Origin: Linyphia triangularis
Lineage: Eukaryota; Arthropoda; Arachnida; Araneae; Linyphiidae
Length of the DNA stretch: 64,000 nucleotides
Reading direction: 5' to 3'
NCBI GenBank assembly: GCA_963978545.1
Contig: OZ021721.1
Span: 109,403,366-109,467,365 of the forward strand
In this document: positions 1-64,000 of the stretch, piece after piece
How positions within the stretch are numbered: position 1 is the first letter of the stretch
How the letters are laid out: every line of letters starts with the position of its first letter
Notes under the pieces: generated by a model
The model's input: the letters and a program-made list of their open reading frames with translations, nothing else
Databases searched by the model: none
Told to the model about the DNA's origin: nothing
Translations under genes and position numbers: made by a program

Positions 1-221
1 AAAATAAGTCATTACGGCCCGCCTCTAAAACTTAGTGGCTACGCTACCGCTACTTTAGATGAAGTCAATCAAGATTTTACGAATCCGTACTGAACGTCTT
101 TAACACAAATATTTTCATCCCAAAAAACGGAAATGAAAAAGCCGAGAACGAAGCAAGACAACAAAGCAAATTATAGAGTCGCCTTCATGTTATTGAGACT
201 TTTTATCTCTCTGTAGCATAT
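1..221. other. Edge sequence, no gene seen
   Basis: Mixed AT-rich sequence ahead of the solo LTR. There is no open frame of useful length, RNA signature or repeat that I recognise. The last four bases (ATAT, 218-221) form the left copy of the LTR target duplication. Confidence 0.5.
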
Positions 222-943
222 TGTTACGAATTTTTGTATATTTGTAAATATTTCGTAGTGTTAATTTTGTAAATAGTAATTTATGTACATTTCGCATAAG
301 GCAGTGCAATAGTTCGTCATTAAATTGGCTTTCCTGCAGTGAGCATCTCAATGCTTGATAACGGGTTTTACAGAGGTAACTCTGGGAAGCGAGTTTCAAG
401 GGGCAGGGCATTTAACATTATGGTAATGGGAATCTCGCCAATTTGCGAGATAGAGCCAAGTTGGCGACGGTTTTGGCGACTAATTTTTGTCGCCAAACTT
501 GGTGACCATTTGGCGACATTTTCGGTCCCCAGGTACATGTATAGGACTTTTCGACTTCGATCTGGAAAGTTCTCCAAATATCTACTTCTAGAAGTCTCAA
601 GAAGGTTTGACTCCTATATAAGTCGGCCGAGGAGGTTAGTTAGTTAGTTGACTGATTTTGAGTCACTGAGTTAGTTGTTAGCTGAGTCCATTAGTTGACT
701 GGAATTACTTAGTAGTTCTAAAGCGAACTGTATTGCATTGTCTTTTGCGGCGATTGAGCAATTGTGTTGTCAAATTTTTAACTGCTGTTTTGTGCTCTAT
801 TATTGTGAAAAGAGCTGTATTCTGTCTACTAGAACGAGAAGTTCTGGAGTTGTAAAAGAATCTGTGAAGAGTGATATTGGAATAAATATCTGCAAGTTTT
901 GATCTGCTTTGGCGTCAAATCTTTCGAACCCGTCCACACAACA
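222..943 (+). mobile_element. Solo LTR, probably Ty3/gypsy type
   Basis: The block starts TGTTACGAATTTTTG and ends CGTCCACACAACA, which gives the 5'-TG...CA-3' ends of an LTR. ATAT lies directly on both sides (218-221 and 944-947), a 4-bp target duplication as expected for Ty3/gypsy integration. Inside are a TATA-like CTATATAAG (about 615) and a polyadenylation-type AATAAA (about 880), both in plus orientation. What follows is not a primer-binding site and no gag-pol frame is present, so this is a solo LTR left by LTR-LTR recombination. A related LTR start lies at the right edge of the window in the same orientation. Family assignment rests on duplication length only. Confidence 0.8.
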
Positions 944-2340
944 ATATTTTGTATAGTCAAATTAAGTTATCCCCTGGTATAGTAATATAATTTAGGAACA
1001 ACAAAATTTACCTAAACTATTCAACAGCCCCAGCTCCTTCCATAGTAAAACTCTGGATCCGCCCTTGGCAATAGGCACCTAGACGTTTGATATCTTTGCT
1101 CAATAGACAATTGCCTTGCAATATTTTTAGTTTCTATCAAATTAATCAAAAATCGCCAATACTCCATGATATATGAATATTTAAGACACATTTTGCGAAT
1201 TTAGTATATTGATTCCATCGTAATTATTGCATATATGTGCTGTACTTAAACACATATATGCGATATAATTTCTTATTCATTTTTTAACGTTTCGTTTAAA
1301 TTTTTGGTTTCAATACTTGATTTAAATTGTATTTATTTTAAAATAAGACAAACCATAATCTCTTTCGTAACCAATAGGAATCACCTATTAGAATGTAAAA
1401 CCTACTTATTTACTATATAATTGCTTTTTTTAGTGGATACATGTGCATAAATGAACTTGTGGATGTAAAAAAGAAAATTACTCTAAAAAAGTATTTACAA
1501 TCACTGAATGGAAATTTACGATATATTTTAATGAGATTTTCTGAAATCTCATAAAAAATATCTTACAAAAGCACTTTATTGCAAAAAGTATTCTGAACAT
1601 AACCACTTGGCCATTGTTTTGATACTGCTCACACCACAGAGGGCAATGTTATGAATTTAAAATGTTTATTGTTTAAAAAACGTAAGAAATTTTTCAAAAT
1701 TAACCTATGAAAAAAAGTTTTAAAAACAATTCCTGTACATACATTGACAACTTTTATGTGCAATCGTAACTTTAAGCGATTTAGAATTCAGATCGAGTTT
1801 CGATTTTACCAAGGTTAAATAAGCATTTCAGAAGTTATAAGTATATAGTTATTAATAAATCCTATACCATAAACATTTCATGTCGTAAAAAGTTTCACAG
1901 AATGGAAATAATCCGGAAATCATATAACCGTGAACTGCAACCAGCGCTATGTATATCGTAAGTAGTAGTATTATAAAAACTGACACATATTTTCTTAGGT
2001 TAGACGATAATGTAAATTATGGGATGGCCTCTCAAAATGTTTAATGTTTTAAATTGAAAAGTTTTCATAGGAAAATTTGCATAAGTATCCGTCCTATAAT
2101 CAAACATATATTGAAAAAGAAACATGCATTTAAATGGTAGCTCTATTAAAAAATGTCTCAAATAATTTTGAGTTCATCCTCATCTGATACAAACTTTATT
2201 ATTCAAGAAATGAACTTGTTGGTGTATGTGCTACTTACTTAAAAGGTGCTTCAATTATTTCATCCAATGTAACTCAAATACTTAGCTGAGGATTTTTATG
2301 TAAATTTGTTGTGATGAAAACCGAACAAATATCGCTACAC
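944..2340. other. AT-rich intergenic sequence
   Basis: No gene or full repeat seen. It contains two small perfect hairpins: GCATATATGTG and its complement around 1229-1262, and ATGAGATTT with AAATCTCAT around 1531-1552. Neither resembles a known RNA gene. Confidence 0.4.
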
Positions 2341-2810
2341 AGTTCTTATATATACTATATTTAGTATACTTTCAAAATAGTGCTTTGAATTATACAGTAA
2401 GTAAAAAAACCAGAATAAATGGCTTTATCTTGTATTCTAATTGATGTAATAAAAAAAGAAAAGTACCTTTGCAATTCGTGGAAGGTTTTTAATAAATATA
2501 TAGATCATTTGGTCATAAGGGATCATCTACATTTTAAAACTAAACCAAACTTTAAAAAGTTTAATGACAAAACCATAGTTCTTATATACTATATTTAGTA
2601 TACTTTCAAAATAGTGCTTTGAATTATACAGTAAGTAAAAAAACCAGAATAAATGGCTTTATCTTGTATTCTAATTGATGTAATAAAAAAAGAAAAGTAC
2701 CTTTGCAATTCGTGGAAGGTTTTTAATAAATATATAGATCATTTGGTCATAAGGGATCATCTACATTTTAAAACTAAACCAAACTTTAAAAAGTTTAATG
2801 ACAAAACCAT
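2341..2810. repeat. Near-perfect 236-bp tandem duplication
   Basis: The block 2341-2576 is followed directly by a second copy at 2577-2810. The only difference I see is a two-base change in a TA run near the start (TTATATATACT versus TTATATACT). Landmarks such as GCAATTCGTGGAAGG and GGTCATAAGGGATCATC occur once in each copy. The content is AT-rich and non-coding. The near identity points to a recent local duplication, or to a collapsed or expanded assembly unit. Confidence 0.95.
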
Positions 2811-3246
2811 ACTATTATGCCATATTTAGATTTAAGATGAAAAAACGTCTAAATACCGAATTTCTTGATTTTTCAATGAGTGGTTAGTAATGTAAATGAT
2901 GACAAAGAAATGACAAAGTAATTTTAAAAAGAAATTTTATTTTTTATTTTAGCCATAAATTGTTGAATAATTTATATATTTTAGTAATTTTTGTTTCAAA
3001 CGATTGTTTGTTAAAGTTCAATTATAAATGCATGCAAATGTTGCATTAAAAAGTTTTCTAATAATTATTAATTAATAATACTATATTTCTGCTTTCTTTA
3101 GACTTACCGTGGTCGTATAAAACTTTCGAAGTAAAAAAATAGTTCAATTTAAAAACTTTAAAATATTATTTTATCTTTACAAAGTGTTAGGAGCTTAAAC
3201 TTAACTGCTTATTCTTTTCAGAAGTAGATTCAAATCGTCACAAACA
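2811..3246. other. AT-rich intergenic sequence
   Basis: No gene, RNA or repeat family recognised between the tandem duplication and the fold-back element. Confidence 0.4.
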
Positions 3247-3248
3247 TA

Positions 3249-3760
3249 CAGAGTGTCCACTGTACAGGTCCACAATTAAAGTTCAATTTTCAAAAAGATG
3301 TAAAAAAAAAAGCCACTCGTCAGAAAGACCTGCAATTTGACATGTATATACTCGAAGAAGGGGGAAACATTATATCATAAGAAAAAAACTATTTTGAATT
3401 TTTTTCTTCTCATGACATACCACTTTTCTTCTTTTCGCGTATAGACCACGAGGTTGCTGGTTCGAGTCCCGTGTAAGGCATGGGTGTTTGTAAATGTATG
3501 TTGACTTGTCAAATGACGAATGTTTCGGCGCATTATAGCCCTCGTGTTGCTGACGGCGCCAGATAATCTGAAAACAACCAACACATCTTTTCGCGTATAT
3601 TCAAGTAAAACGTTAGGTCATTCTGACGATTATTTTTTTCTTTTCTAATACAATACCATTTCCCCCTTCTTCGAGTACATACAGGATAAATTTCAAGTCA
3701 TTCTTAACAGTGGATTTTTTTTACAACATTTTTAAAGTCAAACTTTTATTGTGGACATCC
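3249..3760. mobile_element. Mariner-like fold-back element split by a SINE
   Basis: The outer arms are inverted copies of each other. The left runs CAGAGTGTCCAC ... CTCGAAGAAGGGGGAAA and the right is its complement (TTTCCCCCTTCTTCGAG ... GTGGACATCC). TA lies on both sides (3247-3248 and 3761-3762), the target duplication of the Tc1/mariner superfamily. Arms are about 130 bp and moderately diverged, with no transposase between them, so this is a non-autonomous fold-back or MITE. A truncated SINE sits in the loop with its own 14-bp duplication, so the fold-back is the older of the two. Confidence 0.75.
3444..3585 (+). mobile_element. SINE family 1 copy, 5'-truncated
   Basis: This is the same tRNA-derived SINE as at 15610-15794, but it starts at the anticodon-side part of the tRNA head (GACCACGAGGTTGC), so the 5' quarter is missing. 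The B box GGTTCGAGTCC is retained and the body ends in a short AACCAAC tail. TCTTTTCGCGTATA occurs immediately before (3430-3443) and after (3586-3599), a perfect 14-bp target duplication. Truncation together with a full duplication indicates incomplete reverse transcription in target-primed insertion rather than later deletion. Confidence 0.93.
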
Positions 3761-3762
3761 TA

Positions 3763-4543
3763 TATATTGAAATATGCTATGCATTCTGTAAGAAGTAAGT
3801 TTTGAGAAGTGAGCATCAAATTCATTCTTTAGTATAAGTTCAATCCAGTGATAAAAACCAAACTCCTGGATCAAAGGCAATATACAAGCCTAGCATCGTA
3901 ACAACTCCGGTTCGATACCTGGCTTGATATATCGCAGGCGTAATTGGGGATTATATATCACAGGCGCTTAGCCAAAGTAGTGGGATATATCCCCTCCCCG
4001 AAAATATTTTTTTAACTTTTAAGAAATTAGAGATGTCTTGTTGTAAGTAAAACTTGTACTTCAGAAAAACCAGAAGCAAATTTAAATAAATATACATTTG
4101 GAAACATATTTTCGGGGAGATACATCATTCACTTCCCAAAAATATATTTTAACTTTCAAGAAATAGGAATATTTTGACGGAAGTAAAATTTTTACCTCAG
4201 AAAAAGTAGTAACAAATTTTTTAAAAATTCCCCTAAAATGTAATTAAATAGTCTGTTTCTATGATCCATATCCTACAATGAGAACCTCTGGTTTTTGGCG
4301 ATGAACTTATCGTTCCCAAGGAATGGACTGAAAAACATATTTTTTTGCGGACTTCATTCCATCCTTCTTTATGTAATCTCTCCCGCTTCTTGTTTGACTG
4401 TTGCCTACAGACTAGTAGTGGTACAATACCATTTCTGTTTGGGCTTGGTACTTATTAACATATTCACCAGCTCCAGAAAGTTCCTGACTAACAGAGAGTT
4501 GCAGATTTTCCAACAGACAATGGCAGTATTGAAAGTGAGTCGA
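3763..4543. other. Intergenic sequence with local repeats, no gene
   Basis: Two similar stretches (about 3985-4090 and 4115-4215) share phrases such as GAAAATATTTTTTTAACTTT and look like a diverged tandem duplication. A plus-strand open frame of 121 codons (4295-4660) runs into the neighbouring TIR element and resembles nothing I know. I do not count it as a gene. Confidence 0.4.
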
Positions 4544-4551
4544 GTTGTGTG

Positions 4552-4885
4552 CATCGATATAAATAAACAACTGGATAGACTGCTTAACGCTGGGAAAATG
4601 AAGCCGTTGCCAGATGCCGTTGGTGGGATAAAAAATACGGATTGCGAGGATGGAAAATAAAATTTTGGGTTGTACACAGCAGAAATGTCAATAGTAGACC
4701 TTAATTAGTAATAATGTGCAAAAATATATATACTCTAGCATTTTACAAGGTTTTTCACATTTCCATCCAACTATAAAAGTGAACTGTGATTGGTTAATCA
4801 TCCTACCAGCTTCGCAATCCCCGGCGCGCTTTTCTCTTTGCATTGACAATGGAGCAGTCTATCCAGTTGTTTATCTATATCGATG
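4552..4885. mobile_element. Short TIR element with 8-bp target duplication
   Basis: The ends are inverted copies of about 33 bp starting CATCGATATA and continuing AACAACTGGATAGACTGCT. GTTGTGTG lies on both sides (4544-4551 and 4886-4893), a perfect 8-bp target duplication. Eight bases fit hAT or P-type elements; the termini match neither canonical set, so the superfamily is open. The 334-bp interior has no transposase. A longer relative (59514-61495) has the same left and right ends, so this copy looks like an internally deleted derivative. Confidence 0.88.
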
Positions 4886-4893
4886 GTTGTGTG

Positions 4894-5369
4894 TTGCATG
4901 GTATTTGAGGCTTGAAGATTTGTTTGGAAAACTAATTCTATTCTTAAATACAAAAGCACCGATTTTTAATTTTAAAAAGAACACGACACCGTGTTAGTTA
5001 AATTCTTTATTGTTAAAGAAGTCCTTGATTAACTTTTCAAAAAATCTCGAAGGGTAGTTTTCGCATTAAAAATTATGAGGCAAAATATGTGCTTAATTAA
5101 ACTTTCCGCAAATGTTGTGTTTGAAATTTAATGAAAATTCGATTTTTTTATCTATTAAGAAATTATATGTCACTCAATAGTGCCGTATATTTAATTGTTG
5201 ATAATAATCTTTAATTAATTAAAGGTTTGTATTTAATTTAAGAATATTATCAACAATGATTTTATGTAGCATTATTACAATTGATTGAATATGGGTACGC
5301 TTATCCCTCCCCCCCCCCCCGAAAAAAATCCTGGCTACGCTCTTGTTGATAGACGATAATTGTATTAAA
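4894..5369. other. AT-rich intergenic sequence
   Basis: No gene recognised. It includes a short poly-C tract near 5311-5320 and AT-rich inverted stretches around 5195-5260. Confidence 0.4.
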
Positions 5370-5371
5370 TA

Positions 5372-6226
5372 GGGAAGACTTGTGTACCTAGGGTCATCCC
5401 ACTTTTATTGAATAATGTTTAGTTATAAGTTTTTTTTACTCATTTGGGTAAGTGGCAACACCCAATTGCTCTTTTGGCAGCCATTTTGAAATCTTAGAGG
5501 AGAAAGCTGTGGCAAGTTTTAAGTTGAAAACGTTTTCATATGGTCTGCAGTAACATTTTGCAGCTCGTGTCTTTTATTGTTTTACAAAGTTAAGTCAAAT
5601 ACTTCTCTTTGAATTCTAGTAAATAATTTTGCTTGCAATATTAAGTATTAAATGAGATGTTTAAATAAGTCCTTTCTCTATGTGCATTTTTAGTAGAAGA
5701 CGTTTTATATGAAATTACCAAGTCGTGTACCTAGGGACACATAGTTGCTTATTGTGTTCAAATTGCCAAAACCAAAATCTGTTGGTGCTTCAAAGTGTTA
5801 ATGCATGCAGCTCATTTTTTTTTGGAATCAGTTTTTCAAGTTATGAAAATACTTGTAATTCACTAATAATTTGACACATTGCAATTTATTATAGTTATTA
5901 TACCATAAACCAATGACTGATAAATGCTTGATATTGTTTCTTTTATAAAATTCATGTGTGTATGTTTGTTTTCTATTCATTATGGACTGAAACCTCACTT
6001 AAAGAGAATAGCCTTAGGTACATCAGCTACTGGTCCTAGGTACAACGAGGTCATGTACCTAGGGCCATTTGTGAAATTTCATTAAAACCTTCTATTTGAC
6101 AGAAACTAATATTTTAAGTATTTATATTAATCCCAAGTAATTACTATAACGATGTATGCATATCAGTTTCACATTTTTAAACGGCTCAATGCATTAAAAA
6201 AAGGCCCTAGGTACACAGGTCTCCCC
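5372..6226. mobile_element. TA-flanked TIR element with subterminal repeats
   Basis: The left end reads GGGAAGACTTGTGTACCTAG and the complement of the right end reads GGGGAGACCTGTGTACCTAG, so the termini are inverted repeats of about 25 bp. TA lies outside both ends (5370-5371 and 6227-6228), as in pogo/Tc1/mariner elements. The motif GTACCTAGG or its complement recurs inside (about 5385, 5727, 6000-6060), like subterminal transposase-binding repeats. No transposase frame is visible in the 855 bp, so it is probably non-autonomous. Its architecture parallels that of the element at 21114-23183. Confidence 0.8.
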
Positions 6227-6228
6227 TA

Positions 6229-6830
6229 TATATATACAAAATTAAAAAAAAAAAATATTACGGGCGGAGGCAAAATTATTCGCAAGGGGGTGCAAGACTA
6301 TTAGAATTATTATTTAAATTGTTAATTTGTCATAAGTGTTAATTAATATTAGAATGAAGTGTTAATTAATAATTATTCATTAATTTTCACATTAATACGA
6401 AAAAATATTCTCAGTGTATATTTTTGAAATCCTCTCCTTCGTCAATTTTATTTGGTACCAATTTTGTACCCAACTCAACCTTTTAAAAATTCACTTTTCT
6501 TGTATAAGGGGGAAAAAATGAATACAATAAAAAATATTTTTAATAATATTTTTCTATTTTTTTTTTTAAATATTGGAAGTAGTTTTCGCGGTATTCAAAT
6601 AAAATGTTTCAAACAAAAAAAACAGAAGTGACAGTAAATAACTCATAAAACAAAGTTTTTAATATAAATCCTTTACATGCATTGCCAATTTTTACGTGCA
6701 ATTGCAACTTTTTGAACTCAAATCGAATTTTTTTAGTGTTTGACCACTAGGAAGAAAGCATCCATTCTAAACTACTTACTAAACTCTTCCTCTCTCTCTC
6801 TTTTTTTCCCCCTTTTTTTTCCCCCATAAA
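6229..6830. other. AT-rich intergenic sequence
   Basis: Low-complexity A/T runs and a CT-rich patch (about 6785-6825). No gene or identifiable element. Confidence 0.4.
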
Positions 6831-7660
6831 ACTTGATTGAATACATTGTCATCCACAACGGGTCTATCTGCCAAGTTTCATGTCGTTTGGATGATGGCAA
6901 GTGGGTTAATTACTCCTCCGAAGATTTTGCCTTGTCAAACTTAATAAGGGAAAGTTTCAGTCACTGAATATCGGCAAATTGTACATGCTAAAATTATTCT
7001 TGGTATTTGGATAATAGAACGTGAATAAAAGCTACTGTTAAGTCTCTTATGCCAGGCAATTGGTTGGTTGGTTGTTTTCAGATTATCTGGCACCGTCAGC
7101 AACACGAGGGCTATAATGCGCCGAAACATTCGTCATTAGACAAGCCAACATACATTTACAAACACCCATGCCTAACACGGGACTCGAACCCGCAACCTCG
7201 CGGTCTAGAAGCTAGCACGCTAACCACTACACCGTTTGGTCGGCGATGCCAGGCAATAAAAACGTATATAAAAAAGACCTTTTAGCGACAGTGTCAAAAC
7301 TTGATAGAAAACATTGTCAAAGACAATGAGCGTATAAGCCAAGCTTTTAAGTTTCAGTTTGATTGAATGAGGGGAAGTGGATTTATTGGTAATCCGAAGT
7401 GGCATTAGAAGCGTTTATAAAAGCGACTTTTTAGAAAACAATGTCATTGACATCGAATCTATCTGCCAAGTTTCAGGTCAGTTGGATGAAGACAAGTGTG
7501 TTAATTTGTCATCATAAATGATAATAGTAAAGTGGGTAAAAGCGGCTTTTTAATGATAGTGACAACAAAAGAATGCATTGTCATTGACAACAAACCAATC
7601 TGCAAAGTTTCAGCTCGATTGGATGATGGCAAATGGGCTAATTAGGGAAATGACGAATTG
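6831..7660. repeat. Diverged tandem repeats of about 130-140 bp
   Basis: A recurring phrase (CTGCCAAGTTTCA followed by a GTTTGGATGATGGCAAGTG-type segment) appears at about 6870, 7462 and 7600, with a weaker copy near 7335. The spacing is about 130-140 bp once the inserted SINE is discounted. Phrases like ACATTGTCATTGACAAC also recur. I read this as an old tandem repeat interrupted by SINE 7061-7245. The family is unknown to me. Confidence 0.6.
7061..7245 (-). mobile_element. SINE family 1, full length
   Basis: Complement of the SINE at 15610-15794. Reading on the minus strand there is a tRNA-like head (GCCGACCAAACGGTGTAGTG, B box GGTTCGAGTCC), a body with TGTTTCGGCGCATTATAGCC and a (CCAA)n-type tail. 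ATGCCAGGCAAT flanks it on both sides (7049-7060 and 7246-7257), a perfect 12-bp target duplication. The A-box and B-box layout is that of an RNA polymerase III promoter inherited from a tRNA. The copy inserted into the older tandem repeat around it. Confidence 0.95.
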
Positions 7661-8850
7661 AATTCTAAAAATAGATATCAAGGTCTTATCTCTGGTGACT
7701 AATAAATAAAAATTCAAACATTTTCCAGAAATTGAGAGAAACACTTAAAAATTATTAAAATAAAAGGAAAAAATGCATCTTTTACCCAATCAAAAAAATT
7801 AAACAACTGGCACCTGAAATTCACCTCTCAATTGCAATAGTTTACTCAACCAAAAAAAAAAAAAAGAAAGAAATAGGAAATAAATAGGAAACAAAATTAT
7901 AATAGTTAAAAAAAAATGTGGATTGCAACATTGAACCGTAGTTTCAAGATGGTATATGGGCTTTTCCCCTTGGAATTTACCCTTTTTTTCCCAATTTTAT
8001 TTTAATTTTCAAAAGCCGGTGGGGAGGGGGGGGGCTGTAAGAGCACCCCTCTTGCACCCTCATGGAGACATCCATGGTTTTAAGTATAGTACAAGACTGT
8101 TAAATGTAAATTTTCGTACTTTCTAAAAAGAGAGAGACACGAATGTTGGGAATTAATTTATGTTCACTAAACAATTACAAATGAAATTACATTTAATAAA
8201 TAATTTCAACATTCATATTACATTTGCGTTTGCAATGTAACGTTTCTGTAAAAAAATTTTTATACTTTGTTAAATACTGTTTACAAATGCCTAAATTTTG
8301 TATTTATCAATTTTATAATCAGCGGTAGTATACGTTATATTTCTAAAATTATACAAGGTTTCGAATCGTTAAACTTAATTTTGAATGCTCGATTCCAAAT
8401 TTAGGTTTTGAAAATAATCTGGTGCCTCTCTTCGTTCTTCTTTTATGCTGGCCACCCTTTAGTTTCCGATATTTAAATTACTCAGTAGCGGCTCGTGCAC
8501 TATAGCCAGTACAGCCGGGCTGCATCTAAATTTATTAGTTCAAAACTAAAATGATTTATTTTACAATTTTCTAAAATGAAGATCCAATTTCTACGGTAAG
8601 AGTAAAAAAAATCTGATAAATAGCAAACTTGTTACCTCAATATTTAATATCTTCCTCCGAACAGCAGCCGAGTGTTTCTGAAATGCGTTTCGGTTGCAAC
8701 GTTGCCAAGGCAACCGATAGAACCCAACAGATCCTTTCCCTCCACGCAATGTATAGCGGAACTGCCAGTGAGCTCATTTCCAATTTCGGCTGACCTTGAG
8801 AATTCGAACTGATTGGTCGAAAATTAGCGTGGGTAGGGTGAAAGTGAGAG

Positions 8851-8851
<1 letters not shown>
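7661..8851. other. Intergenic; possible hAT-type end near 8485
   Basis: Mostly AT-rich sequence with poly-A runs. Around 8485 the phrase CAGTAGCGGCTCGTGC resembles a hAT-type terminus, and 8640-8845 is distinctly richer in G+C than its surroundings. I did not find a convincing partner end or duplication, so this stays a suggestion. No gene seen. Confidence 0.3.

Positions 8852-8913
<62 letters not shown>
8852..8913. repeat. (AT)n microsatellite
   Basis: About 31 uninterrupted AT dinucleotides. It creates artificial YIYIYI frames on both strands that are not genes. Confidence 0.98.
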
Positions 8914-8917
<4 letters not shown>

Positions 8918-11025
8918 TTGTTTCCGAAACTTGGAAGAAATAAAATTTTACTCTTGTGTATTTTTGCATCTTCGGTTTCCTAACTCTGTCTCTTGAATAC
9001 CGTGAGATCTAGTTGGATGATAAAAAAATCGTTAAAAATATTTATTTTACTATTTTTTATTTTTTCTCTTTAACAGGGTTACGCTTTCAAAAATATATAC
9101 CATGAATTTTTTTAATTATTCTCAAAGAATTGTTATAATGCATAATTATTAATTAACATTTTTTAAATATTAACGATTTTGATAAAAATCAAGTATGGCA
9201 CCCCCCTGCAAATATTCCTGGTAACGTCCATAAAGACTACAGACTGGTTCATGAATGAGTGTGAAAAGTGTGTGGTGGGGGGGGGAAGCGCATGTTTCCG
9301 GCTGCACTAGTATTTTCGATCACGGGCCCCTCTGAAATTACTTCGTGTGAAGTTGGCACATCCAGGGGCGTTCTGATTGGTCAGAGGGTTGTCCGATGTA
9401 ATCACCGGACCAGTTAAGGGGTCCGGCACCTCCATAGGAGCCCATGTTAAATTTACCAACTTTGGGGGCATCTCATTTAATAACCGATTCTTCAATAATT
9501 ATGAAACTTTCACAGTATAATATTTGGATACTTTTGAATACTTTAACACGAGATTTTTGTTATTTTTTTAAAAATTAAAATAATTATGATTTTCTAAAAA
9601 TATGTTTAAGAAAAATTATAAAATTTTAGACTAATTATTATTATTATTTTAAAGTATGCTACTTATCAATAATTCCTCGTGTTAAAGTACTTAAATACAT
9701 TATAGAAACATGTATAAAAAATTTCAAGCATTTATGTCGTATAGATTTTAAGCTATGGGCCCCCAAACATGAAAAAATGGCATTTTGAGAAATTCGGCTT
9801 TGAAGTTAAAAAACATGCATTAATACCTATATTTTGTTTACTTCAAAAAATTATTAAAAATACTTTAAAATAAGATATAATTACAAATCAGGCATCATTT
9901 TAAAGACAAAAATTGATATTTTAATAAACAGTAATAAACTCGAAATCAATAATCTGAAAAATTTTCATGTGCCGGTGTGTGCCCCTTAAGTGTTTGTAAA
10001 AAATGGGCCGGTCCGATGTGAAGTTTTTTTTTTCTAAATATTTTTCGATATAAATAGTTCCTTTCCTTTTTTTTTAATGCATTCAAATCCCAATCATTCT
10101 CCATACGCCAAGTGAAGCCTTTCGATTTGTAGGGGTAGTAATAGGTGCTAAGAAAAGTAGACGTACTGAGATTTATGTATTACTGTTTTACTTCTTACTT
10201 ATTTTATAACCTTTACGGTTAAATATTTATTATCAGTTCGGATGTCATTTTCTGATAAACCCTGGAATAGTTATATTCCTGAGATGGTCTTTATTTTTAT
10301 TATTTATTTGTTTTGCAACAAATTATCAATGGCTTATGGAAACTAAATTTCCTGAAAGGATATATAAATACTATAGACAGAGAAAATTGTATTTAATTAA
10401 ACTAATTATTATAAGAATTAAATTTTTTTAATTTATAAATAAAACAATTAATGATTGAAATCAATTATTAAATATGAATATTTCAATAATAAAATATGTT
10501 AATTATTAAAACTATTTAATTATTAAAAGTTAATTACTTAATTATCGGAATCATTTTATTTAAATTTTATTTCGGCTGGCACAAACCTAATCACCAGGCC
10601 GTTTTTATGACCCAGTACGTCCCTGGGCACATCTTTAACTGTGTAAATAAATTACGTTACTTTTGAGTTACTTTACTGATTTAGTATTAATCTGTTATTA
10701 AACATGACACTATAAATCGAAGTAAGTAGTTTTCGTGTAATTTTAGACGAATTACTATATTTTTATAACGTCTTAAAACACGTCGTCTTGAAGTATGCAA
10801 ACGTTTTTTCCTGTCCCGCTTTAAGTTTGGACGTTAACTATGCACTTCTTAATATTGAGATTTACCCTGAAGATTTTTCAAAACATTTTCGCTCCTAAGT
10901 AACGTGTTTTTCAACATAATGAACTGAAATTTTGTATTCACACTGGTAGCAGGGTGATATTGGTCAATATCGGAAACAGGAGTTATGGGAAGATTGGCCA
11001 ATCCATGTCGAAACTCGAGCATTGT
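8914..11025. other. Intergenic sequence, no gene
   Basis: A GC-richer segment at 9240-9470 has a poly-G run (9278-9286) and short frames that resemble no protein I know. From 9480 to 11000 the sequence is AT-rich with scattered poly-T and no repeat I can delimit. The end of the segment abuts the duplicated target of the hAT-type MITE. Confidence 0.35.
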
Positions 11026-11033
11026 TCCAAAAC

Positions 11034-11677
11034 TAGAGGTCGGAAATATCTATCAAAATAAGTATCGATACTATATCATTGCATAAAAAAAATATCGATA
11101 TATCGATACATGATTTTTTTTTTTTTTAAATTTTGCCAGAAACGAAGTTTTTCGTGGCAAATTTTTACTTTTCATGAATTTATGCCAAAATTGTTTTAAT
11201 AAATAAATTGTAAAAATTGTTTTTATAAATAAATTATATTATCAAACAGATTACAAAAAATGAATTTGGATGTCAATGCATACATTCACATTTTGAAAGA
11301 AATTTTGAAAAGTAGTTTATCGCATATTTTGCTGATAGAGATGTTTTTAATATTTAAAATTAGATGCAAATTCCAGGAACACGTTAGCAACAAAAACGGC
11401 GCTATGGTAATGACTACAAATTATCTTTCCATTACATTATGTTTTCTTTTTGGTTAGGGTGCCATTTTAACTGCAATTGTAAATAAAGTCCAAACTTCAG
11501 TTTTGAAGTTTTTGAAAAGGGAGAAAAGAAAATCGAAAAAACACATCGAATTACAAACCGATCATTAAAAAACAAAAATGTTTGAAAATATCGATATATC
11601 GGTGACTTTTGTATCGACATTTTTACAATCGATATTTTTTTAAAAATATCATCGTATCGATATATCGCCGACCTCCA
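11034..11677. mobile_element. hAT-type MITE
   Basis: The left end is TAGAGGTCGG and the complement of the right end is TGGAGGTCGG. TCCAAAAC stands directly on both sides (11026-11033 and 11678-11685), a perfect 8-bp duplication. Subterminal ATCGATA motifs recur near both ends (about 11086-11110 and 11588-11665), as hAT transposase-binding regions often do. The 644-bp interior is AT-rich without a transposase, so the copy is non-autonomous. Confidence 0.88.
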
Positions 11678-11685
11678 TCCAAAAC

Positions 11686-12023
11686 ACATGACTTTTTAAA
11701 AATATACATCAAAACCATTCACAAAACATACTCCCCCCCCCCCCTCCGTTCTTTCTCATAACAATATATTTCTATTGAGGGCCTGAGAAACAAAAGGGGT
11801 CTAAGTGACTTTTCTTAACTTTTGAGAAAATACACTTAAAAGTTTCTTATTTATATTAAATGTGTATGAAAATTATTTGTTGTTCAAATACTAACATCTG
11901 GAATGAAGATATCACTAGTTTTTATAGAATTTAATATAAATAAGAAACTTTAAAGTGTATTTTCTCAAAAGTTAAGAAAAGACCTCTTTGCTTCTCTGCC
12001 TCTCAATTTCAAAACTTCCTATA
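11686..12023. other. Intergenic with a local inverted repeat
   Basis: AGAAACTTTAAAGTGTATTT-like and ACTTTTGAGAAAATACACTT-like stretches (about 11818-11855 and 11942-11980) are inverted copies of about 60 bp around a short loop. This is probably a small MITE or fold-back with ill-defined ends. A poly-C run lies at 11733-11744. Confidence 0.45.
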
Positions 12024-12025
12024 TA

Positions 12026-12738
12026 CAGGGTGGTCATAAAAAAAAAACTTTGGCGATATATGGACCTCTAGCTTCCATTCCGTTCAACAGATCGAAATTA
12101 GATTTCAGGTATAGTTATCAGAGATATGGGCTCGGAATTCTGTGAATGGCAACAAAATGTTGCTCACGGTTACGGTTATAGTTACAGAAACTAGAAATTT
12201 TCGAATGACAACACCTACTTTTTCCTGTCGCAAAATGCTCAGCGCATGCGAAAATCTAAAAGTGCGTTGGAACGGTATGTGTATCACAATATAAGAAGGC
12301 GTTGTACACGCACAAAAAAACAGCTCTGCGAACGGCCAACAGAAATACTATCAGAGCATACGGAGTCTGCTTGCAAGATATTTAGCAAAGAAAACCGATA
12401 AAATTGCCTGTGATGGGACCCATGTGAACTTTGACCTCTGTCATATACAAATTTCCACCGTGCGCCTCTATCGTATTTTTGTTGGCCGTTCGCAGAGCTG
12501 TTTTTTGTGCGTGCAAAACGTGTCCGTTTTTTGTGATACACGTACCGTTCCAACGCTCTTTAAGGTTTTCGCATGCGCTGAGCATTTTGCGACAGGAAAA
12601 ATATTTTGTTACCATTCAAAGAATCTCGAGCTCATACAACTAAATAACTATACCTAAAATCTTACTTCGATCTGTTAAACGGAATGGAAGCTAGAGGTCC
12701 ATACATAGGCAAAGTTTTTTTTTATGACCACTTTTTTT
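12026..12738. mobile_element. Long-arm fold-back, mariner-type ends
   Basis: The left arm starts CAGGGTGGTCATAAA just after TA (12024-12025). The right arm is its diverged complement, ending TTTATGACCACTTT. Complementarity continues inward for over 300 bp: ATGGACCTCTAGCTTCCATT at the outside, CGCATGCGCTGAGCATTTTG and TGTGATACACGTACCGTTCC further in, and GGCCGTTCGCAGAGCTGTTT near the loop (centre about 12385). It is thus almost wholly a hairpin. No transposase is visible. The open frames at 12284-12657 are mirror products of the two arms and are not genes. Confidence 0.85.
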
Positions 12739-15596
12739 TAAGACCAAATTTTATACATTACTGGGCGAGATTAGCCAACATCCATAGCAATCACGGTTAG
12801 TGTAGAACGGTTCACATCGGGAATGGCCAGCGGAACTGTGCCACTGGGATAAGGATAAACGAAGTATTCTAAATCGAATGAAAAGATAAAAACAATACCC
12901 TTTGGCTTAAGGTCCAGGGTAAAAAAAAAAATAGGGGTTCGTATAGAAATTTTCAACGTTAGAGTTAAATTTCCTTCCCATATGACTGGATTATATTGAT
13001 CCTCAGCCTATCAGTTATGCTGTATCTTTGATTGTTTGTAAAATTAACAAAATTAGTGTAAATTCTACGGCTTTGTACTTAATACGTGTATTTATAACTT
13101 GAATCAAACTAAGATTTCTATTTAAGAGATCTGTATAATTAATTTTTACAAAAATATATATTAGACATATTCCTTATCCACTATATTATACATCACCAGA
13201 TAGTCTTCCTTCATAACTTAAGGCCCAAAATACAAGATTTTATGTATATTTTTGCACTATCTGATTCGTACTTACAAATTAATCTTTTAGTTTCATTGAA
13301 ATCCCATTTCAGTACCATAAAAATCAATATAATGACTTAAAAAATACTCAATGGCCATAAAAATTAAAATTATGCGTTTTGAAAAATAAACTTAAGGTAA
13401 TTAAGTAATGAGGGAAGTATGATACTATATTCTTAAAAAGAGAAAATGATGATAAACGTAATTCTAATTGGAAATTTGAATTATTTATTTAGTTCAAGGC
13501 TTTTGTGAATTAAATTTACCGAGCATAAACAAAAAATAACTCACTATAAAACTCTTTGAATTCAAGTTAGATTTTCTTTTATTACTTAATGAATGCTTTT
13601 CTCTCCAAATTTATTTAAATATTATTTTAATAAGTGATAATGGCAAAGAAAAAGATAGATCACGCCTTCAAATTATTAACAGTATTGCTTGATATCAAAA
13701 AAATTGTGAAGAGCAAACGTTTGATTGAAAGAGGTTTTTCAAAGATACACGGACATTTCTAGAAAATATATTTTAGTGTAGAAATCCATTTACCTGCCAA
13801 AGTCAGAATATTTAGTTTAAAAACATTAAAACTGGGACATGTTTCCTTATCCAATTGGCAATTTCTTATTACTGATACTCGATTATTATTAAAACATGAT
13901 TAGTATTATTATTAGTATTAAGCTTAAACAATCATATGTTATAAATTGCCAAGAGATAAAGTTATTGAAAGTAACTTTAAATTAAATGTAATAGCTTTAA
14001 CATTTATAAATTATTTAAATTTAATTCATGTAAAATTATGCCCTCACTGACATAATTATGCTAAAATTGTTGTGGTGAACTTCTACATGCGAAAAATGAC
14101 ATTATTTTCATTTAAATATGCACAAAATATACAAATCGCAAATTCAATATTAGACAATACACACACAATTTCAAACGATAAGTGAAAAAAAAAAAATCAC
14201 AATTCTATTGCTTGTTTAAATCTATGCTAACTTGAAAAGTACCAAGTTTACTTAGAAAATGACACTAAGAACGCTCAACCAATCACCCAAAAACAAAAGA
14301 GAAACTAAGTTTATCATGCGTTCCCTTGAAAACACATAGCGTATATCACAGACAAAAATATAAACAAAGTGTTATACTTACTTGCATTAAGAATTCGCAT
14401 CAATGATCACCGACATCAAATGCAGAAGATGAATATCAAGTCAGTTGTCTTAATAAGTCCTTGAAAATATCACGTGAAGGTTTGTCGCACGTGCAACTGC
14501 TTTATCCTCGAGCCAACAGCAAAGTGAACTGGAAAAGCTGTAGTAAAACACCATCAAGCCAAAGAAGTTAACAAAAATCAAAAATGGCTGTTTTCTTGAA
14601 ACTAACCGGAAACACCGGGCGTGATTCAAAAGTTAATTAGATAGCATGTATAAAACCGTTTTTTATTCCATAATTTCTTTTCTGCCATCTGCTTCCTTTC
14701 TCTCGTCCGAACTGGAACCTTTAAATTTTTATTTCGACAGCAGAATTAAATGTGGGGTGAGTGACCTTAATATCATGTAGGGGGGTTCGTAGAAGGGCAC
14801 TTGATTCCGTAACTCTTTGAAAAGTTATTGTTAGACACTAAACCTGTAAAAACAAAGGAAAGCTTGTTTCTGACACATGGTCCCCCTGCTGTTTCAAAAT
14901 CGTTGAAAAGATTCATTAACTTTTTTGCCCTTTTATAGCAGAAAGCTGTGTTTGCAGAATGTACTTGGAGTTTGATACCATTCGTATTCGCATTGTATTA
15001 TCTTTTATGGCAACTTTAAAGGTCTCCAACTAGGAACTCGTCTGAAATTCGAAAAAGAGTTATTTTCTGTGAGAAACAGGATGCAGCTTTCACGATAATT
15101 GCCTTCATTAGCATTTTGAGGATTTGATTTCGATGGGTTCTTTGGAATATTTAACCCTTTCAGTTGCTTTTATGTTGTATGTTTCGCAATCAAATACTTT
15201 AAAGTGTCCTACTTTTTTGCTTTTAACGATGCCAAGTTTTGCGGTTTCAGCTAGCGATGCTCTTATTTTGCTGGATGGTTACCTTCTGATTTCCTAACAT
15301 GGCATGTACATGGTCATTTGGATTAAAATTAATGTTTTGATGAGACTGCTCATCGTACAGTTATTAAACTTGCATTTGAAATGTCTTTTGTTGGATACAG
15401 AATGCAAAACATTAAAAATAATTATTTTATCAGACTTTAAGATCTCGTAAAATATTAGATCATGCACAGCAGTTTAAATTAAGACAGATTTAATTTTAAT
15501 ACTAATCACTTAATGTTCTCGAGGGAACTTTTATTAAGTTCAATTTCATTACTAATGAGTAAACTGGTTCAAAAACATAATTCAAACCACCAAAAA
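12739..15596. other. Long AT-rich interval, one dispersed repeat
   Basis: At 12760-12870 the sequence resembles 58215-58300 (shared phrases like CCATAGCAATCACGGTTAGT against CCATGGCAACCGTCAGTC), so it is a fragment of a dispersed repeat of unknown type. The rest is unique-looking. A slightly GC-richer patch (14460-14640) has two CACGTG-like boxes but no supported promoter or exon. A 40-codon frame at 13640-13762 is too short to call. Confidence 0.35.
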
Positions 15597-15609
15597 CAAA
15601 ACTTCATAT

Positions 15610-15794
15610 GCCGACCAAATGGTATAGTGGTTAGCGTGCTAGCTTCTAGACCGCGAGGTTGCGGGTTCGAGTCCCGTGTTGGCATGGGTGTTTGTAAATG
15701 TATGTTGGCTTGTCTAATGACGAATGTTTCGGCGCATTATAGCCCTCGTGTTGCTGACGGCGCCAGATAATCTGAAAACAACCAACCAACCAAC
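15610..15794 (+). mobile_element. SINE family 1, reference full-length copy
   Basis: The tRNA-derived head begins GCCGACCAAATGGTATAGTG, with the A-box region TAGTGGTTAGCGTG and a perfect B box GGTTCGAGTCC, giving a polymerase III promoter. The head is followed by a body with TGTTTGTAAATGTATGTTGG, TGTTTCGGCGCATTATAGCC and CTGACGGCGCCAGATAATCT, then a (CCAA)n tail. CAAAACTTCATAT flanks both sides (15597-15609 and 15795-15807), a 13-bp target duplication. Five copies in the window share this structure with clean duplications, so the family moves by a LINE's machinery. The LINE partner is not in the window. Confidence 0.96.
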
Positions 15795-15807
15795 CAAAAC
15801 TTCATAT

Positions 15808-16880
15808 TTTCTCGAATTTTTTAAAATTTCACAAATATTCTTGAACTTTAAAGAGTAAAGTCTAATTGCTAATACAAGTTAAGTAATAAGTTACTGGTGT
15901 GTTTTCACACAGTTAATTTTTTTTACATTTTTTGGTGACTAAAAACTACAAAAAGACTAAAAACTACAAAAAGACTAAAAACTACAAAATTATAAAAGAA
16001 ACAAAGAAGGTTTTTACTTACTAGCTATCATCAAACCTTTCCATATTTTCGTGATATTTTGTAAAATTTTTCGGTTATATCAAAATGAAATCGAAAAGAA
16101 AACTACGATAGGGCGCTCAAGATTAACCTCTTTTCTACGAAGCTTTTGTTTTGAAGTTGCCTTGGGCCTACCCTATACGATGCGAGGATTAAACTCAAAC
16201 TACTTTTTAAAAAATTACGATAACTCTAAAAAACTACGGCTAAATTATATTTCACAATTTTTTATTACAATAAATTTTTTAAAAAATACTTTGAAATATG
16301 AAAAAGTCACCCCCCCCCCCCCCACTTCTAAAACCACTGAAATTCATCCTCTCATTTTTAAAAACACTCAATCCGTCAAACACTCAATCTAAAAACTACT
16401 AAAGAAAAATAACATTAACCTTTAAATGTAGTGTCACTGAGTAAAAGTGATTTAAAGTTTTCAAATGTAAAAAAAAAACACTTTAAGGTATATAAATCAT
16501 GCTATTGTAAAAAATGTATTATACTACATGTATAAAGATTTAGGTATCTTTTCTAACAAATACTGTTACACTTGGTCAACTTTAACTTTGGAAGAACTTT
16601 CTTATATGTTAAATTTCTATTCTTGTTTCATATAAAGACAAGCTGCTTTTTTTATAAAAAGTCATTTTAGAATTCTCCATTAATTTAATTTCATGAAAGT
16701 ATGCACATTTAGAAGCACTATTTAAATCTAAATAAGCAGTTATATATACAATGTTGAATTATTACTTCACTTTATCTCTTACTTCCAAGGAAAAAAACTA
16801 AGTCACAGAATATTCATTAAAATAACAATACATTTTGAACCCTTGTTCGTGTTAGGAAGTAAAAATTACTTCCTTACTAG
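15808..16880. other. Intergenic with a short minisatellite
   Basis: Three tandem copies of an 18-bp unit GACTAAAAACTACAAAAA lie at 15937-15989. A poly-C run of about 13 lies at 16311-16323. A 113-codon plus frame (16051-16392) runs through that run and resembles no protein. No gene called. Confidence 0.45.
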
Positions 16881-16884
16881 TTAA

Positions 16885-17583
16885 CACTAGATTGCCTAAA
16901 CAAGTCATTTTGACTGCTTTTGAATTTCAATTAAAAAAATAATTATTTAAATAATGACACAGCTTCTTATAATTTTGTGACTCTTTCTACAACATATAAA
17001 TGGGTTAATTAATCATTGTTGTTGCCCCCCCCCCTCCTTCACTTCCGGTATATATATGTGTGTTATACCTATATTGCAGAAAAGCAGTCATTTTGACTGC
17101 TTGGAAAAGACCAGTTCGGCTCTGAATTGGAATAACATGATAACATACAAGTTCATGATAAATTGTCGATTTCGACATATACTTGATAAGTTGCAGTTGT
17201 TCAATAACTAAAGTTATTGTTATTGCTATTCGTACTTGTTATTCGAATCTTTATGCCAGGCCTGGCCACGCGCTTTGTTCCCTTTGAAAGCGCTGTAACG
17301 TAATCCAGATGGGAAGGAGGATCACTGAGTGTATGATCTCATACTGTAATCGATACGGCTAAAATGTCCAGATAATGTATAAATTATTTTTTTTCGAACT
17401 GAAATACATTTTTTTTATTGTTAATACTAATTAATAACTTGTTATATGACTGTAAGTGATATAAAATATATTAAAAATTACTGTTAAACAAATTTTTTGC
17501 GCATTAGTTATTTTTTCACAATGCAGTCATTTTGACTGCTTTCAGGCAATATAGGTATATACTAAGCTCCCGTCTTTCTAGTG
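16885..17583. mobile_element. piggyBac-type MITE, TTAA target
   Basis: TTAA bounds both ends (16881-16884 and 17584-17587). The left end reads CACTAGATTGCC and the complement of the right reads CACTAGAAAGACGGG, close to the CCCTAGAAAGA-style ends of piggyBac elements. The near-palindrome CAGTCATTTTGACTGC occurs at about 16904, 17086 and 17524. Such TCATTTTGA subterminal motifs are common in piggyBac MITEs. No transposase frame lies between, so it is non-autonomous. Confidence 0.8.
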
Positions 17584-17587
17584 TTAA

Positions 17588-19463
17588 TATTTTCATTATA
17601 AATTACGAATTTATAAAATGTATCGTTGATGGGGAGAGGGGTGGTGCACTATCACCAACTTTTGGGCATCCCCCCACATTTTCCCTCCTATCTTTTAAAA
17701 AAAAATGTATAGTGCATTATGAACTATTTATTTCTCTTTATTATTTAATACTGACGGAAGAAGAGAATATTCTTGCATAAGTCTTTGATGAATTCATTAG
17801 GTTTATGAAAAGTGTAACATTTTTCATTCGCTCTTTACAACCAAGGATTGATTTCTCTGAAATTGTTTGAGTGATTCCTTCCATTTTTTAGAATACAGTT
17901 TTACTTTTTCTCTTGAACTATTTAGCAGAGCCTGATTACTATTCAAGCTTTACCCAAAAATATGAACTGGAAGAAAATTTTCATAAAAGAATCAAAGTGG
18001 ATTCCGGATTAATGTGTTTCGCTTCTTCTGGAATAATAGAAAATATGACTGATTAAATTGATAAATATTTGTGCAAATATTCATCAAGATCGCGTTTCAG
18101 AACATAACAGTATCCGAGAATTTAACAATATGAATATTTTTTGTGTGCTTATAATGGACCTTGAGCTAAAGGCTAGCATATTTTGACATATTTCCAACAC
18201 TTCCTTATTTTTCGATTCCAAGCTTTAATGTGGAAAAAATTTCACTTTTCATTTAAATAACAATTTTCAATTTATTAATTTTTTCTTAAAGATAAAGGGA
18301 AAAAAAATTCTGTAGCGAGGCTCGAACCAAAATCGCTATTGTACTGGACCTAAACCACACAATTTCTCTATCTTTTAGTTTCTTTTATTCTTTTAGATTA
18401 ACACAACATTTTTTTTTTCTTTTGTACTCACTCAATTTCAATATTTTTACACTTGAACATCTAAAATAAACTTTAATTCCTTTATTTTAAACTGGGTTTC
18501 TGAAACTTTAGTTAATGAATCAAAACTATTTGTCTGCTGAAATGCAGTTAAGATATTCTTAAATAAATTTTTAGTTACGCAATCATATGAAAATCTTCAA
18601 AATTAATAGAATTTAATTTAAATTTCTGATGTTTACCTGATACAGAAGTATATAAAAAAATGTAGTTTAGAAGCAGTAATAACTCAAATGATTTATTTTT
18701 ACATTAAGAATTTTCAAACAATTGAGATTAACGTTTATAATTATTATTGTATTGTTTGGATCATAGAAAAATAAAATATTGCATTATTATAGATATTTGT
18801 CAGAAATAGCCAGCAAATTAATAGTTTAAATTATATTCTTACAAACAATATAACCTTCAGAAGGTTTATTATATTATAAAAGCATTCCAAAAAATGAAGT
18901 TATCTCCAGCAGCATATTTAGCATTATTTTGTTTTTATTCGCATCAATATTCTAATTATGTCCAAATATAAATAAGAAATGTTGTTCTCAGAAACAATTT
19001 CCTAGTTCACAAACTAAAATGTAATAACATGATAGACAATGTTATTTAAAACACCATTGAAGGTTTGATTAAAAGATTTTTTTTCTTTTTTTTGTTCTTC
19101 TTTTTTTTTTTTCTATCAAGGTTGATATTTAAATTGAACGACCCAAATTCTTAACGTATATACAATTGAATTATGAAGTGTCATTAAATTGAATATGCAA
19201 CTCTTCAAATTTTCATAAACACTGCTACGTCCTTTCTGTGCATGCAAGAGGGTGGAGTAAATCTATAGCTGATACTGTTGTAATGATCTTTTTTCCAAAT
19301 AACAATATATGTAGCTCTTGTTTTAGACAGACCAAATAGTAGACCAAACAGACAGATTCATTGCTATTTTCTAAATAGTTAGAAAATTCGTTCAATTACG
19401 CTTCAAATTCTGCTCAATTTTTGAACGTAGACGAAGGACTCATTTTACACAGAGGGTCACTGT
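17588..19463. other. AT-rich intergenic sequence, no gene
   Basis: No gene or delimited repeat seen. A short stretch at 18308-18358 has a TCGAACC box reminiscent of a reversed tRNA B box but cannot be folded into a tRNA by eye. Confidence 0.35.
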
Positions 19464-19576
19464 TACCCTAATAGCACACATCCTCCCAGGGAGGTCCCTA
19501 GGAAGTCCCCAGTCATCCCCGGGACTACGAATGACTTCCCATGGACCACCCTGGGAGGATGTGTGCTATTAGGGTA
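19464..19576. mobile_element. Small hairpin MITE
   Basis: The ends are perfect inverted repeats of about 28 bp starting TACCCTAATAGCACACATCC. The 113-bp unit is much richer in GC than its surroundings, and inner parts are also self-complementary (CCCAGGGAGGTCCC, CCCCGGGACTACG). No coding capacity. The exact target duplication is unclear (TGT or TTGT at the sides), so the superfamily cannot be given. Confidence 0.85.
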
Positions 19577-19896
19577 TTGTCTGATATTTGAAAAAAAAAG
19601 GGTAGAAAGTTATCTCACATGAAAAAAAAAAAAAACTACTATTTTTGAACAAATTTTTCGTGATTTTTCTTATAGTGCGGTGTTTATGTACCATCGCAAC
19701 AAATTGCACGAGCTAACTGACTCACTTTAGGCAGACAGATTTTAGCTGAAATTAAATTTGTCATTGGTTTATCGCATAAAAAATTTGCATATAAAGTTAT
19801 TTAAAATGCAAAGAAACATTTTGGGTCAGATTTTTCGTGTTTTTTTCTATAGAATGGCGTTTATGTGACGTCGATTTTTAATGTAATATTTTAATA
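19577..19896. other. AT-rich intergenic sequence
   Basis: Two loosely similar stretches (19617-19690 and 19805-19870, each with TTTTTCGTG and TTTATGT) suggest a diverged local duplication. No gene. Confidence 0.35.
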
Positions 19897-19898
19897 TA

Positions 19899-20960
19899 CA
19901 GCGTGTCCCCGTATAACCTGGCCGCCCTTTATCTTCAACACCGTTGGTCCTAGATGCATAGTCACAATTGAAGAAATGTTTTAAATCAATAAAATATTTT
20001 TACTGAATAGTTTTTAAGTTAGCAAAGGGGATAGTATAAAAATTACGGATTGTAAACTTTTATGTAGTCCCCACTTCCTCCAACTCATATTTAGAAAAAT
20101 GTTGCCCTAAAAAAAACATTTCTAATAAAAAAAAATGAAATTTGTTCGGCCAATAGCCACGGTGTTATTGGAGTTTAAAGTTTTAATGCTATTTGGGGGG
20201 CCCGTACATAAATTGAAATGAGAAAATATCGTCTTATCGGAATAACAACGAACTTCTAGACTAGGTTTTACTATGGCAAACAAGCTGTTGTTCATCGCCT
20301 AAAACATTATAATTTTTGACTAGAAACTGCTTTGGAAAAAACAAAAAAGTTACAAATTGTAGAACGCATAATAAACAGCAAACAAACTTGTAAACAATTT
20401 TAATTAAGTAATTTTAAATAATAACGTAATCAGAAAGCAACGCTTTTTGTTAACACAAACAAAAATAAAAGGTGATAGAAATGAACAAAGTGAAAAGGGT
20501 AAATAACCTCTTTCTCAATTACATATTCTCGAAGTGTTTTCCTTCGACTAAAATAACTAAGCGCACACGTAATTCAAATTCATCTTCAATATTTTTCAGC
20601 ATTACATGCTTAATACACCTGGCAGTGGATAAAATTCGATTCTGCAAATAGAATAGACACGTCGATTATTTTCCATTGACCTTGCTTTTCAAAAATCCCG
20701 AAAGAAAGAATTCTAAAGGATTTAGATATGGAGATCTTGGAGGCCGTTCTACCGGACCTCCATAGCCTATAATGATGTCTTGAAACCCTTCCCACAAGGC
20801 AGGAAGCTGCCTTGTGGGGTGGTGCACACTAGCGGCTCTTTCCCGCACTGACATCCTATGAGAAGTGGATTTTGGATCAGTCCATTTCTCCCTAACAGGT
20901 AAATACGAAGTTCCTTGCGCGCTTCCTAGTTCCTAATCCTACCGTAAACAAAACTGAACG
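19899..20960 (-). mobile_element. Mariner-like element remnant, 3' part
   Basis: The terminus CAGCGTGTCCCCGTATAACC next to TA (19897-19898) is a Tc1/mariner-style end. The same end closes a second copy at 49054 in the opposite orientation, and the copies share more than 150 bp inward (CTTAAAAACTATTCAGTAAA-type sequence). On the minus strand the interior encodes the C-terminal part of a mariner-type transposase (20666-20854). I found no matching 5' terminus near 20960, so the element is 5'-truncated and its outer limit is approximate. Confidence 0.75.
20666..20854 (-). pseudogene. Mariner-type transposase fragment
   Basis: The minus-strand frame contains GGPVERPPRSPYLNPLEFFL followed by SGFLKSKV. 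This matches the C-terminal block of mariner-family DDE/D transposases, usually written W-P-P-R-S-P-D-L-x-P-L-D-F-F-L-W-G. The D of SPDL is the third catalytic acidic residue in these enzymes; here it is Y. The usual W before PPRSP (here R) and the W of FLWG (here S) are also changed. The N-terminal DNA-binding domain and the first two acidic residues are not in this frame, and a second frame (20610-20795) suggests a frameshift. It is an inactive fossil. Confidence 0.8.
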
Positions 20961-21113
20961 CAATGGAAATAAACAATAGGATACAGTTTGTACTAGTATT
21001 GATATTCTGTTTTAGAAAAGTTTTACTACATAATATTAATGGTAAATTCCTAGGAATATACATTATTGCCAAATGTTTTTGATTTATTATATATTTCATA
21101 TAAACTTATACTA

Positions 21114-23183
21114 GGGTGATACGCCAGTAATTGACCACATGCCAGTAGTTGACCAAAATGACACAAAAAGGAAGTAAACAAGAATTCTTGTGATGGTATT
21201 CTAATTTTTATTGGTTAAAATATATCCAATAACTAATGAAAGCTAATGCCAAAAGTTATAGGGGTAACCAAGCTTCCAATTGGATGATAAAAATTAACAA
21301 ACACAAAGGTATGTCACAGGATCTCATATGAGTGACTGACACTATTAGTGAAGGGTGGTTTAGCTTCTCTTTGATTTTTTAGCATCAACATGAATAATTC
21401 CTAAATGGTTTAATACAAATAATGTATGTAGATCATTTATGTTTGTTTTATATTAATATACAAGTAGTTTTTCTTTAAACCAATAAACAAATTATGAAAA
21501 ACAGATGGTCAATTACTGATCAGGCTAAGTGTTATATTTTTAGTAATTGACCAAAATGGTCAACTACTAAATTTTTATTTACTTGCATATTTTCTGGGAA
21601 AAAACAAAGTGATAACAAAGGTTTATGCTTTTATTGCAATCTGCACTTACTATTTGTCCAGAAAAATTGATTTTTTCAGTAGTTGACCACTGTAGTTAAT
21701 TGGTGTCTATAAGGGTGTTAAGTATTAGTTTTTCAACTTTAGAATACAAAAGTAAGTCATTTTTAAACTCTAAGATGGATTTTCTTATTGCATGTGTACA
21801 TTAGATCATTTTTAAATATACTAGGCTTACTTTCTTAACATAATTTTTTTTTTAAAGTCCAGAAATGGTCAAAAGTCAATTTTAAGTATACTTCCACTTT
21901 ACCCTACACAAATATTATGTAGGTTACTTACAATTTTTATTTAAATTAACACTCTGGTACATAAAATGTCTGTCAGAATTTTATAAATTGTTTTATTTCT
22001 TGAAAAATCCAAAAAATCCGATCAAATGGTCTGTTGACAGAGAAAAGCATTGATCAAAGATAAGCCGGAAAATTTACAGATCACTAACACCCTTGTAAAT
22101 ATCAAAATTACTTTTCACACCTTAATTGAATAAGATATATATTTAGTAATATTTTTTAATGTGAACAGGAAAAAATTAAAGTAGAAAATTAACTTAAATA
22201 TTGATAAGAAATTGAGTTAAATAAATCATTAAGGAAGTTTTTTTTATAGGTTTAAGCATATACCTAAGCTATAAGAATTCTGAAATCATTAAAATTAAAC
22301 ACTCATGGAAGGGAAGAAATCCTTTCTCAAGTACACCGAAGAGGTCTTGAAATCTACGCTTTTTCAAGAGAAAATATTGGGAAAATAAGAGAAACTGCCA
22401 GAAAATACAACATTCCTCATTCTACGTTGATTAATAAGCTAAGAGGGAAAACCCCAGAATTTAGAAAAATGGGCCCTCAACAATTCTTACATCCTCAGAA
22501 GAAACTCTTCTATGTAATTGGATAAATGCCAATGCAAGAAAATGATTTCCATTAGAAAAACGGAAGATTTTGAAACTATTCAAGAAATAATATCCTCTAC
22601 ATTCGATTCTTTTCATCTAAATTTATTCAGAATTGAAAGTATAGGATTAGATAATCTTTTCTATATTATTTTGATTTTCTTGTTTTAATTTTTTGAATAA
22701 AATACGCATAATTACCTACCAGTAAAATTAACTTTGATAACTAAAGTTTATAAAACCATCATACTATATTTTACACTGATGTTCCTGTATTTTCATGGAT
22801 TAAAATTGATTATATTTATTTTTACTTTCTTTTTTTAATTCATTTAATAGTTAATTTATGAATATTAGAGCATTTTATAACAGAATTTAACAATTAACTT
22901 TTGGTTTTATTCTGGAAATGGAAGTGGTCAATTACTAGCATGGCTGTGGTCAATTACTAGCATGGCAGTGGCCAATTACTGGCAAAATTGCTTTTGGTAA
23001 GAAATTCTGATGATATTTTAAATTGTAAAAAGGACTGGAATACCATGTTAATTTATTATTGAGCTTCATTAATCAATTGATATTTTGGGAAATTTTCATA
23101 ACATTCCGTTAATAATTTTTTAAGAAAAAAAATTAAATGTGTAGAAACTTGCACTAACTGGTCAATTACTGGTAGGTTCACCC
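21114..23183 (+). mobile_element. Pogo-like DNA transposon, decayed
   Basis: The left end GGGTGATACGCCAGTAATTG and the complement of the right end (GGGTGAACCTACCAGTAATT) are inverted repeats of about 30 bp. TA lies outside both (21112-21113 and 23184-23185). The motif GGTCAATTACT or its complement occurs again and again within about 600 bp of the left end and 300 bp of the right end (for example 21133, 21507, 21540, 21670, 22926, 22948, 22969, 23160), like subterminal transposase-binding repeats. The middle holds a pogo/CENP-B-type helix-turn-helix remnant. The open frame is broken, so the 2.07-kb copy is not autonomous now. Confidence 0.85.
22337..22570 (+). pseudogene. Pogo/CENP-B-type transposase N-terminal fragment
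   Basis: The plus frame reads IRETARKYNIPHSTLINKL and then RGKTPEFRKMGPQQFL before a stop at about 22523. This is the recognition-helix pattern (A-x-K-Y-N-I-P-x-S-T-L) of the HTH_psq/CENP-B N-terminal domain found in pogo and Tigger transposases, with the following R-x-x-G-P-x-x-x-L linker. A typical protein would continue with a second helix-turn-helix and a DDE domain. Beyond the stop the sequence (ANARK-like NANARK in another frame) is decayed and no DDE block is visible. It lies centrally in the TIR-bounded element, as expected for its own transposase. Confidence 0.75.
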
Positions 23184-23185
23184 TA

Positions 23186-24010
23186 AATAAATTTGTTTGT
23201 TCTTGTGTTTTTAAATATTTCATCACCATAGTATTTTCCGCATTGGCAGTTGAGGGTTTTCAAATTAAAAGTGCCAAAGAAAGTTACCAAAACTTGCTAG
23301 TTCCCAATTTTGCAGCTGTACCGAAATAAGATTAGGAATTCCGATTATAACATTTAGAATAGTCAGACCAGCACAAAGCATGCCATATATGTTGATAGTG
23401 TTCCAGTGTTATACCCTTTCTCTTAATACTTTTCATCAAATTTATATTATTCCTCAAATTGCCATTTGTAATAATACAAAAGCTAGGAAATTCTAGAAGG
23501 TGTCTGTATGAAAGTTTGAACCTCTGCCTTTTGCCATACTTCTGCTGCCAGTAATATTTGTGACCATCTAAGTTCTCTGGATGGATATTCACAAATCTTG
23601 ATATAAAGACTGGACATTACTTGTTTTAACAAGAGTTTCACTCTGAATGTGTATACTTATCTTGAGAGTTACAAGTGACCTTGATAAGGTTTTCTTAATT
23701 TTATTATTAAACCAAAATCCCAAAGTATGCACTTAATTGTACTGAAACGTTTGTTAGTTGTAAAAATTGGGGGAGGGGGTCTTCTAAAAACATATCCCTG
23801 CACCATTTGTCCTAGTTTTCTATATTAAGTGAAACTTGAAAGTGATGACATACTCTAACGTAAGTGGTAATTGACTGAAAACAAAATTTATTTGCCCGAG
23901 ACTGTTCCGATTTCTTTCCCTATATATATATATATTTAATATCATTTGGAAGAAGTGATCCTTGGAATCTTATATAAATCTTAAAAACTTAGATGTTTAA
24001 TAATGGTTTG
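23186..24010. other. AT-rich intergenic sequence, no gene
   Basis: A minus-strand frame of 86 codons (23332-23592) has a mixed composition but no domain I recognise, no clear start context and no neighbouring exon signal. A short poly-G run lies at 23770-23778. Not called as a gene. Confidence 0.35.
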
Positions 24011-24025
24011 CCTGTATACTTAAAG

Positions 24026-24205
24026 CCGGCCGAACGGTATAGTGGTTAGCGAGCTAGCTTTTATACAGCGAGGTTGTGGGTTCGAGTCTCGTATCAGGCA
24101 TGGGTGTTTGTAAATGTACGTTGGCTTGTCAAGTGGCAAATGTTTCAGCGCATTATAGCCCTTGTGTTGCTGACGGCGCCAGATAATCTGAAAACAACCA
24201 ACCAA
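24026..24205 (+). mobile_element. SINE family 1, full length
   Basis: The head GCCGGCCGAACGGTATAGTG-like start, B box GGTTCGAGTCT (one change from the canonical C), body and (CCAA)n tail match the family. CCTGTATACTTAAAG is present on both sides (24011-24025 and 24206-24220), a perfect 15-bp target duplication. Several changes against the other copies (TTTATACAGCGAGG in the anticodon arm, CAAGTGGCAAATGTTTCAGC in the body) make it a somewhat older or different subfamily member. Confidence 0.94.
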
Positions 24206-24220
24206 CCTGTATACTTAAAG

Positions 24221-26888
24221 TAAATAATAAAGCATGGCTTGTAAGAAATGTGTTTGTATAAATAAATGCACAACATATATTCCCTATTTAAAAATTTGTT
24301 ACCTTATGTTTACTCCATATATGTAATTACCATTCACAACTTTGTAGATATATAATAAATAGTTTGTAGGGGGGGGGGGGATTTATAATTTGTTATATAT
24401 TAAAGATAGTATTATGCCATGTTTCCATTAACCTATTAATGACGACTTTGAAATGGATAAAGTCATTGTTTTTAACTTTGACCTTGTTTATTTAGATCAT
24501 TTAAGGTATATTTTGAATTTTTCAGATTTTTTGAAAAATTATTTTCCTGATTTTTAAAAAACAGTAAGTGGAGCTACAATCGCAATTTATTAGCAAAAAA
24601 AAAAAATTAAAATGTTGATTGGCAAGATTTCTTGCCAACCGTAGTTAAAGGGTTAATATCTAAATGTTCTGCAAGAATTTTGAATGCAACTATTAAACTA
24701 TGAAGTGAGAAGGTTCATAAAATTTTGTCCGAAGGTTTCCATGATTTTTTTTCATACTAAATTTAAATAATTTAATAAATTAAATGCCTTATATTAAATT
24801 TGAATAACTTTCAAAATCTATATTTTTAGTACACATTTGAGGTTAGAATTTTGAAAATTGTTTGAGCAATTAATCCATAAACACCAGTTTACAAAAAATT
24901 CTTACAAGAAATGCATTAAAATAGTCTTTGAATTAATATTTCATTGTTCATCAGGAATAGAGAGTTGGATATATTGTTTTCCAGATGGCATTTGAAGAGG
25001 CGACTTTTTTGCAGTGTTTGTAGACTGTATTGGCATCAAGCAGGAAAAAGTCTAAACAGTTGCATGCTTGTATTTACCTATTATTGTGAAATGTAATATG
25101 TAGAGATCTGTTAGGAATTGAAATAAATTTAATGGAGTTTTTTTAAATTTGTGCCTTTGAAAACTTGCTTGATCTGAAAGTCAAAATGCTGTGATTCAGC
25201 AGAAATGCAAATTTCATTCATTACTAAAAAAAAAATTTAGAATTCTCATTAAGCTAAGTTCAGCTGTTTTTGCTAGGGAACTATAACATGTCTAAAATAT
25301 CCTTTACGACTACCAAAAAAAACTAAAAATGTTTTGTTGCGAAAGGCAATGGTTTTCAAGTTATTTACAAATTACTTCTTTATTAAAAGAATGTATAAAT
25401 GTTGGAGTTAAGTATTATGTATTAAAGTCTTTTATCGACATTCTATATTTTTTATAACATTTGAAAAATCATCTAAAAATTGCCTTTATTGATACATTTC
25501 TCATCCATTAGGCAGCTAATTATCAAATTGTAAATATTTAGTTTTCAGAAAAAGCAAGAACGTTAGCCAAACATTTATTAGCATGTGCTAATTTTATTAT
25601 CGGCAATTTAGAGAAAGGTGGCAGAGTGCCTTTTACTTAAACTGATTTTCATCCTAGACTTTTTTCCCCAAATGATTTCATTAAGAAACTAAATTGATAT
25701 AGGACCAAAATAATTCATTGTTTGATTACTTCCAACCTACATTGATTCAGTCAGATATCCTTATAGCAACTGTAAATAGTAATCAATAGAAAAGTATGCA
25801 AATTCAATTACGCCATATATTTTTACTAACTTGCTGTAAAATTTCTAGTTAGGTAGATTTAATGAATCAATTAAAAAATATGTTAACCCTCATGTGACGT
25901 TCAATTAATTTTCATCTGAATTCTAAATTGAGACATTGTAAGAAGAAAAATGTCTTGTATCGTTACCTGGGCAGTATAAAAAAAACCCCTGGATACTTGT
26001 AAGTATTATTGTATTAAGTAAATGTAATGCTAACCACAAACATATTAAAATTTTAGGTATCATTAAAAAAAAATTCAATAAACCAAATAGTGTCTTATCA
26101 ATTAACATCAATGTACATTTTAAAAGATTTATTTCTAAAAAAGAAATACAAAAATAAGGAAACACAACCAAACGTCGATTGGTGTTTTTGTATTTGGCTC
26201 ATACAAGACTAATTTAGTATTTTTAAACAGGTACATATTACCCCATCGACCATTTTCAGCAATACAAAACTGTTGCCAAAATTCAGCTTAAAAGGGAGTT
26301 TACTAAAGTAAATGAAGAGACTGCAGTTATTAAGGTGTGCGTTTGTGATTGTATAACTTAGTGTTAAAGTTGCCTTTTGATGACAGTTTTGATTACGTCA
26401 AAATTGGTTGATGCAATAATATGTACCATTTCACCTGTAATCCTCCCACTAAAAATTTATAACTATTAACAATGTTTGGCTTTATTGTCTGTAGCTCTAA
26501 AGATAGAAATTTTTTCTAGATGCACGAGTACAATAATCATCAGATTTTAAAATACAAACTTAAACCATTTGGCCTTGTTGTAGGAAATTTTTGCAAAGAG
26601 TAACCTTTAATATGACAACAGTTTCATTGCAAACTTCCATTGTCAATACATATCCCAATATAAAGACAGATTGCACAACATAAACAGATTAACAAATTCT
26701 ATACAAAGAATCTTTCCTAAGTATTGGTTAAGAAAAATATACCTGGTGGCATTTGGAAGCAAAATTACTTGAATAAGATGAAAAGCATGGTTTGTTTGGC
26801 ATGGAATGTTTTTTTTAAGTGTAAACAAACAAGAGTTTTGCCATTCGAAGAATACAAATACCAACAATTAAAAATTGATAATATATAT
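24221..26888. other. Long AT-rich interval, no gene seen
   Basis: A poly-G run lies at 24370-24379. The interval otherwise looks unique and AT-rich, with no open frame above about 80 codons and no repeat ends I can pair. It could be intronic or intergenic; nothing in the sequence decides. Confidence 0.35.
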
Positions 26889-26892
26889 ATAT

Positions 26893-27351
26893 TGTTATGA
26901 ATTTTTCCGCTGAGGCAATGATGGCACAGTTTTTACAGTATAAAAATATTTATTCTCTCTTCAGAAAATTCAAAAAATTTATCCACAGGCAACAATGTAA
27001 TCGCTCACAAGCTTCAGCAAAAAAAAAAAAACTTCGAATACAGCGATTATACAAGCTCACTCCAATAGGTAAACAAAGCGATAAGCTTTCATCGAAGTTC
27101 AAAGTCAATCTGAAAACTTTCCCGTTCTCCAGTCTTTTATATACAAGCGCGTGAGACATTCTCGAAATTTCCAGCCAATTCATCGGAAAAGAAATATCTC
27201 GAAACTTCTCGATTGCTTTAGGTGTTGCCACCTTTTTCTAACTTGTATAATCGCTATTAATTAATAAATAAAATAAGATAAAAATACATTACAATAGAAT
27301 TTTGAAATAATACGTCAGTATTTACAATATATACAGACAATTTGTGCAACA
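26893..27351 (-). mobile_element. Second solo LTR, probably Ty3/gypsy type
   Basis: The block runs TGTTATGAATTTTTCCGC ... TTTGTGCAACA, with TG...CA ends, and lies within AT repeats so that ATAT flanks both sides (26889-26892 and 27352-27355). Read on the minus strand it starts TGTTGCACAAATTGTC and has a promoter-like TATATAAAAGACTGG followed by an AATAAA near its end, so the transcribed strand is probably minus. No internal retrotransposon sequence is attached. The duplication is ambiguous because the target is itself an AT run. Confidence 0.75.
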
Positions 27352-27355
27352 ATAT

Positions 27356-29090
27356 ATATATATATATTGTAATACATTTTAATAAAATAATGATTAATTT
27401 TATGAATTTCTTTTTTATCCATTATTTAAGTTTTTTTCCAATTTTGACCTTTTTTTACAGCTTTAAAAATTTTCTTGAAACAAATTCCATGAAAATGTAG
27501 TGGTTTTAGTTTGCAATGACAGATAGGCTTCTCCCCTTATTTACAATTTACTTTGCATGTGATCATTTTGTATGAAGAACATTTAGAAATTTCGTGAAGA
27601 GTTCTAATACCAGCAATCGTAAGAAACAATTCTTACAGCTTATGGATCCACCTCATACTATTATAGAAGTAATATACAAGAGTAGTTCTTGGATAATAAA
27701 ATATTTTTTTGAGAGTAGAGAGTCTGTCTTGTAAGGATTGTTTACCCAAAATGCTTTTTTGTCACAGGTAAGTTAGCTTAATCGTTTTATAATGAGTTTG
27801 CATCTTCTGATGATTATTTAAAAGGTAGTAATGCAACTAGCATCATGCTTTTGAGGCGATTGTTAAAATGATGCATCAATGTTTCTGGAAAACGAGTTCT
27901 ATTTTGTCCTGTTACATGGTCTGTTGCAATGTTTGCTTGAAACAGAAGTGAATACAAATTTTCTGTTTCAAATGCATTCTTGCCAGCTATTTAATTTAAT
28001 TCCAGAACTTTTTAAACTTGTATATTATAATATTCTTCCATTAGAATAAATACTCTTCCATTACAATGTAGTATCGTATACTTTTTAGTATTTATCGGTT
28101 ATAGGAATCATAAAGCCAAACATAAACACAGAGACAAGGTCAAATTCTATCTTGCACTAATTGCTGGTATTGCATATGGGTGGTACAGGATATGGGAATA
28201 GTTGCTGAAAATTTTATAAATGTAGTGAGATTGTAACGACAACAGCCGAGTTTTTGTCGCCACAAATTTCAATGCAACACAATATTTTTTGTTCAGTAAA
28301 GTTGCTTCTTGATATTATCAACAAAGCTTGTATTGACAACAACTTGGAAAAGCAGTCGCCAACCTTCAATCCTTAAAACGGATAAATATCCACTTTTATT
28401 TAAGTGCAATAAACATAGTTTCAAATGTTTAGAAGTAAATACTACCAACTGTGTAGGTATTTAAATACAAAGAGTTATATCACATTTCATTTGCATTTAT
28501 AATATCCGTTTCTATTTATTTCCCCCATTTGAGATGCAAAAGCAGATATTTCGATTAAAAGAGCTTCTGCAAGTTGGCACAATTACATTTTAGTGCAGTA
28601 TAGCCCTTGTTCAGGTAAGTGCAACTAATTGTATTCTTATGAATACCTTCTATAAATTAAAATGTCACTTTATTTTGCATCAATAAAATCATATACAATA
28701 TAGTAGGCTTTAAGATTTGTTTTTAATTCTGATATCAAAATTAAAGTATTGATGTGTACCTCTTAATTTTATACATTGGGTACATTAGTCACATTCATAC
28801 TTCAATTTATAGTAAATTTATGATACATCTCGTGTTCAAATATGGTTTGATAAAGATTAGTGAAAAAGTGGTTAGAAGCAGTAAACCTCGTAGGAGAAGA
28901 ACTAAAATGCCATGTAAATATAGATAAATTATTAATTTAAAAAGAAAATATGGATGTAAATTTAAAAGTATATTGTTAAAAATTTTCTCAGAGGAAACCA
29001 CAACACAGCTTTTACAAAATAAAAGCTGTAATTTACTCTTCATTTAAACAGTCACAAAACGTCTTTAAACAACAGTAAATTTGCTATCAA
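27356..29090. other. AT-rich intergenic sequence, no gene
   Basis: No gene, RNA gene or delimited repeat recognised. Longest minus frame is 78 codons (28807-29043), rich in leucine and isoleucine from T-rich sequence, and not convincing. Confidence 0.35.
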
Positions 29091-29113
29091 GTTGGATGGT
29101 TTGTGTGTTCAAC
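29091..29113 (-). mobile_element. SINE family 2, detached 3' tail
   Basis: On the minus strand GTTGAACACACAAACCATCC continues the SINE body that resumes at 47207, 18 kb away. The intact copy at 56068-56246 reads GTCATTGAGCGTATAAACCA at the same place. The SINE was cut by the 29114-32236 element, then pushed further apart by the palindrome. GTTCAAC (29107-29113) is the left copy of the inner element's target duplication. Confidence 0.75.
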
Positions 29114-29680
29114 CAGGGTGTCCACAGAAAAGTTATTTTAAAATTCCCTGATATTTCCCTGATTATTCCCTGTAACACCCAATATTTTCCCTGATTATAA
29201 GTTATCGACAAAATATATATAATAATAAACTTTCAAGTAAAACAACATTCAAATTCACCATCATAAAGAAAATTACGATGCATGTACTGTTTATCTTTAC
29301 ACATTTATGACACAAATACCAAATTGCTTCATTTAATGTAGTGTATGTATAGTGTACCTGCACTGTGCATGTGCAATTATACTTTAAAATCACACTTTTT
29401 TTTCATTACAATCTAATCTCAAGAAAAGAGGACTCTAGTATTAAATTTCAGATTTAATAAACTGTTTTCTTAAGTAAAATTTTAAAAATAAAGACAAACC
29501 ATAAATCATGTCAAAATGGATCAAACACACACATTTAACAAATACTCTATATATTATATTAACTATTTTTGTTTTCTGAATACTTGAAATTGTAATCAAA
29601 TTTTAAAAATCAATAATTGCTTTAAAATATTTTCGTAAAGTAAAATTTTTATATTTTATAAATTATATATCAATTTGTGT

Positions 29681-29684
<4 letters not shown>

Positions 29685-29717
<33 letters not shown>
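29685..29717. repeat. Poly-A run, about 33 A
   Basis: Uninterrupted homopolymer inside the 3.1-kb TIR element. Its exact length is likely unreliable. Confidence 0.95.
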
Positions 29718-29719
<2 letters not shown>

Positions 29720-30299
29720 CTGTCTTCAAATGTAGTTGGATTGGGGGAGTTACACTATTTTCATTGGCTTTTTAGTTTGCATAATTTCGTTGTCCAAATT
29801 GTTCAATTTCATTATATGCATTATTTGAAATTTTCTTTTTTGTTTAAGATCAGCTGTAGCCGCTTATTTAAGTACAATACCCAAGCAAAATTTTTACAAA
29901 ATAAACACATTTTCCCCAGACAATTAATTTTAAACAATTATACATAAAAAAAAATTGCTTTAACTTTAAACTATTACTTACATCTATAGTTAAAATGTGA
30001 AATTGTTTTTCAAGTTAAAATAAACAATTTTACATTCAGTAGCAGTTAAAATGACAATTTAAAATAAGGAAACATAAAAAAAACTGGGACGATTTGGATT
30101 AATTTCTTGTGCAAAATTAAATTAAAATTCTAATCATTCATCATTAATTCAAACCAAACGGTGAAAACGATCCTCACATACACACTAATAACGTACATAG
30201 CGGCTTTCACATCAGTGGAAGTCTAGGCGAATGACACCAAAACGACGTCGTGAATCTCACCAATAACTTCAGTTAAAACGGCTTAAATCTAAGTGAAAA

Positions 30300-31980
30300 T
30301 TACAGCTACTTCAACGTAAATATCGGTGATAGCGGCCGCCGTACGGGCGCAAGTCTCGGCAATTATATTAAACCAACAATCGGCAAAAATGCCCGTACCG
30401 GTACAGGCAAAATGCAGATTGTTGCCGAGATTCCGTGATTGTCAGACTTGTAAATCCCACAAAATTGTAATGCAGATTTGTATCGATCTCAGTAATGATT
30501 CAAAATTTCAATTAAAAGAAAAAGTCGAAATTCGCGTTTTAGTTGAACTGTACTATGTCCGACAGATGCAAACCTCTGCAATAACGTCAGTAACAATTAT
30601 TATTTTCGAGTAAGACGAAAATGAGTATCACACAGCAACGTAATAACGGCGATAACGCTCGCCATAATTACAGGAATAACTGCCATTTCATCAGCGTAAC
30701 GTTCTGCAAAATGGCTATAACATACCAATGTAAATAATTTCGATAGAGTCTAACATTAGAGAAAAATAAGGTGGGAGGGGATAATAATTCCATTGGTGGT
30801 TTGGGGAAGACTGAACGCATGCAGGTTCCATGATTGTCAGGAAATTTTAATCACCGCGGGATCAATGAGAAATGTGTGGGAGGAAAGTTGGTTGTTTTCA
30901 GATTATCTGGCGCCGTCAGCAAAACGAGGGCTATAATGAGCCGAAACATTCGTCATTTGACAAGCCAACATACATTTACAAACACCCATGCCATACGCGG
31001 GACTCGAACCCGCAACCTCCCGGTCTAGAAGCTAGCAAGCTAACCACTATACCGTTTGGTCGGCTGTGGGAGGAAAACTTTGATAGGTGGAAAAATAAGA
31101 AAAATTCACGAAAGCGGAAAGATCGGCAGAATCAATCACATCCCTGCATTAAGGCAACAATAGGCAAAAATGACCATCACACCAACGTAAATATCAACGC
31201 TAGCATCCAATATATCGATGGAAATCGCTAAAATAGACGCGATTGTATCGACGTCACAATCTACGAAATTGACAATCACAAGCGTAAATCTCGGCGATAT
31301 AGACAACTATTGAGGCGCAAACCTTAGAATAGTGATTAATAGGGACTAAAATGAACATCACAAGAATGTCAATCTCGGTGAAAGCTCCCTTCTTAGCAGC
31401 GAAAATCTCGGCAATAACAAGCTTAACATCAGAGTAACGTTCGGCGAAACTAACCACCACACACCATCATAAATAACAGCGATAGATGCTGGCAATCAGC
31501 AAGAAAAATGATCATTACATTACAAGTTTGGGGAAATCTGAAAGTATGTAGGTTCCTTGATTGTCAGACAAGCAAGTAAACCCAATGAAATTGTAATGCA
31601 GTTTTGAATCCGTCTCAGGAATGATGGAAATTTCAAAAAAAAAAAAAAAATGCTGAAATCTAAAAAAGCAGAACTGTACCATGGCTGACAGGTGCAATCT
31701 CTGAAATAGCGTCAGGGACACATCACGAAAATGAGCAGCATGCAAGAACGTGTATCTTGCCCTCTATAATCACGAAAATATCGGTCATTTTACAATCGTA
31801 ACGTTCAGAAAAATGACCATCAAATATCAACGTAAATAATGCCGATAGACTACTATAATATAAGAGAAAAATGAGGAAGAAATGTAGTCATTCCATCGGC
31901 GATTTGAGGCAAATCTGAAAGCAAGCAGGTTCAGTGATTGTCAGGAAATTTTATTGCGAAAAGTTACGTGGTCGGTCTTG
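30300..31980. repeat. Diverged internal tandem repeats of the TIR element
   Basis: A block ending in TGATTGTCAG recurs at about 30435, 30831, 31557 and 31935. Before it come phrases of the type GTAACGTTC...AACGTAAATAA...CGATAG and a GTTTGGGGAAATCTGAAAG-like segment. Neighbouring copies are about 380-400 bp apart, and the middle gap is about 540 bp after discounting the SINE, so spacing is irregular. Motifs CGTAAATATCGG and TCTCGGCAATAA recur inside units. The region is richer in GC and CpG than its surroundings, and none of its frames looks like a gene. Confidence 0.6.
30887..31064 (-). mobile_element. SINE family 1 nested in the TIR element
   Basis: Minus-strand copy with tRNA-like head (GCCGACCAAACGGTATAGTG), B box GGTTCGAGTCC and short CCAAC tail. 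TGTGGGAGGAAA stands on both sides (30875-30886 and 31065-31076), a perfect 12-bp target duplication. It post-dates the 3.1-kb TIR element into whose repeats it inserted. Confidence 0.95.
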
Positions 31981-31998
31981 CGGTCCGAATTTTCGACG

Positions 31999-32029
<31 letters not shown>

Positions 32030-32233
32030 AAACTTTCTAATTTTTTTTCAAATTGATTTTTGTATTTTTGGTAACAGTGTATCTTTAACTGTCAAAATTA
32101 AAAGTTTCATTTTAATTTCGGAAAATTCCTTTAAACTTTTTGACAAAATCCCTGATAATTCCCTGATTTTTCCCGAAATGCCGAATTCCCTGACTTTTCC
32201 CGATATTCCCGGTTTTCCCGATCTGTGGACACC

Positions 32234-32239
32234 CTGGTT
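32234..32239. repeat. Left target duplication of the palindrome (CTGGTT)
   Basis: CTGGTT touches the first base of the left arm. An identical CTGGTT touches the last base of the right arm at 47204-47209. Its first three bases are the end of the older TIR element and its last three belong to that element's own duplication. Confidence 0.85.
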
Positions 32240-32295
32240 AGTAGTTAGAAAAGGCCGATCCGAAGCCATGGCGCAGCGCGCAGAGGGATGAGGGA

Positions 32296-32400
32296 TGATG
32301 ACGTCACCGGAAGGGGGCGTGACCGGATATGACGTCACCAGAAGGGGCGTGGTCGGATATGACGTCACCGGAAGTCACGTGACCGGAAGTGGAGTGGAGT
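32296..32400. promoter_or_regulatory. Terminal CRE/ETS/E-box cluster, left arm
   Basis: Three copies of TGACGTCACCGGAAG or TGACGTCACCAGAAG fuse a perfect CRE/ATF palindrome to an ETS-type CCGGAAG core. They are interleaved with GC-box-like GGGGGCGTG and GGGGCGTGG and an E-box CACGTG in GTCACGTGACCGGAAG. CRE-ETS composites are typical of strong CpG-type promoters, and ATF sites occur in adenovirus early promoters near the genome end. Promoter function is inferred from motif density only; I see no TATA box or transcription start evidence. Confidence 0.6.
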
Positions 32401-32454
32401 TGTTTCCCTCCTGCTGCTGTTTTAGTTTCGGTTTCGTTATAAGCTGTTTGTGTA

Positions 32455-33110
32455 TGACGTCACAGTGGGTATGACGTCATAATGTGTTTTATATCAAAGT
32501 TTTGAGCGGTGGCAACACTTTTTAGTTTTTGTTTCCAGTTAAATGGGGTTGAGTTGTTCTAGGACTGCTTGTAAACGAATAAGTTAGAGTGATAGGCTTT
32601 TATTGAGTGACGTCACAATAGGTATGAGGTCATAATTTGTTTTATATCAAAGTTTTGAGCGGTGGCAACACTCTATAGTTTCGATGTACCTTTCAGATGG
32701 TGTTGAGTTGTTCTAGGGCTGCTTGTAAACGAATAAGTTAGAGTGATAGATATTTGTACTAGTGACGTCACAGTGGGTATGACGTCATAATGTGTTTTAT
32801 ATCAAAGTTTTGAGCGTTGGCAACACTTTTTAGTGTCGATTTACCTTTCAGGCGGAGTTGATGTTCTAGGGCTGCTTCTAAGTGAATAAGTTAGAGTTAT
32901 AGGCATTTTTGACTAGTGACGTCACAGTGGGTATGACGTCATTCATGATTTTACAAAATTTACTTTTAAGACGATGGCAGCAGTAGGAATATGATAAGTT
33001 TTAGGCGGGATGGAGTTGAGTTGTTCTAGGGCTACTTTTAAGTAAATAATTTAGAGTGATAGGCTGTTTTACCAGTGACGTCACAGTGTTAATGTAGTGG
33101 GGATGACGTC
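32455..33110. repeat. Five ~155-bp units with paired CRE sites, left arm
   Basis: Units begin at about 32455, 32608, 32763, 32917 and 33076, giving spacings of 153-159 bp. Most carry two CRE-like sites about 10 bp apart (GTGACGTCACAGTGGGTATG then ACGTCAT), followed by TTTTATATCAAAGTTTTGAG, CGGTGGCAACACT, GTTGAGTTGTTCTAGGGCTG and GAATAAGTTAGAGTGATAGG. The second unit has lost one site (TGAGGTCA) and the fourth lacks the ATATCAAAG segment. The spacing is near a nucleosome-plus-linker scale, but that link is speculation. Confidence 0.9.
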
Positions 33111-33169
33111 ACGATTTGCTTTATATCAAAGTTTAAGGAATGGCAACATCTTGTATCCTGATATAGCTA

Positions 33170-33260
33170 AGTCTCCTTTGATTGGTTGAAATAAAAGCTC
33201 ACTTCTGATTGGTTAGAATATGTCACGTGATTTCAAATGCTCTTCTCATTGACTATACAG
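33170..33260. promoter_or_regulatory. Inverted CCAAT pair and E-box, left arm
   Basis: GATTGGTTGA and GATTGGTTAG are two inverted CCAAT boxes about 28 bp apart, followed by CACGTG. Such spacing suits NF-Y-type binding, although the regulatory role is inferred from motifs only. The mirror lies at about 46183-46273. Confidence 0.4.
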
Positions 33261-34389
33261 TTTAGTAAGACAGTTTTCTACTAAGTTTAATGTAATTGCG
33301 GCGCCATCTAATGGTAGGAAGGAATATAAATTACATAGTTTATAACTTTTCATGCTTAACCATTAAAAACTTCAAATACATGCAAAGATAATATACTAAC
33401 ACAAATGCGTAAAGTTTCGGATTGAGTGGATTTTTTTTTTCTATAAGTGCTTAACACATTTAAACTAATGTTGAGAGATATAATCGCAAGACACTTTTAA
33501 GGAATCAGGTTTAATCAATGTTAGACACATAAAGTCTCATTATTTTCTCAATAACAGTATGAAATGTAAATATAAATTAAAATTTATGAGGAAAAAAAAA
33601 ATTTAAACTTTGATATCTTAACGTGAAAATTTCTTTTACAGAGCTTAACGTGTCATTAAAAAGTTTTTTTCTTTTATTGTCATAGTTTTTGAGGGATTGA
33701 ATACACAACAAAAGAACTTAGACTAGAATTAATTTTCAATATTCAGCAACTGAAACCCATTATGGAAGTTAAAGCAATGATTTTACAATTATTTTTAGGT
33801 TGAGTTAGTCTGACGCTGTTGAAGGAATTAGTAGTTGTAGTGTGTTCACACGTGAGTTTGCAATACAATATTAGTAATATACATTTCCAAAAAACGAAAT
33901 ATTTATCACTTTGAATAGAAAAATGACAATTTTTTTTTTATTTATGTAAGTATTATTCTCATTTTTGTAAATTTTAAATGTATTATCCATATTTTATTGA
34001 AGAATTTATATTTTTTTTTCTTCTTCTTTCAGAATGGTTTAGGAAAAACATTTCATTTTAGTCAGAACAATGTTTTCAAAGAGATGGAAATACGCAACTT
34101 TTCGATATATCAACCTTCAAATACTTTGAAATTGATTCTATTTGTTACAACCGGTTGTAATTTAAAGCTATACTGTACTATGCGAGCGATATTATATATC
34201 TTAGCTACTTACTGTCTATGTTAAAATTTATATTACCATTAAACTTGTTAGAAATTAATATGTCTATGTTAGTTATATTAATCAAGATAGTTTTTATTGT
34301 ACAATGATACTTACTTAAGTTGATGAATGGCAACACAGAAGTAGCTGCTAATGCTGAATAGATATGTGATAACTGATTTTGAATACTCT
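33261..34389. other. AT-rich arm interior
   Basis: No recognisable gene. A 75-codon frame (33997-34224, mirrored at 45218-45445) begins in a poly-T stretch and resembles nothing known. The phrase GCGGCGCCATCTAATGGTAG (33298-33317) is a small GC-rich exception. Confidence 0.35.
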
Positions 34390-35815
34390 AATGTTTAAAT
34401 AAGAGAGAAAAAGTAACATACTTGAACATCTTACAACTAAGAATTCAAAAGTGAACATGAAAATTTACTTTACGAATAAATATCATGTCTTTAAAATGTG
34501 TACGAATATCACTAAATAAGAGAAAAAAGTAACATACTTAAACTCTTTACGACAAATAACTTTAAAATTAACGAAAAAAAAAACTTACTTTACACATAAA
34601 AATCACTTTAAAATGTGTAAAAATATCGCTAAATAAGAGAAAAAAAAGTAACTTACTTAAAATTTCTAAGATAAATATTTAACCTTTACGCGAAAATTCC
34701 CTTCATGTATAAAAATCACGACTTTAAAATATAACATGCAAGAGAAAAGTAACGTACTTAAACTTTCTACGACAAATAACTTGAACATTAACGTAAAATT
34801 TTACTTTACAAATAAAAATCCCGATATTAAAATATGTAGAAATATCGCTAAATAAAAGAAAAAAAAGTAACACACTTAAACTTTGTACGACAAATAACTT
34901 TGACATTAACGTAAAAAATGTTCTTCACATATAAAAATCACGACTTTAAATTTAAAATGTAGGATGAAAGTATAACATACCTATAATTTCTACGACAAAG
35001 AATTCAAACATTGCCGTTCATGTCTTTAAAATGTATAATGACAACTCTAACTTTTAGAAAAAAGAAACACTAAAAATTTACAAGGCAAAGAATTTAAAAT
35101 TGAACGTTAAAATTAACTTTACATGTACTATCATACTCTTATATCAACGATAAATAAGATAAAAAAAAAAGAAACTCTAAAAATTTATAAGGCAAAGAAT
35201 TCAAATAATACGCGAAAATTTACCTCACATATAAAAATTATGTCTTTCAAATGTGTAAGAATAACGCTAAATTAGAGAAAAAGAAATATTAAAAATTTAT
35301 AAGGTAAGGAATTGAAACAATACGCGAAAATTTATTTCACACATAACATTTTTATCTTTAAAATGTGTAAGAATAATGCTAAATTAGAGAAGAAAAAAAA
35401 TAACATACTTAAACTTTCTTCGACAACAATTTAAACAATACGCGAAAATTTCATACACAATTATTTTCTTAGGTTAATGTTAAATAATGGGAAATTTAAC
35501 AGAATAAAAATTTCAAAGATAAAGAATTTTAACCTTTACACGAAAATTTACTTCACATATAAATATCATGTCTTTAAACTTTAACGTGACAATTTACTTC
35601 TCATATACAATTAAACTCTTAGGTTAATGTTAAATAAAAGAAAAAGTAACATACTCAAAAATTTCTAAGATAAGCATAACGTAAAAATTTCATATCATGT
35701 GTTTAAAATGTAACATATAAGAGAAAAAAAAATAACATACTTGAACTTTCTATAGCAAAGAATTTAAGCGTTAGCGTAAAAATTTACTTTACATATAAAA
35801 TTCACGTCTTTAAAC
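34390..35815. repeat. About 12 diverged ~115-bp repeats, left arm
   Basis: The unit reads roughly AATAAGAGAAAAAAGTAACA, TACTTAAACTTTCTACGACA, AATAACTT...ATTAACG, AAAATTTACTTTACATATAA, AAATCACGTCTTTAAAATGT. Unit starts fall near 34398, 34516, 34632, 34740, 34853, 35153, 35270, 35380, 35634 and 35719, with weaker copies between, so the period is about 110-118 bp. Copies differ much more from each other than the two arms do, so the array is far older than the palindrome. On the minus strand each unit has a TTTTTTCTCTTATTTAG stretch resembling a splice acceptor, probably by chance. Confidence 0.8.
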
Positions 35816-36075
35816 GGGATGATAAGCATGTGACGGTAATTAGACAATCAGGTTAGCGGTAGGTGATACGCCACTTGCCGGCATTTTTAGACCGGAGGAT
35901 GAGTCACGCTAAAACTTGTTCAAACAGGTCGGGAGACTTGTACAGCAAGAACAACAGCATCGACGCGCAAGCAGCGGGTGATGCTGCGGTGTGTCAGCAG
36001 GTCTTCGAGATTATCGTTTTCCTACTTTTCCTTTTTCATAATGAAATGTTTGTGAAAACTTGGAATGAATGAAGT
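35815..36075. other. GC-rich island of unknown role, left arm
   Basis: This is the only mixed-composition block in the inner arm. It includes GCGGTAGGTGATACGCCACT, GCCGGCATTTTTAGACCGG (a possible CCGG stem) and a run with GACGCGCAAGCAGCGGGTGA. A plus frame covers it (35863-36072). From its ATG at 35896 it reads MSHAKTCSNRSGDLYSKNN and on to a hydrophobic FEIIVFLLFLF end. The codons are more balanced than in neighbouring AT-rich frames, so a captured exon fragment or a structured RNA is possible. I recognise neither. Confidence 0.4.
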
Positions 36076-38389
36076 GGATTTCAAAGACACATTAGTAAGT
36101 GAAGGTAGAATTCGCATGGACTTTCTTCCAAAAAGTATGATTCACTTGGAGAATTTAAGATCATTTCTACTTGAAAACTTTTCTATTGTCTAAAACATTG
36201 AATATTGTTCAAACTCAGTGAGATTATATGCTACAATACGGGTAAAACTTAACAAAATTGTTACATAGAAGAAAAATAGTAAGAGATTTAAAATAAATAC
36301 TAGTTATAGATACTCCAAGGAAAAAAATTCACCTCTACTTTTCAATCGGAAAATCAATGCAAGTTGGAAATTTATGTTACTTCAAGAAAGACTTAGACAA
36401 TTTACTTTGTAATAATAATATACGTTAAGGTGTCGTATTAACTCGTGCAATACATGCTGACTAAGGTTTATTTTACTTATCTAAGAAAGGTGAATTGGGG
36501 GAAAATATTAAATAAATTGTAGATATTAAATACATTGTAGATATGCATTTAAGTTTTGAAAATCACCTGCAAGACTTTTAAAACATCTTAAGATAAATTG
36601 AAAGAAACTTGCGAATTATATGTAAACTATATAACTTTTTATACTCTGAAAGGAAATCACAAGTAATTTAGTTAACTTTTTTCATGGTAACACTCATATT
36701 CAACGACATGTTTTTAAAATTTAACCTTCTTTACATGATAATAGTTATAAATTTTTTCAATCTCAGATGCGATATACTATTATTTCTAACATATATGTTA
36801 CGAATTGTGTAAAGTTTTTAAAACTGTATATGCAAATCACCAATCAGAAACATAAAAATCTAACATCAATCAAACAAACTAAAATAATAAGATATTTTCC
36901 TTAGTGGAAATAGTTAACTACTCATGTGATGGAATATACTTAGAAAATTTAAATACTGAAAAAAGTTTGCTAGGCAAACTTAAAGAATATTTTTTTTCTT
37001 GTGAAAAACTAGCATAAATTTGGAAAATGTAGAGTTTGTTACTACGTAAAATTGAACATCATCTGGACAAACTAAATTATACATGAATTTTTTTTTTATT
37101 TGAGAGGTGCTGACAATATATCATCAATATAGAGATTTTTAACTTCCAACCATAATTTCTAAATAACTTATACATAAATTTCAGAAAAACTGAAACGGAA
37201 TGTGTTTTACAAGAGGCTTATTTTGTAAGATGAATATTCAATATTAATATAACTGAGCATCCTAACAAGTTCATTCCGGAAAAAACTTGTAAAAGATACT
37301 TATATTTTGAAAATAGTTTGAAATATCCTTTTAAATTTATGAATGCTCGCTTTCGAAAGACACAAATAAAACTGATATTACTCATGATAATTAACACATA
37401 CATAACATTAGTCAAACAAAGTGAAATTTTTATAGCTTGTGACCGATAACTTGTCAGTGAAGCAGAACTTACATAGGAAATTTGTGCAAACTTTTTCAAC
37501 TTTTAAACCAAGTATCATGTAAAATTATAAATTACGATAGGAAATAGCATACTTCAGAATCGGAACAAGTCTTGTAGTTAAGCTAAATGTATTTCTCAAG
37601 GAATTGAAAGCATACCAGAGAAGTCCTTATCATTTCGTATCTTTTCTCATGTTGCAAGAAGACATACTTTGTAAAAGATCGTCTTAGCACTTAACAAAAA
37701 TCAGTAAAAATAAATATATTTTCTATGGCAAAGATAAAACTTCACAACTTAATTACTTAAATTTAGCTAAGTTGCATATGGTTTATTCACATAACTCGCA
37801 TGTGCTTTGAATGTTGAAATATATTTGTCAGTTGAAATCAAACTCATCGAAAATAAATGCTATCTACATTTTCAAGTCGGAAATTACTATTAAATAAACT
37901 TTACATGTAAGACATTATCATGTTAAAAAGAAAAATCTACAAAAATGTAAATGATAATTTTACTGTTGGTACATAAATGATGAATAATTTATGATTTTAT
38001 TCTAGGCAAACGTTTTATTGTCTAACAGAGAACTTAAACTTTAGCAGAAAAACGAAAAAATATAATTTTTATATCCTATCATGCTTGCCGAAAATTGAAT
38101 TTATTAGCTGTTGTAATAGATTTCTATTGTCCAAATTTCTATAGTTCTTCCCAGTGCAATAATATTAAGTTCATGTGTAATGAGTAGGTTTTTTTTTTTT
38201 GTTGAATCTTATAAATTTAATGAAATTATTATGACCTAAGAGATTGAGTGAACTGAATAAATCAATGACGTAAATTTAAACAGTGACTTGAACTGTAAAG
38301 AAGTATGACAAAGTGATAGATGAAGTGAAAATAGAAGTTGAGTGAAATGTGTTGAAAAAAGTTGAAGACTACAAGAAATTCATAAATGA
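36076..38389. other. AT-rich arm interior
   Basis: Unique-looking AT-rich sequence with no gene call. A minus frame of 93 codons (37218-37499) lacks a recognisable domain. It is mirrored without visible change in the right arm. Confidence 0.4.
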
Positions 38390-38485
38390 GAATTATCATT
38401 GACTTATATTAACTTCGTTTTTCTTGCTTATGACAAGAAAATACACTCTTGTTTATTAAGAACCAACTTGATATCTTATCATAGA

Positions 38486-38800
38486 ATGACAATGATGAAA
38501 TATCTATACATTAAAAAAAAAATACCAAACTTAGACATAGCAAATTTCTTGAAATTCATGTATAATGTGAGAAGTTTTACTGGAAATATAGAAGATACAA
38601 CATTGAAAGATGTGAATGTTTCGAAGTACTTTATCAGAAATAAAAAAAAAAAAAATGCGCTGAGGTCCGCTATAAAAATTTTTAGGAGAAAGTTTAAACA
38701 AAATTTAAAATCAAACATGCTTTTAAGTGGGAACACATATATTAAAACTATAGTACATTTAACAATTTATATTATGTCATCTCAGTTGGTATCAAACTGA
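38486..38800 (+). other. Lysine-rich 104-codon open frame, unproven
   Basis: Starting from the first in-frame ATG (38486), the frame encodes a basic, asparagine- and lysine-rich product with a KKKKNALRSAIKIFRRKF stretch. The KKKK stretch comes from a 13-A run (38643-38655), which makes real translation doubtful. No family is recognised. It is mirrored at 40642-40956 on the minus strand. It is the longest frame in the palindrome, which is why I list it. I lean towards chance. Confidence 0.2.
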
Positions 38801-39685
38801 ATAATATGAAAAACAACCACAAACTGAATAAACATGAAAATTATCAATATATGTGGAAAAGTTTCCTTTTTTCACATATAAAAAAAAAAAATAACACATT
38901 GACATACGTTAAGATCACGAAACATGCGTAATCATATACCGATAAGAGCAACCAATGTTGCGGGGAGATATTCACGTGATGGACAATATCCCCTGAATAA
39001 ATTGAGTGATTTAATTTCTAATGCTAATTCCAATAGTATTCCATGTAACTTCAACTTTATATGTTACACTATAGATATATTTATTTTTCAAATATATTGA
39101 CTTTCGAAAAATCATCTTTCAATATAAGAATGATCATAGTAAGAATAAAAGAAAAGATACTAAGCATTGATTTAAAGTGTATTTATTTCAACTTAGCAAC
39201 AAATCATATGCGTGAAACGAAAATTGCCTCGAACCAAAGTATAACTATCCAATTTCATTGATTCCTACAAGGAAATTTTTCTCATCTAGTAATTGATTTT
39301 TTTTTCTCTCGTACACATTATAAGTGTTGTCCAATCAGGTGTAGAGTAGCTGAAGATATCCGACCTCTTTCTAAATATTAATAAGTCACTGTTGAAAAAC
39401 TTATAAAAATTTCAATTTACACTTAAAGTTTTTTTATATATATATATTTCAAAGAATTTTTTCAAATCAATATGTATATTTAAATACTGAAACTTATTCA
39501 CTTCAATAAATGTATGTTTAAGTTATAAAACTTGTCGTATGTATTGAAAAATTGTAACTTTTCGTCTTATTCGTATAAATCGTTAACTTATACACTAGTT
39601 CTTCATCAATTAATCTTCTAAGTAAATCTTTCAAAGGTAAAAACATACCTATAGCTTTGCATTTGTAACAAGTTAAATTGTACAT

Positions 39686-39757
39686 GTTTCATGTGAAAGT
39701 TACAAAATTTTATATATTTTCATGAAAAACATATAAAATTTTAATTTCACGAGAAAC
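39686..39757. repeat. Palindrome centre with slight asymmetry
   Basis: Perfect pairing ends at about 39690/39753. Inside, TGTGAAAGTTACAAAATTTT on the left faces AAAATTTTAATTTCACG on the right, a few bases different. The innermost bases TTTTCATGAAAA (39717-39728) are again a palindrome. The spacer is therefore close to zero, with a small asymmetric patch around it. Confidence 0.85.
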
Positions 39758-42700
39758 ATGTACAATTTAACTTGTTACAAATGTAAAGCTATAGGTATGT
39801 TTTTACCTTTGAAAGATTTACTTAGAAGATTAATTGATGAAGAACTAGTGTATAAGTTATCGATTTATACGAATAAGACGAAAAGTTACAATTTTTCAAT
39901 ACATACGACAAGTTTTATAACTTAAACATACATTTATTGAAGTGAATAAGTTTCAGTATTTAAATATACATATTGATTTGAAAAAATTCTTTGAAATATA
40001 TATATATAAAAAAACTTTAAGTGTAAATTGAAATTTTTATAAGTTTTTCAACAGTGACTTATTAATATTTAGAAAGAGGTCGGATATCTTCAGCTACTCT
40101 ACACCTGATTGGACAACACTTATAATGTGTACGAGAGAAAAAAAATCAATTACTAGATGAGAAAAATTTCCTTGTAGGAATCAATGAAATTGGATAGTTA
40201 TACTTTGGTTCGAGGCAATTTTCGTTTCACGCATATGATTTGTTGCTAAGTTGAAATAAATACACTTTAAATCAATGCTTAGTATCTTTTCTTTTATTCT
40301 TACTATGATCATTCTTATATTGAAAGATGATTTTTCGAAAGTCAATATATTTGAAAAATAAATATATCTATAGTGTAACATATAAAGTTGAAGTTACATG
40401 GAATACTATTGGAATTAGCATTAGAAATTAAATCACTCAATTTATTCATGGGATATTGTCCATCACGTGAATATCTCCCCGCAACATTGGTTGCTCTTAT
40501 CGGTATATGATTACGCATGTTTCGTGATCTTAACGTATGTCAATGTGTTATTTTTTTTTTTTATATGTGAAAAAAGGAAACTTTTCCACATATATTGATA
40601 ATTTTCATGTTTATTCAGTTTGTGGTTGTTTTTCATATTATTCAGTTTGATACCAACTGAGATGACATAATATAAATTGTTAAATGTACTATAGTTTTAA
40701 TATATGTGTTCCCACTTAAAAGCATGTTTGATTTTAAATTTTGTTTAAACTTTCTCCTAAAAATTTTTATAGCGGACCTCAGCGCATTTTTTTTTTTTTT
40801 ATTTCTGATAAAGTACTTCGAAACATTCACATCTTTCAATGTTGTATCTTCTATATTTCCAGTAAAACTTCTCACATTATACATGAATTTCAAGAAATTT
40901 GCTATGTCTAAGTTTGGTATTTTTTTTTTAATGTATAGATATTTCATCATTGTCATTCTATGATAAGATATCAAGTTGGTTCTTAATAAACAAGAGTGTA
41001 TTTTCTTGTCATAAGCAAGAAAAACGAAGTTAATATAAGTCAATGATAATTCTCATTTATGAATTTCTTGTAGTCTTCAACTTTTTTCAACACATTTCAC
41101 TCAACTTCTATTTTCACTTCATCTATCACTTTGTCATACTTCTTTACAGTTCAAGTCACTGTTTAAATTTACGTCATTGATTTATTCAGTTCACTCAATC
41201 TCTTAGGTCATAATAATTTCATTAAATTTATAAGATTCAACAAAAAAAAAAAACCTACTCATTACACATGAACTTAATATTATTGCACTGGGAAGAACTA
41301 TAGAAATTTGGACAATAGAAATCTATTACAACAGCTAATAAATTCAATTTTCGGCAAGCATGATAGGATATAAAAATTATATTTTTTCGTTTTTCTGCTA
41401 AAGTTTAAGTTCTCTGTTAGACAATAAAACGTTTGCCTAGAATAAAATCATAAATTATTCATCATTTATGTACCAACAGTAAAATTATCATTTACATTTT
41501 TGTAGATTTTTCTTTTTAACATGATAATGTCTTACATGTAAAGTTTATTTAATAGTAATTTCCGACTTGAAAATGTAGATAGCATTTATTTTCGATGAGT
41601 TTGATTTCAACTGACAAATATATTTCAACATTCAAAGCACATGCGAGTTATGTGAATAAACCATATGCAACTTAGCTAAATTTAAGTAATTAAGTTGTGA
41701 AGTTTTATCTTTGCCATAGAAAATATATTTATTTTTACTGATTTTTGTTAAGTGCTAAGACGATCTTTTACAAAGTATGTCTTCTTGCAACATGAGAAAA
41801 GATACGAAATGATAAGGACTTCTCTGGTATGCTTTCAATTCCTTGAGAAATACATTTAGCTTAACTACAAGACTTGTTCCGATTCTGAAGTATGCTATTT
41901 CCTATCGTAATTTATAATTTTACATGATACTTGGTTTAAAAGTTGAAAAAGTTTGCACAAATTTCCTATGTAAGTTCTGCTTCACTGACAAGTTATCGGT
42001 CACAAGCTATAAAAATTTCACTTTGTTTGACTAATGTTATGTATGTGTTAATTATCATGAGTAATATCAGTTTTATTTGTGTCTTTCGAAAGCGAGCATT
42101 CATAAATTTAAAAGGATATTTCAAACTATTTTCAAAATATAAGTATCTTTTACAAGTTTTTTCCGGAATGAACTTGTTAGGATGCTCAGTTATATTAATA
42201 TTGAATATTCATCTTACAAAATAAGCCTCTTGTAAAACACATTCCGTTTCAGTTTTTCTGAAATTTATGTATAAGTTATTTAGAAATTATGGTTGGAAGT
42301 TAAAAATCTCTATATTGATGATATATTGTCAGCACCTCTCAAATAAAAAAAAAATTCATGTATAATTTAGTTTGTCCAGATGATGTTCAATTTTACGTAG
42401 TAACAAACTCTACATTTTCCAAATTTATGCTAGTTTTTCACAAGAAAAAAAATATTCTTTAAGTTTGCCTAGCAAACTTTTTTCAGTATTTAAATTTTCT
42501 AAGTATATTCCATCACATGAGTAGTTAACTATTTCCACTAAGGAAAATATCTTATTATTTTAGTTTGTTTGATTGATGTTAGATTTTTATGTTTCTGATT
42601 GGTGATTTGCATATACAGTTTTAAAAACTTTACACAATTCGTAACATATATGTTAGAAATAATAGTATATCGCATCTGAGATTGAAAAAATTTATAACTA

Positions 42701-43366
42701 TTATCATGTAAAGAAGGTTAAATTTTAAAAACATGTCGTTGAATATGAGTGTTACCATGAAAAAAGTTAACTAAATTACTTGTGATTTCCTTTCAGAGTA
42801 TAAAAAGTTATATAGTTTACATATAATTCGCAAGTTTCTTTCAATTTATCTTAAGATGTTTTAAAAGTCTTGCAGGTGATTTTCAAAACTTAAATGCATA
42901 TCTACAATGTATTTAATATCTACAATTTATTTAATATTTTCCCCCAATTCACCTTTCTTAGATAAGTAAAATAAACCTTAGTCAGCATGTATTGCACGAG
43001 TTAATACGACACCTTAACGTATATTATTATTACAAAGTAAATTGTCTAAGTCTTTCTTGAAGTAACATAAATTTCCAACTTGCATTGATTTTCCGATTGA
43101 AAAGTAGAGGTGAATTTTTTTCCTTGGAGTATCTATAACTAGTATTTATTTTAAATCTCTTACTATTTTTCTTCTATGTAACAATTTTGTTAAGTTTTAC
43201 CCGTATTGTAGCATATAATCTCACTGAGTTTGAACAATATTCAATGTTTTAGACAATAGAAAAGTTTTCAAGTAGAAATGATCTTAAATTCTCCAAGTGA
43301 ATCATACTTTTTGGAAGAAAGTCCATGCGAATTCTACCTTCACTTACTAATGTGTCTTTGAAATCC

Positions 43367-43628
43367 ACTTCATTCATTCCAAGTTTTCACAAACATTTCA
43401 TTATGAAAAAGGAAAAGTAGGAAAACGATAATCTCGAAGACCTGCTGACACACCGCAGCATCACCCGCTGCTTGCGCGTCGATGCTGTTGTTCTTGCTGT
43501 ACAAGTCTCCCGACCTGTTTGAACAAGTTTTAGCGTGACTCATCCTCCGGTCTAAAAATGCCGGCAAGTGGCGTATCACCTACCGCTAACCTGATTGTCT
43601 AATTACCGTCACATGCTTATCATCCCGT
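43367..43628. other. GC-rich island, mirror copy
   Basis: Reverse complement of the island at 35815-36075, including the frame (43370-43579, minus). No difference from the left copy was noticed. Confidence 0.4.
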
Positions 43629-45053
43629 TTAAAGACGTGAATTTTATATGTAAAGTAAATTTTTACGCTAACGCTTAAATTCTTTGCTATAGAAAGTTCA
43701 AGTATGTTATTTTTTTTTCTCTTATATGTTACATTTTAAACACATGATATGAAATTTTTACGTTATGCTTATCTTAGAAATTTTTGAGTATGTTACTTTT
43801 TCTTTTATTTAACATTAACCTAAGAGTTTAATTGTATATGAGAAGTAAATTGTCACGTTAAAGTTTAAAGACATGATATTTATATGTGAAGTAAATTTTC
43901 GTGTAAAGGTTAAAATTCTTTATCTTTGAAATTTTTATTCTGTTAAATTTCCCATTATTTAACATTAACCTAAGAAAATAATTGTGTATGAAATTTTCGC
44001 GTATTGTTTAAATTGTTGTCGAAGAAAGTTTAAGTATGTTATTTTTTTTCTTCTCTAATTTAGCATTATTCTTACACATTTTAAAGATAAAAATGTTATG
44101 TGTGAAATAAATTTTCGCGTATTGTTTCAATTCCTTACCTTATAAATTTTTAATATTTCTTTTTCTCTAATTTAGCGTTATTCTTACACATTTGAAAGAC
44201 ATAATTTTTATATGTGAGGTAAATTTTCGCGTATTATTTGAATTCTTTGCCTTATAAATTTTTAGAGTTTCTTTTTTTTTTATCTTATTTATCGTTGATA
44301 TAAGAGTATGATAGTACATGTAAAGTTAATTTTAACGTTCAATTTTAAATTCTTTGCCTTGTAAATTTTTAGTGTTTCTTTTTTCTAAAAGTTAGAGTTG
44401 TCATTATACATTTTAAAGACATGAACGGCAATGTTTGAATTCTTTGTCGTAGAAATTATAGGTATGTTATACTTTCATCCTACATTTTAAATTTAAAGTC
44501 GTGATTTTTATATGTGAAGAACATTTTTTACGTTAATGTCAAAGTTATTTGTCGTACAAAGTTTAAGTGTGTTACTTTTTTTTCTTTTATTTAGCGATAT
44601 TTCTACATATTTTAATATCGGGATTTTTATTTGTAAAGTAAAATTTTACGTTAATGTTCAAGTTATTTGTCGTAGAAAGTTTAAGTACGTTACTTTTCTC
44701 TTGCATGTTATATTTTAAAGTCGTGATTTTTATACATGAAGGGAATTTTCGCGTAAAGGTTAAATATTTATCTTAGAAATTTTAAGTAAGTTACTTTTTT
44801 TTCTCTTATTTAGCGATATTTTTACACATTTTAAAGTGATTTTTATGTGTAAAGTAAGTTTTTTTTTTCGTTAATTTTAAAGTTATTTGTCGTAAAGAGT
44901 TTAAGTATGTTACTTTTTTCTCTTATTTAGTGATATTCGTACACATTTTAAAGACATGATATTTATTCGTAAAGTAAATTTTCATGTTCACTTTTGAATT
45001 CTTAGTTGTAAGATGTTCAAGTATGTTACTTTTTCTCTCTTATTTAAACATTA
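43628..45053. repeat. About 12 diverged ~115-bp repeats, mirror copy
   Basis: Reverse complement of the array at 34390-35815, unit for unit. That every degenerate copy matches its mirror partner shows the arms were duplicated as a block after the array had diverged. Confidence 0.8.
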
Positions 45054-46332
45054 GAGTATTCAAAATCAGTTATCACATATCTATTCAGCATTAGCAGCTA
45101 CTTCTGTGTTGCCATTCATCAACTTAAGTAAGTATCATTGTACAATAAAAACTATCTTGATTAATATAACTAACATAGACATATTAATTTCTAACAAGTT
45201 TAATGGTAATATAAATTTTAACATAGACAGTAAGTAGCTAAGATATATAATATCGCTCGCATAGTACAGTATAGCTTTAAATTACAACCGGTTGTAACAA
45301 ATAGAATCAATTTCAAAGTATTTGAAGGTTGATATATCGAAAAGTTGCGTATTTCCATCTCTTTGAAAACATTGTTCTGACTAAAATGAAATGTTTTTCC
45401 TAAACCATTCTGAAAGAAGAAGAAAAAAAAATATAAATTCTTCAATAAAATATGGATAATACATTTAAAATTTACAAAAATGAGAATAATACTTACATAA
45501 ATAAAAAAAAAATTGTCATTTTTCTATTCAAAGTGATAAATATTTCGTTTTTTGGAAATGTATATTACTAATATTGTATTGCAAACTCACGTGTGAACAC
45601 ACTACAACTACTAATTCCTTCAACAGCGTCAGACTAACTCAACCTAAAAATAATTGTAAAATCATTGCTTTAACTTCCATAATGGGTTTCAGTTGCTGAA
45701 TATTGAAAATTAATTCTAGTCTAAGTTCTTTTGTTGTGTATTCAATCCCTCAAAAACTATGACAATAAAAGAAAAAAACTTTTTAATGACACGTTAAGCT
45801 CTGTAAAAGAAATTTTCACGTTAAGATATCAAAGTTTAAATTTTTTTTTTCCTCATAAATTTTAATTTATATTTACATTTCATACTGTTATTGAGAAAAT
45901 AATGAGACTTTATGTGTCTAACATTGATTAAACCTGATTCCTTAAAAGTGTCTTGCGATTATATCTCTCAACATTAGTTTAAATGTGTTAAGCACTTATA
46001 GAAAAAAAAAAATCCACTCAATCCGAAACTTTACGCATTTGTGTTAGTATATTATCTTTGCATGTATTTGAAGTTTTTAATGGTTAAGCATGAAAAGTTA
46101 TAAACTATGTAATTTATATTCCTTCCTACCATTAGATGGCGCCGCAATTACATTAAACTTAGTAGAAAACTGTCTTACTAAACTGTATAGTCAATGAGAA
46201 GAGCATTTGAAATCACGTGACATATTCTAACCAATCAGAAGTGAGCTTTTATTTCAACCAATCAAAGGAGACTTAGCTATATCAGGATACAAGATGTTGC
46301 CATTCCTTAAACTTTGATATAAAGCAAATCGT

Positions 46333-47147
46333 GACGTCATCCCCACTACATTAACACTGTGACGTCACTGGTAAAACAGCCTATCACTCTAAATTATTTA
46401 CTTAAAAGTAGCCCTAGAACAACTCAACTCCATCCCGCCTAAAACTTATCATATTCCTACTGCTGCCATCGTCTTAAAAGTAAATTTTGTAAAATCATGA
46501 ATGACGTCATACCCACTGTGACGTCACTAGTCAAAAATGCCTATAACTCTAACTTATTCACTTAGAAGCAGCCCTAGAACATCAACTCCGCCTGAAAGGT
46601 AAATCGACACTAAAAAGTGTTGCCAACGCTCAAAACTTTGATATAAAACACATTATGACGTCATACCCACTGTGACGTCACTAGTACAAATATCTATCAC
46701 TCTAACTTATTCGTTTACAAGCAGCCCTAGAACAACTCAACACCATCTGAAAGGTACATCGAAACTATAGAGTGTTGCCACCGCTCAAAACTTTGATATA
46801 AAACAAATTATGACCTCATACCTATTGTGACGTCACTCAATAAAAGCCTATCACTCTAACTTATTCGTTTACAAGCAGTCCTAGAACAACTCAACCCCAT
46901 TTAACTGGAAACAAAAACTAAAAAGTGTTGCCACCGCTCAAAACTTTGATATAAAACACATTATGACGTCATACCCACTGTGACGTCATACACAAACAGC
47001 TTATAACGAAACCGAAACTAAAACAGCAGCAGGAGGGAAACAACTCCACTCCACTTCCGGTCACGTGACTTCCGGTGACGTCATATCCGACCACGCCCCT
47101 TCTGGTGACGTCATATCCGGTCACGCCCCCTTCCGGTGACGTCATCA
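46333..47147. promoter_or_regulatory. CRE-rich terminal region, mirror copy
   Basis: Mirror of 32296-33110: five paired-CRE units followed outward by the CRE/ETS cluster (CTTCCGGTGACGTCATAT-type sites) and the CACGTG box. Both ends of the insertion thus carry the same promoter-like block, each about 60 bp from the terminus. Confidence 0.6.
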
Positions 47148-47203
47148 TCCCTCATCCCTCTGCGCGCTGCGCCATGGCTTCGGATCGGCCTTTTCTAACT
47201 ACT

Positions 47204-47209
47204 CTGGTT
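47204..47209. repeat. Right target duplication of the palindrome (CTGGTT)
   Basis: Identical to 32234-32239 and immediately outside the right arm. The following CAAC completes GTTCAAC, the right duplication of the older 3.1-kb element. Confidence 0.85.
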
Positions 47210-47357
47210 CAACGACCTATACTTATGCACAATATCGGCTAATCAGTCCGGGACCTACAGCTCAACGTGGATTCCGAACCACAACGAATATCGATGCCTA
47301 ATCCAGGATTCGAACCTGGCACCTTTGGTATGCACTAACCACACGGCCATCATGCCA
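47207..47357 (-). mobile_element. SINE family 2, main part of the split copy
   Basis: On the minus strand the head reads ATGGCCGTGTGGTTAGTGCA, then a B box GGTTCGAATCC, then ATTCGTTGTGGTTCGGAATC, CACGTTGAGCTGTAGGTCCC and GGTCGTTGAAC. The order matches the copies at 56068 and 58986. The tail is missing here and is found at 29091-29113 beyond the two insertions. It is tRNA-derived with a polymerase III-type promoter, and distinct in body sequence from SINE family 1. Confidence 0.85.
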
Positions 47358-47360
47358 TAA

Positions 47361-48500
47361 TAATACCATCATTGCACATTATTTCAGGCCAAGCAAAAGT
47401 AAATAAGTGCTGAGCTCCTTCCAAAACAACGCTTAATATCTAATTAACTCATTCCATCCTGCCAATATTTAAATACTCGCTGGCAAATTTCCCCGAATCA
47501 GAACACAAAGAGTAATTAACAAATTTCTTGATTAACTTGTGTGTCACCAACTTTTTCTTTTCTAGCCTATTACTGGCAAATAAATTTTAGAAAATAGAAC
47601 TTTAAAAACTTGACAAAAACGCAACAAAACTTGAAATTTGCAGTCACCTGTATTGATAAGTGAAAGCAAAAGTCAAAGAAATATATATTCCCAGAAAATA
47701 ATAAACGCTTTTGTTTTTCGAAGCCAGCATTCCCTAAATTTTGTAAAAGGCTCACAATATAGTTCTCGAGTTCAAAGGCAAACAAAAGCTGCCTTTTCAG
47801 CAGGCTAATGTAGCAATTCAAAATACTAAATTTTCGTAAAAAAGCTAAATACTTCTTCAGCAACAATTAATGGTGAACTCCATGGGTTTTACATGGTCTA
47901 ATGATGCTTGAGCAAGAATTCAAAATCCACCACTTTAACAGCATCATGTAATTTGGAGAGAAGAAATCTTGGCTTTGCTGTGTTTGGAAGGCCACGATTC
48001 TATATATGATGTCTTGAATTATTTATCTTTCTGAAATTCTTGGGATTTTGTGATAGTCGGAGAAACACATTGATCTGGAAGTATGCAATCAGGTTTAAAA
48101 GTAAATACGTCTTCAGGTATTTTAATAGATTAAATACCACAGAAAGTCAGCACCATGTATTGGAATTGATTAATCAATGGCAGCAAAATTTTCAGAATGG
48201 CCTACATCAAATTGTTTGTTTACATCTGTTTAACACGCTTATTGGAGTTATGTGTAGCATACAGGTTAGAGCTGGTTTGTAGCAGCTTCTTATTGATGGG
48301 TAAAGTGGAATTCTGCTGTCCGAGTGAATAAGAAACCTTACAACAAACTCCTTGATTGTTGGATAACTTTTCCGGGCTTTTTTTATAACTTTTTTAAAAA
48401 ATACCAGCACAAACACAAATCTCATTCTTCCTCATGATCATCCGTCATTCCCCCGAATCAGTTACGTCACGTGATCGTGACGTATGGACTATCAACATTC
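47361..48500. other. Intergenic sequence, no gene
   Basis: Unique-looking sequence. A minus frame of 98 codons (47570-47866) and a plus frame of 80 codons (48040-48282) have no recognisable domain. No repeat ends seen. Confidence 0.35.
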
Positions 48501-49054
48501 TTCCTCACCCCCCGCAAGAAAAATTGTACTCAACCAAAATCGTCTTCCCATAGGATGTCAGTGCGGGAAAGAGACGCTAGTGTGGTGCACCGTCCTGTTG
48601 AAACCACATCTTTTTACTATCTACTAACACGACATGGTCATCCAGAAAGTCAGATAAAGGTCCCTGTAACAGGTTTGCATCAAGGAGGTTTCAGAATAAT
48701 TTTCCGAACGCAATTGCTTTTCCTCTGTATTTCATTTTGTGTACATGCCCTTAAAATATGTTAATAACCACGGGTGTAAAGTGGTATAAGTCACTAAGTT
48801 CCATTTTTCATATCTCCATGAATATTAGTCGTACAAATTTCGATTTTTTTTTTTAAATTTTTTTTTTTTTTAATGTTACTGGCGACCATATAAAAATTTA
48901 CAATCCGTAATTTTTATACCAACCCCTTTTCTAACTTAAAAACTATTCAGTAAAAATATTTTAAGGATTTAAAATATTTCTTCAATTGGGACTATGCATC
49001 TAGGACCATCGGTGTCGAAAATAAAGGTCGGCCAGGTTATACGGGGACACGCTG
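48500..49054 (+). mobile_element. Mariner-like element remnant, second copy
   Basis: It ends GGTTATACGGGGACACGCTG followed by TA (49055-49056), the complement of the end at 19899. Shared interior landmarks with the first copy are CATAGGATGTCAGTGCGGGA (about 48552) and CTTAAAAACTATTCAGTAAA (about 48934). The transposase region is more decayed than in the first copy; I cannot find the PPRSP block. The 5' part is missing, and the left limit is approximate. Confidence 0.7.
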
Positions 49055-49056
49055 TA

Positions 49057-49970
49057 TTTACTGTCAGTCGATACCGTTTAACAACTTCTGCACATGTGCG
49101 GTTTTAAAGCATTAATTTTTTATGCATTCGTTTTGTTTTTCTGGGTTTTAAATTCATCTTGTTTTTGCTTACATTTTGTGTTGTCGTCAAAGATGTATTG
49201 TGATCAGCGGGTATTGATATTTTGATTTTATTTAATGAGAATTAATAACATTTAAACAAAATAAATTCGTTCAATTCTTTTGTATTTTATTAGCAAAAAT
49301 CTTTTGTATTACATTTGTCATAAATATCTAACATCTAAAGGTCGTTTACCAACATAATTTACCACTAATACGTTGGTGCCGTTATGGGATGTTTTCAGTC
49401 GGATTTTGATCAACTTAATAAATCTATTATATATTTTTACCAGGATGTGTCAATTACAAGATCACACGTAAGAAGTCCATCTAATGTGAAAACACCTTCG
49501 TATATCATTAGGTGTGTTGTGTGGCACCGCTGTGACCAACATTGGTACTATTACGTTATATCCATGCCCCTTGGCGATAATTTTTCAGTTGGCGAACAAT
49601 TTGGTAGATTACACTATCATTTCAATGCCTGTTAATTCTTCTCTTAATTCAGATTTTATTTGATTTTAAAACAAAAATTAAGAACTGGTACAATATATTT
49701 TCATGATTATTTTTAAAACATAAGCTAGAGCTGTACTATAGACACCAGGCATATTTTGATATTATTTCTATGTTAACAAAATTTTGAATGATTAAATTTT
49801 TCTAGCTGGATTAATTAAAATTATGAATCTAACTTCATTTAATGAGAGTGAGTCAAAATATACATAGAATCTAGCACATAATTTATTATTTAGACTCAAT
49901 TTGACTTCATCACTCGCTAAAGATTATCAAAGATCGTCAAAGATTATTGAAATTCACAGATTTTGCTAAT
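49057..49970. other. Intergenic sequence, possibly start of a Helitron
   Basis: A plus frame of 83 codons (49384-49635) is rich in histidine and tyrosine and matches no family I know. The Helitron fragment downstream may begin somewhere in this stretch (ATCTATTATATATTTTT at about 49422 is a candidate 5' end). No other feature. Confidence 0.3.
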
Positions 49971-50236
49971 ATGCCGCTAAAGAGAAGAACGAATATAGAT
50001 GCTAAGTATAGAGCATCTGCCGCCAAGAGAGCTTAGGGAATCACCTCTGCGAAATAACATCGACTGGAGTATGATAGAGCGCGCTGTTACAAAATGAACG
50101 AAAACATGGATCTGTTATAGTACATTGGAAGCTGTTCACCAACAACAAATAACCTGAAGAAATTCCGCGTCTATGCAACACATAACTGATCGATGTCCTT
50201 CAACGGGTCCCCAGCAACGCGGGGTCACACAGCTAG
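49971..50236 (+). mobile_element. Helitron-like 3' end
   Basis: The block closes GTCCCCAGCAACGCGGGGTC, then ACACAG, then CTAG followed by T (50233-50237). A GC hairpin a few bases before CTRR and insertion ahead of T are the hallmarks of a Helitron 3' end. Upstream, an ATG at 49971 opens a basic 21-codon frame (MPLKRRTNIDAKYRASAAKR then A and stop). That it once encoded a Helitron-associated protein is a guess. The 5' TC end is not fixed. Confidence 0.55.
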
Positions 50237-51122
50237 TAAACAATAAACTTAAACTGATTTTAAGTGGCAGTCGTTAAACAACTAAATCTCGGGAAAAAAG
50301 AGTAAAATTGAGGTGAATTACATTTTGGTTGATTTTTTGTTGTGTGATTTTGGACTTCAGAAAATGGTTATCAATAAACTTGCAGACTAAAGACGAAAAT
50401 CCTTCTGTCAAACACTGTCAATATAACTATTGGGCAACCCTTTCAAAAAATTTGAATAGGGCCTCGAAAACATGATGTACCGTGGGCCCCAAGGGATGCA
50501 AGTCAGGCCTTGAACAGTGCACTGAGAAAACGACGGTGATGTGAAAAAAAGCGCATTACGAGTTTACTCGTGGGCAAAGTTTGGCAATGAAAATACGAGT
50601 TAACTTGTGACCGGTCAACAATGTGTTATGAATAAATCAATTAATTTCTAACTAGGTTTTGTAGTCTAGAAATGCCAGTAATGTGTTCAAACTTATTAGT
50701 TTGTGTACTGCATGGTTGCTATTAACATGTGTTAATAGCCACCATAAATAAACTTCCTTAAATCTTTCTGTATAAATCGACAGAATTCTTATATTATGTC
50801 AAAGATATTTAAAGAATCGTTGGGAGAACAGAACAATATAAAAATTTATAATTTCTTCTTTTTTTTTTTATGAATTTTGTGTGGTGCGGTAAAATGAGGA
50901 TGTGGTCTGTCACGAGAGTATTTTACCACAATTTGGTGCATATCAAGAAAGAGCAACATGTTTATTAATCTTGGACTGCTGGAGGACTAACAGGAAAATT
51001 TTAAGGTTGCAGTTACTCTGAATGAATGTTAGTTGTGTTTGGCCACTATAGTGGAACTCTTATGTTTAGAGATTCTGGATGGAGACGTAATACATTGCCA
51101 GCAGATTACAAAATATAATTGA
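50237..51122. other. Intergenic sequence, no gene
   Basis: No delimited repeat or gene. Composition is more mixed than elsewhere around 50400-50600. Confidence 0.35.
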
Positions 51123-51890
51123 CTAGGGGGCTTCGCCCCCTGCTCGCTAACCCTCGCCAACCCCCAAACGCCTCGCTGCACTCGGATTGAGCGGCTTTGC
51201 CGCTCGAATTTGTGGTTAAAACATCTTGCTGCGCTCGAATAGGTTTGCCAGCCTTAAAAAATGTAACCAAATTTTTATAAATTTAATGTAAGGCCTAATA
51301 GAGAAAACACCCAAATTGCAAAAGTTTCATAATAGAAAGTTAAATATACTATCCGCCAACATTCTGACTTAAAACTTCATTAGCTATGCCCTTACATTGA
51401 AGTATTCTGATAAGTCGCCCCGTTAGAGAACGACGTTCAACGCGAAGCATTTTCTGGATAGAAATACTTCAAAATAATAATTACTCTAATACAAAAATGC
51501 TTCAGAAAAACAGAAAAAAATCAAATTTGAAACGAAGAGTTTAAAAAGAGCTTTAAAATTAGCAACGGGCTTGTTGTTTACATACGTAAGGATAGCTTTA
51601 AAATTAGCAACGGTTGGTTGGTTGAACACCCGAGCAGCCGGTTTGTTGTTTACATACGTAAGGATGTTGCCAATCATATATTCAAAATAATTGAGGCTTT
51701 GTAGTAGCTCAATGATGAAAAATATTGAAATTTAACTAATTAATAAAGTGTTAATAAATTATTTTGGCACGTTTTGGCAAATCTACAGCTTATTTCCTTT
51801 AAAATGACACCTTGATCATTGAAATTGGTTGAGCAGTTTAGGCGGACGGACTAACCCAAAAAAAAACGTATTGCCTATTAAATATATAGA
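51123..51890 (-). mobile_element. Short non-autonomous Helitron
   Basis: On the minus strand the element starts TCTATATATTTAATAGGCAA right after an A. It ends GGGGGCGAAGCCCCCTAG right before a T. This gives the 5' TC, the 3' hairpin plus CTAG and the A/T target expected of Helitrons. A second GC hairpin, GAGCGGCAAAGCCGCTC, lies about 75 bp from the 3' end. Internally TTGTTGTTTACATACGTAAG is repeated twice (about 51572 and 51644) within a local duplication. No Rep/helicase frame is present in the 768 bp. Confidence 0.8.
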
Positions 51891-52984
51891 TAAGTAGAAC
51901 ATTCTGCCGAACCACATCGCAAATTGTACCGGAGTTAATAGTTTTAAAAAGTTAGCTGGATCTATACTGGGAGATAGTTCAGGAAAGGTAAATTGGGCCA
52001 ACCTAGATGAGCCTTGTGCCTGTATGCTGTCATTTTTATATTTGTACCATTTCTACAGATAATTCTAATGACTTTTACCTTAAAGTATGACAAAGTCAGT
52101 ATTAGGGAACTATTATGTTTTTCTTCTTATTGATGATGAAGTATCCTATAGGATATCCAGTTGTGCTTGTCACTTATTGAATGAATCTGAATTCGATAGT
52201 CAAGTGGAAATTATTTCTTTCTTTAAATATTCTGGTATGGTGGTATCTACACATGGCAAAATAGTATCTGTTCGGTGATAGCTCAGTTTTTATAAATTTA
52301 ATAAAAAAATGTTCACGGCGAGTATTGGCAGCTTTGCACAGTTTTATTAACATTCACAAGTTGGACTGTAAAATAGAATGATAACTAACTTAGGAGTTAC
52401 CATGAGAACTGAGAGGAATCTTCCGCCACAGCGCGGGAATCAAGCTACAGTAATTAATGGACGAATAAAAAGGGTGGGGTAAGATGGAAGATGCGCGACA
52501 GGGTTGCGCAATAACACAGGCGTTAACAGTATCTATACATGCAAAATAAATTCTAAAACTATTAAAAGGCTTTTTGTCAAAATTTAAAGAAAAATGCCGT
52601 ATTTTCAATTTATATTGATCTAATATATATAATAAGCATTAAAAGTTTTATTAAAATAAATGTAATAGTTTGATTTCCAGAAGTTTTTTTTAATGCTGGT
52701 TTTTTACCACACCATTTTCATGCACCTTACCCTATCAAATTTAAGACTCAATCACTTTTTCACCATCAACGACATCATTTGTAAATCTCTGTAATAATTA
52801 AAGATTAAAAAAAATGGTGCATTTTGTTATGCAAGATATGTCAAAATCTGTATCTTTGATCCATTTTCGCTGAAAAGGCAAATGAGATTCAGATATAATA
52901 TTGGACTTTTTGTTTCTTTTATCTATGAATATAACAATTCAGCAAAATTTAATTTCATTCATTTCTATAATCAGGTTGAAAATT
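51891..52984. other. Intergenic sequence, no gene
   Basis: No repeat delimited. Frames at 52087-52278 and 52390-52608 have no recognisable domain. Confidence 0.35.
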
Positions 52985-53838
52985 TTACTTTTTTAACACG
53001 CTTTTATTAGCTTCAGACGTATGTTAGTATGTAACAGAATCTTTGAACATGATTTTGACCCCCTTCAAAACGTCGGATTAACTCGAAATTTGGCATGCTT
53101 CTTAAGGACCGATGACAATTCAATATTTTAAGCAGTTTGACCCGTTATCCTTACTAGGATAATCAGGATTAGCGATTTTTTGTTTTCCTGAGACCCGGAG
53201 TGTCTGCGTCAAGACCAATAAGGGAAACTACTATAGGCGCGCCGATCACTTATTTAAGTATAACTTTAAAGAAGTCTACAACCTCGATCGGAAGTGGCTT
53301 TTTAATTTTAGTTCACCATAAAAAAATTACCGAAATTCCCTTTTTAACACGCTTTTATTAGTTTCACCTGTATGTTCAAACTTTGCACACTTGTCAAAGA
53401 CCCGATGATAATACAATAATTCTATAAGTTTGTCGCTTTATCACAAGGATTAGCTCGTGTTGCCTTTGCGCCTTTAAATTCCAACCAACCAACCTTCTCC
53501 GGAATCGAACCCTGGTGTGCCGTTACCCATTACAATCCCAGTAATCACAGAACCTATCATCGACAATTGATAAGGCAGACATTTGAAAGATTTGTAGTGG
53601 GAATGACGGTTATACAAAGCGTGTTTTTTTTAGTCGCATTATCCTTACCAGGATCTTCAGGATTAGTGATTTTTCATATTCAGAGACAAGGTAGTGTTTT
53701 GTGCCTAGTAATACGGCGTGTACTAAGGCATACACATGACTTAAATTTGAGACAAGCATGTGACTATTGGCAAGAACAACTGGAGAGTTTTGTACACTTA
53801 ACTAAAAAAATTAACTAAAAAAAATTTATAGTTTACAG
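52985..53838. repeat. Compound repeat with TAACACGCTTTTATTAG motif
   Basis: TTTTTAACACGCTTTTATTAG occurs at about 52990 and again at about 53343, each followed by related sequence (CTTC/TTTC...GTATGTT, then ACCGATGA or CCCGATGA). The phrase TATCCTTACTAGGATAATCA (about 53147) reappears as TATCCTTACCAGGATCTTCA (about 53641). At 53484-53530 there is a CCAACCAACC tail with a reversed B box (GGAATCGAACC), probably a worn SINE. The 83-codon frame at 53567-53818 lies in this repeat and is not a gene. Confidence 0.5.
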
Positions 53839-54196
53839 AAAAAATAATTAATAGTTTATAAAACTAAAAAACACGCTTTAATAGAAAAGTGAACTAAAAA
53901 ATAGAAAATAATTTTAAATAAGTTTGAAATAAGAATAGAGTGATTAACAAGAAATATTTATTTTATCGTAAAAAAGCGTGGGGTGCTTGATGTCAATTGT
54001 TGTATATATATTGGTAAAAGTAGAGCCATTATGAAAATATCTTAAAAAGCACCCCACGCTTTTTTACGATAAAATAAATATTTCTTGTTAATCATTTCTA
54101 TTCTTATTTCAAACTTATTTAAAATTATTTTCTACTTTTTAGTTCCCTTTTCTATTAAAGCGTGTTTTTTAGTTTTATAAACTATTAATTATTTTT
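53839..54196. repeat. Fold-back with 149-bp near-perfect arms
   Basis: The arm 53839-53987 is the inverse of 54048-54196, with a loop of 60 bp. I see only a few mismatches (for example GTGAAC against GGGAAC). The outer arms contain AACACGCTTTAATAG, a variant of the motif in the repeat to the left, and the inner ends contain AAGCGTGGGGTGC. It may be the end structure of the same repeat. It would form a long stable RNA hairpin if transcribed. Confidence 0.92.
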
Positions 54197-54544
54197 GCAT
54201 TAAATTCTGAGTGACCTTGAAAATTGAATATTTAAGTCCTCTGTTTTAATTTGAGAGAAAATTATCACAAACTCTACAATTCAGAAAATGTGAAAACTTA
54301 CAGTTTTGGTCCGTTGAAGTAAATTGATGCATAATTTTATAAATGAAGAGCCAGCAACCAAAACCGGACTTGTTCACACAGTGAAAAAAATCTTTTTAAT
54401 TTTATTTCGACCTTATAAACCTCACTTTTATTTGCATCGGAAATATCTTTAATCAAAAGTGACTATAAACCCTTCAAAATAATTGTACTTGTAACCTATT
54501 ACATATACAGAACACTTATTTTGATGTCTCCTATCAGAAACCAG
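54197..54544. other. Outer arm of a worn inverted repeat
   Basis: TAAATGAAGAGCCAGCAACC (about 54339) continuing to CCGGACTTGTT faces its diverged complement at about 55307-55350. This frames the piggyBac-type MITE between, so an older element probably contains it. No gene. Confidence 0.4.
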
Positions 54545-54548
54545 TTAA

Positions 54549-55296
54549 AACCCTTTCAGTCCCAATTATTTATTTTTCATTTTAAAAATCTGAAATTTAT
54601 AAAATATACTTATTTGGTATCCAGAATAACAGGGTTGAAAGCAATTTTTTTTGTTTAATTTTTTAATTAAAAGTAAAAATGATTCCAAATGGCATCATTG
54701 GGCATTAGGTATAGGACAAGTCTAAAGCTATTTCGCTTCGGCATTTCTAAATAAATCAAATAAAATTTGAAATCTTCTATTTAGTCGTAAATATATCTCA
54801 ACGTAGTGAATACTGCTAGAAAAAAATAGCAATAACGTGGTAATAACAGTTCGAATCTAAAATAAATAATATAGCCGGGAAAAGGTGTTGAGTTGTACTT
54901 AACTCCCACTCATGCCAAATGGAATCGTCATTTTTCAATCGTTGCAAATGTTAAAATTTTAAAATATTTATTCGTTAAAAATGGTTAATATACAATTTTT
55001 AAATATTAAAAAAAAATAATACGAACATATTTGAAAGAGTTATTTAATTCAAATTACTTAAAAAATTAAATTGATTTCGGCATCTTTTTCGGAATTGAGA
55101 AAACATAAAAAAGCCTCATTTCATTCATCAACAGAACCCGTGCAGCCATATATTGGTGAAAAAGAAAAATATATTTGGGCAGAGAATAGTTTGATGATTG
55201 TAAAAGTGTTGATTCGAATTCCCTGGAAGTATTAGGTGAGGAGAAAAAAAATCATAAATGTTGTGATTCCAATTGGCATCACTGGGAGTGAAATGG
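54549..55296. mobile_element. Probable piggyBac-type MITE
   Basis: TTAA stands at both sides (54545-54548 and 55297-55300). Left end AACCCTTTCAGTCCCAATTA and complement of the right end CCATTTCACTCCCAGTGATG are related inverted termini. The phrase TCCAAATGGCATCATTGGGC (about 54683) recurs in altered form at about 54905 and 55268, a subterminal repeat. No transposase. Because TTAA is short and the sequence AT-rich, confidence is moderate. Confidence 0.55.
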
Positions 55297-55300
55297 TTAA

Positions 55301-55816
55301 GAAACAAGTCCGGTCCAATTTGCCAGCTCCTCATAAACATAGTTTGTAAGAGTAAGTCGTAATTATTGAAATATACTAATAAATGAATTAGTGGTAGGGC
55401 ACAGAGTTTACCGGCACTAAACTCTATTAAAAAAATACAGTGACCTAATAAGTCGACATTTGAATAAACCTCTTGATCTGGACAGGGAGAGAATAATTAA
55501 AACATAGTTAGGATAGAGCGCTTCCCAATTGGCTAATCTAGGTAACAAAAAATTCGTACGTGACGTTAGTAAAGTTCCAGATGGTTTTAAACTTTATTCT
55601 CTTACTTTAAAGTTTAAAAAAAACAAAAAAAAACTTATATTGTCATTGCATTATACCTCAGCAGGATTTGGCAATTTTATACATTACAATAATCCAACTG
55701 AAAGTCTTCTTAAGAGAAAACAAATTACCCCCTCTAGTAAAAATATCACAATAATCCAATCTGTAATATTTTAGTTAAACTCATACATACTTTTTTCAAC
55801 ATTTCTAAGCTGTATT
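55301..55816. other. Intergenic sequence, no gene
   Basis: Begins with the right arm of the worn inverted repeat. The 81-codon frame at 55529-55774 has many lysines from A runs and no recognisable domain. Confidence 0.35.
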
Positions 55817-55818
55817 TA

Positions 55819-56499
55819 CACGGTGACTCAAAATAGAGTGACGGCTTTCAAAAATGAATAAATAGGGGGAAAAAAAGGAAAAAACTTAAAACGATAAGAG
55901 AATTTTATCCTATCAATTTTTTTAAATAATTACAAATTTCACCAACAAACGGTGCGGCTGATTAAAAAACTTTTTTAAAAAATGGTCTGAATGAATGTAT
56001 TGCACAAATTACAAAACAATATTTTCAAAATAACCATCATTTCCACAACAACATAACGCAATTGAACCCATCTGATGGATGTGTGGTTAGCGCTCAGGCC
56101 ACGTATGGCAAAGGTGCCGGGTTCGAATCCTGGATTAGCCATGGATGTTCGTTGTGATTCGGAATCCACGTTAAGCTGTAAGTCCCGGCCTGATTAGCTG
56201 CCATTGTGCATAAAAATAGGTCATTGAGCGTATAAACCAACCAAGTATGACGCAAATGAAACATCGTTTAGTAGTTTTTCCGACATGTTTCATTCCGTTT
56301 CCCGCACCCTCTCTTTTTTCATTCATCAGCACCATCTGTTGGTGATCTTTATAACTATTTTGTAAAATTTATGTATAAAATTCAGTAATTGACCATATAG
56401 AATGCAACAAACGGCACACTTCACCGTTTTCATTTGTCTTTATAATAATTATTATTTTTATTCATTTTTGAAAATCATCAGTCCATTTTGGAGCACACT
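55819..56499. mobile_element. Mariner-like TIR element holding a SINE
   Basis: The left end (after TA) reads CACGGTGACTCAAAATAGAG then TGACGGCTTTCAAAAATGAA. The complement of the right end reads AGTGTGCTCCAAAATGGACT then GATGATTTTCAAAAATGAAT. They are diverged inverted termini of the type found at 56551 (ACAAGGTGTCCCAAAATGGA), which is a third, lone end of the same family. No transposase is visible. A SINE family 2 copy is nested inside. Confidence 0.6.
56068..56246 (+). mobile_element. SINE family 2, best copy
   Basis: The tRNA-like head reads GATGGATGTGTGGTTAGCGC with a perfect B box GGTTCGAATCC. The body has GTTCGTTGTGATTCGGAATC, CCACGTTAAGCTGTAAGTCC and TCATTGAGCGTATAAACCAA, with a short CCAA tail. 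Near-duplicate flanks ATAACGCAATTGAAC (56053-56067) and ATGACGCAAATGAAAC (56247-56262) look like a worn target duplication. The head may derive from the same tRNA class as SINE family 1, but the bodies differ. Confidence 0.88.
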
Positions 56500-56501
56500 T
56501 A

Positions 56502-56914
56502 CACTCTAAATACAAAATAATTAAGAAACTATTTGCATTTCAGTACTCATACAAGGTGTCCCAAAATGGACTGACGATTTTCAACAGTTGAAATGATAAT
56601 ACTTCACGCATTAAATGCTTGAGATCAAATGCTTTAATACAAACTACTCATCATAAAAGCATGAGTCAATTTTTGAAAGTTACCAACGATCTTTCTTTGC
56701 TGTTTATGTGTAAAATGGCTTCTGGTATGACTCTTAGCGTCACAGCTGCCCCTATTTTTACAAATTACTTTATTACTTTCTCCATCTATTTATTCTATTC
56801 GTATTTGATTTTTACTTTTTTTTTTTATGTTCTTTTGCTCTGATCTTCTTCAACAAAGCTTGAAATTAAGGACGAATTATTTTTTGTCGCATTTTAGATT
56901 TATTTTTACAAGAG
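56502..56914. other. Intergenic, with a lone mariner-like end at 56551
   Basis: TACAAGGTGTCCCAAAATGG (56550-56569) is a terminus of the family above without a partner. The 74-codon frame (56619-56843) has no domain I know. Confidence 0.4.
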
Positions 56915-57616
56915 AAAACTCCATCAATACGGTCATAGAAAGATCTGTACAGTTTATGTAACATCAAGTTGCTTCAAATTATGGGAATATTTAAATAAAC
57001 AATGTCACATGGGCATAAAATATATATAACATTTTCCCTTATTTAGGTCAACACATAAATGTGAAAATGATTTGATAATCAACCAGCAGAAAACTCCAGC
57101 AATACGGTCATAGAAAGATCTGTACAGTTTATGTAACATCAAGTTACTTCAAAGTTATGGGAATATTTAAATAAACAATGTCACATGGGCATAAAATATA
57201 TATAACATTTTCCCTTATTTTTGTCAACACATAAATATGAAAATGATTTGATAATCAACCAGCAGAAAACTCCAGCAATACGGTCATAGAAAGATCTGTA
57301 CAGTTTATGTAACATCAAGTTGCTTCAAAGTTATGGGAATATTTAAATAAACGATGTCACATGGGCATAAAATATCTATAACATTTCCCCTTATTTATGT
57401 CAACACTAAAATGTGAAAATGATTTGATAATCAACCAGCAGAAAACTCCAGCAATACGGTCATAGAAAGATCTGTACAGTTTATGTAACATCAAGTTGCT
57501 TCAAAGTTATGGGAATATTTAAATAAACAATGTCACATGGACATAAAATGTATAGAAAATTTTCCCTTATTTATGTCAACACATAAATGTGAAAATGATT
57601 TGACAATCAACCAGCT
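56915..57616. repeat. Four-copy 176-bp tandem array
   Basis: Units start at 56915, 57090, 57266 and 57442 with AAAACTCCAGCAATACGG (CCATCAATACGG in the first), at intervals of 175-176 bp. All share AGATCTGTACAGTTTATGTA, CATCAAGTTGCTTCAAA and CAATGTCACATGGGCATAAA. Differences are a handful of bases per unit. The array looks like a young minisatellite or satellite island of unknown family. Confidence 0.95.
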
Positions 57617-57808
57617 AAACAGCCTCATAATAAGTCTATGCCAAACAATGGATGGCAAATGAGTTTCCAGTAAGTCTGTGATTCGTAAAGATCTTTAGAA
57701 CAAGGATTACAATAGTATTGCTTTAACTCTTGGGCTATTATCAAATCAACGTTTTAAATGTTGTTATAAAATTAAGGATCTATAACAATTCTGTCAAGTA
57801 TTTATATC

Positions 57809-58041
57809 TCTGTCTATCGCAAGAATAGCTCCCGCCTCGTGGTCTAGCATTGTATTTTGGCAGGGAAACAAGACTCCCATTTTTACGGTGTATTTCGGGG
57901 GAAAAAACATCTATTTTATAGGTATGTGTTGCCAATTTCGGGTATGCATCACCCTTATTCTAAATAGACATGACGAGTTTTTTTCTATAGCAACATCAAA
58001 CAGACTATCTGGCGGGAGCTATTTTCCTGATAGACAGAAGT
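57809..58041. mobile_element. Small MITE with ~28-bp TIRs
   Basis: Left TCTGTCTATCGCAAGAATAG then CTCCCGCC; the complement of the right end reads TCTGTCTATCAGGAAAATAG then CTCCCGCC. The 230-bp interior has no coding capacity. The target duplication is unclear (TATTT is near both sides). Confidence 0.7.
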
Positions 58042-58415
58042 ATTTTTGAATTGAACTCTCCTGTTCTTCGGAGCGAGTGAAGGTTTGAGCTATTCGCAAA
58101 ATCAAAAGTACTCAACTCAATCCTTACGAGGCAATGTTTAATGATTTCTCTATGGCAGTAACTTAAGATACACAAATAAAACTCTGCATCAACATTTCAA
58201 AACTTCCAATATAAATTACCCAAAACTGAGAGAAATTGGCCAAGATCCATGGCAACCGTCAGTCTACAATGGTCCACATTGGGATTAGCTAGTGTTGAAA
58301 AATATTTGCCAGTGGACTTGTTCTACCGGGTAATTTTCTTTGATTCTCATTGAACTGTTTCCTTCCTTTACATGCTATTAAATTTTAGACTTTTAATTTT
58401 TCATCCACCAGATAC
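58042..58415. other. Intergenic, one dispersed repeat fragment
   Basis: 58215-58300 resembles 12760-12870 (ATCCATGGCAACCGTCAGTC). No gene. Confidence 0.4.
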
Positions 58416-58985
58416 AAAAACTATTAGGGTCATTCCATGTCAAATCAACACAAAAAAGTAGCATTTTCAACCCGACCCCTTCAGATTTTAATAAAATTTT
58501 GCTCACTTCTTGGATTCATAGTGAAAAGAAAAAATGGCCAAGATAAGGTTTAAATATCGTTTGGTTTTTTGAAATACGGCGCTTCAAAAATAGGCAGACA
58601 GGTCAAAATTTCGCATTTCTTGCTTTACAGATTTGCCCATAATTTTGTCCCTAATTATCATAGAACATTGCTTTTGGTGCCAAAAAAAAGCTGAATATTT
58701 GGGCTTTCTTATAACGTATCACTTGCTCCAATTTTTTAAAATTTTATTTTTAAGGTCAAACATTTTGACCTTTGACCTTCAATATCTCAAAAGGGGTATT
58801 TTTATTTTTTTCAAAAAAATATATTTTCTTCCTACATTAATTCTCTACTAAATTCTGTTGTTTTCATTTTGGGACCGCAATGGGATGATAAGTCATAAAT
58901 TTAAATTCCCTTACCCCCTTAATCGTTTGTGATGGGTGCGAAATGGAGATTCCCACATTCGCGATACCTTAAGCGAAAGTTTCAC

Positions 58986-59161
58986 CTGATGGCAATGGGG
59001 TTAGCACTCTGGCCTCGCATGCCAAAGGTGTCGCGTTCGATTCCTGGATTAAGCATTGATCTTCGTTGTGGTTCTAAATCCACGTTAAGCTGCTGGTCCC
59101 CGTCTGATTAACCGTTATTGAGCAAAAAACTGGTCGTTAAGCGTACAAAGCAACCAACCAA
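58986..59161 (+). mobile_element. SINE family 2 nested in the left arm
   Basis: Worn copy: head GATGGCAATGGGGTTAGCAC, B box altered to CGTTCGATTCC, body with CTTCGTTGTGGTTCTAAATC and CCACGTTAAGCTGCTGGTCC, tail AACCAACC. The uninterrupted right arm of the host element (about 62810-62850) shows the pre-insertion site, where TTGCAAAAGAATG stands in place of the SINE. The 60-codon frame 58929-59111 crosses this junction and is not a gene. Confidence 0.85.
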
Positions 59162-59513
59162 CCTAATGCAAAAATATGTACAGGGAACTGAATGTAAATT
59201 ATCTAATTTTTTAAAAGAATTAAATGATGAAAATTTAATTCTTGTTCTTTTGTTAAATGTGTGAGAGAGTTGCCATATTTTATAATTAGGATTTTCAAGT
59301 TTACTGATATGCGATTAAATAAGTGCCTTTACAGGAGGATGTGGAACACTACTCGTTTGTGTTTGTCATATTCATAAACATGAGAAATTAATGCTGATAG
59401 GATGACATTCGAACGATTAAAGTAAAGAAATTGAAACTCCATTAGATTCCTGTTAAACCTGCATATATGTAATTGTTTGTAGTTTTTCTCAAACAATATG
59501 TTACCTGTTGAGA

Positions 59514-61495
59514 CAATCGATATAGATAAACAACTGGATAGACTGCTTAAAGTTGGGGAAACGAGCCGTTGCCACCGCTGAAGCTAGATGCTTGGATGGA
59601 GGAATTTGTATTGCTGATGTGGATTTTCTTCGATCTCTATAGTACATTCGCGTTACTTTTGATATTTGGCAAGCAAAAAAAATAAAAAATAAGAATAAAA
59701 CACAATTGAAGAAAATAGTTTAACCAATAAATAAAACTGATCAAAATAATTATAAGTATAGGATTTGTATATTTGGAACAAACATTTGAGATTAGTTACT
59801 GTTTCTGTTACTGTAAACATGTTTTGTCTTTATTGATTTGAATTTAAATCTTTAAATTTTATGTTACATAAATTAAATATTTTAAAAATAAATTATTATC
59901 TACAAGTTATGAGAATACAGTAAACAAATGAAAATAGACTTTAAAGTATATTTATTTTAGAAGTAGAAATTAAAGATAGTTAAAGAAATACAGTAAACCA
60001 GTTGAAAATAAGTAATAATAAAATTTCAAAATACAAATTCATTTATACTATAACTAATATAATACAAAAAACAATTTAAGTTTCGAAGGCAAACTACATT
60101 ATATTAATTTTTCATACTCAATATTATTATATAGCTTATGAATTTAAAGATACAGGTTTTGAAACTTGTTTATTGCAAGTCAAAGAGATATATATGATCC
60201 ATTAATTCTGAAGCGGATCTCTGAAAAAATCTTAATTGTAGTACATTAAATAATAAAAAATTATGGTTTCTTGTAAAATAAAATTAACCAAGTGGATTAC
60301 TTTTGGTACCATTTTAGTTAAAAAACTAAATCAAAATTATTTGCTAATGAAACAAAGTTAATCAGTTTAACATTTACTCAATAAATCCGTCCAATATACA
60401 ACAATTCATTTAAACAAGTATAGAGTAAAATCCGAATGCGTTTTACAATAAATAATAATATGTATTTTAAGAGATGAAATTTGAGAATTAGAAAACTATG
60501 ATGAAACTCGTGCCTTCCTGACTCATAAACGTTCCTTTTTCTCCTAATTTAATAAAAACATTTAAATAAATTAAAATAAAATAAACTTTTTTAATTTAAT
60601 ACAAGCATTTGCAAACGATTGCAAGAGGAGAGACAATTTCTCTCTGAAATTCAAGGGTTACATTTTTAAGCAGAAATAAAAATGAAATACAAATTGCTTC
60701 CGACAGTTTGGTGGGACTTCGAATTCCAGAAAACAGTTAAAAAAGACATAGTATTTAAAATAAATACGTAAATAATAAAGAAACTGATAAACTTTGCCGT
60801 TTGCAGTCCGCAGTTTCATTATTAAATAAATTTAGAACAGAACACTAGCATTTTAAGTTATTGTTTCAATTTCCATTCCATACTTTTTTCTTTTTTTTTT
60901 AATTACAATTACTAATTGTTCATTAAAACGTATAAAAACGTAGATTAAATAAAACATATCTAAAACAATTTTTTCAGTTATAAATAAACAGAGTAATTAT
61001 TTTAGTTATTAAATGAGTGAACAAGTAGAGTTTTAATTTAACTTTCTTTTCCCATTTCTTTGCCAAATGCCCTTGAAAACGAATAAAAACAAAGACTAAA
61101 TAAATATAAATCGAGTGTTTTATTCTAGATCATAAGACTATTTGTTCTGAATTTAAAATATATTATTTATGATATGAATTGCCATATAAGATATCAATCA
61201 TTAACTACGAGCGATCAATGTTAGAAGGGTCATTTTAGATATTTTTCAAAAATAAATAATAATAATAAAAATAAAATACATTAACATATATGAATGACTA
61301 TTTTTTGCTTGCCGGCGAAAAATAGTGTTTATATTTTTTCGATTTGCGCTGTTGTTGCAATTATGCAACACAGTAATTAACCATGATTCAGGAAATCGTC
61401 CCACCAATGGCAGGAAAGCAAATATTTCTGCCGGCACGTTTTTCACGTTGCGTTGCCATCGGAGCAGTCTATCCAGTTGTTTATCTATATCAATG
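59514..61495. mobile_element. 2-kb TIR element nested in the left arm
   Basis: The termini share CGATATAGATAAACAACTGG and ATAGACTGCT with the 334-bp element at 4552-4885, left end with left end and right with right. GTTGAGA flanks both sides (59507-59513 and 61496-61502); the eighth base differs. The host arm continues at 61496 with GTTGAGAATGTAACGATTGT, matching the uninterrupted right arm (complement of about 62478-62505). The interior is very AT-rich without a long frame, so no transposase can be named. Confidence 0.83.
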
Positions 61496-61502
61496 GTTGA
61501 GA

Positions 61503-62464
61503 ATGTAACGATTGTCCGACATTCAAGGGATTTGGTAAGTGATTAATTCCCTATAAAAATCTGTTGGTTTCATTTGGCCAATGGGATACCGAGTACCTAA
61601 AAAATTTAAATACAAAACATTATCCTTAATTTAGTTCAATAATCAACTTCAGCGAAAAGAAGATTATCATATTCGCAAAATTCAATGCAAAAAAAATTTA
61701 CAAGGAATTAAATACGAATTGTCTATTTTTCCAATAAATTGAATGGTTAGTATGTAAAGTTATATAATAATTATATCATAAATTGAAATTGAAATTCTAT
61801 AGTCCACTCTTATCATAAATGTCTTCTCCTTTTACGATATTCTTATAAATATATAATAGAGGAATAAATTTTAACCTAAATTATTGAATAAAAATCATTA
61901 TGATTAGTGTCTGCCCTATTGTATATTAAGTATGTAAACGTTTTTCCATAAAATTAGAAACATGATCATAAAAACAATTTTGAGAATTTTTTAAAGAACG
62001 TTACAGACAATCAGAATAATTTGTTTGTTCATATTATTTAACAAAAGGAAAATCCAAAAAATCGAAACACGTTTTTTTTTTATTATTAATCGTGTTACCA
62101 TTGAATTGTTATCGAAATTAGTTTATCAGATGCATACCATTTCATCATATTTGCCTTATTTTTCCATTTTACTTCTTTTTTTATTTGTTGAAATAGATTA
62201 CATCCTTGAACTGCATCTTGAATAATAGAGATGTAATTTTCGGAAAAATCGCTAAGAATCTGATTTTAAATTTATTACTTGCACTAAAGAAACATGACTA
62301 CTCTTTAACATTAATGCCATTAAAATGTTGGAAGTTTCTCCAGAAATAAATTGATAAGTCATTACAAAGGGTCTACAAACTTTCAAGGTAAACCTATAAA
62401 AATCATTACACTGCTTATATTTTACTCGTATAATTCCATTTTTATCAAAAAGTTTTTCTACACA
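61503..62464. other. Unique middle of the 4.9-kb element
   Basis: AT-rich segment between the two inverted arms. The only open frame (62025-62225, 66 codons) is hydrophobic and starts without context. Nothing recognisable as a transposase. Confidence 0.4.
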
Positions 62465-63378
62465 ATTCTTAAATTTCTCGCATTTCGGACAATTGTTACA
62501 ATCTCACAACTAACATATTGTTGAGGATTATTTCTAACAGTTGCAGATATGCAGGTTTAACAGGAATTCGTTCGAATGACATTCTATCAGTATTAATTCC
62601 ACATTTTTATGAATATGACAAACACAAACGCTAAGTGTTCCACTTACCCCTGTTACGGCCCTTATTTGGTAGTAAATCAGCAAACTTGGGAAAACCCAAT
62701 TATAAAATATGTTAACTCTTCCATACATTCAACAAAAAATTCAATAAATAAATTTTCATGATTTAATTCTTTTAAATAGCTAGAAAATTTACATTCAGTT
62801 CCTTGTGCATTCTTTTGCAATAAGTATCGAGAATATGGGAATTTTTACTTTGCACCCAAGAGCAATTATCGTGCGAAGGGTAAGGGTTTGCATTTAAATT
62901 TATAACTTGTCATCCAATTGCAATCCCAAAATGAAACCAAAAGATTTTTGTAGAGAATTAATGTATGAAGAAAATATATTTTTTTGAAAAAAATAAAAAT
63001 ACCCCTTTTTGTGATATCGAAGGTCAAAGGTCAAAATGTTTTACCTTAAAATTAAAATTAAAAAAAAATTGAAGCAAGTGATGCGTCATAAGAAAGCCTA
63101 AATATTCAGCTTTTTTTTGGCACCAAAAGCAATGTTCTATGATAATTAGGGACAAAATTATGTGCAAATTTGTAAAGCAAAAAATGCGAAATTTTGACCT
63201 TTTGGCCCATTTTTGAACCACCGCATTTCAGAAACCAAACGATATTTAAACTTAATATTTGCCATTCTTTCTTTTCTCTATGAATCCAACAAGTGAGCAA
63301 AATGTTATTAAATTCTGAAGGGGTCGGGTTGAGAACCGTGTTGATTTGACATGGAATGTGACCCTAGTCTAAAAACTA

Positions 63379-63717
63379 GACCTGAAAACACTTAATTCGA
63401 TTTTTATCGAACTCGAAATGTCAGCGGTTATCCCAGTAGCACAATTGCACTAACCAATATCACTTAACACAGAAATCTTTTTTTTTTTTTTTTTAATAAC
63501 ATCTTACCACTCATCTAGGTCATTAATGAGAATTGGATAACTTCTATAAAATATTAGGAATTTCAAACTTAATGGAAACGGTTACTAACGTGCGTTAAAC
63601 TAGGAGTGTGAAACATCGCACAACTTTCAATTACATTACAATATTGGTCATTGTAATAAAATCAAAATGTATTGTGTTATTTCCCGTTTTCATATTTTTA
63701 CTCATTTAAAAAAATAT
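63379..63717. other. AT-rich edge sequence
   Basis: No gene. A poly-T run lies at 63479-63494. Confidence 0.4.
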
Positions 63718-64000
63718 TGTTACGAATTTTTGTATATTTTTAAATATTTTGTAGCATTAATTATGTAAAAAGAAAACTTTATGTACATTTCACATAAGGC
63801 AGTGCAATAATTTGTCTTCGCTTTCCTGCAATGTGTCTCTTAATGCTTGAAAACGAGTTTTACAGAGATAATGCTGGGAATCAAGTTTTACAAAGAGAAG
63901 GCCATTTAACATTATGGTCAATGGCAATCTCACCAAGTTGGCGAGAAATCGCCAACATTTTCGGTCCCCATGTACATGTATAGGGCTTTTCGACTACGAT
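63718..64000 (+). mobile_element. LTR start, cut by the window edge
   Basis: TGTTACGAATTTTTGTATAT opens the same LTR family as 222-943 and in the same orientation. Later landmarks match too: AAGGCAGTGCAATA, ATTTTCGGTCCCC, ACATGTATAGG. The part corresponding to a SINE-free middle of the first LTR is shorter here (the GGCGACGGTTTTGGCGAC segment is missing). Whether a full element, a 5' LTR or another solo LTR follows cannot be seen. Confidence 0.75.

What the first reader, a model, noticed from the sequence alone, without database searches (positions are those of the whole stretch)
32240..47203. A 15-kb near-perfect palindrome with a 6-bp target duplication
Two 7.48-kb arms pair almost base for base with no spacer, and pairing stops exactly at CTGGTT on each side. 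A perfect palindrome of this size is hard to maintain and is often dismissed as an assembly fold-back. The flanking direct repeat shows that the whole palindrome moved as one unit. I know of no described transposon family whose standard form is a fully palindromic 15-kb element.
Basis: seen in the sequence. Interest (0 to 1): 0.93.

Follow-up and report, generated by a model that had tools for sequence, protein, structure and literature searches.

The report
Palindromic satellite of Maverick mobile elements
A spider chromosome carries a 15-kb DNA element whose two halves mirror each other almost letter for letter, one of very many copies in that genome that share their ends with virus-like Maverick elements, and it is likely copied through a folded hairpin form that keeps the two halves alike.

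Summary
Confirmed: 32240-47203 is a 14,964-bp palindrome (7,473 of 7,485 columns agree), flanked by CTGGTT on both sides. It belongs to a multicopy family in a spider genome (COX1 identical to Linyphia triangularis): 2,346 end motifs against 111 in controls. Of 26 palindromes examined, both ends were located in 23, all with exact 6-bp duplications. Ten unselected end pairs of standard length were mirrored in 10 of 10. Arms diverge 0-0.47% within a copy and 0.3-2.6% between copies; they are sisters in 10 of 10 copies tested. The (AGT)2 ends, duplications and outer ~850 bp are those of gene-bearing Maverick/Polinton elements in the same genome, including a 16.6-kb copy with polymerase and integrase pieces. 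The window's element is non-coding; a second palindromic class carries Maverick polymerase pieces in both arms. Best reading: a non-autonomous palindromic Maverick satellite, likely copied by protein-primed synthesis through a snap-back hairpin that re-matches the arms each cycle. The hairpin step is inferred. Literature listings showed no such element.

The parts
32240..47203 (.). whole palindromic element, 14,964 bp
32234..32239 (.). left target-site duplication CTGGTT
47204..47209 (.). right target-site duplication CTGGTT
32240..39720 (+). left arm
39726..47203 (-). right arm, inverted copy of the left
39691..39752 (.). asymmetric hairpin tip with a 5-nt loop (39721-39725); most arm differences lie here and it is kept in other copies
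32240..33087 (+). outer part homologous to the terminal inverted repeat of gene-bearing Mavericks of the same genome; starts AGTAGTTAGAAA
   Evidence: 16.6-kb copy 1-842 against arm 1-848, 84.7%
46356..47203 (-). same terminal repeat at the right end
32299..33111 (.). 12 TGACGTCA sites; the first five have the same spacing as in the 16.6-kb gene-bearing copy
32455..33088 (+). 153-bp tandem repeat array inside the terminal repeat
33088..39690 (+). A+T-rich (26% G+C) filler; its longest reading frame is not conserved in other copies
34396..35399 (+). 112-219-bp period tandem repeats in the filler

Best explanation
This is a non-coding, fully palindromic 14,964-bp mobile element inserted with a 6-bp target duplication, one of a multicopy family whose outer ~850 bp are homologous to the terminal inverted repeat of gene-bearing Maverick (Polinton) elements in the same spider genome, and it is likely moved in trans by Maverick polymerase and integrase through a single-strand hairpin form. 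Shown: palindromy, target duplications, copy number, shared Maverick ends, arms that match within each copy but differ between copies, an asymmetric tip kept across copies, and a second palindromic class carrying Maverick polymerase pieces in both arms. Inferred: protein-primed synthesis displaces a strand; its two halves pair along their whole length into a 7.5-kb hairpin with a small loop; mismatch repair or copying along the hairpin makes the arms identical again; a terminal-protein-primed start on the restored double-stranded end rebuilds the duplex; Maverick integrase inserts it. Inferred too: such palindromes first arose when a Maverick strand snapped back and copied one half of the element.
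For: Ends AGTAGT...ACTACT and 6-bp duplications are the commonest vertebrate Maverick form in PMC8097293 (section 7 read). Copies with the same ends contain Maverick genes: C1:70236713-70253340 (16.6 kb) has a polymerase piece (PF03175 E 9.5e-4, below the curated cut-off; 46% identical to the polymerase of a clear Maverick at C2) and an integrase piece (rve 1e-8, above cut-off; 39%); a 4.9-kb copy has a polymerase piece (41%; no Pfam match). The terminal repeat of the 16.6-kb copy matches the window's arm over its first ~850 bp. Arms are sisters in 10 of 10 copies; 122 private substitutions sit in both arms, against 54 in one arm only. Subfamily changes are mirrored across the stem down to pair 41/124 of the 166-bp tip alignment, 83 bases apart. 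The fully sampled polymerase-bearing palindrome is 100% mirrored at five sampled places, with a 567-bp unpaired centre, as a snap-back would leave.
Against: No hairpin DNA, terminal protein or transposition was observed. Arm-to-arm gene conversion in place is not excluded. The helper is identified by pieces, not by a fully read set of genes, and its capsid genes were not looked for. The tip covariation is essentially one split between two groups (7 distinct rows), so it may reflect few events; the count of both-sided pairs does not beat shuffles (257 of 500 reach it), though cells and score do (0 of 500). One of 26 elements has clearly different ends (nc_F8), and one of 42 adjacent end pairs in the list carries different variants. 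Eight of 62 arm-to-arm differences have both alleles in other copies. The window's filler has no detected link to Maverick genes.
Confidence: 0.72

Rival explanations
1. Arms are kept alike after insertion by gene conversion between them in the chromosome, as in large Y-chromosome palindromes; replication passes through no hairpin.
For: Arms match within copies and differ between copies. The tip, where pairing is hardest, keeps its asymmetry. In the window all three arm substitutions outside the tip lie within 730 bp of the centre.
Against: Where arms differ, 54 of 62 differences are private to one arm, as expected of unrepaired mutation after insertion; they occur in all four quarters of the 4.1-kb segment, though not evenly (17, 24, 9, 12 from outer to inner; the inner 2.5 kb of the arm was not in that segment). 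Mirrored changes reach pairs only 83 bases apart. The two ends of gene-bearing copies also match each other in two of three (97.4%, 99.4%; the third is rearranged, best stretch 90.5%), though conversion could do that too.
Confidence: 0.2
2. An ordinary foldback or MITE-type cut-and-paste element unrelated to Mavericks.
For: Long inverted repeats with internal tandem repeats, as in the foldback element Tetris (PMC4079207, abstract).
Against: (AGT)2 ends, uniform 6-bp duplications, and a terminal repeat shared with polymerase- and integrase-bearing copies.
Confidence: 0.04
3. Assembly or library fold-back artefact.
For: Perfect palindromes are a known artefact form (recalled); no raw reads were examined here.
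Against: Different flanks with exact duplications in 23 of 23 with both ends located; each copy has its own substitutions in both arms.
Confidence: 0.01

Closest known systems
Maverick/Polinton elements
   Same: 6-bp target duplication, (AGT)2//(ACT)2 ends, ~15 kb; outer ~850 bp homologous to the terminal repeat of a gene-bearing copy in this genome
   Different: no conserved genes found in the window's element; the inverted repeat covers the whole element (7.48-kb arms against 46-1,447 bp in intact vertebrate Mavericks)
Snapback genomes of adeno-associated virus (PMC8235507, abstract)
   Same: snapback-configured genomes made from part of a viral genome; one class carries part of the replication gene, another the capsid region
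   Different: packaged subgenomic particles of a parvovirus; here germ-line insertions in many copies on Maverick ends, with a large non-coding class
Foldback elements such as Tetris (PMC4079207, abstract)
   Same: apparently non-autonomous, with internal tandem repeats in the terminal inverted repeats
   Different: its abstract names no tie to Mavericks; termini and duplication of Tetris were not compared here
Adenovirus panhandle replication and defective palindromic genomes (recalled, from no call)
   Same: protein-primed strand displacement with terminal repeats pairing on the displaced strand
   Different: here the pairing would run over the whole strand; untested

Membership tests
Maverick/Polinton | 6-bp target-site duplication | tested here: met
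   23 of 23 palindromes with both ends located, of 26 examined
Maverick/Polinton | (AGT)2//(ACT)2 termini | tested here: met
   AGTAGTTAG...CTAACTACT; motif from PMC8097293
Maverick/Polinton | terminal repeat shared with gene-bearing copies | tested here: met
   three copies
Maverick/Polinton | encodes polymerase, integrase, ATPase, capsid proteins | tested here: not met
   longest frame (38390-38797) interrupted in 17 of 17 other arms that match (20 looked at); 5 of the 14 frames of 60 or more codons scanned, none above a Pfam cut-off
Maverick/Polinton | short terminal repeats around a unique coding centre | tested here: not met
   arms 7.48 kb
Maverick/Polinton | capsid genes in the helper | not tested
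   only short pieces of the 16.6-kb copy were read
Protein-primed hairpin replicon | terminal protein on 5' ends and hairpin intermediate | not testable with these tools
   needs native DNA
Foldback elements | long inverted repeats containing tandem repeats | tested here: met
   but the ends are Maverick's

The most novel reading that the evidence does not exclude
In this spider a Maverick lineage has adopted palindromy as a genome plan: complete elements, polymerase-carrying palindromes and empty palindromes form one three-part population sharing ends, and the palindromes replicate as full-length hairpins primed by a terminal protein, a self-mending form of mobile DNA in which each arm proofreads the other every cycle.
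Probability: 0.45. Interest if true: 0.94.

Novelty: new variant of a known kind. Interest (0 to 1): 0.87.

Why it matters
Large perfect palindromes are expected to be unstable and are often dismissed as artefacts (recalled). Here very many of them sit in one genome with clean insertion scars, and their paired substitutions record how they are copied. They offer a natural test of how Mavericks replicate, on which I know of no direct experiment (recalled, not searched), and a case of concerted evolution that may be built into each transposition cycle. Elements with these ends amount to roughly 1% of the genome (my estimate from end counts times 15 kb). If transcribed, each palindrome would make a 7.5-kb hairpin RNA, so they may bear on silencing too (untested).

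Tried and rejected
Assembly fold-back: rejected (different flanks, duplications, private substitutions). Hidden genes in the arm: the longest frame, 136 codons, is longer than in most simulated sequences (2 of 200 reach it) but is interrupted in 17 of 17 other arms with a match (3 of 20 had none; the 17 come from ten copies, so are not independent). Weak Pfam hits of two arm frames (E 0.031 and 0.045, below cut-offs) set aside. RNA families and tRNAs: none. Viral contig scan for the end pattern: 0. The Maverick at C2:49887599-49902471 was first thought to be the helper; it has (AGT)2 ends and a matching duplication but another terminal sequence, so it is only a relative. Rows dropped: E2 from the within-copy and sister tests (right arm segment incomplete); L015/L016 from the duplication test (outer end motif not found); L037/L038 and L047/L048 (one end not found); E4 and E7 from the tip count (E4 not put into it, E7 partial). 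Four of the 14 other end pairs visible were not fetched. Literature searches gave background only.
Full report
What is there. Window 32240-47203 is a palindrome of 14,964 bp. Its arms agree in 7,473 of 7,485 columns, and CTGGTT lies directly outside both ends. Nine of the 12 differing columns lie in the inner 140 bp of the arm (window chosen afterwards). The centre folds as a hairpin with a 5-nt loop and a few bulges. The arm is 42% G+C in its outer 871 bp, which carry twelve TGACGTCA sites and a 153-bp tandem array; the rest is 26% G+C (33111-39690). Its longest reading frame is interrupted in every other arm in which it has a match (17 of 20 arms from ten copies).

Where. The window's genome is 1.35 Gb in 369 contigs, and the window is C14:109403366-109467365. 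The mitochondrial COX1 on C369 is 100% identical over 447 aa to that of the spider Linyphia triangularis; the next best listed is 91%. So this is that species or a very near relative.

A family, not a freak. The end motif AGTAGTTAGAAANNG occurs 1,014 + 1,002 times against 55 + 55 for the reversed control, and the variant AGTAGTTAGAAANTAGG 167 + 163 times against 0 + 1. That is about 2,230 ends above background, or roughly 1,100 elements' worth of all kinds sharing these ends (estimate). Only 100 places were listed per call. In the first 100, 41 pairs could be formed by same-variant pairing within 50 kb; median length is 14.6 kb and 22 lie within 14.0-15.3 kb. All 40 adjacent plus/minus pairs under 30 kb carry the same variant, against 25% expected. 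In the second 100, 42 adjacent pairs under 50 kb have a median of 14.9 kb, 23 within 14.0-15.3 kb; one of these 42 has different variants at its ends (read).

Palindromy is the standard form. A centre probe scored the best 40 of 1,062 candidates, the window's own among them; all 40 match on both strands across the centre. Because the probe is itself palindromic, this ranking favours palindromes. Ten copies were fetched as halves, from the 14 other pairs visible: in nine, the best arm-to-arm stretch is 99.4-99.8% identical over 5.0-8.0 kb; in the tenth, a 29-kb rearranged copy (L011/L012), 3.3 kb of outer arm is 99.3% identical and another 4.3 kb 93.5%. One-sided losses near the centre occur (for example about 1.6 kb in L023/L024). 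As a test not chosen by palindromy, I took the first ten not-yet-fetched listed pairs of 14.0-15.3 kb and read 500 bp at 3 kb from each end: in nine the two samples are 99.4-100% mirrored over 471-500 bp; in the tenth the samples overlap by only 42 bp, but both align to the window's arm in mirrored orientation.

Insertion scars. Of 26 palindromes examined (the window, ten, ten and five), both ends were located in 23, and in all 23 the 6 bp next to the ends are identical. For the second ten and for four of the last five, palindromy rests on centre or interior probe matches plus inverted ends, not on whole arms.

Arms evolve together. In a tree of a 4.1-kb arm segment, the left and right arms are sisters in 10 of 10 copies with both arms present; within-copy divergence is 0-0.47% and between-copy 0.34-2.57%. 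122 substitutions private to one copy are present in both of its arms; of 62 arm-to-arm differences, 54 are private to one arm, as for mutations after insertion, and 8 have both alleles in other copies. At the tip, nine copies (seven distinct rows) fall into two groups whose differences are mirrored across the stem: five pairs changed on both sides, 15 cells against 6.5 in shuffles (0 of 500 reach it) and 0-1 in slid controls; the number of both-sided pairs itself does not exceed shuffles (257 of 500). The inner asymmetric tip is nearly invariant: columns 64, 69, 86 and 108 of columns 52-113 vary. By arms, the window and E5 sit with E1, E2, E6, E7 and E8 (distances), but by tip with E3, E9 and E10, so copies have also recombined.

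Maverick ends. The ends are (AGT)2//(ACT)2 with 6-bp duplications, which PMC8097293 gives as the commonest form in vertebrate Mavericks, with sizes of 12.7-24.6 kb and terminal repeats of 46-1,447 bp (section 7 read; passages). The genome has 60 listed matches to the viral-type polymerase family PF03175 (91 of 810 candidates scored). One locus, C2:49887599-49902471 (14,873 bp), is a clear Maverick: polymerase (1.1e-17), integrase with chromodomain, weak ATPase and adenovirus core-protein matches below cut-offs, a 171-bp terminal repeat (97.1%), AGTAGT ends and duplication AACAAC. Its ends beyond AGTAGT differ from the window's.

The helper candidates. I sampled twelve end pairs of odd length. 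In nine, at least one sample is arm-like; in four of these nine the midpoint is not, which I did not resolve. In three no sample is arm-like: C1:70236713-70253340 (16.6 kb) contains polymerase and integrase pieces, C1:34917796-34922665 (4.9 kb) a polymerase piece, and C1:68482133-68505440 (23.3 kb) pieces that match the polymerase-bearing palindromes at 94-96%. All three have the window's end motif and exact duplications. Their best matches to the window's arm start at its first base and end at base 848, 613 and 559; one out-of-register tandem hit of the 23.3-kb copy (72.5%) runs to base 1,071. TGACGTCA sites lie at 59, 90, 120, 215, 232 in both the 16.6-kb copy and the window; in the other two the spacing differs. 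The mirror position of the polymerase piece in the 16.6-kb copy is unrelated to it, so that copy is not palindromic there.

A second palindromic class. One of the ten listed pairs, C1:40088849-40103265, is 100% mirrored but unrelated to the window's filler. It is Maverick polymerase DNA: 94-97% identical to pieces of the 16.6-kb and 23.3-kb copies, with frames 43% and 28% identical to the C2 polymerase at two places (Pfam PF03175 only at 5.9e-4, below cut-off, for one of three frames). Mirrored samples at the ends and at 1.5, 3, 4.5 and 6 kb are all 100% identical, and the centre has 567 unpaired bases. A 501-bp probe from it scored 40 of 385 candidates, all at 99-100% identity; 16 of the 40 rows form eight mirrored pairs, 24 have no partner among the rows scored. 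Five of those eight were checked at their ends; all five have exact duplications.

Ends vary in step. Bases 13-28 differ on average at 5.0 of 16 positions between elements but at 0.31 between the two ends of one element; 21 of 26 elements have identical first 28 bases at both ends, four differ by one base, one by four. Polymerase palindromes whose probed interior is 99-100% identical carry different end variants. Something renews the ends and then copies the change to the other end (inference).

Reading. The window's element is a non-autonomous palindromic satellite of a Maverick. I infer that it is copied by protein-primed synthesis, and that the displaced strand folds into a full-length hairpin whose arms are made identical again before integration. 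This would explain arm identity, the spared tip, mirrored changes close to the tip and matched ends. Gene conversion in place remains a rival. The origin by snap-back copying of half a Maverick is suggested by the polymerase-bearing class; for the non-coding class the source of the filler is unknown.

Known relatives. Snapback genomes of adeno-associated virus are the nearest working analogue that I found (PMC8235507, abstract); foldback elements such as Tetris (PMC4079207, abstract) the nearest in form. The searches (listings only; open-licence papers only) showed no palindromic Maverick. That does not exclude one in subscription journals or repeat databases.

Noticed in passing
C1:40088849-40103265 (L095-L096, L101-L109): second palindromic class with Maverick polymerase pieces in both arms; its probe gives 99-100% identity in all 40 scored matches, so it likely spread recently
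   Followed up: partly
first 28 bases of 26 elements: bases 13-28 of the ends vary strongly between elements but mostly match at both ends of one element; cause unknown
   Followed up: partly
L043/L044 ends: one palindrome whose two ends carry different variants (four differences), against the rule
   Followed up: no
L061: midpoint of a 21-kb end pair holds a frame that looks by eye like a retroelement, probably a later insertion into a palindrome
   Followed up: no
window 47209-47330; 56109-56227; 59017-59127: repeat directly right of the insertion, with a tRNA-like promoter box by eye; SINE-like; ARAGORN finds no tRNA
   Followed up: no
window 3442-3582, 7060-7244, 15610-15793, 24024-24207, 30887-31064: five copies of a ~140-180-bp repeat
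   Followed up: no
window 56913-57615: tandem copies of a ~176-bp unit
   Followed up: no
window 53840-54196 and 11809-11981: short self-complementary repeats of 357 and 173 bp, MITE-like
   Followed up: no
G000:C4:56130191-56131126: COX1-like stretch on a large contig, likely a nuclear copy of mitochondrial DNA
   Followed up: no
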